Shown here piece after piece: positions 1-50,496 of a stretch of DNA of 50,496 nucleotides. The translations under genes were made by a program, and so were the position numbers. The DNA is from Bacillota bacterium. GTDB taxonomy: Bacteria; Bacillota; Limnochordia; DTU080. The notes under the pieces were generated by a model, which worked only from the letters and a program-made list of their open reading frames with translations, ran no database searches and was not told the origin of the DNA. The stretch covers positions 1-50,496 of the forward strand of contig DULU01000045.1 in NCBI GenBank assembly GCA_012840225.1, written 5' to 3'. Position 1 is the first letter of the stretch, and the number at the start of each line of letters is the position of its first letter.

Positions 1-2
1 AG

Positions 3-359
3 TTTATGTCACCAGATTTACTGCTGAACCTGCCAAAACTCTCTCTTGATAAACCCACCGGGAGAAAAACGGCTTGGTTTTACAAAAAATGCACTGTAGT
101 AACCGACCCTTGCGAGATCCGGGTTAAGAAGAACACCGGGCACTCACCGTATAGGTATTTGATGATGATGCGTATTGAGCAAGCGAAACAACTGCTGCGG
201 TCCACCGACAGCACAGTATTGGAAATATCCCATAAAGTTGGCTTTAAAACGCCTTTCCACTTCAGCAATACCTTCAAACGGGTCGCCGGCATGTCACCTT
301 CGGAATACCGGGCGGCAGCCCGTGATAAAACTCATTCGGTCGATTTACTGGCACGATAG
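3..359 (+). CDS. AraC-family regulator, C-terminal part (partial or degenerate)
   Basis: The last 70 or so residues are a typical AraC/XylS DNA-binding end: the segment KKNTGHSPYRYL, a linker with RIEQAKQLL, then the second helix-turn-helix EISHKVGFKTPFHFSNTFKR and the family ending GMSPSEYR. This part would bind DNA in the cytoplasm. The first helix-turn-helix is poorly conserved: residues before KKNTGHSP only loosely resemble the usual pattern. The frame is open to the window's left edge, so the sensor domain is either outside the window or lost. An in-frame ATG lies at 6 but has no visible ribosome binding site. The gene lies 134 bp before a solute-binding protein gene on the same strand, the usual place for a local regulator. 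It may be a decaying copy. The family is clear, its integrity is not. Confidence 0.6.
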   Translation, partial: FMSPDLLLNLPKLSLDKPTGRKTAWFYKKCTVVTDPCEIRVKKNTGHSPYRYLMMMRIEQAKQLLRSTDSTVLEISHKVGFKTPFHFSNTFKRVAGMSPSEYRAAARDKTHSVDLLAR

Positions 360-493
360 CCTTCCATGAGCACATAGATAATTTTAATATATCTATCAGT
401 ATTCGCGTAGTTATTGGTATGGCAAAACTGTTGTCTGCTTCGTATAATAAAGGTGCAAATACCACTAGCTCAAAAAGGTGGTATTGACGTATT

Positions 494-1732
494 ATGGCTC
501 AAAAACGGTGGTTTGTTTTATTGATGGTTTTGGTATTGACGTTGGGGCTAACGGCTGCAGGAACGGCAGCGGAAAAGACCAAGCTCACTATTTGGACTTA
601 CTTTAATGTCCAGCACAATGAATTGCTGGACGAATTCTACAAAGAATTCCCCGATGTGGAACTGGAGATCATGAGCGTAGGTGGCGCGTCAACGGCCGAG
701 AAATACCTGGTGGCATATTTAGGCGGTGCCGGGCCTGATATCGTCACCATGCGTTTAGGCCAAAGCTCCAAGTATATAGATGCCGGTGTGGTAGCACCGC
801 TCGATCCGCGCGGCTTCGGCGCCGCTTCGATGGAAGAGTTGGAGCGGATGATGCTGCCCGGGGCTCTGTCGTTGTTCAGGTATAAGGACGGAAAGGTATA
901 TTTCCTGCCGATAGAGTTTTCCATCTTCGGTTTTTACTACAACAAGACACTGCTCGATGAAGCCGGAATAGGCGGCGTTCCCTCCACCTGGGAAGAACTG
1001 TTGGAAACAGGTCCTAAACTGTTGAAAATCGATCCTCTTGACGGCAAGACGATTCAGGTAGCGCTGTACATTTGGCGCGATTGGTTTACACCTTGGCAAT
1101 TTCACATTCTGACGCAGGGATATGGTGTTACGCCTTTCAACGACAAAATGGAGCCGCAGTTTTCGCATCCGAATGCAGTGAAGGCCATCAGCATATATCC
1201 CGAGTTGTTCCGCCGGCTATCGAACAACACCGACATGGGATTAAATAACACGGTATGGCTGAGGGGCGCGGCCGCAATGCATTGGGGCGCCAATTACATG
1301 GCCGCCGAATTTAAAGAGGCGAATCTCATGTTTGAGTGGGGTTCGGCGCCTATGCCGAAGTTCGCGCAAGGTCAGCCCAGCACAGTGGCGTATGCACACG
1401 GCCATTTCGTCAACCCGCAATCGAAAAACAAGGAATTGGCCTGGAAAGTGGTCGGGTTCTTCAGCGGTCCGGAAAAAGCGGAATGGTGGTACAGACGGTC
1501 GAATCTGTGGCAGCCTTGGTCCGGAACTTGGTTAGCCCGTCTGTTCCAGATCGACCCCTCACAGAGAGCATTTCTTGAACAAATGTCCTATGCAGTACCG
1601 GAAATCAATCATCCAAGTATCGATAACGTGCAGAATTTAATCCGGAAGGCGGAGGATCGCATATTCCGCGGTCAGCAAAGCGTAGAAGCCTCGCTGATTC
1701 AGCTGGACGAAGAATTGAGAGCGCTGAATTAG
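494..1732 (+). CDS. Extracellular solute-binding protein, family 1 (ABC sugar uptake)
   Basis: The 412-residue product has an N-terminal signal peptide of about 26 residues ending TAAGTAA before EKTKLTIWTYF. The mature part follows the family-1 sugar-binding pattern: a beta strand with the ending LTIWTYF, the segment GGAGPDIVTMRLGQ near residue 80, the YYNKTLLDEAGI block where the paired lobe begins (about residue 150), and AWKVVGFFSGPEKAEWW near the C-terminus. Such proteins capture oligosaccharides outside the membrane and hand them to an ABC permease. No permease gene is near. The signal peptide has no lipobox cysteine. The gene is followed by a good terminator at 1741-1782, then a small secreted protein and a TIM-barrel enzyme-like gene. 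Start: ATG with AAAGGTGG about 12 bases upstream. Confidence 0.88.
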   Translation: MAQKRWFVLLMVLVLTLGLTAAGTAAEKTKLTIWTYFNVQHNELLDEFYKEFPDVELEIMSVGGASTAEKYLVAYLGGAGPDIVTMRLGQSSKYIDAGVVAPLDPRGFGAASMEELERMMLPGALSLFRYKDGKVYFLPIEFSIFGFYYNKTLLDEAGIGGVPSTWEELLETGPKLLKIDPLDGKTIQVALYIWRDWFTPWQFHILTQGYGVTPFNDKMEPQFSHPNAVKAISIYPELFRRLSNNTDMGLNNTVWLRGAAAMHWGANYMAAEFKEANLMFEWGSAPMPKFAQGQPSTVAYAHGHFVNPQSKNKELAWKVVGFFSGPEKAEWWYRRSNLWQPWSGTWLARLFQIDPSQRAFLEQMSYAVPEINHPSIDNVQNLIRKAEDRIFRGQQSVEASLIQLDEELRALN

Positions 1733-1740
1733 ACTAATAA

Positions 1741-1782
1741 GGCGGCAGATGAGGGCCGGTGATCTGCCGGCCTTTTATTTTT
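1741..1782 (+). terminator. Rho-independent terminator after the solute-binding protein gene
   Basis: GGCAGAT (1744-1750) pairs with ATCTGCC (1762-1768), with GGCC following and then TTTTATTTTT. It lies 9 bases after the stop codon at 1732. Confidence 0.8.
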
Positions 1783-1801
1783 ATATAGAAGGAAGTTTAT
1801 C

Positions 1802-2005
1802 ATGAAAAAGTGTTCAGTCATGAAGGAGTATCTTGTGGCTTACTGCGTCGTATTAGCGGCGTTGGTTATGGCTTCCGCTGCTTGGGCGGCGCAAACCATC
1901 GAAGTGGTGATTGAGGACACATTAGGCCCCGAGTGGACCATTGAGGAAGCCTATCTCAGCAGCGATCAAAGCATGGTGGGAATTAAGTCGCTGTATATGA
2001 GCTGA
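1802..2005 (+). CDS. Small secreted protein of unknown function (67 aa)
   Basis: A short gene with a good ribosome binding site (AGAAGGAAG, about 6 bases before the ATG). The product starts with two lysine-containing stretches and a hydrophobic core, and ends its signal peptide at a classic AWA-AQ site near residue 30. Only about 37 residues remain after cleavage; they are acidic (VVIEDTLGPEW) and match no family I know. It sits between a solute-binding protein terminator and a secreted TIM-barrel gene 17 bp downstream, so it is probably cotranscribed with the latter. It could be the surviving 5' end of a longer secreted protein that was truncated, because the mature part looks like the start of a beta-sandwich rather than a complete domain. 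Confidence 0.5.
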   Translation: MKKCSVMKEYLVAYCVVLAALVMASAAWAAQTIEVVIEDTLGPEWTIEEAYLSSDQSMVGIKSLYMS

Positions 2006-2022
2006 GATCGAATGATTGACAT

Positions 2023-3228
2023 ATGGCTATTCCATTACGAGGTGAAATAATAACGTTGTTGACGATCACGACTTTGATGATGGCTGCTTGTCCGGCCGCC
2101 GCATCCGCTTTGGAACCGATAACCGCGGTGGAAATCGGGCCGAATAACGAATTTCGCGTCAACGGCCAGCCGTTCCTGCCCATTATGTTATGGTTGCAGG
2201 GAGAAGCCCGGATTCCCGACGGACTGTCCATAGGCATCAACACATTTACAGGCAATGGCGGCAACAGCAGCAATCTAAACTATTTAAAGGCGTTGGCGGC
2301 CAACGGCCTCTACGGAATCATAGAGTTTGATCAAAACGCTGTCGGCCATTCTCATTTGCTGGGTTGGATACATCATGATGAACCCGATCTTCCCGCCCAG
2401 CGGATGTTTGGTCGTCCGAGACCGCGCACGAGCGTGGAGGAAGTAGCTGCGTATTATCAGCGAATCAAACAGGTGGATCCTTCTCGCCCGGTATTGGTGA
2501 CCTTTACGGCGCATTTCATGAAAGAATTGACCAATAATTACGAGCCGGAGCAAAAGGCGCAGATTTATCCGCCCATGGTTAAATACGCCGATGTCGTCGG
2601 TTTCGATTATTATCCCATATTTGGCTGGAACAGACCGGAAACGCTTGATTATGTAGCCGAAGGCGTAACGCAACTGAAAGAGATCGCCGGCAAAGGCAAA
2701 CCGATCTACGCCTGGATAGAGACAAACAAAGGTACCAGAGTTATCGCCCCTGAAAAACAGTTGCCGGTAACGCCGCAAGATACGCGGGCCGAAGTGTGGA
2801 TGGCACTGATCCGCGGCGCCACGGCCATCGGCTACTTCACGCATAGCTGGGTGCCGGAGCCCTATACGCAGTTTGCCCCTGATGCCGAGATGAGGGCGGC
2901 ATTGAAAGAGTTAAACGAACGGATCACCCGGCTGGCACCGGCCATACTGGCTGATCCGGCTTCGGAAGTCGTCTCCATGAAAATGGAGTCGGATCTGGCC
3001 TGCCACTTCAAGCAGACGAAGCTGAACGGCGAGTTGTGGATCTTTGCGCAGAACATCGATATGGGCAGACGGTCCGGCAAGGCGACGTTCAGCATACCAT
3101 CTCTGCCGGCCGGAACCATAATTGAAGTGGTGGATGAGAGTCGCACTATCATCGCCGAAGAAGGAGAATTCAGCGACGACTTCCCGGCACTGGCGGAACA
3201 TGTATATCGCATTCGGAAGAATCCTTAG
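2023..3228 (+). CDS. Secreted TIM-barrel glycoside-hydrolase-like protein
   Basis: A 401-residue protein with an N-terminal hydrophobic signal (cleavage near AAASA, residue 29). The early motif EFRVNGQPFLPIMLW is typical of secreted (beta/alpha)8 glycosidases of the GH2/GH42/agarase-like clan. Two acidic residues are placed as in retaining enzymes of that clan: E120 in the segment GWIHHDEPDLP and E233 in YAWIETNKG. Between them VVGFDYYP looks like a barrel strand. Residues from about 310 on form a small beta-rich C-terminal domain. I infer hydrolysis of an extracellular glycan but cannot name the substrate or family. The start is uncertain: the ATG at 2023 has only a weak ribosome binding site, while GAGGTGA at 2039-2045 could serve a TTG at 2056 that still leaves a signal peptide. 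Confidence 0.68.
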   Translation: MAIPLRGEIITLLTITTLMMAACPAAASALEPITAVEIGPNNEFRVNGQPFLPIMLWLQGEARIPDGLSIGINTFTGNGGNSSNLNYLKALAANGLYGIIEFDQNAVGHSHLLGWIHHDEPDLPAQRMFGRPRPRTSVEEVAAYYQRIKQVDPSRPVLVTFTAHFMKELTNNYEPEQKAQIYPPMVKYADVVGFDYYPIFGWNRPETLDYVAEGVTQLKEIAGKGKPIYAWIETNKGTRVIAPEKQLPVTPQDTRAEVWMALIRGATAIGYFTHSWVPEPYTQFAPDAEMRAALKELNERITRLAPAILADPASEVVSMKMESDLACHFKQTKLNGELWIFAQNIDMGRRSGKATFSIPSLPAGTIIEVVDESRTIIAEEGEFSDDFPALAEHVYRIRKNP

Positions 3229-3395
3229 AACCCTTCATAATCAATAAGTCGCTTGGCTCTTCACGCTCCTCTCCCCCCGCTCCTCCCGTTTACCGGCCAC
3301 ACGACCGGGAGGAGCACTCTTTTGGCTCTCAATATAGGTGAGGTGGTGTGGGGGATAGGATATGGGAGTGGCGTGGTCGGCAATGCGATGGAGTG

Positions 3396-3630
3396 GTGCG
3401 AAATTTTTCCCAAAGTACGTTCCGCTCACTCATTACCGGCGGAAGGGAGAGGGACAGCGCCACCACTCACAGCCACTAGCTGCGGTTTTCCTGCAGGCAA
3501 CCCGATCTGTTGCCGGCCGCCGAAACCAGGTTTGGTAAAATTTTCGCTCCCTCCCGCATTTAGGCCCTACTTTGGTAAAAATTTCGCCCCCTCCCCTTCG
3601 CAGGTGCGCTTTGGCAATAATTACGCACCC
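3396..3630. repeat. Cluster of four short A/T-core repeats, one inverted
   Basis: Four related elements of about 22-25 bp share the core CTTTGG-A/T-rich-TTCGC followed by a C-rich end. They lie at 3396-3418 (inverted), 3531-3555, 3569-3595 and 3609-3630; the last has diverged (TTACGC). They fall in a stretch from 3229 to about 3690 that has no convincing gene. Open frames there are rich in proline, arginine and serine and lack ribosome binding sites. The function is unknown. The elements could be remnants of a small intergenic repeat or a protein-binding array. Confidence 0.5.
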
Positions 3631-3686
3631 AGCCTCTCACTGCCGCCCCTCATCTCACCACTCACCCTCCCCCTCCCTCCACCTTT

Positions 3687-4015
3687 TTGTACGGTGATTG
3701 CAGGTGGTTCGTGCATTTTTTGGTTGGCTGGGGATATCGCATATTGCAATGGCCGTTCGCCCCGGAAAGCGAGATGCGTGAAGAGGTACCCCGGACTCCC
3801 GGCTTATGGTTGAGCAATGGGGGGTGTGCGCTGGATGTCGACGGCGATGGCGAAAACGAGATTGTCGTGGCCCGCTCAGAGAAGGAGAAAGCCACCAGCA
3901 ATGATTTGCTTTGGTATAAGGAGCTATCCCCGGATGCGCCCTGGGAGGAGCACCTGGCCTTCCATATTCCGGCACAACCCAGCCTGCCTGGCGTGTTACC
4001 TGGCGAACGCTGGAA
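3687..4015 (+). pseudogene. FG-GAP/VCBS-type secreted protein remnant
   Basis: The open frame contains one recognisable stretch, DVDGDGENEIVVARSE, followed by LLWYKE. The DxDxDG calcium-binding loop followed by a hydrophobic strand is the hallmark of FG-GAP/VCBS beta-propeller blades found in secreted proteins. Only about one and a half blades survive. There is no signal peptide, no ribosome binding site at the first ATG (3687), and the reading frame runs into the 3' end of the convergent TauE/SafE gene with no family resemblance after about 4010. I therefore read it as the remnant of a larger secreted protein gene, bounded on the left by the repeat cluster. Confidence 0.5.
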
Positions 4016-4047
4016 TGACGGGATGACGGCTTTATGCATAATCAGGC

Positions 4048-4758
4048 TTACAGAACGTAGTACACCCCAAGCAAGAGCAAGGCGACGGTGGTGCCGCGCC
4101 TTAAGGCCTTTTCGGATATGAGAGCAAGGAACCTGATTCCCAGCAAACCTCCTCCCACAGCAAAAAAGGCTCCCAGCAACCCGGTCAAAACCAGGCGAGG
4201 GGTAAAAAGCCCGGAGGCGCTTATGGATATCACCCGGAAAACAGCCATGGAACCAAGCAAAACCTGCAATGTTGCGGCATATCGATATCGATCGAACCTC
4301 TGTGAAGTCACGAACGGCACCGCCGCCGGTGCCCCGGAACCGATGGTGCCATGCAGGATCCCGGCAAATAAGCCGCATGGCACTCCAGCCCAAGCCGGCC
4401 ATTTTATTTCAGCGGAGAAAGAGATCAAACCCTGAACAGCCGTCCCTATCAACCATATGCCCAAAACCAGTTTAAGGATTTCCGGACTACCGCTGGAAAG
4501 GAAGTAAACACCTATAGGTATGCCCAATACCGCGCTGATGATCAAGGGGGCCACACCCTCCCAGCGGAAATGACGATACAGCTTGATGATGAGCACCCCG
4601 TTTATGCTTAACCCGGCAATACTGACGAGAATGGATGCCTCCTTTACATCCGTCAGCAAGGAAATCAGGCCAACAGCCACTATGCCGAACCCAAACCCGG
4701 TGGATCCTTGAATCAGACCCGCCAATCCAATGGCCAGCAATATTCCCAGCAACGGCAT
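4048..4758 (-). CDS. TauE/SafE-family anion permease
   Basis: A 236-residue, very hydrophobic protein with about eight predicted membrane spans. The N-terminal motif GSTGFGFGI and the repeat-related GLFAGILHGTIGSGAP in the second half are typical of the TauE/SafE (sulfite/sulfonate exporter, formerly DUF81) family, whose two halves are homologous. Family members move sulfite, sulfoacetate and other small organic anions across the cytoplasmic membrane; the substrate here is not visible. The start is supported by GGAGGAG 3 bases before the ATG. It is the last gene of a minus-strand series (lyase, MmgE/PrpD, solute-binding protein, permease), 180 bp after the binding protein gene. It may export a product of that pathway. 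Confidence 0.85.
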   Translation of the reverse strand: MPLLGILLAIGLAGLIQGSTGFGFGIVAVGLISLLTDVKEASILVSIAGLSINGVLIIKLYRHFRWEGVAPLIISAVLGIPIGVYFLSSGSPEILKLVLGIWLIGTAVQGLISFSAEIKWPAWAGVPCGLFAGILHGTIGSGAPAAVPFVTSQRFDRYRYAATLQVLLGSMAVFRVISISASGLFTPRLVLTGLLGAFFAVGGGLLGIRFLALISEKALRRGTTVALLLLGVYYVL

Positions 4759-4859
4759 TACTCCTCCAGGAACCGGATACTTTTCAGTTTATTGTCACTA
4801 CCCGGATAAGGTGAAAAGATGTATGTCGACAGGACACGCGAGAATACGAAACATGCAAA

Positions 4860-4908
4860 GGGGTGGCACACACATGCGCATCTCCATGTAATTGCACCAC
4901 CCCCGTCC
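4860..4908 (-). terminator. Hairpin after the solute-binding protein gene, possible terminator
   Basis: Reading on the minus strand, GGGGTGG pairs with CCACCCC around a loop of about 30 bases. Only a short TTT follows, so it may act as a weak terminator or as an mRNA-end stabiliser rather than a full stop before the TauE/SafE gene. Confidence 0.4.
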
Positions 4909-4938
4909 AGTCATATCATTTCCTGATGCCGGCAGCTA

Positions 4939-6198
4939 TCACTTAGCACCCTGGAGGATCGGGGTTAGGATCCGGTCCAGTTCCGCGGCAGTGGATTCCA
5001 GCGGCATGGAACCGTTTCTCATGGGACCGACGAGCTTGGAGTTATTGCGGACACTGTTCCAATCACCATAATAAGGCGAATAATATATGGGCAATAATTT
5101 TACCTCGCTTATGGCTGCTGCCAAGATAGGAATGCTGTCCTTGGGCCAGTCAGCAAAGAGTTCCGGCGTGATCATCGCCGGATGCGTCGGGAATCCCCGG
5201 CCGGCTTTAGTAAAGTGTCTTTGGCTTTCGGGCGATGTTATCCAGGCAATGAACAATGCTGCTTCTTCAGGATATTTTGTATGGGGATGTATCGTCCAGG
5301 CTGACGTGGCATAGGTCTGACCCCGGGTCGTGCCTTTTGGAACCCGGCCGATGCGCACATCAAACGGCAAATTCTGTAATGTATATCCATGAGCCTCGAA
5401 CAGCCGGCTCAGATACCCAACATGTCCGGCCAACATGCCGCAAAGCCCTTGGGAAAACTTGGTCTTATCCCATGATGAGTTGATGGTGGATCCGTCCAAA
5501 ACCATCTGTACCCATTCTCTCAGGCTCTGTATAGTCTCCGGCGAACTGTAGGTGGACACTTTGGCATCAGGTGAAGTATGGTCGCCGCCATACATGGTAT
5601 ACGACCAGTATTCCACGTGCAGGCCGCCGTCTTGTTCAAATCCCCACTGTCTGTATTCGTTCCCTTCTATTATCGTCAACTTCTTGGCAGCTGCCCGGAT
5701 TTCGGTAATACCGGCATCTCGCGGTTCAGCTATACCGTACCGTTGGAAAAGGTCGTTGTTATAGTAAAGCATCGTCAGGCTCACGGTCTGAGGCAGTCCC
5801 TGTAGGACACCGTTCCAGGAAAAATCCTGCAAGATGCCGGGAGTGAAGTATCGGGTGTGGCCGGTCGGCAAGAGCTTCTCAATCGGCAAACTCAGCCCCT
5901 GATTCCAGAAGTTGCCCAGATTGGCATCGGGTATTCTATATACGTCCGGAGCCGTACCTGTGGCCGTCATGATAGGTATCTTCTGCACTATTGTGCCGGT
6001 ATTAGGTACAGGCTGCCAATCTATTTTGATGTGAGGATAGGCTTGCTCAAACGCAGCAATGCGATCTGTAATGCTCCAATGATCTCCCCATGCTGTTACT
6101 TGTAGGATGATTTGTTCTTTGGCGGAAACGGCGATCGTTAGGAAAATGAAAGCAAGGAGAAGCAAAAGGCAAATGCGGCCCATCTTTTGCATATTCAT
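4939..6198 (-). CDS. Extracellular solute-binding protein, family 1
   Basis: A 419-residue secreted protein. The signal peptide (MNMQKMGRICLLLLLAFIF, cleavage near VSA-KE) is not a lipoprotein type: its only cysteine lies at the start of the hydrophobic core. Family features are LQVTAWGDHWS at the first strand, FEQAYPHIKIDW, the TATGTAPDVYRI segment near residue 80, and LYYNNDLFQRYGIAEP opening the second lobe. A C-terminal AALFIAWITSPESQRHF helix is also present. The start has AAAGGAAG about 7 bases upstream. It lies 67 bp downstream of the MmgE/PrpD gene and is probably in the same transcript, so its ligand may be the compound that the lyase and PrpD proteins process rather than a sugar. 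No permease is encoded nearby. Confidence 0.88.
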   Translation of the reverse strand: MNMQKMGRICLLLLLAFIFLTIAVSAKEQIILQVTAWGDHWSITDRIAAFEQAYPHIKIDWQPVPNTGTIVQKIPIMTATGTAPDVYRIPDANLGNFWNQGLSLPIEKLLPTGHTRYFTPGILQDFSWNGVLQGLPQTVSLTMLYYNNDLFQRYGIAEPRDAGITEIRAAAKKLTIIEGNEYRQWGFEQDGGLHVEYWSYTMYGGDHTSPDAKVSTYSSPETIQSLREWVQMVLDGSTINSSWDKTKFSQGLCGMLAGHVGYLSRLFEAHGYTLQNLPFDVRIGRVPKGTTRGQTYATSAWTIHPHTKYPEEAALFIAWITSPESQRHFTKAGRGFPTHPAMITPELFADWPKDSIPILAAAISEVKLLPIYYSPYYGDWNSVRNNSKLVGPMRNGSMPLESTAAELDRILTPILQGAK

Positions 6199-6265
6199 CT
6201 TCCTTTCTTCATTTCTGTCTTCATAGCCGGCGTTTTACTTCCGTCCCGTCAACTTAAGGTCGGCA

Positions 6266-7711
6266 CTACCAAATGGCCACCCCCTTTACGCACAGCCTGG
6301 ATACGAACTCCGCTACATCCTCAACTGCAGCAAATGCGGCTACCTGCCGTTCCAACTCGACGGCCTGTTCGGCGGTGAACAGCCCTGAAAATTGGACGCT
6401 ATCGTAAAATTTGGCCGCTACCCGTTCATAGGGCATGACGTGTGTATCGAGCACCTCATCTATCGGACACCAGGCGGTATATCTATTTCCGTCTATGGTG
6501 ACCACGCTGACCATGTTGCCTTTTCCACCCGGAGGAATGTCGTGCGGAATTTGCGTGACCACCTGCGTTCTCGCCACCAGCTCCAGTGTCTCTTTATTCC
6601 GCCGTATGCTTTCGTCGGTCAGATCTGCCAGGCTGATCTGCCGCTTGGTCAGCGCCAAGGCCACGGCATACTCCACACTGAACTGGGCACACACTTGTGG
6701 ATGTCGGCCTAAATGAAACGGCATTCCCACTGTAGGCCGGAACCTATTCCCGAGATAGATCTGAACCCGTTCAATGCTGCGAGGTTCAAGGTTATATTGG
6801 GCTACGAGTTTCAGCGCCGCTTCTATGGGTGCATGGCATTCACCGCAGAAGGGGTATTGCTTGACGATAATGCTCTCGATCTCCAGCGCATCCAAAGGTG
6901 CACAAATCTCCGCCGGCAGCGGCGGCTCACCTTTGCCGGCATAAATCCTGTAAAAGCCACCGATTCCCTCAAAGGTAAAAAGAGGACCTGTCAATCCTCG
7001 TTTGGCCAACGCGGCCGACCATATGGCGGAACGGGCTGCAAAAGCAGGTTGTATTCTTTTGGCTAATGTTTTATCGTACAAAGCTTGCCGGTTGCCGGAG
7101 GTTTGCGTGTAATATAGCCCCAAAGCATGAACTGTCTCTTCTATATCCAGCTGATATAACCGGCAGGCAGCCGCCGTGGCGCCGAATCCTCCGATGATAG
7201 TCGAAGGCAAGAAATGCTCCGAGGTCATGCGGCTGCGGTAGGCGCGGCCTAAGCGCCCGGCCACTTCCACGCCCATGATTATAGCCGCCATGACTTCTTT
7301 TCCTGAGGCATGGCTGAGTTCGCCGACGGCCAAAGCGACCGGAAACACGCTGGACATAATATGTGATTGTCCAGAGCGCAGCCAATCGTCGTAATCTAAA
7401 GCATGTACCAAAGTGCTGTTGATAAAGGCCGCATTCGGTGCTGGCAGTTTCATGCCGTAAATCAAGGCATGAGCCTCTTCTTTGCCGCCCCACTCACACA
7501 TCTGTTGCACCACCGGCAGCACACCGGGAGCATTCCAGCCGGCCAGACAATTTCCCAAGGTGTCCAGGATCATCTTGCGGGTCATCGCATATGCCGATTC
7601 AGGGATCTTGTCCGGTTCGCCCAATTCGGCTATCAGTTCGGCAATGGCCCGGGATATGCTTTGGCCTGAGTTAATGTCAGGGCTTTTACCTGTGCTTTTG
7701 CAGCCTTCCAC
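6266..7711 (-). CDS. MmgE/PrpD-family protein (dehydratase/epimerase-like)
   Basis: A 481-residue cytoplasmic protein. The stretch MILDTLGNCLAG near residue 45, the motif NSTLVHALDYDDW near residue 95, and the pattern FCGECHAPIEAAL near residue 290 are typical of the MmgE/PrpD family. The family includes 2-methylcitrate dehydratase, cis-aconitate decarboxylase and iminodisuccinate epimerase, all acting on small di- or tricarboxylates. The start is a GTG at 7711, two bases after the upstream lyase stop codon. Its ribosome binding site AAAGGAGGTGG is inside the lyase gene, so the two are translationally coupled. The pairing with a C-N lyase makes an epimerase or dehydratase of an N-substituted aspartate plausible, but the true substrate is unknown. 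Confidence 0.85.
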   Translation of the reverse strand: MEGCKSTGKSPDINSGQSISRAIAELIAELGEPDKIPESAYAMTRKMILDTLGNCLAGWNAPGVLPVVQQMCEWGGKEEAHALIYGMKLPAPNAAFINSTLVHALDYDDWLRSGQSHIMSSVFPVALAVGELSHASGKEVMAAIIMGVEVAGRLGRAYRSRMTSEHFLPSTIIGGFGATAAACRLYQLDIEETVHALGLYYTQTSGNRQALYDKTLAKRIQPAFAARSAIWSAALAKRGLTGPLFTFEGIGGFYRIYAGKGEPPLPAEICAPLDALEIESIIVKQYPFCGECHAPIEAALKLVAQYNLEPRSIERVQIYLGNRFRPTVGMPFHLGRHPQVCAQFSVEYAVALALTKRQISLADLTDESIRRNKETLELVARTQVVTQIPHDIPPGGKGNMVSVVTIDGNRYTAWCPIDEVLDTHVMPYERVAAKFYDSVQFSGLFTAEQAVELERQVAAFAAVEDVAEFVSRLCVKGVAIW

Positions 7712-7713
7712 TG

Positions 7714-9192
7714 CTATTCCACCTCCTTTTGCGCCGTCTCCCTGAACCGGATGATATCCTGCAGCAAAGCTTCTTTAGCTCTTTCGCCTTTTTCGATGCG
7801 GTCCAGGTGCCTGGCTCGTCTCTGCTCCAGCCGACGGGTTCGTTCCCTGACCATGCGCATCACTTCCGCCGGCGCTACCCCGCCCTGACTGTTGGTGGCA
7901 TTAACAAACGCCACAGGATCCAGGCACTGTTTCAAAGCTCCGGCACTCATCCCCAGGCGCCGGCCGATGATTTTCTCGGCTTTCTGCTCCAAAATTTCCA
8001 GATCGGCTTGATCGGCGGTAATACTTTTGGCTTTGGATTCCAGAACGAATTCATTGACGATTTTATGGGCGATCCGGTAATCCACGCTATGGTGTCTGGT
8101 TATGTAATTAGCCAACTCCGTAGCGCACGAGTAGTCGCGGTTGATGGTCTCAAGCATTTTGCTGCGGCAGACTTGCGTGCGCGGCAAGGCATGTTGATAT
8201 CTGCGCAACTCGGTCTCCGTCAAGCGCAGCGCCACCTGTGTTCCGTCTATCATGTGCATCATTTCCATACAATCCTGCTGCGGCAGACACATGGCCATGG
8301 CCGCCACCTGGGTAAGAGCGCCTAATACCTTAGCAGCATTAATATTGGTGTGTTCGGGATTCGTGGTATGGGTGGTTTTGTTGGGCATGAAATAGCTGCG
8401 TGATTGACCTTTGCCCCCTTTCTCCTGCGGATGATCCGGTGCTTTCCATTCCAGATTCAGATAGCCGAATTCAATTGTGGACCAGACGCGGATATCAAAT
8501 GCCAAACGGCTGATGACGGCCATGATATTGGTCAAGGCGGCCACAAGCAGCAGGTAGCCGTCGGTGTAGCTCACGGCGTCGTTACAATTTTCTATCAGGT
8601 CGTGAAAACCCAGATACTCCGTCACCATCTTCCGGTCTATAGGCCAACTGGTGCCGGCCAGCGCCCCGCATCCCAGCTCATTGAGGCTAAAGGCCTGATA
8701 GCTATCCTCAATGGTCTTCGAAATTCTCTCTATAGGGTCATAAATGGACAATAAATAATGCCCGAAGGTAGTGGGCTGGGCATGTTGCATATGTGTATAC
8801 CCGGGCATTACGGCATCAACATGGGCTGAGGCCATATCCAGCAAGGTTTGCTGGAAGTCGATGAGTGTACAGATGAACTTGGTCAGCTCATATCGCACCG
8901 GCATGATCTGGGCCAGCGGTGGAATGGTCCGGCCCAGCGTGAGATTCCCGCCCACCTCGGTGCCGTAGTTATCCATGACATACCGGCATATGCCCCCAAA
9001 ACCGTGGTAGTTGGGATCGGAACTCTGCCACAGCTCCAGAACGCTTTTGGCCACCGGATATACATGTCTGCCGTCGATTATCTTCTGCCTGATCAGCATG
9101 GCAATCCAGGCCGCATCGATCCAGATGAAATGATGCGGATCGTTATACAGTTTATCAATACGCCTGGCCTGTTCGTCTGCGAAATGCGCCAA
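7714..9192 (-). CDS. Argininosuccinate-lyase-like C-N lyase (fumarase/aspartase superfamily)
   Basis: About 492 residues, cytoplasmic, probably a homotetramer like its relatives. Superfamily landmarks are GGNLTLGRTIPP (about residue 82), GYTHMQHAQPTTFGH (residues 131-145, with the catalytic Thr-His pair), and the mobile signature loop reading SRSYFMPNK followed by TTHTTNP (about residues 264-278). The usual loop is GSSxMPxKxNP; here the serine and MPxK are kept but about three residues are inserted before NP. The enzyme should eliminate fumarate from an N-succinyl-type substrate. I place the start at a TTG (9192) because AGGGAGG lies 8-9 bases upstream. A likely promoter (9232-9261) also rules out the more distant ATG at 9267. 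EDDS lyase and argininosuccinate lyase are the nearest functional models. Confidence 0.82.
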   Translation of the reverse strand: MAHFADEQARRIDKLYNDPHHFIWIDAAWIAMLIRQKIIDGRHVYPVAKSVLELWQSSDPNYHGFGGICRYVMDNYGTEVGGNLTLGRTIPPLAQIMPVRYELTKFICTLIDFQQTLLDMASAHVDAVMPGYTHMQHAQPTTFGHYLLSIYDPIERISKTIEDSYQAFSLNELGCGALAGTSWPIDRKMVTEYLGFHDLIENCNDAVSYTDGYLLLVAALTNIMAVISRLAFDIRVWSTIEFGYLNLEWKAPDHPQEKGGKGQSRSYFMPNKTTHTTNPEHTNINAAKVLGALTQVAAMAMCLPQQDCMEMMHMIDGTQVALRLTETELRRYQHALPRTQVCRSKMLETINRDYSCATELANYITRHHSVDYRIAHKIVNEFVLESKAKSITADQADLEILEQKAEKIIGRRLGMSAGALKQCLDPVAFVNATNSQGGVAPAEVMRMVRERTRRLEQRRARHLDRIEKGERAKEALLQDIIRFRETAQKEVE

Positions 9193-9231
9193 TATACAAT
9201 ACCTCCCTTGCTTATTTGTTTTGTTATAAAC

Positions 9232-9261
9232 AGGATAGAAAAGGCAAGTATGCCGAGTCAA
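9232..9261 (-). promoter_or_regulatory. Probable sigma-A promoter of the lyase operon
   Basis: On the minus strand TTGACT (9261-9256) is followed after 18 bases by TATCCT (9237-9232). Transcription would begin near 9225, about 33 bases before the TTG start of the lyase. Confidence 0.45.
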
Positions 9262-9274
9262 CATCAAATATAAG

Positions 9275-9289
9275 TATGTCCGTACAAAT
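9275..9289. promoter_or_regulatory. Candidate operator upstream of the lyase promoter
   Basis: A short imperfect inverted repeat (TGT, four bases, ACA) lies just upstream of the -35 element and beside the GntR/UTRA gene. Operators of this regulator family are often short A/T-rich palindromes. No second copy was found by eye. Confidence 0.22.
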
Positions 9290-9349
9290 GGAATGATAAA
9301 TACCCAGGTAATATGGGCTTATGAGAAATACTGTGCTTGATTGATGGTT

Positions 9350-10105
9350 TTATTGGGCGCGTTGCAGACGAACTGAAAAAGAGTATAAATCGCCACGGCA
9401 GATGGCGTCTTCATAAAGCACAGGGTTGCCGGCTTCGTCGTAGACAATGCGGAAAAAGCGCAGAGCAGCCGACCTCGCTTTAACTCCCAGATATGATGCT
9501 ACCTTAGCCGGCATCAGTTCTGCTCTCACAGTGTGCACAGCCTCTTGCAACACGACGCCGGCCTGTTTGGTCAGCAACTCAAACATGCAGTTACGGAAGT
9601 CGTCTCTTGTGGAAAGGCCCACTTTTGGATGAATATAGTCAACAGTGAAGGCGAGTGGTTGACCGTCGCCATAGCGGACACGTGTCACCTTTAGAACATT
9701 GGTATTCTGAGTCACATGTAAGGCGTCCGCCACGGCGGCATCGGCTTTAACCATAATTGTAGCGATCACCCGGGTGCTGGGTTGGATGTTTTGTCTTCTC
9801 AGTTCTTCGCTGAAACTGAGCAAGCAAGGTATGGCCGCCTCTTTGGTAGGTTGGGCGATAAACGTGCCTCTACCGGAAATGCTTTTCAGAAGACCTTTTT
9901 TCGTCAGCTCCTCGATGGCCCGACGCACTGTGGCTCTGCTAACCTGGTATTGTTCCTGCAATTCCTTCTCTGTGGCGAGCAACTCTCCCGGTTTGCCGCC
10001 CCGGAGACGTATTTCCATTTCGAGCCGTTTCGCCAGCTGATGATATAGAGGAATTGGTAAGTTGCGATCAATCAGCACACAAGGTTGATCTTGATTTATG
10101 GCCAT
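9350..10105 (-). CDS. GntR-family regulator, HutC/UTRA type
   Basis: A 251-residue DNA-binding repressor-type protein. The N-terminal winged helix (about residues 14-75) includes LYHQLAKRLEMEI, LATEKELQEQYQVSRATVRR and the wing GRGTFIAQP. The rest is a UTRA ligand-binding domain, seen in LLSFSEELRRQ, VLKVTRVRYGDGQPLAF and the ending LYEDAICRGDLYSF. UTRA domains bind small effectors such as sugars, phosphosugars or histidine-pathway acids. I use the second ATG (10105) because GGAGGG lies about 8 bases upstream of it. It stands alone on the same strand just before the lyase operon (157 bp gap), so control of that operon is the simplest reading. Confidence 0.88.
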   Translation of the reverse strand: MAINQDQPCVLIDRNLPIPLYHQLAKRLEMEIRLRGGKPGELLATEKELQEQYQVSRATVRRAIEELTKKGLLKSISGRGTFIAQPTKEAAIPCLLSFSEELRRQNIQPSTRVIATIMVKADAAVADALHVTQNTNVLKVTRVRYGDGQPLAFTVDYIHPKVGLSTRDDFRNCMFELLTKQAGVVLQEAVHTVRAELMPAKVASYLGVKARSAALRFFRIVYDEAGNPVLYEDAICRGDLYSFSVRLQRAQ

Positions 10106-10226
10106 AATATGCACCCTCCGATGCATTGGACAGTTTAGGTCTTAGCGGTATGGTGCTATGTTCCATTTATGCTCAAACTTATGCTATTCCTTCTATATGA
10201 ACTATTATTGAGACGAATAGAGTAAA

Positions 10227-10265
10227 GCCGCCTTCCCCGCGCCTGATGTGACGGGAGAAGGCGGC
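10227..10265 (-). terminator. Strong hairpin terminator after the aminotransferase gene
   Basis: GCCGCCTTC pairs with GAAGGCGGC, and the stem is extended by C/G pairs. On the minus strand it is followed by TTTACT. It separates the aminotransferase from the GntR/UTRA gene. Confidence 0.7.
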
Positions 10266-10308
10266 CTTGGTTTACACAGTACCTACCAGCGCCAGCAACA
10301 AGTATCCA

Positions 10309-11535
10309 TCAACCGACTCTCTTTAGCAATTCACCGGCATGGTGGGAGATTTTCTCCATGGCGGCCAAGATCAGGTCCATATCCTCTTTTTCCGCCAATA
10401 ATACGGCATGACCGAGGGCCAGCGCTTCAGTGGCGGCAATGCGCTCGGCTTCGGGGCAATCGGCCACAATCACGTCGCTGTTGGTTTTCAGCACCGGATG
10501 ATGATAGATGGGATTGCCATGGGCTCCCCGCATCACCGGCACCCCTTCCGCCTCCATCGCTTCGATGAAAACGTGACGCGGCAAATTGTCCAATTCGGCA
10601 GCGCGGTAGTGGAAGTTCCAGTAGTAGAAACTCCACCTCGTCACTTCCGGCGTGCGCCGCAGCGGCTTGACCCCGGCTATTGTTTGCATCCCTTCGGCCA
10701 GATAGGCGATATTGCGCTCACGTATCTCTATCTGTTCATCCAGGCGGGACAGCTGACCGAGCAGCACCGCCCCCTGGAATTCGGTCATGCGCAGGTTGGA
10801 GGCCACATTGTAAAAATCCGTGAAGGGGCGTCCGGCCACGCGGCCGATGTTATGGAACGAATAGGCCAGGTCGGCCAACTCCTTATCGTTGGTGAGCACG
10901 ATGCCGCCCTCTCCGGCAGTCATGGTTTTCCCTTGCTGAAAACTGAAACAGCCAAAGTGACCGAGGGAACCGGCTCGCTTCCCCTTCCATTCGGAGCCGT
11001 GGGCATGAGCGCAGTCTTCAATCACTCTCAGCCCATACTTGGCCGCAATGGCGTTGATGCGGTCCATATCGGCCGGATAGCCGCCGTTGTGCACCGGTAT
11101 AATCGCTTTCGTGCGCGGGGTGATAGCTGCTTCGGCAGCAGCCGGGTTCATGTTATATGTAGCGGGATCCACGTCGACTATCACCGGTTTGGCCCCTACC
11201 AGCAGCACCGCCGTTGCCGTAGCTACAAAAGTCAAGGCCGGCACGATCACCTCTTCGCCGGGTTTCACTCCCGCAGCTTTGAGAGCACATTCCAGGGCCT
11301 GTGTGCCGTTGGTGACGGCTACGGCATAAGCGGTTCCGCAATAAGCAGCGAAAGCATCCTCAAACCGGGTCACCATGGACTGGACATCTTTTTCTTTATA
11401 TACCAGGCGACACCACTTGCCGCTGCGAAACGCTTCCATCAGGAGTTTTTCTTCGGCTGCGCCGAAAACCGGCCAGGTGGACCCGAGACGCTTTTTGACG
11501 ATGGGTTCCCCACCTAACAAGGCTAAAGTGGACAT
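10309..11535 (-). CDS. DegT/DnrJ/EryC1/StrS-family aminotransferase
   Basis: A 408-residue PLP enzyme of fold type I. The Schiff-base lysine is K203 in FSFQQGKTMTAGEGG, the cofactor aspartate D174 is in RVIEDCAHAHG, and AVAVTNGTQALECALKA near residue 73 forms the phosphate-binding start of the large domain. Family members transfer an amino group to a keto-sugar or keto-cyclitol, usually from glutamate or glutamine. The N-terminal LALLGGEPIVK motif is shared by relatives that act on cyclitols and 3-keto-sugars. The start at 11535 has AAGAGGTG nearby; an ATG seven codons upstream lacks one. Its natural partner would be a sugar dehydrogenase, and the only one in the window is the broken Gfo/Idh/MocA gene at 18.1-18.5 kb. 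Confidence 0.87.
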   Translation of the reverse strand: MSTLALLGGEPIVKKRLGSTWPVFGAAEEKLLMEAFRSGKWCRLVYKEKDVQSMVTRFEDAFAAYCGTAYAVAVTNGTQALECALKAAGVKPGEEVIVPALTFVATATAVLLVGAKPVIVDVDPATYNMNPAAAEAAITPRTKAIIPVHNGGYPADMDRINAIAAKYGLRVIEDCAHAHGSEWKGKRAGSLGHFGCFSFQQGKTMTAGEGGIVLTNDKELADLAYSFHNIGRVAGRPFTDFYNVASNLRMTEFQGAVLLGQLSRLDEQIEIRERNIAYLAEGMQTIAGVKPLRRTPEVTRWSFYYWNFHYRAAELDNLPRHVFIEAMEAEGVPVMRGAHGNPIYHHPVLKTNSDVIVADCPEAERIAATEALALGHAVLLAEKEDMDLILAAMEKISHHAGELLKRVG

Positions 11536-11622
11536 GCTTACACCTCTTGCCAACATATATTATATTCACAGACCAAATTTAACATTAGGTAATGATAATG
11601 ACCATATAACTCTGTCAGCAAA

Positions 11623-11749
11623 GATGGATCAAGATATCCTGACACATGGCCTGCAAGCCATGCTGCACAGCATAACGGAAGTGCAGCACACCTGTTTGTT
11701 CTGGCCTGGTTTGGATTCGCCGTCACGCCTGGACCGCGCTCCGGCTCCC
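11623..11749 (+). pseudogene. AraC-family gene fragment, 5' end only
   Basis: This stretch of about 127 bp closely matches the first codons of the intact AraC gene at 17179, from MDQDILTHGLQAML to the LDSPSRLD region, with scattered substitutions. The match stops abruptly near 11749 and the regulator's other 260 residues are absent. Upstream sequence does not match and no ribosome binding site is visible. It is a broken copy that abuts the phosphatase fragment. Confidence 0.72.
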
Positions 11750-11760
11750 TGCCCCCGGCA

Positions 11761-12003
11761 GCCGTTTTCCCGCAGGAGCTTCTCCGGATAGAATCTGGCG
11801 TTCAGTATCCGGCAAATGATCTCCGTGGTTTCCAGGCAGCGATGAAATGGGGAAGTGTAGATGAGGCCGTTGAATCCCAATTCCCGGAGCCGCTGTCCCA
11901 GCTTGGCAGCCTGAACCCGCCCCAGGGGCGTCAGAGGGAAATGTTCCTTTTCGCTTTCCACTGTGGGATCGACTTGACCATGACGAGTGATGTAAACGAT
12001 CAT
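11761..12003 (-). pseudogene. Histidine phosphatase gene fragment, 5' end only
   Basis: On the minus strand this encodes about 80 residues starting MIVYITRHGQVDPTVE, nearly identical to the N-terminus of the intact phosphatase at 26721-27347. The RHG catalytic motif is present. Similarity ends after FYPEKLLRE, where the frame runs into antisense AraC sequence and stops at 11629. The second catalytic histidine and most of the fold are lost, so this is a truncated duplicate, not a working enzyme. Confidence 0.78.
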
Positions 12004-12150
12004 ATTTGCACACCCTTTTTCAATGCAGGGAGGACGCCTGGTCCCAAAACAGGCGCCCCCCTTCCCAAATGATGCCTAATACTCGACTCAACCGATGCTT
12101 AATCCGCTATGCTGTGCGGCATTAGTTGCCACGTTACCCAACTTATCAAC

Positions 12151-13470
12151 TTACCAACTCCAGGTAACTCCGGCTTTTACCGCGTCCTGAATCTCACTGT
12201 CCACTTTGCGGGCCAAATCTTGCAGCTCCGGTCCGACCAGCGCCTTTGTACCCAGCATGAACTTCTGTTTCAGAGACTCTTGGAACCAATAATATACGGT
12301 TCTGGTCGCCGGATGCTCCACGGTGATCGGCCGGCCGTCAATCACCAGCTGGCTCAGCAGATCAGGCGACATAGCGCTGAACTGCGGCAGCCGCAGCTTG
12401 CCCAAGAGCGACTTCTGGTCGGTCGGGATCAACTCTTCCGTTCCCGCCACTTGGCGTTCCCGGCTGGTGATGATCACGGCTTTGCAATACTCCCAAGCCA
12501 GATCAGGATTCTTGGCGTAGCGGTAAATACCGACTATATCGCCGTTCAGCAAGCCCGCCCGGGATGCCGGTCCCATCGGGAAACGGGTAAGACCGACCCT
12601 CATATCTTCAGGGAACGGCGACGGGAAGGTCAAAAGCTCATTGGCGCCCCAGGTCATCGCCGCTTTGCCGATCTTGAAGAGAGAAGCATAGGAATAACCT
12701 TCAACATCAGGGGAGAGATATTTAGCGTTCGGTTGTAAAACAGGAGCCACTCCATGCTCATTGGCCAAATCGGAAATGAACTGTATAGCCTGTTGAAACT
12801 CCGGCGTGGCTACCAGGGAATGCATGTAATCATCCGACCAAAAATCGGCACCGCTCTGGTATATCCATGCCGGATAATACGAATGGTTGCCGAAATTGAT
12901 ATCAAGGCCGAACACATCCAGCCAGCCGTTCCCATCGGAATCATAGGTCAATTTCTTCCCGTAGGTGATGTAGCTGTCCCACGTCCAGCTGTCGTCCGGA
13001 TACCTAACACCGGCTTTGTCGAAAAGGTCTTTATTATACATGAGACCCTTCACCGTCACAGTGATCGGCAGACCGGCCACTTTGCCTTGCCAACGCACCA
13101 TATCCACCGTGGTGGGAATGAACTCCGCCATATTAAAAGACCTGTCGTTGGCAATATACTGATCGAGGGCCATCAGATACTTTTTACCCATGGCTGCGGG
13201 AATATTCATCGGGTCGATGGATATGACGTCCGGCACCATACCGCCGGCTATACCCACATCCATCTTGCTCATCCAACCGGTATAATACTCTACTTTTACG
13301 TCGGGAAATTTTTGGTTGAAATACTCGGTAGCCGCTTTAAAGCGGGCTTCATAATTGGCACCAGGATAATGGAAGACCAGCAGGGTTTCCGCCGCCATAC
13401 CCACACCGATAGACATGATCAAAAATACTGACACTAAAAGTGTCGTCATGCCCAGAATCTTCCGGTACAC
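12151..13470 (-). CDS. Extracellular solute-binding protein, family 1
   Basis: A 439-residue secreted binding protein. A hydrophobic signal peptide of about 26 residues ends at GVGMA-AET without a lipobox cysteine. Family-1 features are LLVFHYPGANYEARF at the first strand, FNQKFPDVKVEYY, GGMVPDVISIDP near residue 82, and GLMYNKDLFDKAGV near residue 142. DSDGNGWLDVFGLD is a calcium-site-like loop common in this family. The start is a GTG with AAAGGAGTGA about 7 bases before it. It is 124 bp downstream of the beta-helix protein gene, same strand. The likely logic is that the beta-helix enzyme cuts a polymer and this protein captures the product. No permease genes are near. Confidence 0.88.
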   Translation of the reverse strand: MYRKILGMTTLLVSVFLIMSIGVGMAAETLLVFHYPGANYEARFKAATEYFNQKFPDVKVEYYTGWMSKMDVGIAGGMVPDVISIDPMNIPAAMGKKYLMALDQYIANDRSFNMAEFIPTTVDMVRWQGKVAGLPITVTVKGLMYNKDLFDKAGVRYPDDSWTWDSYITYGKKLTYDSDGNGWLDVFGLDINFGNHSYYPAWIYQSGADFWSDDYMHSLVATPEFQQAIQFISDLANEHGVAPVLQPNAKYLSPDVEGYSYASLFKIGKAAMTWGANELLTFPSPFPEDMRVGLTRFPMGPASRAGLLNGDIVGIYRYAKNPDLAWEYCKAVIITSRERQVAGTEELIPTDQKSLLGKLRLPQFSAMSPDLLSQLVIDGRPITVEHPATRTVYYWFQESLKQKFMLGTKALVGPELQDLARKVDSEIQDAVKAGVTWSW

Positions 13471-13594
13471 TGTAAATCACTCCTTTTCATATTTACCTTC
13501 GATCGCCACAGCCATTGCTTGCAGCATAATTTATAATAAAATGCCGGTGCACGGAAATAACATATAGTTTGGTTAGTGACTGCCACCGACTTTT

Positions 13595-16500
13595 TTAATA
13601 CCAGTTCACCCCCAAGAGTTGCACATGACCGATCTGCAGATCTGCCGGAGGCTCTGCGCCGGCCGAGAGGGTCAGGCGGAAATAGCCAACCTCGGAGGGA
13701 GCGGCGTTCTCCGCCACCAGCCGGAATTTATAATAATCGCCGGGCTGACGCTCGACTGCCTCCAGGCGATATGCCAAAGCGCGCCACTCCGTGCCGTCCT
13801 TGGAAACAGCCATGGATATGCCGGCGGTGGCGGGAGTTTTGGCATAAAGGGTCACCGTCGCTGCAGTCAAACCCGCAGCTTCCCAGATCAGATGCTCCTC
13901 TTCCCGGCCCACCCTCACCAGGCGATCGGCATCGCCGCCAAAATCTCCTGGCCGGTCGCCGGCATGCCGCCAACCGGAGGTGGCACTGGAGAGCCACCAG
14001 GAAAGACTGCTTCCCCAACCAAGCGGGAGCGGTTGCAGCGAATCTTCGATCTGCCAACGATTGACGGCTAAAAAGGTGGTCGCTGCGGTAAAGACTGTGC
14101 CGCTAATGTTGGTAAGTTGCACGGTGAGCATATGCCGGCCGTCTGTGAGCCGGGTGGTATCGAACGAGAAGCCGGTGGGAAGCTCCCGGCCGCTATATAT
14201 CTCCTTGTCGTCCAGCATTATCTTGATGTTTTGTATGCTGGAGACCGGCTGGGCTACCTGAAGGAGGACGGGACAGTCGCCCTGGATTTGGGCATTGGTT
14301 ACCGGCGAGGTGATTTTGACATTGGCTACACAGAGATGGAGGGACTTCTCGTCCCGCCGCGGCCCGCCACCTCTGCCTCTGCGGTCACTTTCGCCGGTGC
14401 CGCCGGCGCTTTCGGCGATCACGGTGACGATATGACAACCGTCGGCCATCTCTCCGTAGTTCAGCGGCAGCGCTTTGGGAACCATGTTGTCCCGGTATAC
14501 CTCAATTCCGTCCACCAGCACTTTCAGGACATCTTCCTGCTCAGCAAATCCCGGCACGGTTATATTCAGAGACAGAGGACCCCACCAGGTCTTCTCTCTA
14601 TTGTCATAAGTGCCGGCCACTTCCACCTTGTCCACATACATCCCGGCGACAGCCTGAGGCAAAATTGTCACCTCATCAAGCTCATAGCCATGACTGGACC
14701 TCACCAGTTTGGCATCAGTGGCCATAAAGCGCATACCTTCCAGAACTTGAAGCTCCGGAAACCGCTCCCGCACCAGGCGCACGTCGATGGTGATGTCATG
14801 CCACTCGCCGTCGTCTAGCAGCACCGGACCAAGAGCCGGCTCGGCCGGTCGGGAAGCGGCGGTGCCGATGGCCAACACATGCCCCGGGCCGATGACCCGG
14901 TACGGATCCCAGGTATAAAATGTTTTTAAATACAGGCCGAGAGGGGTGCCGGGGTAGATGCGATAACGGAAACGCAGGAATGGATATTGATCCACATCCC
15001 AGTTCACAGGGTGCGCCCAGGCGGGCAGTACGGCATCGCTCCCTGCCGGGGCGAGAATGCGCAGGATGCCGTTGCCGTTCTCATCGAGTATACGCTCCCA
15101 TTGCACGGGTGTCGGGCGGTATATCTTCCACACCCGCCACCAATCCACATCGTCGGCATCGAAGGTGTTGGTGAGGAGCGGCGCCTCCGCCGGCTGCGGC
15201 TCCGCCACCACCACATATCCTGTCCCCCGGTAAATCTCACCGGCGGCAGTGATGGCCGTCACCCGGACGGGGTAGTCATTCTCCTCGCTGTAGCGGTGCA
15301 CAACCTCCTCACCGTAGGCAAGCATACCATCCCCCAGCTGCCAGACATACTCGACAGCCGCATCCGCCAGGCCATGGGCTATCACCTGGAGGCGTACTTC
15401 TTCTCCAGGCCTCAAGAGGAAGGGCTCCGCCACCACCTGCAGAGACACCCGCCCACCTTCACCATGCTCATACACCCCGATGTCCGGCGCCACCCCGGCC
15501 CACGGCAGGCTGACCGGATCGCCATCCTCCCACCTGACCGGCCGGTCCAATAGCAGCGTGTTGGCGTCATAGTCCACGACGAGCACCCGGGCCGGTTGCC
15601 GGGCTGAGCCGACGGCGATCAGATCGCCCACCTCGCCGGCAATGCCGAAGCCGTCGTAAAAGTATGCCGCATCGGCCACCGGGAGCATATTTCCTTCGCC
15701 TGCGCCCACCGCTTTGGTGAGGGGCACCCCGGCATCGAGCAGAGCACTCTCCGCCGCCAGAGCATGATTATAGTTGGCGCTGTCCACAAAACCCGGATCA
15801 ACCTCAAGATTGTCCAGAAATTGGGCATGACCCCCCTGCTGCCAAGTCCGGCTTTGTACCTGTTCCAAAGTTACGAGTTTATCGCCGGCGCCGATGGCGG
15901 CCGGACGGCCCGGCACTCCCGTGGTCAACACGTTGCGCAGAAATACCGCCCCTGGAGCGTATTTCCCGCCGCTATCCTGAAGAACAATCTGCTCATCGGC
16001 GCCCCAGGGGTTATTGCGGGAAAAGATATTATTCATCAACACCAGGTCGCTTCTCTTCCCATCGGTGCCGATCCGGAGGCCGAAATGCCCGTTGTCGTCA
16101 AAAACATTGTGATAAAACCGGGTTTTGTCCAGATATACGTCATACTCCGCATTGGCCGTCACCGGCAGCGGCCCGCCCCAGTTGCGGAAGATGCGATTAA
16201 AGCGAAAAATGGTTCGCTCCACGTGAAAGTTATTGCCGGCGTTTGACGACCGACCGCTGTTGTAGGCATTCGTGATGATATTGCCCTCAAAGAGCACATA
16301 CCGCTCTTCGAACAGCTCGAAGGTGCGTCCCCAGGCACCATGGAAGACGTTGCCCCGGATCACCAGGTACTTATTCCCCCCGTAAAGCCCCAGTTGCAGC
16401 GGAGAATGGCCCGCCTTGCTGAAGGCGTTCCCTTCGAACACCACCCGTTGGCATTCATTAACCTCAATGGCATTACCGTGCGCTTTGCTGAACTCACTGT

Positions 16501-17080
16501 CACGCACGAACAGATCCTTGCACTGCATGACCCTCATCAAGGTGTAGGGGCCATCGGGATTGTCCGCCTTCTCCATCACCACGTCCGTCAATTCAATATT
16601 TTTCGCTCTTTCGATGAAAGCCCAGCGCCCATTAGTCTGTGCGGTGATCCTCAATCCCTCGATTTTGATATGAGCCACATCTACCAGGCTGATAGTATAA
16701 TCGTCTCCTCCGGCCCCCATCAGCGTCGCCGTGCGCCGCTCCGCCGCCCGGAAGGTGATCGGTTCCTCCGGTGTGCCGCTCTGCTGGGGGGCGAGCTTAC
16801 CCTCATACACGCCGGGCATGAAGAGCACCGTATCCCCGGCCTGCACCTCCCGGGACACCTTGGCCAATGTCGCCCAGGGAGCTTCTGCCGTGCCGGGGTT
16901 CCCGTCGTGGCCGGAGGGGGATACATAGAAAACCTTTGTCTTCCCTGCCTCTCCCATACTTGGCCCGGTGGTCTGCACCTGCGCCTCCGTCCCCGTCCCT
17001 TTGCCGACCAAAAGCAGAAACACAAGCAAAAGGATTATCGATATGTAACCTCTATGCAGCGGATATGCTCTCAAACCCAT
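13595..17080 (-). CDS. Secreted multidomain beta-helix protein (putative polysaccharide lyase) with PKD-like and C-terminal binding modules
   Basis: A 1161-residue exported protein. The signal peptide covers about residues 1-33. FYVSPSGHDGNPGT followed by GDTVLFMPGVYEG (about 50-95) opens a right-handed parallel beta-helix that runs to about 540; repeats such as VFEGNAFSKAG and LFEGNIITNAYN are its coils. This fold is used by polysaccharide lyases (PL6, chondroitinase B) and other glycan-active enzymes. A PKD-like domain follows (about 550-640, WQLGDGMLAYGEEVVHRY), then a beta-sandwich of about 190 residues starting FDADDVDWWRVWKIY, and two further beta domains. The last 220 residues match the end of the heparinase-type protein at 28284. 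It heads an operon with a solute-binding protein and is divergent from an AraC gene. No catalytic residues could be assigned. Confidence 0.78.
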   Translation of the reverse strand: MGLRAYPLHRGYISIILLLVFLLLVGKGTGTEAQVQTTGPSMGEAGKTKVFYVSPSGHDGNPGTAEAPWATLAKVSREVQAGDTVLFMPGVYEGKLAPQQSGTPEEPITFRAAERRTATLMGAGGDDYTISLVDVAHIKIEGLRITAQTNGRWAFIERAKNIELTDVVMEKADNPDGPYTLMRVMQCKDLFVRDSEFSKAHGNAIEVNECQRVVFEGNAFSKAGHSPLQLGLYGGNKYLVIRGNVFHGAWGRTFELFEERYVLFEGNIITNAYNSGRSSNAGNNFHVERTIFRFNRIFRNWGGPLPVTANAEYDVYLDKTRFYHNVFDDNGHFGLRIGTDGKRSDLVLMNNIFSRNNPWGADEQIVLQDSGGKYAPGAVFLRNVLTTGVPGRPAAIGAGDKLVTLEQVQSRTWQQGGHAQFLDNLEVDPGFVDSANYNHALAAESALLDAGVPLTKAVGAGEGNMLPVADAAYFYDGFGIAGEVGDLIAVGSARQPARVLVVDYDANTLLLDRPVRWEDGDPVSLPWAGVAPDIGVYEHGEGGRVSLQVVAEPFLLRPGEEVRLQVIAHGLADAAVEYVWQLGDGMLAYGEEVVHRYSEENDYPVRVTAITAAGEIYRGTGYVVVAEPQPAEAPLLTNTFDADDVDWWRVWKIYRPTPVQWERILDENGNGILRILAPAGSDAVLPAWAHPVNWDVDQYPFLRFRYRIYPGTPLGLYLKTFYTWDPYRVIGPGHVLAIGTAASRPAEPALGPVLLDDGEWHDITIDVRLVRERFPELQVLEGMRFMATDAKLVRSSHGYELDEVTILPQAVAGMYVDKVEVAGTYDNREKTWWGPLSLNITVPGFAEQEDVLKVLVDGIEVYRDNMVPKALPLNYGEMADGCHIVTVIAESAGGTGESDRRGRGGGPRRDEKSLHLCVANVKITSPVTNAQIQGDCPVLLQVAQPVSSIQNIKIMLDDKEIYSGRELPTGFSFDTTRLTDGRHMLTVQLTNISGTVFTAATTFLAVNRWQIEDSLQPLPLGWGSSLSWWLSSATSGWRHAGDRPGDFGGDADRLVRVGREEEHLIWEAAGLTAATVTLYAKTPATAGISMAVSKDGTEWRALAYRLEAVERQPGDYYKFRLVAENAAPSEVGYFRLTLSAGAEPPADLQIGHVQLLGVNWY

Positions 17081-17178
17081 ACCGGCAACAGACTCCTTAT
17101 TTTCAATTTATAACTAGGAATGACACTTTATTTATCGTATTTATGAAACACGCGCTAAACAAGCGAGGTGATGCCCAA

Positions 17179-18093
17179 ATGCAGATGGATCAAGATATCC
17201 TGACCCATGGCCTGCAGGCCATGCTGCACAGCGTAACGGAAGTGCAGAATACCTGTTTGCTCTGGCCCGGTTTGGATTCGCCGTCACGCCTGGATCACGT
17301 TCCGGCTCCCACTGTATATAAAAGGGAAGCTCACCCCTATTGTCAGATCGCCTATGCGAAGACCGGGAACTGCATCATGGTCCTCGACGACAGTGCCTAT
17401 CCTATGCGTGAAGGCGACATCTGTATTGTGCCCCCCGGCAGGGATCATTACGAAGCACCTGCCACTAGTCGCCACGCTTATACCCTCATCTGGTTTAGAC
17501 TTTATCCGACGCAGATCGTAGCTCATGAAACAGTTTACTCAGCAGACGAACACCAATTGTTTAAAACCGGTAGGAACGCTGCCTGGCTCAAAATAGAGGG
17601 AAACATAAAAATCCTGCTGGACTCCCTCTATGATGAAATCGCAACGCGGAAACCGCTGGCCTCCTTGGTGACCAGAAGCTGCTTTGTGGCTTTGCTGGCT
17701 TTGTTGGTGCGTGATTCGGTCAAATATGAACACAATTATACCGATCTGGAGCGGCATCCCAATGCGGTGGTCCGCGCCATGGCCGCCTATGTCAAGCAAT
17801 ACTATGCGGATCCCCGTCTCGCGGTGGGGCATATCGCCGCCGAACTGGCCTTTAATCCCAAATACTTCATCGAATATATCCACAAGCAAACCGGCATCAC
17901 GCCATACAATTACGTCCTGCAATTCCGCCTGAACAAAGCCAAGGAGTTTTTGAGCGACACTGATTGGACGATAGCCCGCATCTCCGAAGAGGTGGGATTC
18001 ACGTCCCCATATTATTTCAGCGTGGCTTTCAAGCGGTCTACCGGCATGTCGCCGAAGGATTACCGCCTGGCCATGCAGGCTGAACGCCGATAA
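17179..18093 (+). CDS. AraC-family transcriptional regulator with cupin-like sensor
   Basis: A 304-residue regulator. Residues about 45-110 form a cupin-type AraC ligand-binding domain, with YPMREGDICIVPPGRDHYE as its core. The C-terminal 100 residues carry both helix-turn-helix motifs: VGHIAAELAFNPKYFIEYIH and ISEEVGFTSPYYFSVAFKR, ending GMSPKDYR. It probably responds to a saccharide and activates the divergent beta-helix/solute-binding operon, whose start is 98 bp away. The start at 17179 has GAGGTG 8 bases upstream. A broken copy of its first 40 codons lies at 11623. Confidence 0.9.
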   Translation: MQMDQDILTHGLQAMLHSVTEVQNTCLLWPGLDSPSRLDHVPAPTVYKREAHPYCQIAYAKTGNCIMVLDDSAYPMREGDICIVPPGRDHYEAPATSRHAYTLIWFRLYPTQIVAHETVYSADEHQLFKTGRNAAWLKIEGNIKILLDSLYDEIATRKPLASLVTRSCFVALLALLVRDSVKYEHNYTDLERHPNAVVRAMAAYVKQYYADPRLAVGHIAAELAFNPKYFIEYIHKQTGITPYNYVLQFRLNKAKEFLSDTDWTIARISEEVGFTSPYYFSVAFKRSTGMSPKDYRLAMQAERR

Positions 18094-18121
18094 GATATAC
18101 ACCTCCAATCCGGTTCACTCT

Positions 18122-18508
18122 TCAGTCGTCTTGGGCCTCTTCACCTGTCATTTGCCTTTGGTGAAATCGGGAAATTCCACCGGCTGGCTGCGTTGGACCA
18201 CTGAGGCTTCCGACAAGGGCGAGATGACGCTGGATGTGACCGAATAATACACATCGAAATCCGCACAAGCGCTTAAAGTCGGTCGGGCCCGGTCCATAGA
18301 GGCGCGGCGGTGCTTGTCCGGCCTCTTCCACCCACCTTTTGGCCCGGTATAAATATCCTTCATCGGTGTCGCAAAGAGCCACCACTTCCACTCCGGGAAT
18401 ACCCAAAGCTACATCGAGATGATATGAACCCTGATCACCGACACCGACAAAACCCAGCCGAATTGTTCTCCCAACCGTTTTCCCGGAGGAGGCTTCCATG
18501 TCGACCAT
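18122..18508 (-). pseudogene. Gfo/Idh/MocA oxidoreductase gene with internal deletion
   Basis: On the minus strand the gene starts with a complete NAD-binding Rossmann motif (IRLGFVGVGDQGSYHLDVAL), then VEVVALCDTDEGYLY and a segment up to about DFKRL. After that point (near 18265) the frame loses all family resemblance. The next frame instead reads VTSSVISPLSEASVVQRSQP and ends VEFPDFTKGK, which resembles the extreme C-terminus of this dehydrogenase family (ISPLSE, PVEFPDFT). The whole catalytic middle, some 250 residues, is missing. The gene is therefore a deletion remnant of a sugar or cyclitol dehydrogenase, once a plausible partner of the aminotransferase at 10309. Confidence 0.75.
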
Positions 18509-18728
18509 CGACCCCTTTCACCGTCTATTGTTTATTTCAGTTTAGGCCGGGGGTATGGGGAAAACCATATGTTCAGGTTGGTGCGCGGCACCGACTTTTT
18601 TACAATCGACAGCCAGGGGCCATCACATTCTGTAGCTGGAAAACTCTTCCCCTTATATTGTTTCAGTGATAAAATTAAGTCGTTGGATGACTTACGAAGT
18701 CATCTGTCGTCTGAAGAGGTGTTCTTCA

Positions 18729-20327
18729 TTGGGACACAAAGAACGCAAGACGAGAGCAATGGAAGTGTCCGAAAACATACGCGAATACATAGTGCGCACC
18801 GGACTAAAACCGCAGGACATGCTGCCTTCCATTGAAAAGCTGGCCCAAATTTTCAATACCTCGCGAGGAACCGTGCGTGAGGCCTTGATGCATCTTTCCA
18901 GCTCCGGAATAGTCAGGATGGAACAGGGCAAGGGCACCTGGGTGGCCGAGCCGCAAATCCACAGTCTGTTATCTTCAGTGGTTTGGAAGCCATTATTGAA
19001 CACCGTATCATCAGATGAGTTGGCCATGGCCCGTTGTGCTATTGAAAGTGCGGCGGTCGGTTTTGCCGCGCAAAACGCCACCGACGACGAATTAGCCAAT
19101 CTGAACCACTTGTGCCTGGAAATGGACTCCGCCCGCATGAGGGCTGATGTTGACAACTATCTTGATCTTGACCGGCAATGGCATCATGCCCTGGCCAAAA
19201 TGTCTCACAACAGCATCCTGGCTGAGCTCACGGCCCTCCTTCACAACCTGGCTCTGCGGGCGCTGGACCGCAACCGGACTATCAAGTGCGCGGCCGCGGA
19301 AATCCGCTATCACTTGGACATTGCCAATGCCTTGGCCGCCCGCAGGGCAGAAACGGCAAAGAGTTTGCTCGAACGGCACATTATGGAGTGGGATACCAAT
19401 TACCGGCAGGGAAAAAGCCTCACCGTCTATTGCGATGTTCTGGGCACGGGATCTTTCGGCGGCTCCTTTTATACTCTTGGCCAGGTAATAACCTGCCTTT
19501 TGGGTCAATACTCCTGGATCAAACCTGTCGTCCATGCTACAGGTGGCGGAATAGAAAACATAAACCTCACCCGCGATCGGCACATCGGCCTGAGCATAGT
19601 ACAAGCCGATATCGCCGAAGACGCTTATTTTGGCCGCGGAAGATACCAGACACCATATAAAGACCTGAGATACCTCTGCCGCTTGCCCGGCTTGCAATAT
19701 CAAGTGGTCTGCCTGGCATCCTCCTCCATCAAAAGCCTCAGCGACCTGCGGGGGAAAAGAGTCTCTATTGGAGCCCGCGGGGGAACAAGTGCAGAAATTT
19801 CCCGGGAGATCCTCTCCAGATGTGGTCTGATGGAGAATAAAGACTACACTTCCCAGCTCAATCCGATTTCCCTGGCGGTGCATATGGTGCTCTCCGGCGC
19901 CATTGACGCCGTCTGCTTTTTGTCCATGGGTCAAAGCTCGGCGTTGCTGGAACTAGCTTGCCAAGCTCCCGTTCGCCTCCTCTCTTTGGAGAAGGAGCTT
20001 ATCAACGCCATGCTGGAGGAGCATCCCTCCTGGTATGAGTGTACGGTCGATGCCGACACCTATCCGGGGCAGACTTCTCCGGCGCAGACTATCGGTGTCC
20101 CAACTATTTTGGTCAGTCACCGGGATGTGCCGGAAGCGGATGCCTATGCGGTAACGGCGGCTGTGTTGAGAAATATAGACAAGATAAGTGCACTGGTCCG
20201 TCCGAGTTCCGGTTATAGCCTGAGCGAAGCCGTGGCTGAAGTGCAGATACCCCGCCATATAGGGGCTGAAAAGTACCTGGTCGAGTCCGGACTGATTACG
20301 ATGCCGCAAGCCATGGGGCAAGATTAG
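18729..20327 (+). CDS. GntR/FadR-type regulator (FCD) fused to a TAXI-family solute-binding domain
   Basis: About 532 residues in one uninterrupted frame. Residues 12-75 are a GntR winged helix (MLPSIEKLAQIFNTSRGTVR, wing GKGTWVAEP). Residues 95-225 are an all-helical FCD domain with its metal-ligand pattern (Asp and His in LDLDRQWHHAL, His in RYHLDIANAL, His in LLERHIMEW). From about 229 to 525 comes a TAXI-type TRAP solute-binding domain: VLGTGSFGGSFYTLGQVI, ATGGGIENINL, IGLSIVQADIAEDAYFG, IKSLSDLRGKRVSIGARGG. TAXI proteins normally sit outside the cytoplasmic membrane and feed TRAP transporters. Here there is no signal peptide and no TRAP membrane subunit, so I infer a cytoplasmic ligand sensor. 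The start is a TTG with AGAGGTG 7 bases upstream; a GTG at 18666 lacks such a site. It heads a plus-strand gene series. Confidence 0.85.
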   Translation: MGHKERKTRAMEVSENIREYIVRTGLKPQDMLPSIEKLAQIFNTSRGTVREALMHLSSSGIVRMEQGKGTWVAEPQIHSLLSSVVWKPLLNTVSSDELAMARCAIESAAVGFAAQNATDDELANLNHLCLEMDSARMRADVDNYLDLDRQWHHALAKMSHNSILAELTALLHNLALRALDRNRTIKCAAAEIRYHLDIANALAARRAETAKSLLERHIMEWDTNYRQGKSLTVYCDVLGTGSFGGSFYTLGQVITCLLGQYSWIKPVVHATGGGIENINLTRDRHIGLSIVQADIAEDAYFGRGRYQTPYKDLRYLCRLPGLQYQVVCLASSSIKSLSDLRGKRVSIGARGGTSAEISREILSRCGLMENKDYTSQLNPISLAVHMVLSGAIDAVCFLSMGQSSALLELACQAPVRLLSLEKELINAMLEEHPSWYECTVDADTYPGQTSPAQTIGVPTILVSHRDVPEADAYAVTAAVLRNIDKISALVRPSSGYSLSEAVAEVQIPRHIGAEKYLVESGLITMPQAMGQD

Positions 20328-20345
20328 TTGCTGTGGAGCACGCAC

Positions 20346-21116
20346 ATGCGCATAGGTACATACAACATTTTCAGTTTCCGCGGCTTTCCCGGAGAGGAAG
20401 CCGCCAAAGAGCTGGGAGAACCAAACAGCCCTGAACGCATCAAACATTTCACCGGCGTCTTCAGGGAACTCGACTGCGATATCCTGGCGCTGCAGGAAGG
20501 CGGCGTGGCGGCAAAGACCATTCAAGCTATCGCCGACGGGCTGGGGGTGAGCGTAGCCACCTTTACCTCCCCCTGCTATTGGCCCGGGCATCTCTTATCA
20601 AGATATAAAATTGTCGAATCCCGCACATTCAGCCACTTTGTGCCCGGCGGCGTGGAGCCACCGTTCAGCCGGTGCTGCGGTGCCGCTTTAGTCGAGGCAG
20701 CCGACCGGCTGATATGGGTGGTGGTCTTGCATCTATATCCCAAATCATTGGAAATGCGTTCTAAGGAAGCCGCCATCCTCACCGATAAAATAGCCGATTT
20801 AGCCAAAGATACCCGGTACATCATCGTCCTCGGCGACTTCAACTCCAATATCACCGAGGATGTTCATGTGGCTTTGGGGGACCTTGGCTTCGTCAATGCC
20901 ATGTTGGCGGTGGGAGGCGGACTGCGGCCTACCATTGATACGGCGGGGAAAAAACGAAGCATATTGGATCACATTTATGTAAGCGCCGACCTGTCGCATA
21001 CCTTACGGCGCTCTTTTGTGGTTGATGCCCCGGGATTCCGCAGTGACGATGCCCAGGAAGCCGGCGGTTGGGTGCACTCCGATCACCTGCCGGTGGTAGC
21101 CGAACTGGAACTTTGA
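20346..21116 (+). CDS. Endonuclease/exonuclease/phosphatase (EEP) family hydrolase
   Basis: A 256-residue cytoplasmic protein of the DNase-I-like metal-dependent fold. Motifs in order: MRIGTYNIFSFRG (strand with the first asparagine), DILALQEGG with the metal glutamate, YIIVLGDFNSN and, at the C-terminus, WVHSDHLPVVAEL. Members cleave phosphodiesters or phosphomonoesters in nucleic acids, inositol phosphates or sphingolipids; the sequence does not tell which. The ATG at 20346 has GGAG 7 bases upstream; a TTG six codons earlier directly follows the regulator's stop codon. Its position, 18 bp after the GntR-TAXI gene, implies cotranscription. Confidence 0.85.
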   Translation: MRIGTYNIFSFRGFPGEEAAKELGEPNSPERIKHFTGVFRELDCDILALQEGGVAAKTIQAIADGLGVSVATFTSPCYWPGHLLSRYKIVESRTFSHFVPGGVEPPFSRCCGAALVEAADRLIWVVVLHLYPKSLEMRSKEAAILTDKIADLAKDTRYIIVLGDFNSNITEDVHVALGDLGFVNAMLAVGGGLRPTIDTAGKKRSILDHIYVSADLSHTLRRSFVVDAPGFRSDDAQEAGGWVHSDHLPVVAELEL

Positions 21117-21161
21117 CTTGTTTACGGTATTCCTGTCCGCAGATAAGAGAGGAGCTAAGCT

Positions 21162-22652
21162 ATGGTTTTTAGACGGCCGAGTTTGAAAAGGTACGGATCA
21201 TATACAAAAAGGCTGTGGCCTGCAGCACCATTCCTTTTGTGCTTAATAGTCCTGATACATGCTCACTATCCCGTCACCGCCGCCGGTACCCAATATGAAA
21301 TCCATGCTTATCTGCAGGATATGTTGTGGGAAAATACGGCGGACGGCGCTTTGGATGTGTCAGGCATCCTTAGGCTCACGCTGTCGCCGACGCCTTTTCC
21401 GCCATCAACGAATTTTGGCGTGGAAGCTTCTCTTTTATTGCGCACCCCGAGCAGCTTCAGCCCGCTTCACGCCGCCTGGCGCCAGGAGAAAAAGCTGCTT
21501 TTATCGGAAGAAGTCAAATTCAGCACAAATGAAGTGCTGATCCCTTTCCGCGCCACAGTATTGGAAGCAGACGATCTCAAGAGTCAATGGTGGGCGACGG
21601 CACAAATAGCCACCGCTCCGCCTCTTGATGTGGTGGTGCATCAGCCGTGGGACGACAGTTTCAGCCTGGGCGAGCGGTTCATCCCGTTCCCGGAAGTGGC
21701 AGGTTATCAGCTTCTCCGCGGTGATTTCCACATTCATACCAACAAATCCAGAGATGCAGCGGAAGCTCCTTCACCGGAGAACCGGGCCATTGAGTCGTAT
21801 CAATATGGTTACGATGTGATCAGCCTGACCGATCATTTCCATATGTACGCCTACGACCTGGCCAAAGATACAGCCGAGCAGATAGGTCTGATTATGTTGA
21901 GAGGCATGGAGACCGGAATGGTTTCATTGACCGGAGGAGAGCATTTTGTGGCGTTATGGGAAGGAGAGATGCCGACTTATCAGCCCAAAGATGAGCACGC
22001 CTGGTCCAGGGAACCATCGGGGCGAACGGCTTTCTATCAAAACCAGGTCAAGGGCATCGCGGAAAGCGGCGGCCTGCTTATCTACGCTCATCCCAATCTT
22101 GGCTCGGGGGATTTCACGGCAGCCGTGAAATGGATGCTCGAAAACCACTACTTTTCAGGCATTGAGTACCGCGGCACCTGGCGCAATTTCATTTTCGATC
22201 TGGCTCTGGAGCAAAACCTTAGTCTTATCGCCAGCTCGGATATTCACACCAAAAGAGCCAACATCGATCCCCGCCAGGCTCCCGTCACCTTGATACTGGT
22301 GGATAAAGCCGACCCGGCAGGCGTTATGGAGGCGATACGTGAAGGCCGGACCATGGCCTGGCACAACGAGGGAACCTTAGTCGGCAGCGAGAGATGGGTA
22401 AAAGCGTATGTGGAAGCAGCTGTGGAAGTGTCGTATGAAGGAGGTGAAATTATTCTCACCAACGGCGGCGGCTTACCACTGCGCGGCACCGTATATTACA
22501 ACGGGGGCAGCAGACCGGTTATCCTGCCGTCGCTGAGCACCGTAGTTATAGGCCGTGCTGAAGAGGCACCGGCCGAAGTGGAGATTCGCTGGGCAAATGT
22601 TCATTATGGACCAAACCGTACACTTCACACGAAGCATCAGGTAGCACAATAA
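21162..22652 (+). CDS. Secreted PHP-domain phosphoesterase-like protein
   Basis: A 496-residue protein with a basic, then hydrophobic N-terminus (signal peptide, about residues 1-40). Residues 45-180 form a beta-rich domain. The PHP domain follows, with its metal-binding motifs in order: GDFHIHTNKS (about 187), SLTDHFH (about 220), LLIYAHPNLGSGD (about 305) and SSDIHTKR (about 357). This set is typical of the CehA/McbA-like branch of PHP metallohydrolases. A beta-rich tail covers residues 420-496. The start has AGAGGAG nearby. Being exported distinguishes it from the housekeeping PHP enzymes. It may remove phosphate or open phosphodiesters on an extracellular substrate, but this is inference. 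Confidence 0.85.
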   Translation: MVFRRPSLKRYGSYTKRLWPAAPFLLCLIVLIHAHYPVTAAGTQYEIHAYLQDMLWENTADGALDVSGILRLTLSPTPFPPSTNFGVEASLLLRTPSSFSPLHAAWRQEKKLLLSEEVKFSTNEVLIPFRATVLEADDLKSQWWATAQIATAPPLDVVVHQPWDDSFSLGERFIPFPEVAGYQLLRGDFHIHTNKSRDAAEAPSPENRAIESYQYGYDVISLTDHFHMYAYDLAKDTAEQIGLIMLRGMETGMVSLTGGEHFVALWEGEMPTYQPKDEHAWSREPSGRTAFYQNQVKGIAESGGLLIYAHPNLGSGDFTAAVKWMLENHYFSGIEYRGTWRNFIFDLALEQNLSLIASSDIHTKRANIDPRQAPVTLILVDKADPAGVMEAIREGRTMAWHNEGTLVGSERWVKAYVEAAVEVSYEGGEIILTNGGGLPLRGTVYYNGGSRPVILPSLSTVVIGRAEEAPAEVEIRWANVHYGPNRTLHTKHQVAQ

Positions 22653-22688
22653 CAAAACCGCACAACAACTTGAAAGGGTGTCGAGATT

Positions 22689-23408
22689 ATGCAAGTCAAA
22701 CTGGTCTGCGGATTTGTCCTCGTGGCTTTGCTTTTGGGGATGGGTATGGCCATGGCCGCCGAGATCCCGGACGACTGGTATGCCCTCAAATTCACGGATA
22801 TAAACGGCAGCGTCATGGTGTCGAGCTCATTCGGTAAACTGAGCGGCAAAAGTCAATTTACGGTTGAGTTCTGGACTAAACCTATCCAGCCCCTGGGCGA
22901 CGGTGTGGCTATCTTCGATTATGAACAGTATCTGGTGCAACAGAGAAAGGATAACACCTACAGAATTCGCTACCATCTCGACGGCGCCTGGCGGACCAAT
23001 CATTACCTCGATGTGAGCGATGTGATCGACGACTGGCACCACATCGCCTTCAGCTGGGACGGCACGGAAACCCGGATTTACTTAAACGGCGAGCTCGTCA
23101 TTTCGTCCACAGAAGACAGCCAGTATGAAGCCGTAACGCAGCGGAATCGCTTCTTTGTCATCGGCGGCCGGCAGGGCGTGGATGATTTCCACGGCTATCT
23201 GACAGAGGTGCGGGTGTGGCTGACGGTGAGGACTCCAGAAGAGATCAAGCAGATGATGAGCACCCGCCTGACGGGCAAGGAGGAGGGCTTGATCGGCTAC
23301 TGGGACTTCTCCGAAGGCAGCGGCCCGTTCCTGCATGACAAAAGCGGCAACGGCAACGACGGGATCATAAGCAACGCCGAATGGGTAAAGGTGGCCGACA
23401 CCAAGTGA
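22689..23408 (+). CDS. Secreted LamG (concanavalin-A-like) domain protein
   Basis: A 239-residue protein: a signal peptide of about 24 residues (cleavage AMA-AEIP) and one LamG/Laminin_G_3 jelly-roll domain filling the rest. Diagnostic stretches are FTVEFWTKPI, DDWHHIAFSWDGTETRIYLN, GRQGVDDFHGYLTEVRVW and the ending LIGYWDFSEGSG ... DKSGNGNDG. Such domains bind carbohydrate or occur as accessory modules of secreted enzymes; no catalytic residues are expected. It has no transmembrane anchor. It is placed 36 bp after the PHP gene and about 100 bp before the solute-binding protein, in the same series. A ribosome binding site (GAAAGGGTG) is present. Confidence 0.87.
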   Translation: MQVKLVCGFVLVALLLGMGMAMAAEIPDDWYALKFTDINGSVMVSSSFGKLSGKSQFTVEFWTKPIQPLGDGVAIFDYEQYLVQQRKDNTYRIRYHLDGAWRTNHYLDVSDVIDDWHHIAFSWDGTETRIYLNGELVISSTEDSQYEAVTQRNRFFVIGGRQGVDDFHGYLTEVRVWLTVRTPEEIKQMMSTRLTGKEEGLIGYWDFSEGSGPFLHDKSGNGNDGIISNAEWVKVADTK

Positions 23409-23441
23409 CGACGGCATGTGACGACGGCAAGTGACGACGGC
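23403..23441 (+). repeat. Three tandem 13-bp repeats overlapping a stop codon
   Basis: Three head-to-tail copies of AWGTGACGACGGC (W is A or T) span the LamG gene's stop codon and the spacer before the solute-binding protein gene. Copy number could vary by slippage. Confidence 0.85.
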
Positions 23442-23505
23442 AAGCAACTTAAAAGGTCGCAATAACCTGGACAGACAACCACACATCAAAGAGGGAGAGA
23501 TCGAC

Positions 23506-24837
23506 ATGCAACACAGACGGCGTACTTTTGGTTTAATGGCCGCTCTGACCATCACCTTGCTGGTAGCGGTCCAAGGTTTGAGCCTGGCGCAAAACAGCCC
23601 CATCGAAGTGGAGTTTTTCCGTGAAGAGCTGACCAGCGACACCGCCGTGGCTCATCTGCGGATCGCCGCCTTGTTTATGGAGGAAAATCCCGATATCAAG
23701 ATCAAATTCACCGTGGCTTCATCCAGCAACTATACCGCGGCCTTGACCACCCGCATCATTGCCGGCGAGGCGCCGGAAATCTCCAATCTGGTCGGCACAT
23801 TGGTTCCTGAATTCGCCGAGAAGGGGTTGCTGCAGGATATCAATGTCTATGCCGAGAAAAACGGCGTGGTGCTGGACAGGTTACTCCTGCCGATGGCCAT
23901 CGATTACGGAAAATGGCGGGGAGTGCTCTATGCTGCGCCGGTGATGGTCCAGCCATTCGCTACCTATTTCAACGTCGCTTTCTTCGAGGAAGCCGGTGTG
24001 GCCAGCCCCATTATCCAAGCGAGATCCGGTAACTGGAACTGGGATACCATGGCCAATGCGGCGAGACATCTGACCCGTGACCTGAACGGCGACGGAGCTA
24101 TCGACCGCTGGGGTGTAGCCCACGGCGCTGCCGCCACCTCTCGGGTCAATGTTTTCATCAACACTGCCGGCGGCAGCTTCATACAACCTAACCCGCCGCC
24201 GTTCCGCAGCGCGCTGAACACACCGGAAGTGCTCAAGGCTTTTGAGTTCCTGAACCGGATGATCAATGAGTGGCGTGTCATGCCGCCCCCGCATGGTCGG
24301 ACCAATGCCACCAGATTTGAAACCGGCAATTCCTCTATGACTTTTGAAGGACCGTGGCAGATCGGCACAAATAGGGTGAACCGCCTGGCTTACGAATGGG
24401 ACGTAGCTCCTATCCCCCGTGGGCCGGACAATGACGGCAGCAACATTCATATCGGCAGCCTGCAGATGCCTCTGGGTTCCAAAAATCCCGATGCGGCCTG
24501 GAAGTATATCCATTTCGTCCTGACCGATCCGAGGGCGGCGGACATCTACATGCGGGTAACAGGCAGACCTCATGCCAATCTGGCTTTCCTGCCGCAATAT
24601 TTCCGCATTCAGGAGGAAGAAGGCAATCCCAAAAACGTAAGAGTCCTGGGAGATATGCTGATGCATCCTCGGTCCGTGCCCATGATCCCCAGTTGGCCGG
24701 CGCAGACCGAACTGGCTGCCGTGCTGGAGTCGCGCCTGAAGGCGGCTTATGAAGGGAAACTGGCCATGGCTATCGCCCTGCAGCTCGCTCATGAAGAGTG
24801 GAACGTCATCTTCGACAATTTCAACAAGCAGAATTAG
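23506..24837 (+). CDS. Extracellular solute-binding protein, family 1
   Basis: A 443-residue secreted binding protein. The signal peptide (MQHRRRTFGLMAALTITLL, cleavage near SLA-QN) has three arginines and no lipobox. Family features are IEVEFFREELTSD at the first strand, FMEENPDIKIKF, IIAGEAPEISNLVGTL near residue 82 and, late, NPDAAWKYIHFVLTDPRAADIY. The ligand-lobe segment DLNGDGAIDRWGV has the calcium-like loop seen in its relatives. The start at 23506 follows GGGAGAG by about 7 bases, which is better supported than an upstream ATG (23431) inside the repeat-flanking spacer. It closes the first part of the GntR-TAXI series and ends at a strong terminator. Confidence 0.88.
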   Translation: MQHRRRTFGLMAALTITLLVAVQGLSLAQNSPIEVEFFREELTSDTAVAHLRIAALFMEENPDIKIKFTVASSSNYTAALTTRIIAGEAPEISNLVGTLVPEFAEKGLLQDINVYAEKNGVVLDRLLLPMAIDYGKWRGVLYAAPVMVQPFATYFNVAFFEEAGVASPIIQARSGNWNWDTMANAARHLTRDLNGDGAIDRWGVAHGAAATSRVNVFINTAGGSFIQPNPPPFRSALNTPEVLKAFEFLNRMINEWRVMPPPHGRTNATRFETGNSSMTFEGPWQIGTNRVNRLAYEWDVAPIPRGPDNDGSNIHIGSLQMPLGSKNPDAAWKYIHFVLTDPRAADIYMRVTGRPHANLAFLPQYFRIQEEEGNPKNVRVLGDMLMHPRSVPMIPSWPAQTELAAVLESRLKAAYEGKLAMAIALQLAHEEWNVIFDNFNKQN

Positions 24838-24859
24838 TTCATTAGGGCAAAAGAGGTCC

Positions 24860-24907
24860 GGGATGAAGTGCCCTGCCGGAAAGGCAGGGACTTCATCCCC
24901 TTTATTA
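24860..24907 (+). terminator. Strong Rho-independent terminator
   Basis: A stem of about 17 bp with one mismatch (GGGATGAAGT followed by GCCCTGCC, pairing with its complement at 24883-24899), a GGAAA-type loop, and CTTTATT. It marks the end of the solute-binding protein transcript. Confidence 0.88.
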
Positions 24908-24932
24908 CCTAACAGCGAGGCGGTGGATTATC

Positions 24933-25673
24933 ATGTCGGAAAAATTAGCTATCCCGGCCGTCATCGCTCACCGGGGAGCTTGCGACACGGCACCGGAGAA
25001 TACCCTTCCCGCTTTTCGGGAAGCTATGACGATCGGCAGCGACGGCATTGAGACCGATGTGCAAATGACCAAAGACGGCCACCTGGTTCTCATTCATGAT
25101 GCCAGGGTGGACCGGACCACCAACGGCGAGGGCCTGGTGAGCAATTTCACCTTGAGAGAGTTGCGGGCGCTGGATGCCGGCTCCTGGTTCAGCAAGAATT
25201 TTACCGGGACTACCATACCGCTCCTCAGCGAGCTATTGGACCTCTGCGCCGGTCAAATCCCGCTCGTCATCGAGATCAAGGCCAAAGGCATCGAGCAATT
25301 GCTCAAGGAGAATATATTACATCATCCCCGTGGCCGGGAGGCAAACATCACCTTCACCTCCTTCTCCCTCGATTACCTGGTGGCTCTAAAAGGTATCTGG
25401 CCTGAAGCGCATTGCGGCTACCTGGTGCGGGAACCGTCTTTCAATCTAGTGCCCGGGCTCAGAGCCTCCGGCATCAGGCAAATCTGCCCGCCGGCCAAAT
25501 CTCTCACGAGCGAGGCAGTCGAAGCCTGGCACAAAGAAGGTTTCACAGTCAGAGCATGGGATGTAAAAACAGAAGACATGGTACGGCACTGTGCCGCCAT
25601 AGGCGTAGACGGCTTTACTGTCAATTTTCCTAAAAAAGCCCTGATATTCCTTGGTAAGCAGGTGAACCGGTAA
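24933..25673 (+). CDS. Glycerophosphodiester phosphodiesterase family protein
   Basis: A 246-residue TIM-barrel enzyme without signal peptide, so cytoplasmic. The GDPD signature is intact: AHRGACDTAPENT (residues 12-24) with the catalytic histidine and arginine, IETDVQMTKDGHLVLIHD (metal Glu/Asp and second catalytic His), then VDRTTNGEG. The C-terminus has FTVRAWDVKTEDMV and GVDGFTVNFP, also family-typical. It hydrolyses glycerophosphodiesters to glycerol 3-phosphate plus an alcohol, or a related phosphodiester. The start has AGCGAGGCGG upstream. It lies after the strong terminator but on the same strand, next to the UROD-family gene. Confidence 0.92.
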   Translation: MSEKLAIPAVIAHRGACDTAPENTLPAFREAMTIGSDGIETDVQMTKDGHLVLIHDARVDRTTNGEGLVSNFTLRELRALDAGSWFSKNFTGTTIPLLSELLDLCAGQIPLVIEIKAKGIEQLLKENILHHPRGREANITFTSFSLDYLVALKGIWPEAHCGYLVREPSFNLVPGLRASGIRQICPPAKSLTSEAVEAWHKEGFTVRAWDVKTEDMVRHCAAIGVDGFTVNFPKKALIFLGKQVNR

Positions 25674-25704
25674 TATCGGCATCAGGCACAGAGGAGGCGC
25701 CCAG

Positions 25705-26724
25705 TTGATTACAGCACGAGAGTTAGTGAAGAAACAGATACATCACCAAGCCACCATCCCCATACCCAGCGTGCTTCATATAGAATCCGGGCTGGCGGCT
25801 CAGCTTGATGAGTATTATGGCTCCCCGGCTTGGCGCGCCGGTGTGCCGGCCGACATCATTACAGTGGTGGCTTTTGATGATTCCGTCTACAAAAATGTCG
25901 ACGACACCCACAGCATCGATGTTTTTGGGACCTTGTGGCGCACCGACCTCTTGCCGAGACACATCGAGAAGCCGGCGCTGGAGCGTCCGTCATTTGCCGG
26001 TTATAATTTCCCCGCTGCGGATATGTTTTTCAGCGACGAACTCTTCAAAAAAGCGGAAATAAAATGCCGAAACCACCAGGACAAGTTCCTCGTAGCCAAA
26101 ACCGGCTGGGGCCTGTTTGAGCGCACCTGGACTATCAGAGGCTTTGAAAATGCTCTGATGGATGCCATAACAGATCAAGGCTTCTATGAAGAACTCCTCG
26201 ACCGGCTTCTGGCATTGCAGCTGGAATTCGTGAAGCATGTTTTGCGCTTGCCCGTCGACGGGGTGATGTTTTCCGACGACTGGGGTGATCAACGAGGAGT
26301 GATTTTAGGTCCTGAGCTGTGGCGGAAGCTGATCAAACCCAGAGTGGCGGTTCTTTATGAAACGGTACATGCCGCCGGGAAATATACCTTAAGCCACTGC
26401 TGCGGCAATGTCACTGAAATCATGCCCGACATCATTGAAATCGGATTGGATGTTATAGAGAGCGTCCAGCCTGAAGCCATGGATCCCTTTGCCCTCAAGC
26501 GGCAGTGGGGCGACAAAATCACTTTTTGGGGCGGATTGGGCTCGCAAAGCAGCCTGGCGTTCGGGACTCCTGAGCAGATTCGCCGCGACATCAAGCAATT
26601 ATGCAACACCTTAGGCCAAGGCGGAGGCTATATCCTCGCCCCGGCAAAGGCTCTCATGAGCGGCATGCCCATCGCTAATGCCGCGGCCACTGTAGAATGC
26701 TTTGCCGAGCAGCGGCAGCTTTAA
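25705..26724 (+). CDS. Uroporphyrinogen decarboxylase-family protein (methyltransferase-like)
   Basis: A 339-residue TIM-barrel protein of the UROD/MtaA/CmuA superfamily. HCCGNVTEIMPDIIEIG near residue 230 has the His-x-Cys zinc motif of the methylcobamide:coenzyme M type methyltransferases rather than the haem-biosynthetic enzyme. GGLGSQ near residue 272 is also typical. No haem-synthesis genes are nearby. In Bacillota such genes often act in corrinoid-dependent demethylation of methylated amines, methanol, aryl ethers or glycans. The start is a TTG with GAGGAGG 7 bases upstream. The stop codon overlaps that of the convergent histidine phosphatase. Confidence 0.85.
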   Translation: MITARELVKKQIHHQATIPIPSVLHIESGLAAQLDEYYGSPAWRAGVPADIITVVAFDDSVYKNVDDTHSIDVFGTLWRTDLLPRHIEKPALERPSFAGYNFPAADMFFSDELFKKAEIKCRNHQDKFLVAKTGWGLFERTWTIRGFENALMDAITDQGFYEELLDRLLALQLEFVKHVLRLPVDGVMFSDDWGDQRGVILGPELWRKLIKPRVAVLYETVHAAGKYTLSHCCGNVTEIMPDIIEIGLDVIESVQPEAMDPFALKRQWGDKITFWGGLGSQSSLAFGTPEQIRRDIKQLCNTLGQGGGYILAPAKALMSGMPIANAAATVECFAEQRQL

Positions 26725-27347
26725 GCCACCACGTTCATGTTATGCGTGACCTCCCCCTTGCCCAGATGAGCAGTGTCCGCTTCCAGCAGCACTTCCACCT
26801 TCGGCACCTCCGGGCGAAGCCTGATGGCGCTGAGCGAGGCATTGCTGTGACCCCTTAGGACATGCCTCCCGGCCAGATGATAAAACATAGCATCGGTTGT
26901 GCCGCCGTGGCCGACCAACAGCACATCCCGGGTTTCTTGGCGCAACCTTTCCGCCAGGGGAAGGACCCGCTTTATTACTTGCTCATCTGTTTCGGTAGTC
27001 AGCGGCCACCAAGGCCAGGGCAGGCGGGCATCCGCACTGCAGGAGGGGTATTTGGCGGCGATTTCCGCCACCGTCAGCCCCCTGTAGTGGGCATACCATG
27101 CAAAGCCGACTTCCCGCAGGAGCTTCTCCGGATAGAATTTGGCATTCAGTATCCGGCAAATGATCTCCGTAGTTTCCAGACAGCGATGAAATGGTGAAGT
27201 GTAAATGAGGCCGTTAAATCCCAATTCCCTGAGCCGGTGGCCCAGTTTGGTAGCCTGAATCCGTCCCAGAGGCGTCAGGGGATAATGTTCCCTTTCGCCT
27301 TCCACGGTGGGATCGATTTGTCCATGACGAGTAATATAAACGATCAT
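26721..27347 (-). CDS. Histidine phosphatase family protein (phosphoglycerate-mutase-like)
   Basis: A 208-residue cytoplasmic enzyme. YITRHGQIDP at the N-terminus carries the catalytic RHG, LTPLGRIQATKLGHRLRE is the usual family stretch, YTSPFHRCLETTE the SP-x-R-x-x-E/T segment, and VLLVGHGGTTDAM the second catalytic histidine. It should dephosphorylate a small phosphoester through a phosphohistidine. The substrate cannot be told. It lies convergent to the UROD-family gene with a 4-base overlap (shared TTAA) and divergent from an unknown gene. A truncated copy of its first 80 codons lies at 11761-12003. Confidence 0.9.
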   Translation of the reverse strand: MIVYITRHGQIDPTVEGEREHYPLTPLGRIQATKLGHRLRELGFNGLIYTSPFHRCLETTEIICRILNAKFYPEKLLREVGFAWYAHYRGLTVAEIAAKYPSCSADARLPWPWWPLTTETDEQVIKRVLPLAERLRQETRDVLLVGHGGTTDAMFYHLAGRHVLRGHSNASLSAIRLRPEVPKVEVLLEADTAHLGKGEVTHNMNVVA

Positions 27348-27451
27348 TTATTTGCACCTACCATTGGCAATCTGTCGGTTTTATTATAACAGTGATGGGA
27401 TGGATGCCTTTCCGCCCATCACCCATCACCACAGACCGGCATTAAGATTGG

Positions 27452-28147
27452 ATGGTCATCATGCAGATACCTGTTATTTTGGTGAAGAGACGGCCGGCGC
27501 TTTGCGGTTATGGCCCTCCTCCACAGGATTATAAATGGCCCTGGCAAATGGCGGGACGAATCCACAGTCGTATTAACGATGAAATTGTAGAGCTTGATGC
27601 TTTTCGTATTGACCTGCCGGCACCAACAGCGGCCAAATCCGTCTTGGAAATGGCCGGCCTCGACTTTCATGATCGGCAAAGATTATTCTACCCCGGCATA
27701 GTGTACAGCGCCGACACATTTATCGATTCCCTCGGCCGGCGAGTGGATCGCGTCAGCACTCATAAATCGGCGCCCAATATGTCGGCGGACAATATATTAG
27801 CCAACCATGTTGGAGAATTGGCGGACGAAGATTTCCTTTATTGCGAAAGACGCGCACCTGTTCAACAGAAGATCAGGCAATTACACCAAAAAAGCGAGTT
27901 CTCCCATTGCCGGGCCGCTGCGATAGCTGCCGGCGCCTTGGCCGATAACCGCCTGGCTTATGATTTGTATAATGTATTGATGCTGCCCGGTATGTCTGGT
28001 CATGCGCAGCTGGACACCCTCACTGTTGTAACCTCAGCCAATAGCGTGCAAACATATGCGAACGACCTGCGAGGCCAGTTCGCCCGCCATGCCCAGGCAG
28101 TTTTGTTGCACCCCGATCCAAAGGCATTGGGGAAAATTGCTATGTAA
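27452..28147 (+). CDS. Unknown protein (231 aa)
   Basis: I do not recognise the family. The product has no signal peptide and no membrane segment, so it should be cytoplasmic. Striking stretches are the N-terminal LCGYGPPPQDYKWPW, DFHDRQRLFYPGIVYSADT and a C-terminal block rich in small residues, LTVVTSANSVQTYANDL. The composition and codon use resemble neighbours. The start is uncertain: the ATG at 27452 and another at 27461 both lack a strong ribosome binding site. It is isolated: divergent from the phosphatase and 137 bp before the heparinase gene. Length, lack of frameshifts and strong hydrophobic patterning support a real gene. Confidence 0.6.
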   Translation: MVIMQIPVILVKRRPALCGYGPPPQDYKWPWQMAGRIHSRINDEIVELDAFRIDLPAPTAAKSVLEMAGLDFHDRQRLFYPGIVYSADTFIDSLGRRVDRVSTHKSAPNMSADNILANHVGELADEDFLYCERRAPVQQKIRQLHQKSEFSHCRAAAIAAGALADNRLAYDLYNVLMLPGMSGHAQLDTLTVVTSANSVQTYANDLRGQFARHAQAVLLHPDPKALGKIAM

Positions 28148-28283
28148 TCTGGTAATACGAGCATAGCTCCAGAGTCCGGCAGATTAATATACCGGCGATG
28201 ACAGGAAAATGTTTTTAAAATAGGTATTATATTTTTAGATACCGTCGACATCTCGCATTTAATGGCAGGAGGAGGACGTTTTC

Positions 28284-31200
28284 ATGTTTCCCGCCAGAAC
28301 CACGTTCATTGTGGAAATCAGCCGGTGGCTGCTCCCTGTCTTTTCGCTTCTCATAATCAGCGCCGCCATTTTTCTCCCGACCGAAGCCGCCCAGGCCAAG
28401 ACGAAGACCAACCTCCTGACGGCGGAAAAAGTGGCGGAAATCCGCCGCACGCGCCAATGGGAAGGAGTCAACGTAAGCAGTGTCCTGGCCACGGCCAACA
28501 CTTGGCTGAAATACAGTCCGGAAGAGCTGAGGCGGCTGGTTCCCCCGGCCTGGGTGCCGCGGGCCTATGATGTCAATTTCAAACAAGACCCATTGCATTC
28601 GGAGGAGGTCCTGCGCACCGGCCGCTATCCGTTTATCGTCAACCCCGATCTGCCGTATAAGATCATGTGCCCGGTGGGCGGGGAGATCTACCCCACCAAC
28701 GATTTCGATCCCACCCAGGTGACCACGTCTGATCAAGCCACCAGCGAACCCTATGTGGACTATGGCTGGGGCTGGATCAAGCCCGACGATCCATATAGGT
28801 ACTGGTTTGTCGGCTATTACACCCACTGGCTGTGGTATAGCCACCTGCGCCCGGCCGTCCTGGCTTTAGGCCAGGCCTATATCATCACCGGCGACCAGCG
28901 CTATGCCCGCCAGGCCGCCATCCTCCTCGACCGCATCGCCGAGGAATACCCACATATGGACTACCAGTCGCAATCCAGGGAGGGGCTGGAAACCTATGCC
29001 GGCAACTACCCCGGGCGTATATTGAACCGCATCTGGGAAACCGGCATGGTGACCGACCTGGCGACAGGGTATGATTACATCTATGAAGGCATGGAAGGCG
29101 ACACCCAGCTGGAAGAGGCAACGGGGAAGAGTGTGGCGGAGATCCGGAGCAATATTGAGGAAAACCTGCTGGAAAGCGCCGCCCGTTCCATCCATACCAT
29201 GGATATGCGCATTGTCGGCAACTTCGGCATGCATCACAGAACCATGTCCATCCTGGCCTTCGTGCTGGATAATGAGAATTCCGCCAAATATATCGACTTC
29301 GTGCTGCACAATTCCGGAGGTCCCAGCTTGCTTTATGAAGGGGTGATTCCCGGCCTGACCAACTTGATCTTCCGGGACGGGGCACCCTATGAAAGCGCTC
29401 CCAACTATAACACCGGTTGGGTCAGCGCTTTGAATACCATAGCCGGTATGCTGCAGTCGATCGGTATCGATCTCTACAAGAGCGAGCCGAAGCTTAAGCG
29501 GTTGTCGGATTATCCGCTGCGCATCGTGATGGCGGATAAGTTTTCTCCCAACATCGGCGATTCCGGCTCGGTGAAAGCTGAGGGGATTGTGGGCTGGAAC
29601 ACCAATCTCTACACCAAGATTTTCCAGCAATATGGCGACCGGGCGTACCTCCTGGGGAAACCCTTGACCACCGGAAGCGACAACATGAGCGCCCATGGTC
29701 TGGCCATGCTGCGCAGCGGACAAAGCGGCAGTCAGGCAGCCGGTATAAGCCTCTATTATGGTCTCGGCGGCGGCCATGATCACTACGCCAGGCTCAATTT
29801 GGAAATGTTTGCCAAAGGCTACCGTATCCTGCCTGATTTGGGTTACCCGGAATATGCCGATGTTTATTCGAAAAAGGACCAGGCCTGGGTGCGCAATACG
29901 GTAAGCCACAATGTGGTGGTGGTAGACGAAAAGCGTCAGGCTACCAAAGACGGCGGCCACCTGCAGTCCTTTGCCGCCCTGCCGAATGTGCAGTATGTCG
30001 ATGTGCGGGCTGAAGAGGCTTATCCGGGTGTGGAGCGCTACCAGAGGTCTGTGGCGCTGATCAATGCACCGGGAAGCGAGGTGTATGCGCTGGATGTCTT
30101 CCGGGTGGCCGGCGGGCGGCAGCATGATTATAGCCTCCACGGCCCCGACGGCGAGCTGACCGTGTCCGGCATTGAGCTTTCGCCGGTGCAGCCGGGCACC
30201 GTCGCCGGACCGGATGTGCCCTATGGTTACCTATATGATGCTCCCTCCATGGAAAGAGCGGGCTTCAAAGGTCCTTATAGCAGCTATATCGGAAGCGGCT
30301 TCTCTTACCTCACCAATCCGCAGCACGCCACCGCCGCCGGCATCTGGCATGCCGACTGGCAGGTCACCGGATCGAGAACCCACCTGCGCGCCACCTTCGT
30401 GCCTCAGGCCCACCAAGAGGGCGGGATCATCGTAGCCGACGGCGAGCCGCCGCGCAATCAGGTCGGTAACCCTGAACTATTGAAATATATATTGGCCCGA
30501 CATCAGGCTCCCGACACTCCCGACAAAGCTTCCACCCCGCTGACCAGCACTTTCGTCACCATCCTGGAGCCGTATGAAGAGCGGCCTTTCATCACCGGAG
30601 TGCGGCCGCTGGGCGGCGAGCTGCCGGGAGGTGCCGATCAGGTGATAGGCTTGGCGATTGAACACCTGGGCGGCACGGATTACTTGTTCCAGGCCGTCGA
30701 AACTTCCGCCGCCGGCCACTGGCCCGACGCCGGAGCCGCCTTCCGGGGCTCCTTCGGGGTGATCGCTTTTGACCAGGGCGGGATGATCAGGCATGCTTCC
30801 CTGATCGGTGACGGTTACATCAAGCACGGTCCCGTCAGCCTGGAAAGCGCCGGGGCCTATAGCGGCCGCATCGTGGCCGTCGATTATCAAGACGGCCGCG
30901 TCACGGTAGAGCTTGATGAGCACTCTCTGGCCCTTCCCGAAGGCGAGGTGCTCGCCGGCTCCCGCATCGTCATCGGCAACGAGCGGCATGCCACGGAATA
31001 TGAAATACAGTCAATACACCGGCTCGATGGGCGGCGTTACGCCTTGCTCTTCACCGATTCCTTCTTCCTCACCGGCCAGGGGCTGACCGGCACGGTGACG
31101 GCACAACCCGACGGGGAAACCCGCCTTACCACCCCCACCCCGATGGTGCTGAACACCTATTATAACGGGCAATGGCTGGTGAATCCCAACAACGGCCGGG

Positions 31201-32201
31201 GCGGACGCATCGCCTATTTCGCCGGAAACGGGCAGAACATTTTCGTCTCCGCCGCCGAACTGGGCTTAACCAACGGGGATTATTTCCACATATATGATTT
31301 CGGTCCCGGCGATCACTTCCGGATCACCATCACCATCAGCGTCAAGGCTGCCGGCACCGGCCGCTATGAAGTGCTAAGCAATGTGCCGGGTCGCCTGGTG
31401 CTCTGGGATGGTGGCGAGCACGACATAACCCCCGGTACCCAGGTGGTGACGGTGCCCGTCCTGGAGCTGCAGATGCTGAACCGGCCGGCTGCTCCCGTTT
31501 CAGGAGATTTTGCCCCCGCATTCAGCATAAAGGCTCCTGCCGGCCTGGAGTGGCGGCAGCTGGAAATCCTTCTCGACGACAAAACCATCTATACCGGCAC
31601 CGGCCTGCCCGGTGAGGAGGAACTGATGATTGACACGCTCCTCTTAGCCGACGGGCTGCATCAACTGCAGCTCCGGGCCAAAGACTCCTTCGGCAAAGTG
31701 GTCGGCGTCACCGAGACCTTTGAAGTGAAAAACTGGTGGGAGATCGACACCGAACTGCAGGCACCGGTACAATCCGCCTGGTTCGGGGCCATTGACTTCA
31801 CTTCAATATATGAAAAATCCGCCGGCTGGCAGTTTACCGGAGAGCGGATGGAAGACTACCTGGACGATAAAGACCGCATGGTCCGCGCCGCGCCGGGAGA
31901 TCAGTATATCATCTGGCAGACCCCATACCTGCAAAGCTACGAAATAACCTTCTACAGCAAGACGGCTGCCCTGCCGGCGGAGGTGGAGCTCGCCATCTCG
32001 CCCGATGGAGAGCGCTGGGAGCAGTTGCCGGCGGCGGCGCTGGTGACGGGCCGGTCCGAAAGCGGTTGGCAGCGCCTTGTGGTGGCGGGAGAGCTGCCCC
32101 GGGAGACCACCAGCCAATACTTCCGCATATTGGTGTGCGCCGCCCTGCCTATGGCCGACATCGAAATCGGGGCGGTTAAGCTGCGGGGATTTGCCAGATA
32201 A
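28284..32201 (+). CDS. Secreted heparinase II/III-type polysaccharide lyase with C-terminal modules
   Basis: A 1305-residue exported protein (signal peptide about residues 1-36, ending AAQA-KTK). Residues 40-420 are an alpha-helical toroid domain, with NFGMHHRTMSILAFV near residue 310. A heparinase II/III beta domain follows, recognised by GGGHDHYARLNLEMF (H498, H500 and Y501) and NTVSHNVVVVDEKRQ near 545. Its fold cleaves acidic polysaccharides by beta-elimination. Residues 690-1070 form beta-rich domains, including GRIVAVDYQDGRVTVEL repeats. The last 220 residues match the end of the beta-helix protein at 13595 (see findings). The start has AGGAGGAGG 9 bases upstream. Substrate unknown; heparin-like or other uronate glycans are plausible. 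Convergent with a solute-binding protein gene. Confidence 0.86.
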   Translation: MFPARTTFIVEISRWLLPVFSLLIISAAIFLPTEAAQAKTKTNLLTAEKVAEIRRTRQWEGVNVSSVLATANTWLKYSPEELRRLVPPAWVPRAYDVNFKQDPLHSEEVLRTGRYPFIVNPDLPYKIMCPVGGEIYPTNDFDPTQVTTSDQATSEPYVDYGWGWIKPDDPYRYWFVGYYTHWLWYSHLRPAVLALGQAYIITGDQRYARQAAILLDRIAEEYPHMDYQSQSREGLETYAGNYPGRILNRIWETGMVTDLATGYDYIYEGMEGDTQLEEATGKSVAEIRSNIEENLLESAARSIHTMDMRIVGNFGMHHRTMSILAFVLDNENSAKYIDFVLHNSGGPSLLYEGVIPGLTNLIFRDGAPYESAPNYNTGWVSALNTIAGMLQSIGIDLYKSEPKLKRLSDYPLRIVMADKFSPNIGDSGSVKAEGIVGWNTNLYTKIFQQYGDRAYLLGKPLTTGSDNMSAHGLAMLRSGQSGSQAAGISLYYGLGGGHDHYARLNLEMFAKGYRILPDLGYPEYADVYSKKDQAWVRNTVSHNVVVVDEKRQATKDGGHLQSFAALPNVQYVDVRAEEAYPGVERYQRSVALINAPGSEVYALDVFRVAGGRQHDYSLHGPDGELTVSGIELSPVQPGTVAGPDVPYGYLYDAPSMERAGFKGPYSSYIGSGFSYLTNPQHATAAGIWHADWQVTGSRTHLRATFVPQAHQEGGIIVADGEPPRNQVGNPELLKYILARHQAPDTPDKASTPLTSTFVTILEPYEERPFITGVRPLGGELPGGADQVIGLAIEHLGGTDYLFQAVETSAAGHWPDAGAAFRGSFGVIAFDQGGMIRHASLIGDGYIKHGPVSLESAGAYSGRIVAVDYQDGRVTVELDEHSLALPEGEVLAGSRIVIGNERHATEYEIQSIHRLDGRRYALLFTDSFFLTGQGLTGTVTAQPDGETRLTTPTPMVLNTYYNGQWLVNPNNGRGGRIAYFAGNGQNIFVSAAELGLTNGDYFHIYDFGPGDHFRITITISVKAAGTGRYEVLSNVPGRLVLWDGGEHDITPGTQVVTVPVLELQMLNRPAAPVSGDFAPAFSIKAPAGLEWRQLEILLDDKTIYTGTGLPGEEELMIDTLLLADGLHQLQLRAKDSFGKVVGVTETFEVKNWWEIDTELQAPVQSAWFGAIDFTSIYEKSAGWQFTGERMEDYLDDKDRMVRAAPGDQYIIWQTPYLQSYEITFYSKTAALPAEVELAISPDGERWEQLPAAALVTGRSESGWQRLVVAGELPRETTSQYFRILVCAALPMADIEIGAVKLRGFAR

Positions 32202-32226
32202 GCCGGCCGCAAGAACAGACAGCAAA

Positions 32227-32266
32227 TGGCGGAGCACCCAGCTGCCTGGGGCTCCGCCATTTTTGT
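32227..32266. terminator. Terminator between convergent genes, possibly bidirectional
   Basis: TGGCGGAGC (32227-32235) pairs with GCTCCGCCA (32251-32259) and is followed by TTTTTGTTT. On the minus strand the stem is followed by TTTGC, so it may also stop readthrough from the solute-binding protein side. Confidence 0.82.
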
Positions 32267-32304
32267 TTCACCATAGTTCCTCATAGTTCAGGCAACTTAG
32301 CCTA

Positions 32305-33585
32305 TTATTGCGCACTTTCCTTAAGCAGGAGGTCGATTTGGCCGGCTATCCCTTCCATGGCCGCCGCCATAGACTTGACGCCATTGTTCACTTCGTTCAG
32401 AGCGCCCTCGAAAATCGGCTGGATCTGCGGCCAGGGCTTGGTGTTTGATATTTGGGAATTCCACAAGTAATTGCCGGCACCGAGCACAACGGACAGATCG
32501 GCGTTGGGCATGAATTCCTGCATCAGATGCACCCATTGATTAAAGTAGCGCCGGTTCATCAGCGGTGATTTGGATTCGTAATTCATCCAGGATATCAGTC
32601 CGTCGCCCAAGGTGAAGAACTTCAGGAACTCCCAGGCGGCCTCCAAATTTTTGGTGGTGGAGGTGATGCCCCAGCTGTTGACGCCGCCTTGCACCGCTAC
32701 CACACTTCCCCACGGCGGCGGCGCCAGACCCATATCAAGGGATTTGGGATCGACGGTCAACATCCATGTACCGGTCTGCCTTACCTCGCTGGCCAGATTA
32801 ACACCGCCAAGGAAGTTCAACCCGCTTCTCTCAGCCGGCTTCGGCGCCGCGCCCTCGGTCATAAATACCGAGATCAATTTGTTATAAGCATTGATAACTT
32901 CCTGTGTCGTTCCCAGGAACTTATCCAGAGTCGGACTGACCCAGTCGACATTGAATGCACCGATCAAAAAGTATGCCGGGACGCCGATGTGTGTGCCCCA
33001 ACGGGTCACCTTGCCGTCGGGATCGACGCGCACCAACTTTTTGCTCATGGCTATCCAATTGTCCCACTGCAGAGCCTGATGTCCATATTCCACCGGCGGA
33101 AAATCCACCCCGGCTTCCTGGAAATGTCCCCGATGATAAAAGAGCAGAGTTACAGCTACGTTATACGGCAATACCCAGACTTCTCCATTTTCGTTGTTCG
33201 GAGCGTACCACAGCACATTTTTGGCAATCAGGGAAATGTCTGCATTATCCCGCTTGATCAAATTGGACAGGGGATATAGCCAGCCGTTATTGGCGGCCGT
33301 GACGGCATGCCCGGAATCGCAGCGGATCAGATCCAGCTGCTGTCCGGTGGTCAGCATGAGCAACACTTTGTCGTTGAATGAACCCCAGTCGCTTATCAAC
33401 ACTTCCACTTCGATACCTGTTTTGGCGGTAAAATCCGCTACCGCTTTCATCGTGCCGTCCTGCGAGCCTGAATTCAAAATCACCAGTTTCTGAGCCTGGG
33501 CTGCCGCACCCAAAGAAACACAGGCAAGCATGAGAACAAATACAATACAGGCAATCTTGCTGCAAAACAACCGAGACACGAACAT
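32305..33585 (-). CDS. Extracellular solute-binding protein, family 1
   Basis: A 426-residue secreted protein. The signal peptide (MFVSRLFCSKIACIVFVLML, ending near AQAQK) contains cysteines, but the LMLAC segment is a poor lipobox. Family landmarks are KLVILNSGSQDGTMKA at the first strand, TGIEVEVLISDWGSF, TGQQLDLIRCDSG near residue 66, and NLEAAWEFLKFFTLGD near residue 305. The start at 33585 is preceded by AAGGA about 7 bases away. An upstream TTG (33615) is less likely. It is convergent with the heparinase-type gene at 28284. Its upstream region contains a ribosome-binding-site-like AAGGAGGTG (33644-33652) with no start codon in range. Confidence 0.87.
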   Translation of the reverse strand: MFVSRLFCSKIACIVFVLMLACVSLGAAAQAQKLVILNSGSQDGTMKAVADFTAKTGIEVEVLISDWGSFNDKVLLMLTTGQQLDLIRCDSGHAVTAANNGWLYPLSNLIKRDNADISLIAKNVLWYAPNNENGEVWVLPYNVAVTLLFYHRGHFQEAGVDFPPVEYGHQALQWDNWIAMSKKLVRVDPDGKVTRWGTHIGVPAYFLIGAFNVDWVSPTLDKFLGTTQEVINAYNKLISVFMTEGAAPKPAERSGLNFLGGVNLASEVRQTGTWMLTVDPKSLDMGLAPPPWGSVVAVQGGVNSWGITSTTKNLEAAWEFLKFFTLGDGLISWMNYESKSPLMNRRYFNQWVHLMQEFMPNADLSVVLGAGNYLWNSQISNTKPWPQIQPIFEGALNEVNNGVKSMAAAMEGIAGQIDLLLKESAQ

Positions 33586-33770
33586 GCTCCTTTCCTTATT
33601 TTCTTTTGTTAACAATTACGTTGTTAGTTTATTTGCCTTACACCTCCTTATCTTCGCAGGGTTACTGCCAATTTCTTATTGTATCTACATTATACACATA
33701 TACATTAAGATCATCTATACACAAAGCACTTTGGGTGGCCCAAAATTCAATCATCACAGCGGCTCCCAAA

Positions 33771-36700
33771 TCAGTTGTCACCATCAAAAGTGATGGTCAC
33801 TCTATGTTCTCCTGGAGCCAAGAGGAGTTTCAGGCTATCCCTCTCCACCTGCCGGTCAAGTAGCTGGTGTGAGGAGATCACATCTTTGATAGCTTTGCCT
33901 TTTCCGGCCGGCAATTTCAACACCACTGCAAAGGGCTCCGATCCGGGAACGGCCGGGCGATGAATGATGCCTCTGATACCTTCCTGGTCGAAGGTTAACT
34001 CGGCGCCGATGGCTGTTGAGGCGGATAGTTCTATCCCATAGGCTGAGCGCCAGAAGCTGCCTTCAGCCATAAATAGGCCATAAGTGCCGTTGCCGTCAGC
34101 TTCACCGCTCTCTCTCCAGGCGGCGGCTGCGGCATCCGATTGAGCTTGACCAAATTCCAGCACACCAGAGGCCTCGCCCCGGCGGAATAAGACCAATGCC
34201 GACTGAGGGGCGGCTCCGCCGGTATCGGTCCCACCTATCTCCAGATATACTCCTTCCCCTCCTCCTGCCGCCACTTTTCTCGCTTGCACCTGCAGTTTTT
34301 GCCCTGCATGTTCCTCCTTGTCTTGCCCCTCTCCCCTTTCTTTGTTAGTAGGAACCAACACGGCCAGGAAGGTGCCTTCCGGCTTGGCTTCTTCGGTAGT
34401 CGCCGTCAAGTGCCATTGCACCGGTTTATCCATCGGTTCGTCCAAGGGAACGGCAAACTGATTGGTCAGGTTATAGGACAGGGAGCTACTCGCCCAAAGA
34501 TAAGCGTCCAGGCAGGCTTGGGTGGCCTCCAGACGGATATGCCCCCGGTGGCCTTCACTCTCGTCTTCCTCGTGCCGAACCTTCATCGGATGATAAGCAT
34601 GTAGCAGCCAGCTGAAAGTACTGTCCTTGGGGGCTTTGAGGTCGTCGTATATCACGAACACATCCGGACGGATATAAACGACGTGCCGCAGGTACCGCTC
34701 CAACAGCGACGAGCCGTAGGCCGCCTGGGCGTCGCCGGCGGTGTATGCAAAACTTTCTCCGTTTATGAAACCGGTGATTCGTCCCTTGGCGGCCATCGAT
34801 TGGACTTGCTGACCTTGGCCGTTAACCAGTATACCGTTGTGAGCTTGGGTGGTTTTTGTCCATTTCATATGGTGCTCGCTGCCATACCAGGGACGATATC
34901 CGGAGGAGATGGCCAGCGGCTCCCCATATGCCTCCAAGGTGAAAGTGTTTTGATCGGCCAGGCTGTGGCTAAAGGAGCCATAGGGACTGCTTTTGAACAT
35001 AAACTGAAGGCGCTCGTTCTCCGGGGCTAAATAGTCCCTGTGAAAGACCACCCAACCAATATCGGAAAAATGGGCGGCGGTGGGAGCATTCTCAGGCGGC
35101 GAGCCGGTTACCCGCCCATATAAACTGGCCCGGATATAACCGCCCACCCCCATATCAAGAGTGATTCCCAGTTTATCCGCATACCATTGATATTGCTCAT
35201 TTCGGTAAACGGCGGCCAGATGCGACATGGCCGAACTGGAACTTGATGTGGGACCGGTATCGGCAAAATCGCCGAAAGGACCGATTTTGCTGTAAGGAGG
35301 ATGGGTCAGGAGCTTAAAGGTACCGGTGTTTTGAAAGAAAGGCTTTTGGTAGAGGTCCAGGCCGGTCACCACTTTTAAGGCATCCAAAAACCAGAGCACC
35401 CGGCTCATAGTAGTATTCCAATAGGCGTGACCTTCGGACCAACCCCCGGAGTCACCGCCCCATGGCGGGTATACGGCAAAGAAGATCTGCACCAGGTAGT
35501 CAAACCATTCCTCCGCCTCCGGAATTTCCCCGAGAAAAGCAATAGCAGCCTCTCCCAGGAGGGGTAAACCACCTGTAGCATGGCTGGCATAGGGTTTGCT
35601 TTCATAGGGCAGATTGCGCAAAATCTGGTAGGCTTCCCGACCTCTGATCTGCATCACCCGGCATATAAACTCCCTATCCTGCGGGGTTAGAGCATCATAA
35701 GCCCAGGTGTAGGCCCTGGCCATTTTTTGCAGGATGGGACGGGAGACGTCGCTGTTGATTTTAGCACTGGTAGAACCTTCAGGATCCCAGGAGGCAATAT
35801 GCAGGATCCAGCGGCGGGCCGCCTCTCCATATCTGTCCTCTTTAGTGATCAGGTAGGCGAAAGAGAGCAATTCCATGGTGTTGATGCCGTTTTCCGCAAT
35901 TTGGTTGGCTTGCCGCCATAAATTGATATCCAATACCCCATAGGGTCGGCAGTTGGGCGGTTCAGGGGGTAAAGGATCAAAGGTAGCCATAATCGCCCGG
36001 GTGTTTATATTACGCCATAATATCCTGCGCAAAGTGTCTATGTCACGAGCAGCCTGCCATTCCGGCAACGTTTGTTCGGTTACAAAAAGGCGGGGATGGG
36101 ACCGAGGAATCTGGCGGCGCACATCAGCTAAATCCGGCAGGGGCATCTGCACGGCTTGAGAACTTATTTTAAAACTTCTGACCTGGGTGGGCGCCGTAAG
36201 GCGCCCGTTTTTGTCAACACCGTATACTCGCCAATACCAGGTCTCATCGGTCTCTAATGTCGCTGCAGGAGTATAAATGCTTAATTTGATACCCTCAATA
36301 CGAGTGGTAGCTGCAGGGGGAAAAGAGGGATGAGAAGAGTATTCCAAAATGTAGCTGGACACCCCGGCGACAGGTACCCAGATAAACGAGGGCGGATTGG
36401 TCGTGACTATACTGTTTGCCGCAGGTCGATAATCCAGAGTATCTTCGGCCACTTGAAACTCCATTGCTGCGGCGATTCCTCCCACCTCCCTGTCTCCTCT
36501 GCCGCCGCCGGCTCCAGCCTCTTGCATCCAGGCGACAAGATCGGCAGTATTGATCAACGACGCCTCGTCAAACCGCACTACTCCGACATTGGCAGGCTGG
36601 CTGTATAAGATGATTGATACGGAAACAGTTTCTGGCGGAGCTTTAAAGGTCACCGTGATCTTTTCCCATTCATTTGTACGGGTAGAGGTGACATGTCTAG

Positions 36701-37160
36701 CCTGAATGCGCTTGCTATCTTTGTTCCAATAGTCCAGGTATAACTGGGCCTTGCTTCCTGCTTGGCAAAATACGTACACAGAGGCCGTATACTCCTCGCC
36801 GGGAGAGGCCGGCAGGGGTACACTGCGCAAGCCTACAGATGTGGCATCGGACATATCGCGAAATAGCAGGGCATTCCGGCCGGTGTAAGCCACCCCGCCG
36901 GCATCTCCGGCCCCCTCCACAAAGATCTGCTCACCCAGTTTCCCGCTGAAAACTACCCAGCCGGGGGGCAGTGCCGTCGCGGAAGGGGCTTCTTCAAAGC
37001 TATGGTTGGTGAGCAGGTTAAGATGAGAGACGGGATCGGCAGTCGATGCCCATACAAATTGAGGTCGGCCCGGAAGATGGAACATAAGACCGCCGATGAG
37101 TTGAAGTAACAGGATTACACCCAATGCCCACCGGAAAGCCCACTGTTTATGACTGCTCAT
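33771..37160 (-). CDS. Secreted heparinase II/III-family (DUF4962-type) lyase with N-terminal binding domain
   Basis: A 1129-residue exported protein. A signal/anchor (about 8-35) precedes a beta-sandwich that looks like a CBM4/9 or CBM-like domain (LLTNHSFEEAPSATALPPGW to VVRFDEASLI, about 45-205). Next is a fibronectin-like domain (PPSFIWVPVAGVSSYILEYS). A helical (alpha/alpha) toroid follows (about 330-690, LLSFAYLITKEDRYGEAARR), then the beta domain with SPYGSFSHSLADQNTF and WTKTTQAHNGILVNGQGQ. These patterns match heparinase-II-type lyases, in which His and Tyr perform the elimination. The start at 37160 has GGAGAGG about 9 bases upstream. The gene follows the solute-binding protein at 38524 by 53 bp, same strand: one operon. 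Confidence 0.85.
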   Translation of the reverse strand: MSSHKQWAFRWALGVILLLQLIGGLMFHLPGRPQFVWASTADPVSHLNLLTNHSFEEAPSATALPPGWVVFSGKLGEQIFVEGAGDAGGVAYTGRNALLFRDMSDATSVGLRSVPLPASPGEEYTASVYVFCQAGSKAQLYLDYWNKDSKRIQARHVTSTRTNEWEKITVTFKAPPETVSVSIILYSQPANVGVVRFDEASLINTADLVAWMQEAGAGGGRGDREVGGIAAAMEFQVAEDTLDYRPAANSIVTTNPPSFIWVPVAGVSSYILEYSSHPSFPPAATTRIEGIKLSIYTPAATLETDETWYWRVYGVDKNGRLTAPTQVRSFKISSQAVQMPLPDLADVRRQIPRSHPRLFVTEQTLPEWQAARDIDTLRRILWRNINTRAIMATFDPLPPEPPNCRPYGVLDINLWRQANQIAENGINTMELLSFAYLITKEDRYGEAARRWILHIASWDPEGSTSAKINSDVSRPILQKMARAYTWAYDALTPQDREFICRVMQIRGREAYQILRNLPYESKPYASHATGGLPLLGEAAIAFLGEIPEAEEWFDYLVQIFFAVYPPWGGDSGGWSEGHAYWNTTMSRVLWFLDALKVVTGLDLYQKPFFQNTGTFKLLTHPPYSKIGPFGDFADTGPTSSSSSAMSHLAAVYRNEQYQWYADKLGITLDMGVGGYIRASLYGRVTGSPPENAPTAAHFSDIGWVVFHRDYLAPENERLQFMFKSSPYGSFSHSLADQNTFTLEAYGEPLAISSGYRPWYGSEHHMKWTKTTQAHNGILVNGQGQQVQSMAAKGRITGFINGESFAYTAGDAQAAYGSSLLERYLRHVVYIRPDVFVIYDDLKAPKDSTFSWLLHAYHPMKVRHEEDESEGHRGHIRLEATQACLDAYLWASSSLSYNLTNQFAVPLDEPMDKPVQWHLTATTEEAKPEGTFLAVLVPTNKERGEGQDKEEHAGQKLQVQARKVAAGGGEGVYLEIGGTDTGGAAPQSALVLFRRGEASGVLEFGQAQSDAAAAAWRESGEADGNGTYGLFMAEGSFWRSAYGIELSASTAIGAELTFDQEGIRGIIHRPAVPGSEPFAVVLKLPAGKGKAIKDVISSHQLLDRQVERDSLKLLLAPGEHRVTITFDGDN

Positions 37161-37213
37161 ATATGAAAACCTCTCCTCTCTCGCTTTAAAACAGTGCAGG
37201 AACAAACCCGTGT

Positions 37214-38524
37214 CTATTGCTGCTCACGAATCAGAGCATTCAGCTTCTCTTCCATTTGCATAAGGGCCGCTTGAGCCGGCCGACTTCCCTGAAAGACCGG
37301 CTTTATGTCCTCGTTAAACGTACGGGTGATGACATCGGAATAAAGATGATAGGGATAGCTCTGACCATGCTCCAGGGAGAAGATGAACCCGTAGAGGAAG
37401 TCTCGCATCCAAGCATCAGGCAGTTGATGAATGGCCACATCCCGGCGAATGGGTACCCGTCCGCGCTCGGCTACATACCACTGGCTTTTGGCGGTCGTCA
37501 GCCATTTCAAAAATTCCCACGCCGCTTCTTTATTGCGCACCGAAGTCGTCATGGCAAAGCTGGTTACATAAGCAACCTCGCTCCTTTCCCGGTAGAAACC
37601 GCCGGCCGTCACCCGTACCGGGGTCTTGTTGGCCGCAATAGCCAAGGCCTGCGTGCTGCCGAGGCGAGCTGAAGCAATTTTACCTTGATTAAACTGGGTA
37701 ATTGAGGCACCGAGCGGCGGATGCACTTTGTAAACATGAATCAACTCCAAAAACCAGTTCATGGCCTCGTTCATCTCGGGAGTATTGAGGCGAATCAGCA
37801 TCCTTTCATCATAAAGCCGACCTCCTGCCTGGAACAGCAAAGGCAAGACGCTATCAAAGGTAAAGCCCTGGAAATAGCCCCATATATCGACGACACCGTC
37901 GCCGGAATTATCATATGTAGTCTTCCGGGCAATATCCCTGATCTGATCCCAGGAGATCCAACTGCCGGCTGCCGGTGCATGCACGCCGCGTTGCATTAAT
38001 ATATCCGCATTGTAAGCATAGGCATATGTATTGACAAAAGCCGGCACCCCGAAGACTATCCTCTGATAGGTGACCGCATCCAGCATACCCGGCAACCAAT
38101 TGGTGGTGGCGAATCCGCTATCGGCATTCATGAACGGCCGGAGATCCAGGAGAATACCGGCATTTACCAGAGGCGCCACCTGCTCGGGCGGCACTTGGAG
38201 AATATCGGGCAAATCTCCTGTGGCGGCCAATAGAGTCAGATGAGCGGCATAATCACTATGTGCGGCAATCCGGAAGACATCCAGTTCGATATGGGGTAAA
38301 GCTTCTTTCATGGCATTCATTTGCGGATCATACTGAGCCCAGCTATCCGGAGTCAACCAGGTACCGACCGTTAAGGTTGTCTTTCCATAAACAGGCACCG
38401 TCGATGCCGAGAGAAGGAAAATCAAAATGAGGCAACTGATAAGTCCTGTGTTTCTTGCCGGCCGATACTTATTCCCGCTCATTGTTCTGCTCAACCCGGT
38501 TCTTGATCTGCTGTCAATAATCAT
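37214..38524 (-). CDS. Extracellular solute-binding protein, family 1
   Basis: A 436-residue secreted protein with a longer N-terminal region before the hydrophobic core (signal peptide about residues 1-47, ending PVYG-KTT) and no lipobox. Family features are TLTVGTWLTPDSWAQYD at the first strand, the GDLPDILQVPPEQV segment near residue 105, and NKEAAWEFLKWLTTAKSQWY near residue 332. DNSGDGVVDIWGYFQG carries the calcium-like loop. The start has AAGGGAG 7 bases before the ATG. The binding protein is translated first, and the DUF4962-type lyase gene follows 53 bp later in the same operon. This suggests that it binds the lyase's oligosaccharide products. Confidence 0.88.
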   Translation of the reverse strand: MIIDSRSRTGLSRTMSGNKYRPARNTGLISCLILIFLLSASTVPVYGKTTLTVGTWLTPDSWAQYDPQMNAMKEALPHIELDVFRIAAHSDYAAHLTLLAATGDLPDILQVPPEQVAPLVNAGILLDLRPFMNADSGFATTNWLPGMLDAVTYQRIVFGVPAFVNTYAYAYNADILMQRGVHAPAAGSWISWDQIRDIARKTTYDNSGDGVVDIWGYFQGFTFDSVLPLLFQAGGRLYDERMLIRLNTPEMNEAMNWFLELIHVYKVHPPLGASITQFNQGKIASARLGSTQALAIAANKTPVRVTAGGFYRERSEVAYVTSFAMTTSVRNKEAAWEFLKWLTTAKSQWYVAERGRVPIRRDVAIHQLPDAWMRDFLYGFIFSLEHGQSYPYHLYSDVITRTFNEDIKPVFQGSRPAQAALMQMEEKLNALIREQQ

Positions 38525-38606
38525 AAACCATCTCCCTTTCTGTTAACTGTCCTCAAATAAAGGAGCATAGAGCTCAACACGTTGTAGCAGGTTTGGAAAT
38601 TACCCA

Positions 38607-38645
38607 TCAATGTATCTGTAATTTATAAATAAATATGTATGGCAT
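38607..38645 (-). CDS. Possible 12-codon leader peptide
   Basis: On the minus strand an AGAGGAGGTG ribosome binding site precedes ATG at 38645 and an open frame of 12 codons ending TGA at 38607. It lies about 80 bases before the solute-binding protein start at 38524. It could be a regulatory uORF or chance. Confidence 0.28.
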   Translation of the reverse strand: MPYIFIYKLQIH

Positions 38646-38761
38646 AAACACCTCCTCTTTCTCTCTTTAAAAATAGCATGGACGATTAAGGACGGTAAAG
38701 TGTTTCTGCATAACTTGTACAATGTTATGTCTTTAGCGCGGAACGGTCTGGATGGTTACAT

Positions 38762-38789
38762 TTGCTCCGCCGCCTCCACAGTGTATAAT
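38762..38789 (+). promoter_or_regulatory. Probable sigma-A promoter of the ABC-F gene
   Basis: TTGCTC (38762-38767), 16 bases, then a perfect TATAAT (38784-38789). Transcription would begin about 75 bases before the ATG at 38871, leaving room for a leader. Confidence 0.55.
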
Positions 38790-38837
38790 TAAGTAGATTA
38801 TGCTGATGAATGGCGGTGCCGGGCATCCGGGAAACAC

Positions 38838-38856
38838 TACCAGCGACCGGCTGGTG
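38838..38856 (+). promoter_or_regulatory. Leader hairpin just upstream of the ABC-F ribosome binding site
   Basis: ACCAGC and GCTGGT form a small hairpin that ends at the GAGAAGG ribosome binding site. It could affect translation. Many ABC-F genes are controlled by attenuation, but no leader peptide is obvious here. Confidence 0.3.
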
Positions 38857-38870
38857 AGAAGGATACGGAT

Positions 38871-40778
38871 ATGAGTTTGATTATTGTTCACGATATTTGG
38901 AAAAGTTTTGGAGCTCACGAGGTGCTGAAGGGCGTCTCTTTCACCGTCTCGCCGGGGGAGCGGGTCGCTCTCCTGGGAATGAACGGCAGCGGCAAAACCA
39001 CTTTATTGCACATCATCATGGGAAAGGAACCGGCGGACAAAGGTACGGTGCAGATGGCCAAGCGGGCCCGGGTAGCCTATCTGAGCCAGCATATGGAAGA
39101 GATCGGCAATCTGGACGCCTTCTCCGAAACCGCCCAGGGTTTGGCCGATCTGCTGCGCATGGAGAAAAGGCTGGAGGAGCTGACTCTGGCTTTGACCGAG
39201 CGCGGGGATGATCCGGAACTCCTCAGGCAATATGGCAACCTGGCAGCCGAATTTGAGCGGCGGGACGGTTATACCTGGCAGCAGCGGGTGAGGGCCATCC
39301 TCCTCGGTCTCGGCTTACGCCAGGATGCCCTGCACCGCCCGGCCGAATTGCTGAGCGGCGGCGAAAAAATGCGGGTGGCGCTGGCTCGCCTCCTCCTGCA
39401 GGAGCCCGACATCCTTCTCCTCGACGAGCCGACCAACCACCTCGACCTGCCGGCCATCGAGTGGCTGGAAGGCTACCTGCGCTCCTCCAAGGGCGCCTGC
39501 CTGGTGGTCTCCCACGACCGGTTCTTTCTGGATGCCGTGGCCCAGCGCGTGCTTGAACTGGACAACGGCGTGGTGAAGGCCTATCCGGGCAACTTCAGCC
39601 ACTATAGCCGGCTGAAGAAGGAGCGGGTGGAAGAGAGTATACGCAGTGCCAAGCGGCTCGAAAGCAAAATCAAGAAAGAAGAAGAAGTGGTGGCCCGGCT
39701 GAAAAGCATGCGCCGTTTTGATACCGCCAACAGCCGCATCAAAGCCCTGGAGCGCCTGGAAGAAGCTTATCAGCCTCCCGAGCAACTGGAGCAGACCATC
39801 AATATCTCCTTCACCCAGCCGGAGTGGGTGAGCAAAATTATCGCCGAGGCGAATGACCTGGTCAAAGAGTTTGACGGCCGGAGGGTGCTCGACGGCATTT
39901 CCTTTATCATTTTCGGCGGAGAACATATCGGCATCATCGGCCCCAACGGCGACGGGAAGACCACTCTTTTGCGCCTCCTTTTGGGCGAAGAGAAGCCTAC
40001 CGGCGGCTCCATCCGCCTGGGAAGCTGGGTGCGCTTCGCCTACCTGGGGCAGGAAATAGCTTTCGCCGATCCCACGCGGAGCGTGCTGGAGGAGTTGCTA
40101 TATGCCGTTCCCTCCCTCAAAGAGGGGGAGGCTCGGCGCCTTTTGGCCGGCTTTCTCTTCAAAGGTGACAAGGTATTCCAGCAAATCGGCTCGCTGAGCG
40201 GCGGTGAGCAGACGAGGCTCAAGCTCTTGTGTTTGATCCAGTCCCAGCCGCATTGTCTGATTCTGGACGAGCCCACCAACCACCTTGATGTCCAGAGCCG
40301 GGAGTGCCTGGAAGAAGCCTTGGGCACCTTCCGCGGTACCGTCATCGCCGTCTCGCACGACCGCTTCTTTCTGAACCGGGTGGCCACCCGCATCCTGGAA
40401 CTGAAGAACGGCAAGATAAAAAGCTATGAAGGGAATTATAACTCCTACCTCAAGGCCTTGGCCCTGGGAGCGATGGCGGGGGCGGGAGCGGATGCGGGAG
40501 GGAGCGGAAAAGCCGCCATGCGCCACACCACCACCACAGGCAAGCAGGTTTCCCGGTCCGGAAAAAGTTTTGCCGCTCAGGTGAGACAGCGGCAGAAAGA
40601 ACGGCCGGTGGACCTGGAAAAGCGGATTATGGAAGTGGAAGAGCGCATCGCCGAGCTGGAAGCGGCTTTCCAGAACCCGGACTACTACCGCAGTCGCGAT
40701 TCTCACCAGGGGCTGCAGGAGCATCAAAGGCTCGTCGAAGAACTGGCAGTGTTGTATGAAGCGTTAAGCGAGGCTTGA
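38871..40778 (+). CDS. ABC-F family ATPase (ribosome-associated)
   Basis: A 635-residue soluble protein with two ABC cassettes in one chain and no membrane segment. The first has GMNGSGKTTLLHIIMG (about residue 36), LSGGEKMRVALARLLL and DEPTNHLDLPAIEWLEGYLR. An arginine/lysine-rich linker of coiled-coil type follows (about 245-310). The second cassette has GPNGDGKTTLLRLLLG, LSGGEQTRLKLL and DEPTNHLDVQSRE. A basic extension (about 535-635) ends in a predicted coiled coil. ABC-F proteins bind the ribosomal E site; members of this size fall among Uup-like translation factors and the target-protection group. Antibiotic resistance cannot be deduced. Confidence 0.93.
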   Translation: MSLIIVHDIWKSFGAHEVLKGVSFTVSPGERVALLGMNGSGKTTLLHIIMGKEPADKGTVQMAKRARVAYLSQHMEEIGNLDAFSETAQGLADLLRMEKRLEELTLALTERGDDPELLRQYGNLAAEFERRDGYTWQQRVRAILLGLGLRQDALHRPAELLSGGEKMRVALARLLLQEPDILLLDEPTNHLDLPAIEWLEGYLRSSKGACLVVSHDRFFLDAVAQRVLELDNGVVKAYPGNFSHYSRLKKERVEESIRSAKRLESKIKKEEEVVARLKSMRRFDTANSRIKALERLEEAYQPPEQLEQTINISFTQPEWVSKIIAEANDLVKEFDGRRVLDGISFIIFGGEHIGIIGPNGDGKTTLLRLLLGEEKPTGGSIRLGSWVRFAYLGQEIAFADPTRSVLEELLYAVPSLKEGEARRLLAGFLFKGDKVFQQIGSLSGGEQTRLKLLCLIQSQPHCLILDEPTNHLDVQSRECLEEALGTFRGTVIAVSHDRFFLNRVATRILELKNGKIKSYEGNYNSYLKALALGAMAGAGADAGGSGKAAMRHTTTTGKQVSRSGKSFAAQVRQRQKERPVDLEKRIMEVEERIAELEAAFQNPDYYRSRDSHQGLQEHQRLVEELAVLYEALSEA

Positions 40779-40820
40779 TCCAGCCGGATCCAGCTTGATC
40801 CGGCCTGATCTAGCTCGATC
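40777..40820. repeat. Five GATC-centred units at exact 10-bp spacing
   Basis: GATC occurs at 40777, 40787, 40797, 40807 and 40817, each within a 10-bp unit of the type NNGATCYNGC. The array overlaps the stop codons of the ABC-F and ClC genes, which converge here. An inner hairpin (GCCGGATC with GATCCGGC) lies at 40783-40804. Confidence 0.8.
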
Positions 40821-42645
40821 CTAAACCCGCCCTGGTCGGTGCGCTCCCGAGGCCTGCTCCGATGACGGCCCGGTTATAAGCGCGAATGATGTCGCTCCGG
40901 GTGATCATGCCCACAAGCCTTCCGGGGTGCCGGCTATCCACCACCGGCAGGCGGCCCACATCGCGATAGCTGAAGCGGCCGATGACCGCATCCAAAGTTT
41001 CTTCCGGATAGGCGACCAGCAAATCCGTGCTCATCACCTCTTTCACCAGCGTCTCCAGCCTGTGGGCCAGAGGTGTGTTGCGAATGTCTTGCAAGGTGAT
41101 CATACCGACCAGGCCTCCCTCTTCATCCACGACGGGGAAGCCGTTGTGCCGGCTTGCCTGCATTTGCTTGATCACCTCGCCTATGGTCTCATTGACCGTA
41201 ACCGTCTCCACCGGTGAGCTCATCGCCTCGGCCACAGTTACGGAACGCATAATGTTTACATCTTTACCGGCTTGCAGGTTAATCCCCCGGCGTTGCAGTT
41301 TCAAAGTATAGATCGAACCCGGCGAGAGGCGGGCATATATCATGCTGCTGATGACACAGCTGACCATGAGCGGTAGGATAATGCGGTAGTCATGGGTTAA
41401 CTCAAACAGCATGACGATGGCGGTCATCGGTGCCTGAGCCGATCCGGCAAAGAAGGCGCCCATACCCACCAAGGCGTAGGCACCGGGAAGGGCGGTGCTT
41501 TCCGGCGCCAGAGCATGCACCAAGGTGCCGAAGGCCCCGCCCAGCATGGCACCGACATAGAGTGAAGGAGCAAAGACCCCGCCCGAGCCGCCTGAGCCAA
41601 GGGTGAGCGAGGTGGAGAACATTTTCATCAGCGCCAGGATGAGCAGCATCTGCCACCAGAGGCGGTTGTGGAGGACGGCTTCCATCGCCGGGAAATCCCC
41701 TATGCTTAAAATCCGGGGGCAAAAAAGGCCGATCAGCCCGAGCAACAAGCCGCCGGCCGCCGGGTTGAGATAGGCCGGCCAAAAATTCACTTTGCTCCAG
41801 GCATCATGCATGGTGTAAAAAAAGCGGACGAAGAATACGGCGGCCAAAGCGGCGATCATACCAAGGATCACGTAAAATACCAGCTCATGGTAGCTCACCA
41901 GGGAGTATTCCGGCACCTGAAAAGTGACTTTGTCGCCGAAGCATACCTGACCAACTACGGACGACACCACGGCCGCCATGACGATCAGTGAAAAAGTGCC
42001 GGCGGTATATTCCCCCAGGATCAGCTCCTGGGCGAAGAAAACCCCTGCCACCGGGGCGTTGAATATGGCGGCGATGCCGGCGGCCGCCCCACAAGCCGTC
42101 AGGGTGCGGGTCATTGCTTCCGAGAGGCGAAAGAGTTGCCCCAAAACCGAGCCTACACCGGCCCCGATTTGCACCACCGGACCGACCCGCCCGGCTGAAC
42201 CGCCGGTGCCGATGCAGAGGGCGGAAGCCAAAGTTTTGACCACAATGTAGCGGGGACGAATGATGCCGCCTCTGAGGGCTACGGCTTCCATCACTTCCGG
42301 GATACCGTGTCCGGCCGCTTCCCTGGCAGCAAAATGGACCAGCAAACCTACACCCAGCCCGCCGGCAGCCGGGATGAAGAGGTAAATAAATGGAAGAGTT
42401 CCTCCCTCCATCCCCATCACCGGCCGCACCCCGCCAAAAACGAGGTACTGCAACCACTGTATGGCCAAAAGGAAGAGCATGGTAAAGAGGCCGCTCCCCA
42501 GCCCCACCAATAAGGCGAGGAGGACATGAAAAGTCTCGGTCGGCATATTGAGGGCGGGAGCGATTCGCCTGCGGGCCTGGCGGAGGCGGGCGCCGCTTTG
42601 CCCGTGAGCCTGGCGGAGAGGGGTGTCGGCGGCTGCGTTGCTCAT
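40810..42645 (-). CDS. ClC-family chloride channel/transporter with two CBS domains
   Basis: A 611-residue membrane protein: ClC core (about 35-450) and two C-terminal CBS domains (about 470-525 and 535-595). Core motifs: GHGIPEV (selectivity loop, usually GSGIP), GTGGSAGRVGPVVQIG, GAAAGIAAIFNAPVAGVFFAQE and GSGGVFAPSLYVG. The usual gating glutamate in GREGP is replaced by valine (V154), and the position of the internal proton-path glutamate is leucine (L208). The protein is therefore probably a passive anion channel rather than a proton-coupled exchanger. CBS domains may sense nucleotides or ionic strength. The first 30 residues are arginine-rich and unusual. The stop codon lies within the GATC repeat shared with the ABC-F gene. 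Confidence 0.92.
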   Translation of the reverse strand: MSNAAADTPLRQAHGQSGARLRQARRRIAPALNMPTETFHVLLALLVGLGSGLFTMLFLLAIQWLQYLVFGGVRPVMGMEGGTLPFIYLFIPAAGGLGVGLLVHFAAREAAGHGIPEVMEAVALRGGIIRPRYIVVKTLASALCIGTGGSAGRVGPVVQIGAGVGSVLGQLFRLSEAMTRTLTACGAAAGIAAIFNAPVAGVFFAQELILGEYTAGTFSLIVMAAVVSSVVGQVCFGDKVTFQVPEYSLVSYHELVFYVILGMIAALAAVFFVRFFYTMHDAWSKVNFWPAYLNPAAGGLLLGLIGLFCPRILSIGDFPAMEAVLHNRLWWQMLLILALMKMFSTSLTLGSGGSGGVFAPSLYVGAMLGGAFGTLVHALAPESTALPGAYALVGMGAFFAGSAQAPMTAIVMLFELTHDYRIILPLMVSCVISSMIYARLSPGSIYTLKLQRRGINLQAGKDVNIMRSVTVAEAMSSPVETVTVNETIGEVIKQMQASRHNGFPVVDEEGGLVGMITLQDIRNTPLAHRLETLVKEVMSTDLLVAYPEETLDAVIGRFSYRDVGRLPVVDSRHPGRLVGMITRSDIIRAYNRAVIGAGLGSAPTRAGLGSS

Positions 42646-42772
42646 CTATTCATATTTCTCTCCATATCAATTCATATATTTTTCCATGTTGTGTTATATA
42701 ATCATACTACCCCATCGGCAACTGTAACGCCCAGCCGCCCGGAGGGGCGAGAAGGGCGAAAGGAGTTCTCAC

Positions 42773-44131
42773 TTGTATTTTAATACGAATACAGATGAAC
42801 AGATCCCCCGAATAAATGCCCGGCCGATAGCGCCGCGTCCCGCCATCGCCCCCATCACCGGCGGCGATCCCCAAACCACGATGGTGGTGGCCGCCAACGG
42901 CCGTCCCGGATGCTTCGGCGGCTGGGAACTGCTTTACCCTCCCGGCAAGCCCGGGATGTGGTATGCCTTCCAGGTGAAAGTGCGCTGGCGGCAACTGGAG
43001 CATGGCTTTTGCTCCCTGGGCGCTGAAGCCCACTGGCTTTACAGCGATCCGGAAAAATTCGAATGGTCGCCCATCAGCAATGTGATCGACATAGCCGACA
43101 GCGGAGCCACAGAAGACGGTTGGCTCTTGTGCCGGGCGCAATTCCCGGCTTCACCAGGGGCCGATCTGCTCTCCATACGTTTAATAATCAAGTGGTCGGC
43201 CACCGGTATCATCGAGTGGAAAGAGCCCCGGCTGACCCGGGTGGCGCCCCCTTCTCCCCGCCCGCTGCGCCTCGGCGTAGCCACCTGGCAGCCGCCGGTT
43301 CCCACTACGATGGAGCAAAACCGCGACGGCTTCCTGCAAGTGGCCAAGGAGGCCGCGGCCTGCGGTATCAACCTTCTCTGTCTGCCGGAAGTGATCTTTA
43401 CCTATCGCCTGCCTGCTCATCATCCTTCCTCTCTGCCGGAGAGGGGCATCAGCATTCCCGGCCCGTTCATCGAGCCCTTCTGCCGCCTCGCCGCCGACAC
43501 GGGAATGGCCATCGGTTTTTCGGCGAACGAAACCGACGGTGATCTGGTATATAACACCGGCGTGCTGATCGACGAAGAAGGACGGATTGCCTTAAAATAC
43601 CGGAAAGTTCATCTGGCCTATCCTGAGGGCTGGCGCGGCATCACGCCGGGCAGTGAATTTCCGGTCGCTACCATAAAGACAGCCGGAGCCAGAGTCGGCC
43701 TGAACATCTGCAAGGATTCCTCCACGTTCGAATCTGCCCGGGCCTTGGGGCGCCTAGGAGCGGATATCATCCTCCTCCCGATCATGGGCGACAACCGCTC
43801 GACCATCACGGGCAAGAATTTCGACATGGAGATATGGAAGCTGATCCAGCGGGCCAAAGCCCTGGAAAACCAGGTATATCTGGTGATAGCCCGCAATGCC
43901 GGCCGGGGGAGCGGCATCTTCGCTCCGGACAGCACGGTGCTGGCTCTGGATGAAGGGCAAAGCCCGATAATCTACGCCGATATCGACCTCAGCAGGCGGC
44001 TTTGCACCAACACCGGCGCTCCATATAAGGATGTCTGCTGGTATGACCGCAGGGAGCCGCTTTATACCATGCTCACGGGGAGCCGGCTACCCCTTTCCCC
44101 TTGGGAGAGGCCTACTGCCCCGCAGAACTAG
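42773..44131 (+). CDS. Nitrilase-superfamily amidohydrolase with N-terminal beta-sandwich-like domain
   Basis: A 452-residue protein, no signal peptide. Residues about 165-440 form the nitrilase fold. The catalytic triad is E206 in LCLPEVIF, K278 in KYRKVHLAYP and C313 in LNICKDSST. It should hydrolyse a C-N bond (amide or nitrile). Residues 30-160 are an added beta-rich domain (GGWELLYPPG ... VKVRWRQLEHG ... IIKWSATGIIEWKEP) that resembles carbohydrate-binding beta-sandwiches, an unusual partner. The start is a TTG with AGGAG 8 bases upstream. The 3' end overlaps the convergent sulfatase gene by 20 bp. Confidence 0.85.
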   Translation: MYFNTNTDEQIPRINARPIAPRPAIAPITGGDPQTTMVVAANGRPGCFGGWELLYPPGKPGMWYAFQVKVRWRQLEHGFCSLGAEAHWLYSDPEKFEWSPISNVIDIADSGATEDGWLLCRAQFPASPGADLLSIRLIIKWSATGIIEWKEPRLTRVAPPSPRPLRLGVATWQPPVPTTMEQNRDGFLQVAKEAAACGINLLCLPEVIFTYRLPAHHPSSLPERGISIPGPFIEPFCRLAADTGMAIGFSANETDGDLVYNTGVLIDEEGRIALKYRKVHLAYPEGWRGITPGSEFPVATIKTAGARVGLNICKDSSTFESARALGRLGADIILLPIMGDNRSTITGKNFDMEIWKLIQRAKALENQVYLVIARNAGRGSGIFAPDSTVLALDEGQSPIIYADIDLSRRLCTNTGAPYKDVCWYDRREPLYTMLTGSRLPLSPWERPTAPQN

Positions 44132-45653
44132 CTGCCTGAGCCCTTTCCTTCCAGCGATAGTAGTTGGGAGAAAGCCTGATGGCCCCCTCCGGCTGGGGCA
44201 CGAGCCTACCTCCCTGGCCGCGGGGATCGCCCCTCCGCTCGTTGATCTCGGCGAGGAGTCGCCGCCACTCCTCCACCCTCGGCCGCCATTTGGGATCGGC
44301 GTGCAGGTCATGGCACTCGCCGGGATCTTCCGCCAGGTTGAAGAAGAGTTCCCTGCCGGTATGGTGAAACCATACATATTTTTCCCGGCCGTCGGTGATC
44401 CACTGATTGCCCCACTTCAGTCCGTAGGACAAGCTGTGCTCACCCTGGATAAACCGGCGCCATGCCACCTGCCCCGTACCTTGATCCTGGTCCCGACCGG
44501 ACCCGCGCTCCTCCCCGGCGGGGCTCGCCGGGCGACCGCACAGCGGCAACACGCTCATGCCGTCCACCGATGGCGGTATCTCCACGCCGGCGGCATCCAG
44601 CAGGGTGGGCATGATATCCCGCAACTCCACCACCTGATCCAGCACCTGGCCGCGGGGCAGGCGCCAGTGTTTCGGGAAACGGATGAGGAACGGCACCCTG
44701 GAGGACCCTTCATAAGCATAGGTCTTACGCCAGTGATGATGATCGCCCAGCATGTCGCCATGGTCGGAAGTGAAGAGGATCAAGGTGTTGTCATATTCCG
44801 CCGGTGCCATCTTGCGCAGCTCATATAACACCCGACCGATCTGATGATCGATAAAGGTGATATTCCCGTAATAGCCGGCTCTGGCCTTGTGGATATCCCT
44901 GTCCGGACGCCTGCCGAACGGGGCGTTGACATCGGCGGTGGGAAAATCGAACTCCGCCGCCCAGTCGCCAATATATGGTTTGGGGATGTCGGGATGGTTG
45001 ATATACATATCCCAATAAACCTTCGGCGGGTCGTATGGCGAATGCGGCCTGGCGAAAGAGAGCCACAAGAAGAAGGGCTTGGTGGGATCGCGGTGCTTAA
45101 GGAATTTAATACCCTCCGAAGCCGTCCAGTAGGTGGGGTGGAGGTGCTCGGGCAGGTGAGTGGGTCTCGCCATCCAGCTGTTCCAGTCGATGCTGTGGTC
45201 GCGGTAGTCATATGCCCCTTCTTTGTGCTCGGCAAACCACTCATGATAGTCGCTGACAAAACCGCCGAAGCGCCGGCCGCTTTCATCAAGCACCATATGA
45301 TGGAAGCCATAGAGGCGGCGCTGCGGGAAAAAGTGCATCTTGCCGACACCCTGGGTGTGATAGCCGGCCTTGGCCAGCTCCGCCATCAATGTGGTCGGGT
45401 ATTCCAGGGCATCCTCCCCCTCCATGGTCAACCTGCCATGATGCCACTGGTCCATACCGGTGATGATAGCCGAGCGGGCGGGGGTGCATGAGGGCACCGA
45501 TGAATAGGCATGGCGAAAGCGCACCCCCTCGGCCGCCAACTGGTCAAGATAAGGGGTCTCCACCGCCGGATGTCCGGCGCCACCCAGGCAATCTCCCCTG
45601 TGCTGATCGGTCATAATAAATAGGATATTCGGTCGCCGTTCATGGTCCGGCAT
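44112..45653 (-). CDS. Cys-type sulfatase (arylsulfatase family)
   Basis: A 513-residue protein, no clear signal peptide, thus probably cytoplasmic. NILFIMTDQHRGDCLGG holds the first calcium ligands (D16). SCTPARSAIITG holds C56, the residue converted to formylglycine, in the C-x-P-x-R context. LFTSDHGDMLGDHH near 290 completes the metal site. Downstream are KLKWGNQ-like segments ending GREKYVWFHHTGRELF, usual for glycan sulfatases. It removes sulfate from a sugar or aryl ester. A formylglycine-generating enzyme or anaerobic sulfatase maturase must be supplied elsewhere. The neighbour TauE/SafE permease at 4048 could relate to sulfur handling but is 40 kb away. Confidence 0.92.
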   Translation of the reverse strand: MPDHERRPNILFIMTDQHRGDCLGGAGHPAVETPYLDQLAAEGVRFRHAYSSVPSCTPARSAIITGMDQWHHGRLTMEGEDALEYPTTLMAELAKAGYHTQGVGKMHFFPQRRLYGFHHMVLDESGRRFGGFVSDYHEWFAEHKEGAYDYRDHSIDWNSWMARPTHLPEHLHPTYWTASEGIKFLKHRDPTKPFFLWLSFARPHSPYDPPKVYWDMYINHPDIPKPYIGDWAAEFDFPTADVNAPFGRRPDRDIHKARAGYYGNITFIDHQIGRVLYELRKMAPAEYDNTLILFTSDHGDMLGDHHHWRKTYAYEGSSRVPFLIRFPKHWRLPRGQVLDQVVELRDIMPTLLDAAGVEIPPSVDGMSVLPLCGRPASPAGEERGSGRDQDQGTGQVAWRRFIQGEHSLSYGLKWGNQWITDGREKYVWFHHTGRELFFNLAEDPGECHDLHADPKWRPRVEEWRRLLAEINERRGDPRGQGGRLVPQPEGAIRLSPNYYRWKERAQAASSAGQ

Positions 45654-45716
45654 GTATGATCACCCGCTTCTGCAGACTTTTCACCAAGCATAAGTTGCAT
45701 AAATAATCACATATGT

Positions 45717-46403
45717 TCAACCCAACCGCGAAGCATATAGCTCGGGATCGAACGGCGCCCGCCGCCCGGGACAGTTCTCGCGGCGGCAGAGCCGGCAGTT
45801 GTTGTAATCGGTTTTGGTCGGAAAGATGATGCCCGAAACGCTTTTGAGCGGGATCATCAGATAGTCTTCAGTCAGGCGCACCCCGACGGTTCTATCCGCA
45901 TCGCCCAGCAAAGAGAAGAGCTGCTTTTGCTCGGAGAGCGGCCAGTCCGGCAGGGAACCGGGATTCATGGTGGCCGTCTTGCCGGGGCTGAACCTCGCCT
46001 GCACGTCTTGCTCCAGGGCACGCGTCGCCTCCCGCAGGGCGCTTTCCATGATCACGTCGGCCCAATATTGCTGCAAGGGGTCCTCGTTAAAGCTCTTGGC
46101 CCATTCCATCAGCTCCAGGCCGCAGGTGGCCACATAGGGAAAGACGCGGTAGGTCTGCTCCAAATTGGTCTTGAGCAGCCTGCTATTAAACCCGATGCCG
46201 TCCACCACCACCAGGGCCTCTTCCCGCTTTTCTATAAAAGACTCACGATAAAACGCTTTGGGACAAGCCACCGCCGCCGCCTGCTCCACCATCTTCTCCA
46301 ACTCGGGACGCTGCTCGGGGGCCAGATGCACCCTGGCAGCCAACTTGGCCATGTCCGGAACGAAAGGAACGGCCTTTACCACATAACCTTCAGCCAAAAG
46401 CAT
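45717..46403 (-). CDS. Vitamin B12-dependent methionine synthase activation domain-like protein
   Basis: A 228-residue cytoplasmic protein resembling the free-standing MetH activation-domain proteins of anaerobes. Diagnostic stretches are ATMNPGSLPDWPLSEQKQLF (about 145), VGVRLTEDYLMIPLKSVSGI and the C-terminal NNCRLCRRENCPGRR, a cysteine cluster (C-x2-C-x4-C) peculiar to the stand-alone form. The domain binds S-adenosylmethionine and helps reactivate the oxidised corrinoid. The ATG at 46403 has AAGGGTG only one base away; a TTG two codons later has a better distance (7). No corrinoid protein is in the window. The UROD-family methyltransferase at 25705 is a possible functional partner elsewhere in this genome. 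Confidence 0.85.
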   Translation of the reverse strand: MLLAEGYVVKAVPFVPDMAKLAARVHLAPEQRPELEKMVEQAAAVACPKAFYRESFIEKREEALVVVDGIGFNSRLLKTNLEQTYRVFPYVATCGLELMEWAKSFNEDPLQQYWADVIMESALREATRALEQDVQARFSPGKTATMNPGSLPDWPLSEQKQLFSLLGDADRTVGVRLTEDYLMIPLKSVSGIIFPTKTDYNNCRLCRRENCPGRRAPFDPELYASRLG

Positions 46404-46499
46404 TCACCCTTTTTTCGGCTCGCAAAGCTCGCCCGGCAATCATCAGGCTATCAATCCGCCAATAATCATTTCTAAATGCCCTTTTATTCCTCCTGCATG

Positions 46500-46529
46500 T
46501 TGGCATTTTATGCCTTTGAATGTTAGAAT
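46500..46529 (+). promoter_or_regulatory. Probable sigma-A promoter of the CmpX-like gene
   Basis: TTGGCA (46500-46505), 18 bases, TAGAAT (46524-46529). Both hexamers match five of six consensus positions. The gene starts at 46563 with AAAGGAAGG in between. Confidence 0.6.
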
Positions 46530-46562
46530 AAATAAAGAATATATGAAAGGAAGGCGATCCGA

Positions 46563-48080
46563 ATGAGTGCATTTGTGGACATGTTGGCATCAATATGGGC
46601 AACTTTCATCAATCAATTGCCAACAATTCTGGTTGCAATCATCGTTCTATTCGTCGGGTGGATCATCGCCAAAGTTTTATCGTCTCTGGTCGGCAGGTTA
46701 ACCGCCAAGTTGACGGTCCCGGGGAAAAAGTTGGTGGATGTGGATGAGAAGGAAACCAGGCTGGTCGTCAACATGACCTCCCGCATCACCTATTGGGTCG
46801 TGATGCTGTTTGTCCTGGTGCAATTCTTCGATATCCTCGGCATCACCATCTTCCGCGGTCCGTTCATGTCGATGGCCGGCGAGCTGGCCATGGCTATTCC
46901 GAACTTTATCAAAGCTATCCTGATTCTCCTGTTGGCTTTCGTGACCGCTACCTTGCTGAGGAGCCTGACGTACAAAGCCATATCTCATGAAAAAGTCGCC
47001 GGAGTGCTTCGCAAAATCGGGGTCATCTCGGAACTCGATTCCGGCAAGCTGGCCTCCTCCACCGCCACGACCGCTTATTATCTGATCCTCTTGCTGTTCC
47101 TCCCGGCCGTCTTGAGCGCGCTGCAGCTCGAGGGCTTAAGAGAGCCGTTTCAGCAACTGACGGCCTCAGCCATTGCCTTGCTGCCCCGCCTGGCTGCCGC
47201 TGCCGTCACTTTGTTCATCGGTTATGTGGCCGCCAGAGTGGTGCAGAGGATCACCACCCATTTCCTGGCCAATGTCGGCACCGACAAGCTGCCGGAGAAA
47301 GTCGGCATGGCCCAGATCTTCGAAAAGACACCTCTCTCCCAGTCGCTGGGCACCATCGTCTTCATCTTAATCCTCCTGCCGGTAGTCATTTCGGCTTTGG
47401 AATCGCTGGGTATCACCGCCATCTCCCAGCCGGCGGTGGCTATGCTGACGGCGATCCTGAACATGGTACCGAACGTGGCCGTAGCTTTGCTCCTGGTGGC
47501 GGTAGGCATCGCCCTCTTCCGCTGGATTGCCGGCATCGTCACTCTGCTATTGGATAAAACCAATGTGATCAATATAGTCACCCGCTGGGGTGTCCTGCCC
47601 GACAAGGAAAAGGCCCCGCAGGTGGCCGAGATCGTCGGCAAGATTTCCGGCGGCATCGTGCTGCTCCTGATCCTGGTGGAAGCCTTCAACGTCGTCCATC
47701 TCTATCAGATCAGCATCATCCTGCAAAACATCCTCGCCTATGTGCCGAGGGTGATTGTGGCGGCCGCTCTCCTGATCGCCGGCAACGCTTTGGCCCAGTT
47801 TGCTTTCCGGAGCATGCAAGTGGTGGTGGCCGATACGGCCTATCCCGCCTGGCTGGCTCTGGCCGTCAAATATGGCGTGCTGGTCGTCGCCGGCGCCATG
47901 GCCCTGATCCAGGCCGGCATCTCCGAAGTGATCGTCAGCTATGCATTTGCCATCCTCTTCGGCTCCCTGGGACTGGCGGCAGCCATATCCTTCGGGTTGG
48001 GGAGCAAGGATGTGATACAGCGCTGGCTGGATAAAAAATGCCAGGCCGGCCAGGATGAATCGACCGATAAATCGGCGTGA
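46563..48080 (+). CDS. Multi-TM MscS/CmpX-like membrane protein
   Basis: A 505-residue integral membrane protein with repeated blocks of the conserved TM-helix type found in CmpX and small mechanosensitive channel relatives: ILVAIIVLFVGWIIAKVLSS (about 25), AAAVTLFIGYVAARVVQ (about 215), VAVALLLVAVGIALFRWIAG (about 310) and VIVAAALLIAGNALAQF (about 400). It ends FGLGSKDVIQRWLDKK, like the final helix of MscS-type domains, but the cytoplasmic MscS beta domain is absent. It may sense membrane tension or cell-envelope state. A terminator follows its stop codon. No partner is visible. Confidence 0.8.
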   Translation: MSAFVDMLASIWATFINQLPTILVAIIVLFVGWIIAKVLSSLVGRLTAKLTVPGKKLVDVDEKETRLVVNMTSRITYWVVMLFVLVQFFDILGITIFRGPFMSMAGELAMAIPNFIKAILILLLAFVTATLLRSLTYKAISHEKVAGVLRKIGVISELDSGKLASSTATTAYYLILLLFLPAVLSALQLEGLREPFQQLTASAIALLPRLAAAAVTLFIGYVAARVVQRITTHFLANVGTDKLPEKVGMAQIFEKTPLSQSLGTIVFILILLPVVISALESLGITAISQPAVAMLTAILNMVPNVAVALLLVAVGIALFRWIAGIVTLLLDKTNVINIVTRWGVLPDKEKAPQVAEIVGKISGGIVLLLILVEAFNVVHLYQISIILQNILAYVPRVIVAAALLIAGNALAQFAFRSMQVVVADTAYPAWLALAVKYGVLVVAGAMALIQAGISEVIVSYAFAILFGSLGLAAAISFGLGSKDVIQRWLDKKCQAGQDESTDKSA

Positions 48081-48132
48081 CGAAGTGAGCTATAGCGCCA
48101 TATGAGTTAAAGCGTTCATAAGTAAATTAAAC

Positions 48133-48182
48133 GGCCGCAGGACAGCCAGGTCCACCCTGCCTTGCCCTGCGGCCTTTTGTTT
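48133..48182 (+). terminator. Rho-independent terminator after the CmpX-like gene
   Basis: GGCCGCAGG (48133-48141) pairs with CCTGCGGCC (48166-48174), followed by TTTTGTTT. Confidence 0.85.
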
Positions 48183-48274
48183 GCCTTTACGTCTGCCTTT
48201 GCATTTTTAGGAAAGCGCACCCGTTACACAAAAGGTCACCTCTCATTATATTAATGCGAGGGAGGTGACGGAAC

Positions 48275-48457
48275 ATGTACGACGCGGATTGGTATGATTA
48301 CGGCTATGATTGCGATCCCTGCAAAAAGAAGAAGAGAAAGAAGCCCCGCCCGCCGCATAAGGACTGTCGCCGGTGGGGATGCCCCTGCATTTGCATCTGC
48401 TTCCCCATGTGCTGTTGTTGCCCGCCCGCCCCACCGTGGTATCCGGATCATTGCTAA
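48275..48457 (+). CDS. Small cysteine-rich protein (60 aa), spore-coat-like
   Basis: A 60-residue product with a strong ribosome binding site (GGGAGGTGA, about 7 bases before ATG). The N-terminus is tyrosine- and aspartate-rich (MYDADWYDYGYDCDPC), the middle is a run of lysine and arginine (KKKKRKKPRPP), and the C-terminus is dense in cysteine (CPCICICFPMCCCCPP). It has 13 cysteines, no signal peptide and no known family. It lies just before two SPOCS-like genes that have a sporulation-type promoter. A cross-linking coat or exosporium component, or a metal-binding peptide, is plausible. A terminator follows at once. Confidence 0.68.
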   Translation: MYDADWYDYGYDCDPCKKKKRKKPRPPHKDCRRWGCPCICICFPMCCCCPPAPPWYPDHC

Positions 48458-48466
48458 GATCCTCTT

Positions 48467-48500
48467 GAGGCTGCCTTTTGCAAGACAGCCTCATCTTTTT
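48467..48500 (+). terminator. Rho-independent terminator after the cysteine-rich gene
   Basis: GAGGCTG (48467-48473) pairs with CAGCCTC (48486-48492), followed by ATCTTTTT. Confidence 0.8.
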
Positions 48501-48514
48501 GCCCTCTTGTAGGG

Positions 48515-48542
48515 ACCGCTGTACTAGCTCCTGCATACTCTG
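48515..48542 (+). promoter_or_regulatory. Sigma-K-like promoter of the SPOCS-like operon
   Basis: ACC at 48515-48517, 16 bases, then CATACTCTG at 48534-48542 (pattern CATAnnnTR). The mother-cell factor sigma-K recognises this arrangement. The GTG start at 48573 follows 30 bases later. Confidence 0.45.
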
Positions 48543-48572
48543 AGTGTAGTGAAAATCCAGGAGGGGTAAACA

Positions 48573-49085
48573 GTGAGCGAGCAAAATCTTGCCCAGCCGG
48601 TCCTTACTCTCCAAGAAGAGATTAAGGTGCCGCAAGTCATCTGTCGCCAAAAAGTGCAGGAATTCGGCGATCTGCAGATTCCGGCGCCTTATGGTGTAAC
48701 CATGGATCCCTGCACCGGAAAACTGAAGCAGAAAATCGTATTGGAACCCAAAGGAGAACCGCAGATCAGGGTAGTCCAAATCATCCCCGATAAGATCATC
48801 GTGATCGGCGTCGTCCCCGTCCTCCTTTTGGTCGACGGAAAGCTGGTCATCCAAAAATTGGAAGTGCCTTTCCAGGGCATTTTAAAATGTCCTGGCGCGC
48901 TGCCCGGGGATCTGGTGCAATTACATGACTTTCAGGTGGAAGGCTTCGCCGTGGCGCCCATTCAGATACCCGAAGATGACTGCGACAGCTTGCGCCTGCA
49001 CCTGATCCTCAAGGTGATTGTACATTATTGCATCGTAGTGGCCAAAGAGAGCATCTTGCGGGTGCAAGCCGCAAAACCGTGCTAG
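48573..49085 (+). CDS. SPOCS/DUF3794-like protein, probably spore-coat associated
   Basis: A 170-residue soluble protein. Residues 60-150 follow the SPOCS (DUF3794, as in SipL) pattern: VQIIPDKIIVIGVVPVLLLV, then VQKLEVPFQ-like LEVPFQGILKCPGALPGD, and a long strand-rich end LRLHLILKVIVHYCIVVAKE. SPOCS proteins help assemble spore coat or cortex. The start is a GTG with GGAGGGG about 7 bases upstream. The match is by pattern and not certain. It precedes a second protein of the same type by 28 bp, and a sigma-K-like promoter lies in front. Confidence 0.62.
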   Translation: MSEQNLAQPVLTLQEEIKVPQVICRQKVQEFGDLQIPAPYGVTMDPCTGKLKQKIVLEPKGEPQIRVVQIIPDKIIVIGVVPVLLLVDGKLVIQKLEVPFQGILKCPGALPGDLVQLHDFQVEGFAVAPIQIPEDDCDSLRLHLILKVIVHYCIVVAKESILRVQAAKPC

Positions 49086-49113
49086 TGACCGGCAACTTAA
49101 GGAGGTGTACGAA

Positions 49114-49983
49114 ATGACCTGGGGTTGGAGCGCCTACCCGACAACCTGTTTCAGGTATCAGATGAATGTATCCGGTTTCACTCCGAAGCCGCCGGTCATA
49201 GTCCGGCCGCCGGTGAACCGGTGCCCCGACCGCTATATGGAAGACGACGACGAGCGTCCCGATATGATCGATCTTGATGAGATCGGGGGGGGTACGTTTC
49301 CGGACAATGAAGGCAAGCAGCCGTTCAATAAAGCCTATCCGGAAAATAGTCTAAGACCGCCGCAGTTCAACAAAGCTTATCCCGAAAACAGCGCCAACAG
49401 CGCCAATACCGTGAACAGCAGCCGCCGCCCTTACGGCAAGCTCAGACCACCGGACAAGCGCCCGCTCAAGATCAAAACCCAGATCCTGGTGGCCGATGAG
49501 TCCTTCCAGAAGATAGGCGACGTGGAGATCACCGCCCCGCCGGGAGTAGGTTTCGACCACGAGAAAGGCGAGCTGAACCGGAACATCATCGCCGAAGCCG
49601 TGGGGGCGCCTGTGCTCACTCCCACCATCCTCAAGGATAAGCTGGTGAATGAGGGGTTCGTCAAGGTCAGGCTGCTGGTGGAAGACTGCGATCCCAATCC
49701 ATGTCCCGACCCGCGCAAGACCATCACGCAGACGGTGGTTGTCCCCTTCCAGTCGGTGCATGATATTTGCGGAATAAAACCAGGCGATCACATCCAGGAA
49801 TTCCCCTCGGTCGAAGCCTTGCTGGTCTCCGCCGTACCCGGAGTGTCTTCCGGCGACGGCTGCACCACCAGGCTGAGACTGAAGGCCATCTTGTGCATCA
49901 GGGTGATTGTGACCAGGGAATGCATTGTCTCGGTCCCTGCCGAAGTCGTCTGCTGCCTGCCGGGTAAAAATACCTGCAAGTGA
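49114..49983 (+). CDS. Second SPOCS-like protein with disordered repeat region
   Basis: A 289-residue protein. Residues 1-115 look disordered: rich in proline, asparagine and arginine, with FNKAYPENS present twice (about residues 70 and 85). The rest resembles the gene at 48573: KIKTQILVADESFQKIG, then TQTVVVPFQSVHDICGIKPGD and a strand-rich end LRLKAILCIRVIVTRECIV. I infer that the two are paralogues. It ends with a cysteine pair (VCCLPGKNTC). I use the ATG at 49114 because GGAGGTG lies 6 bases upstream. A run of eight G bases (49285-49292) in the coding region could be slippage-prone. Probably cotranscribed with the preceding gene. Confidence 0.66.
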   Translation: MTWGWSAYPTTCFRYQMNVSGFTPKPPVIVRPPVNRCPDRYMEDDDERPDMIDLDEIGGGTFPDNEGKQPFNKAYPENSLRPPQFNKAYPENSANSANTVNSSRRPYGKLRPPDKRPLKIKTQILVADESFQKIGDVEITAPPGVGFDHEKGELNRNIIAEAVGAPVLTPTILKDKLVNEGFVKVRLLVEDCDPNPCPDPRKTITQTVVVPFQSVHDICGIKPGDHIQEFPSVEALLVSAVPGVSSGDGCTTRLRLKAILCIRVIVTRECIVSVPAEVVCCLPGKNTCK

Positions 49984-50036
49984 AGGGATCCCACAGTCAG
50001 GCCAAGACGGATGATGGCGCATAAAGGTGGAAGGTG

Positions 50037-50075
50037 GCGATGCCGGGCGGCTGATAGCCCGGCATCGCTGTTTTG
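50037..50075 (+). terminator. Strong Rho-independent terminator
   Basis: A perfect 12-bp stem, GCGATGCCGGGC with GCCCGGCATCGC, an 8-base loop and TGTTTT. It closes the SPOCS-like operon. Confidence 0.88.
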
Positions 50076-50142
50076 CAGGCACAAGTGCGGGCGCCCACCC
50101 GGTACTTCATACCCAATTTTTCAATTCACTTTCAATTCCTAT

Positions 50143-50170
50143 ACCGTGGGCCATGCAAAAACATACCTTA
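50143..50170 (+). promoter_or_regulatory. Sigma-K-like promoter of the right-edge gene
   Basis: ACC at 50143-50145, exactly 16 bases, then CATACCTTA at 50162-50170, a perfect CATAnnnTA. Spacing is the same as at 48515. Confidence 0.5.
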
Positions 50171-50218
50171 TGATTGCTGGGAGCAATCCTGGACAACACC
50201 ATTACGGAGGGATTTACT

Positions 50219-50496
50219 TTGGGATTTGTCTCACCTCAGTTTGACCTGATCGACAACAGGTTCATCGCCCATCGCATCAAAGCGCTTGATGTGATCTGCT
50301 CGGAGGATGCTCAGGGGTTTGAATCGGTTACGGCGAGCGATGCAGTGGCCGATGCCTTGAGAGACCCCGACACCGGCGAGCTGATCCCCAACCGCGCTCT
50401 GCTGGCCGTGGTGAGCGACGTTGTCGGCAGCGTGGGCATTGGCAAGGTGTTCGACACCTACACCGTCACGGTCACCGTGATCGACACCACCACCAA
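50219..50496 (+). CDS. Unknown protein, 5' part (runs off the window)
   Basis: An open frame starting TTG at 50219 with GGAGGG 7 bases upstream and continuing to the window end (at least 92 codons). The product begins MGFVSPQFDLIDNRF and includes SDVVGSVGIGKVFDTYTVTV. No signal peptide. I do not recognise the family. The placement behind a sigma-K-like promoter and after two SPOCS-like genes suggests a sporulation role. The beta-rich end of the visible part would fit a structural coat protein, but this is a guess. Confidence 0.6.
   Translation, partial: MGFVSPQFDLIDNRFIAHRIKALDVICSEDAQGFESVTASDAVADALRDPDTGELIPNRALLAVVSDVVGSVGIGKVFDTYTVTVTVIDTTT

Follow-up and report, generated by a model that had tools for sequence, protein, structure and literature searches.

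What does a solute-binding domain of the kind used in TRAP transport do at the end of a GntR-type regulator? The question is raised by a gene at positions 18,729 to 20,327 of a 50,496-nucleotide stretch of DNA from a Bacillota bacterium (the window, by which we mean the whole stretch analysed). A preliminary description had proposed that a GntR winged helix, an FCD domain and a TAXI solute-binding domain are joined here in one frame of about 532 codons, and that the product is a transcription factor with two sensors. If annotation followed the strongest match, such a gene would be labelled as a TRAP transport protein even where the genome lacks a TRAP transporter.

The joining of the three domains is borne out by the reading frame and by profile searches with Pfam and NCBIfam. 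A single uninterrupted frame of 532 codons, with zero internal stops, runs on the forward strand from TTG 18729 to the stop at 20327. The open frame reaches in the 5' direction to GTG 18666; TTG 18729 fits better as the start codon, because a Shine-Dalgarno-like GAAGAGG lies 9 nt upstream of it (18713-18719; both elements together at 18713-18731, +) and because it aligns with the starts of the relatives. The GntR winged-helix DNA-binding domain occupies residues 1-75 (18729-18953, +), with the Pfam match (PF00392, E=8.8e-16) at residues 12-72, and with helices at 35-41 and 46-58 and the wing strands visible in the structural model. It is followed by the FCD domain at residues 76-227 (18954-19409, +; PF07729 at residues 97-218, E=5.7e-19, 69 bits against a cut-off of 24.3), in which the D-H-H-H set of the earlier account is found as D148, H152, H195 and H217. 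A short hydrophilic linker without a signal peptide (residues 228-234; 19410-19430, +; pLDDT below 50 at 228-233) leads to the TAXI binding domain, the proposed main sensor, at residues 235-532 (19431-20324, +). These approximately 300 residues beyond the FCD domain constitute a complete TAXI domain: the Pfam profile NMT1_3 matches residues 238-521 over positions 1-289 of 289 (E=1.5e-57), and TIGR02122 (TRAP_TAXI, NCBIfam) scores 172 bits against a cut-off of 84. Ahead of the TAXI part there is no stretch resembling a transmembrane segment or a signal peptide, the maximum 19-residue hydropathy near the junction being 0.97, which agrees with the earlier observation that no signal peptide lies before or between the domains. 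Structure prediction with AlphaFold2 gave two confident modules (mean pLDDT 90.7), a front part with the helical FCD bundle and a module with the TAXI fold, separated by a flexible stretch at 228-233, their relative placement being uncertain (pTM 0.65). In Foldseek comparisons, the TAXI module resembled 1us4, 8u79, 9ibo and 8s4j (target-normalised TM 0.89-0.90, with 0.90 for 1us4); GntR/FCD structures were matched by the front part, including 6az6 and NanR 6on4.

The same order of GntR, FCD and NMT1_3 was found in five relatives, which belong to five other genera in two classes of the phylum. These are G433, G442 and G414 from the window's class, and G117 and G178 from another class; together with the protein of the window's own genome (G000) they make a family of six sequences, from draft genomes. 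In G433, G442 and G414 the fusion is unbroken, and each protein contains GntR, FCD and a complete NMT1_3 domain (Pfam). In G117 the frame differs between the regulator part and the TAXI part, with the break on a run of 10 N, and in G178 it changes inside the TAXI part on a run of 2 N; since both breaks fall exactly at N runs, the reading as split genes or pseudogenes was rejected for these two genomes. An assembly chimera or a frameshift, raised earlier as an objection to the fusion together with a possible failure of the TAXI match, is ruled out by the three other genomes in which the fusion is unbroken, and the NMT1_3 match is full-length. Two relatives (G117 and G178) came from 399 scanned genomes of the phylum, and the three further ones from a scan of 73 genomes of the window's class; a second draw of 399 phylum genomes returned G414, G117 and G178 only. 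The fusion occurs in 4 of 73 genomes in the window's class and in 2 of 12 in the other, and none was seen outside these two classes in the sampled phylum. A public-genome search, which used only winged-helix peptides as patterns and is no measure of how widely the family is spread, found one fused relative, G178, which matches the public MAG Clostridia bacterium DTU025. No plasmid record covered 80% of the window protein. Judged from the sequences, the architecture is real, patchy in its distribution, and rare.

The origin of the fusion was approached through a tree of TAXI domains, comprising the six fused TAXIs, 28 transport TAXIs and two solved TAXIs. The six fused domains form one side of a branch with a support of 100/100 and a stem length of 1.13, and because they constitute a single clade, the capture took place once. 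The pair from G117 and G178 nests inside the window-class group, the fork to G433 and G442 being weak (93/75), and a transfer of the fusion between classes is possible.

The fused copy is the sole NMT1_3 of the genome in G000, G433 and G442; DctM was not found in the genomes of G000 and G433, and G442 has one marginal match of 29 bits. Since the completeness of these three genomes is 93-97%, it is unlikely that a permease has been overlooked in all of them. By eye, nearly all of the transport TAXIs used for the tree have a leader. With neither a signal peptide nor a permease, a transport function for the fused TAXI was rejected. As a separate observation, G117 is an unusually TRAP-rich bacterium, with about 30 DctM and 13 NMT1_3 matches in 3.2 Mb (L059 and elsewhere).

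The genes around the fusion were compared as well. In the window, three genes on the forward strand are candidates for the same operon as the regulator: a member of the endonuclease/exonuclease/phosphatase family (20328-21116; Exo_endo_phos, E=9.6e-14), a 496-residue protein that appears to begin with a signal sequence and in which PHP/phosphoesterase-like motifs were inferred by eye (21162-22652; no Pfam match at 1e-5), and a LamG protein (22689-23408; Laminin_G_3, E=8.2e-25). They are followed on the same strand by an ABC sugar-type solute-binding protein (23431-24837; SBP_bac_1, E=1.4e-33), a glycerophosphodiester phosphodiesterase (GDPD; 24933-25673, E=1.1e-39), and, after the GDPD, a URO-D family protein that is probably a methyltransferase-type member (25705-26724; domain search). 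The G433 locus contains two ABC permeases, a binding protein and a GDPD. In G442 a GDPD adjoins the fusion, and a type I phosphodiesterase, a second GDPD and Dpp-type ABC genes lie farther off, while the G414 locus consists of a type I phosphodiesterase, the regulator, a GDPD, Dpp-type ABC genes, a sulfatase-like gene and two ABC ATPases. The loci of G117 and G178 encode a xylose-isomerase-like protein with DctP, DctQ and DctM (DctM by profile, the other TRAP subunits by eye). A GDPD lies within 5 kb in all four window-class loci, with only 4-5 GDPD matches per genome; this co-occurrence carries less weight because the loci share ancestry. Type I phosphodiesterase/nucleotide pyrophosphatase, GDPD and Dpp-type ABC genes also make up a conserved block in G414 and G442 (L058, 10873-12321; L057, 14401-15828), which forms one operon with the fused regulator in G414 and lies a few kb away from it in G442.

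The constant theme of the six loci is uptake together with a hydrolase or an isomerase, and three kinds of transporter take part in it. This variety suggests that the regulator reads a metabolite of the cell rather than one particular permease. It also bears on the idea that the TAXI domain is an intracellular transporter partner, which touches a permease from the cytoplasmic side and signals its transport activity without reading a free ligand. Uptake genes do adjoin all six fusion genes, as that idea would have it, but the neighbouring transporters are of the CUT1-type ABC, Dpp-type ABC and DctPQM TRAP kinds, and three of the genomes offer no credible TRAP permease for the TAXI domain to contact, so that we give this explanation very little credence.

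The three domains differ in their conservation. Mean pairwise identity among the six members, a small sample, reaches 48% in the TAXI domain and 45% in the winged helix, against 27% in the FCD domain. In each of the four unbroken members the TAXI domain spans the entire profile, and some of its residues are invariant in the family yet almost never occur in transport TAXIs. If it were a vestigial passenger of a read-through fusion, on a protein acting as an ordinary GntR/FCD regulator, the alteration of several known glutamate-pocket residues would be understandable; such a passenger, however, is expected to decay faster than the FCD domain, whereas this one has decayed more slowly, is the best conserved domain of the protein and retains its own family-specific residues, which makes the passenger explanation highly improbable.

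The FCD domain is the least conserved of the three, and only the window protein and G117 have all four residues of its D-H-H-H ligand set. The corresponding residues are D, H, N, N in G433; E, Y, Y, N in G442; D, Q, R, H in G414; and D, H, H, Y in G178. For these two reasons the "two-sensor" label is doubtful: the cytoplasmic transcription factor with a captured binding domain stands, while the claim of two sensors is weakened by the divergence of the FCD domain. A true two-sensor regulator, in which FCD and TAXI bind different effectors and both set the promoter output, would explain why all four residues are present in the window and G117, and would suit the organic acids bound by the FCD domains of known regulators (PMC4494728), but it is unlikely in view of the incomplete sets in the other four members and the low conservation of the domain. 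In the family as a whole, the FCD domain looks more like a module mostly for dimerisation, on its way to losing effector binding; the window's own FCD domain, with D-H-H-H intact, may keep a metal or a second effector. The TAXI domain is likely to be the main sensor.

The nature of the ligand was considered by comparison with VcGluP, in whose glutamate pocket Y45 and Q93 matter most, and S75, E125, Y200 and M201 also make contact (PMC11574862). The alignment has about 28% identity, and residues near gaps (200-203) are less sure. Among Y45, S75, Q93 and E125, only Q93 is kept in all six fused members (Q292 in the window). Y45 is replaced by F in five members (F247 in the window) and is Y in G414; S75 has become G or A (G274 in the window), and E125 has become L or S (L322 in the window). 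S40 is kept, as is Y46 in five of the six; G203 is replaced by M, I, V or A. A plain glutamate sensor is disfavoured by this comparison. At H123 the family divides into two groups: the four members of the window's class have P, whereas G117 and G178 have H. These two groups may therefore not share one ligand. The organic acid suggested in the preliminary description is no more than a candidate, since the VcGluP pocket is only partly retained and the genes beside the fusion in the window's class would suit phosphodiester or glycerophosphate chemistry equally well. A small anion tied to the neighbouring uptake and phosphodiesterase genes, and not simply glutamate, is the probable ligand.

The target of the regulator is suggested by a palindrome, GTCATCRGATGAC (GTCATC-R-GATGAC), which precedes the start of each of the six genes or operons by 40-66 nt and closely follows the -10 box. 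Mismatches to it number 0 in G117 and G178, 1 in G433, 2 in the window and in G414, and 4 in G442. The palindrome is rare against shuffles in five members (0-2 of 1000), and the weak G442 site with its 4 mismatches is not; these counts overstate the case, because the six sequences that were searched are also those that defined the motif. Its standing as a candidate regulatory site is supported by its constant position, by the near-absence of other matches in some 19 kb of sequence surrounding each relative, and by its placement in G414, where it stands before the first gene of the phosphodiesterase-regulator-GDPD-ABC operon and not directly before the regulator gene. In the window, a consensus scan gives a candidate promoter at 18647-18675 (+), weak when taken alone, with a weak -35-like TTCCCC, a 17-nt spacer and a -10-like TAAAAT (18670-18675). 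Directly downstream of the -10-like box is the candidate operator at 18679-18704 (+), in which GTCGTTGGATGAC (18679-18691) overlaps a perfect inverted repeat, GATGACTT-ACG-AAGTCATC (18686-18704). The window palindrome is the best site in the 150 nt upstream, equalled in 2 of 1000 shuffles, and the sole exact match to GTCRTYRGATGAC in the 3.55 Mb window genome is the candidate operator itself. Promoter-like pairs with 17-nt spacers are found shortly before the palindrome, most clearly in G117 (TTGACC/TAGAAT), G178 (TTGACC/TATAAT) and G414 (TTGCCA/TATATT). The palindrome has the form GT-N9-AC and does not fit GTM-N0-1-KAC, the usual consensus of the FadR subfamily; some FadR-type regulators have other motifs, so that this is no strict criterion (PMC4494728). 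The conserved winged helix and the promoter-proximal palindrome point indirectly to a DNA-binding regulator of transcription. The position of the palindrome just after the -10 box suggests autorepression, and a repressor seated there would be the natural reading.

Taken together, we consider, with a probability of roughly 0.7, that the protein is a one-component cytoplasmic transcription factor with the order winged helix, FCD and TAXI, in which TAXI is the main sensor, and which represses its own operon until a solute is bound. On this view, the FCD domain of a FadR-type GntR regulator was extended, on a single occasion, by a TAXI binding protein that had lost its signal peptide. The FCD bundle would dimerise the protein, and the two winged helices would bind GTCATC-R-GATGAC beside the -10 box. 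Thus bound, the dimer would repress the operon of the regulator, which holds either transport genes and a phosphodiesterase or an epimerase and a TRAP transporter. An imported or processed solute would close the TAXI clamshell, and the closure would alter the spacing of the winged helices and release the promoter. The idea of a captured transport domain has gained substance from a recurrent fusion of single origin that has no signal peptide, persists without TRAP permeases and has an operator-like site at its promoter. The capture is permanent, and in several of these bacteria, where no TAXI transporter is left, the regulator very likely uses the captured domain to sense a small molecule in the cell and to control nearby uptake genes.

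LacI, LysR and AraR are cases in which extracytoplasmic binding folds have turned into cytoplasmic sensors, with the sensor placed directly on the DNA-binding part. YhfZ combines a GntR-like helix-turn-helix with a binding-protein-like C-terminal domain; its NCBIfam model matches the window protein over the winged helix only (residues 26-89), and PF14503 (YhfZ_C) was not found in the window protein by Pfam up to E=1. PF14503 is counted among the SBP families, and SBP-type Pfam domains are described in general terms as sensor domains of regulators (PMC9602780), so that the principle of a binding-domain sensor in regulators is already known. The GntR subfamilies listed in one study are FadR, HutC, MocR, YtrA, AraR and PlmA, none with TAXI (PMC4494728), and in the open-access literature we found no description of a GntR-FCD-TAXI or GntR-TAXI fusion, in keeping with the earlier statement that no such regulator is known. 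The combination appears to be new to that literature, while a regulator with an SBP-type sensor is known in principle.

The nearest analogue in principle is AraR of Bacillus subtilis, which likewise places a GntR winged helix on a captured periplasmic-binding-protein fold, reads its ligand in the cytoplasm and, as is proposed for the fused family, regulates uptake and catabolic genes (PMC4494728, PMC4218819). It differs in that its fold is of the GalR/LacI type (type I) and has no FCD domain, whereas the window protein carries TAXI behind a complete FCD domain; Pfam finds no GalR/LacI-type domain in it, the C-terminal domain being NMT1_3. NanR, LldR and PdhR of the FadR (FCD) subfamily share the winged helix and FCD domain and are its best NCBIfam relatives, but members of this subfamily typically end after the FCD domain, where the window protein has a second ligand-binding domain of about 300 residues, and within the fused family the ligand residues of FCD vary. 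The TRAP TAXI proteins VcGluP and TtGluBP have the complete TAXI fold in common with it; by comparison, the fused family lacks a signal peptide and, in three genomes, a cognate TRAP permease. TAXI-GltS proteins (Bordetella BP0403; Lachnospiraceae fusions) have also been recruited away from TRAP permeases, sometimes by gene fusion, but they are extracytoplasmic, act in transport with GltS and have no DNA-binding part (PMC12344293).

We lean towards regarding the family as a TAXI-sensor GntR subfamily, captured once, in which TAXI would have taken sensing from the FCD domain and left it as a dimer scaffold, and which would have spread between classes and unrelated transport operons, including those of TRAP-less genomes. 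In this family the older sensor, FCD, is still present beside the captured TAXI domain, at varied stages of ligand-residue loss, and therefore sensor replacement in a large regulator family becomes directly testable. In addition, TAXI proteins are among the less understood binding proteins, and a soluble member in the cytoplasm, coupled to a genetic read-out, would offer a handle on their ligand range.

Several minor features of the window lie around the regulator. A 128-codon frame divergent from it (18122-18508, -) has a start resembling Gfo/Idh/MocA oxidoreductases (IRLGFVGVGDQGSYHLDVALGIPGVEVVALCDTDEG), after which the similarity is lost by eye; it has no Pfam match at 1e-5 and is perhaps the remnant of a broken gene. 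Between the LamG and ABC binding-protein genes, at 23402-23444, there is a 13-bp direct repeat, CAAGTGACGACGG, in 3.3 copies. Three very large secreted-type proteins are encoded at 13595-17080 (-), 28284-32201 (+) and 33771-37205 (-), the first with beta-helix, PKD and Ig-like domains and the other two resembling, by eye, heparinase-type polysaccharide lyases; together with several ABC sugar-binding proteins, they make this look like a polysaccharide-use region.
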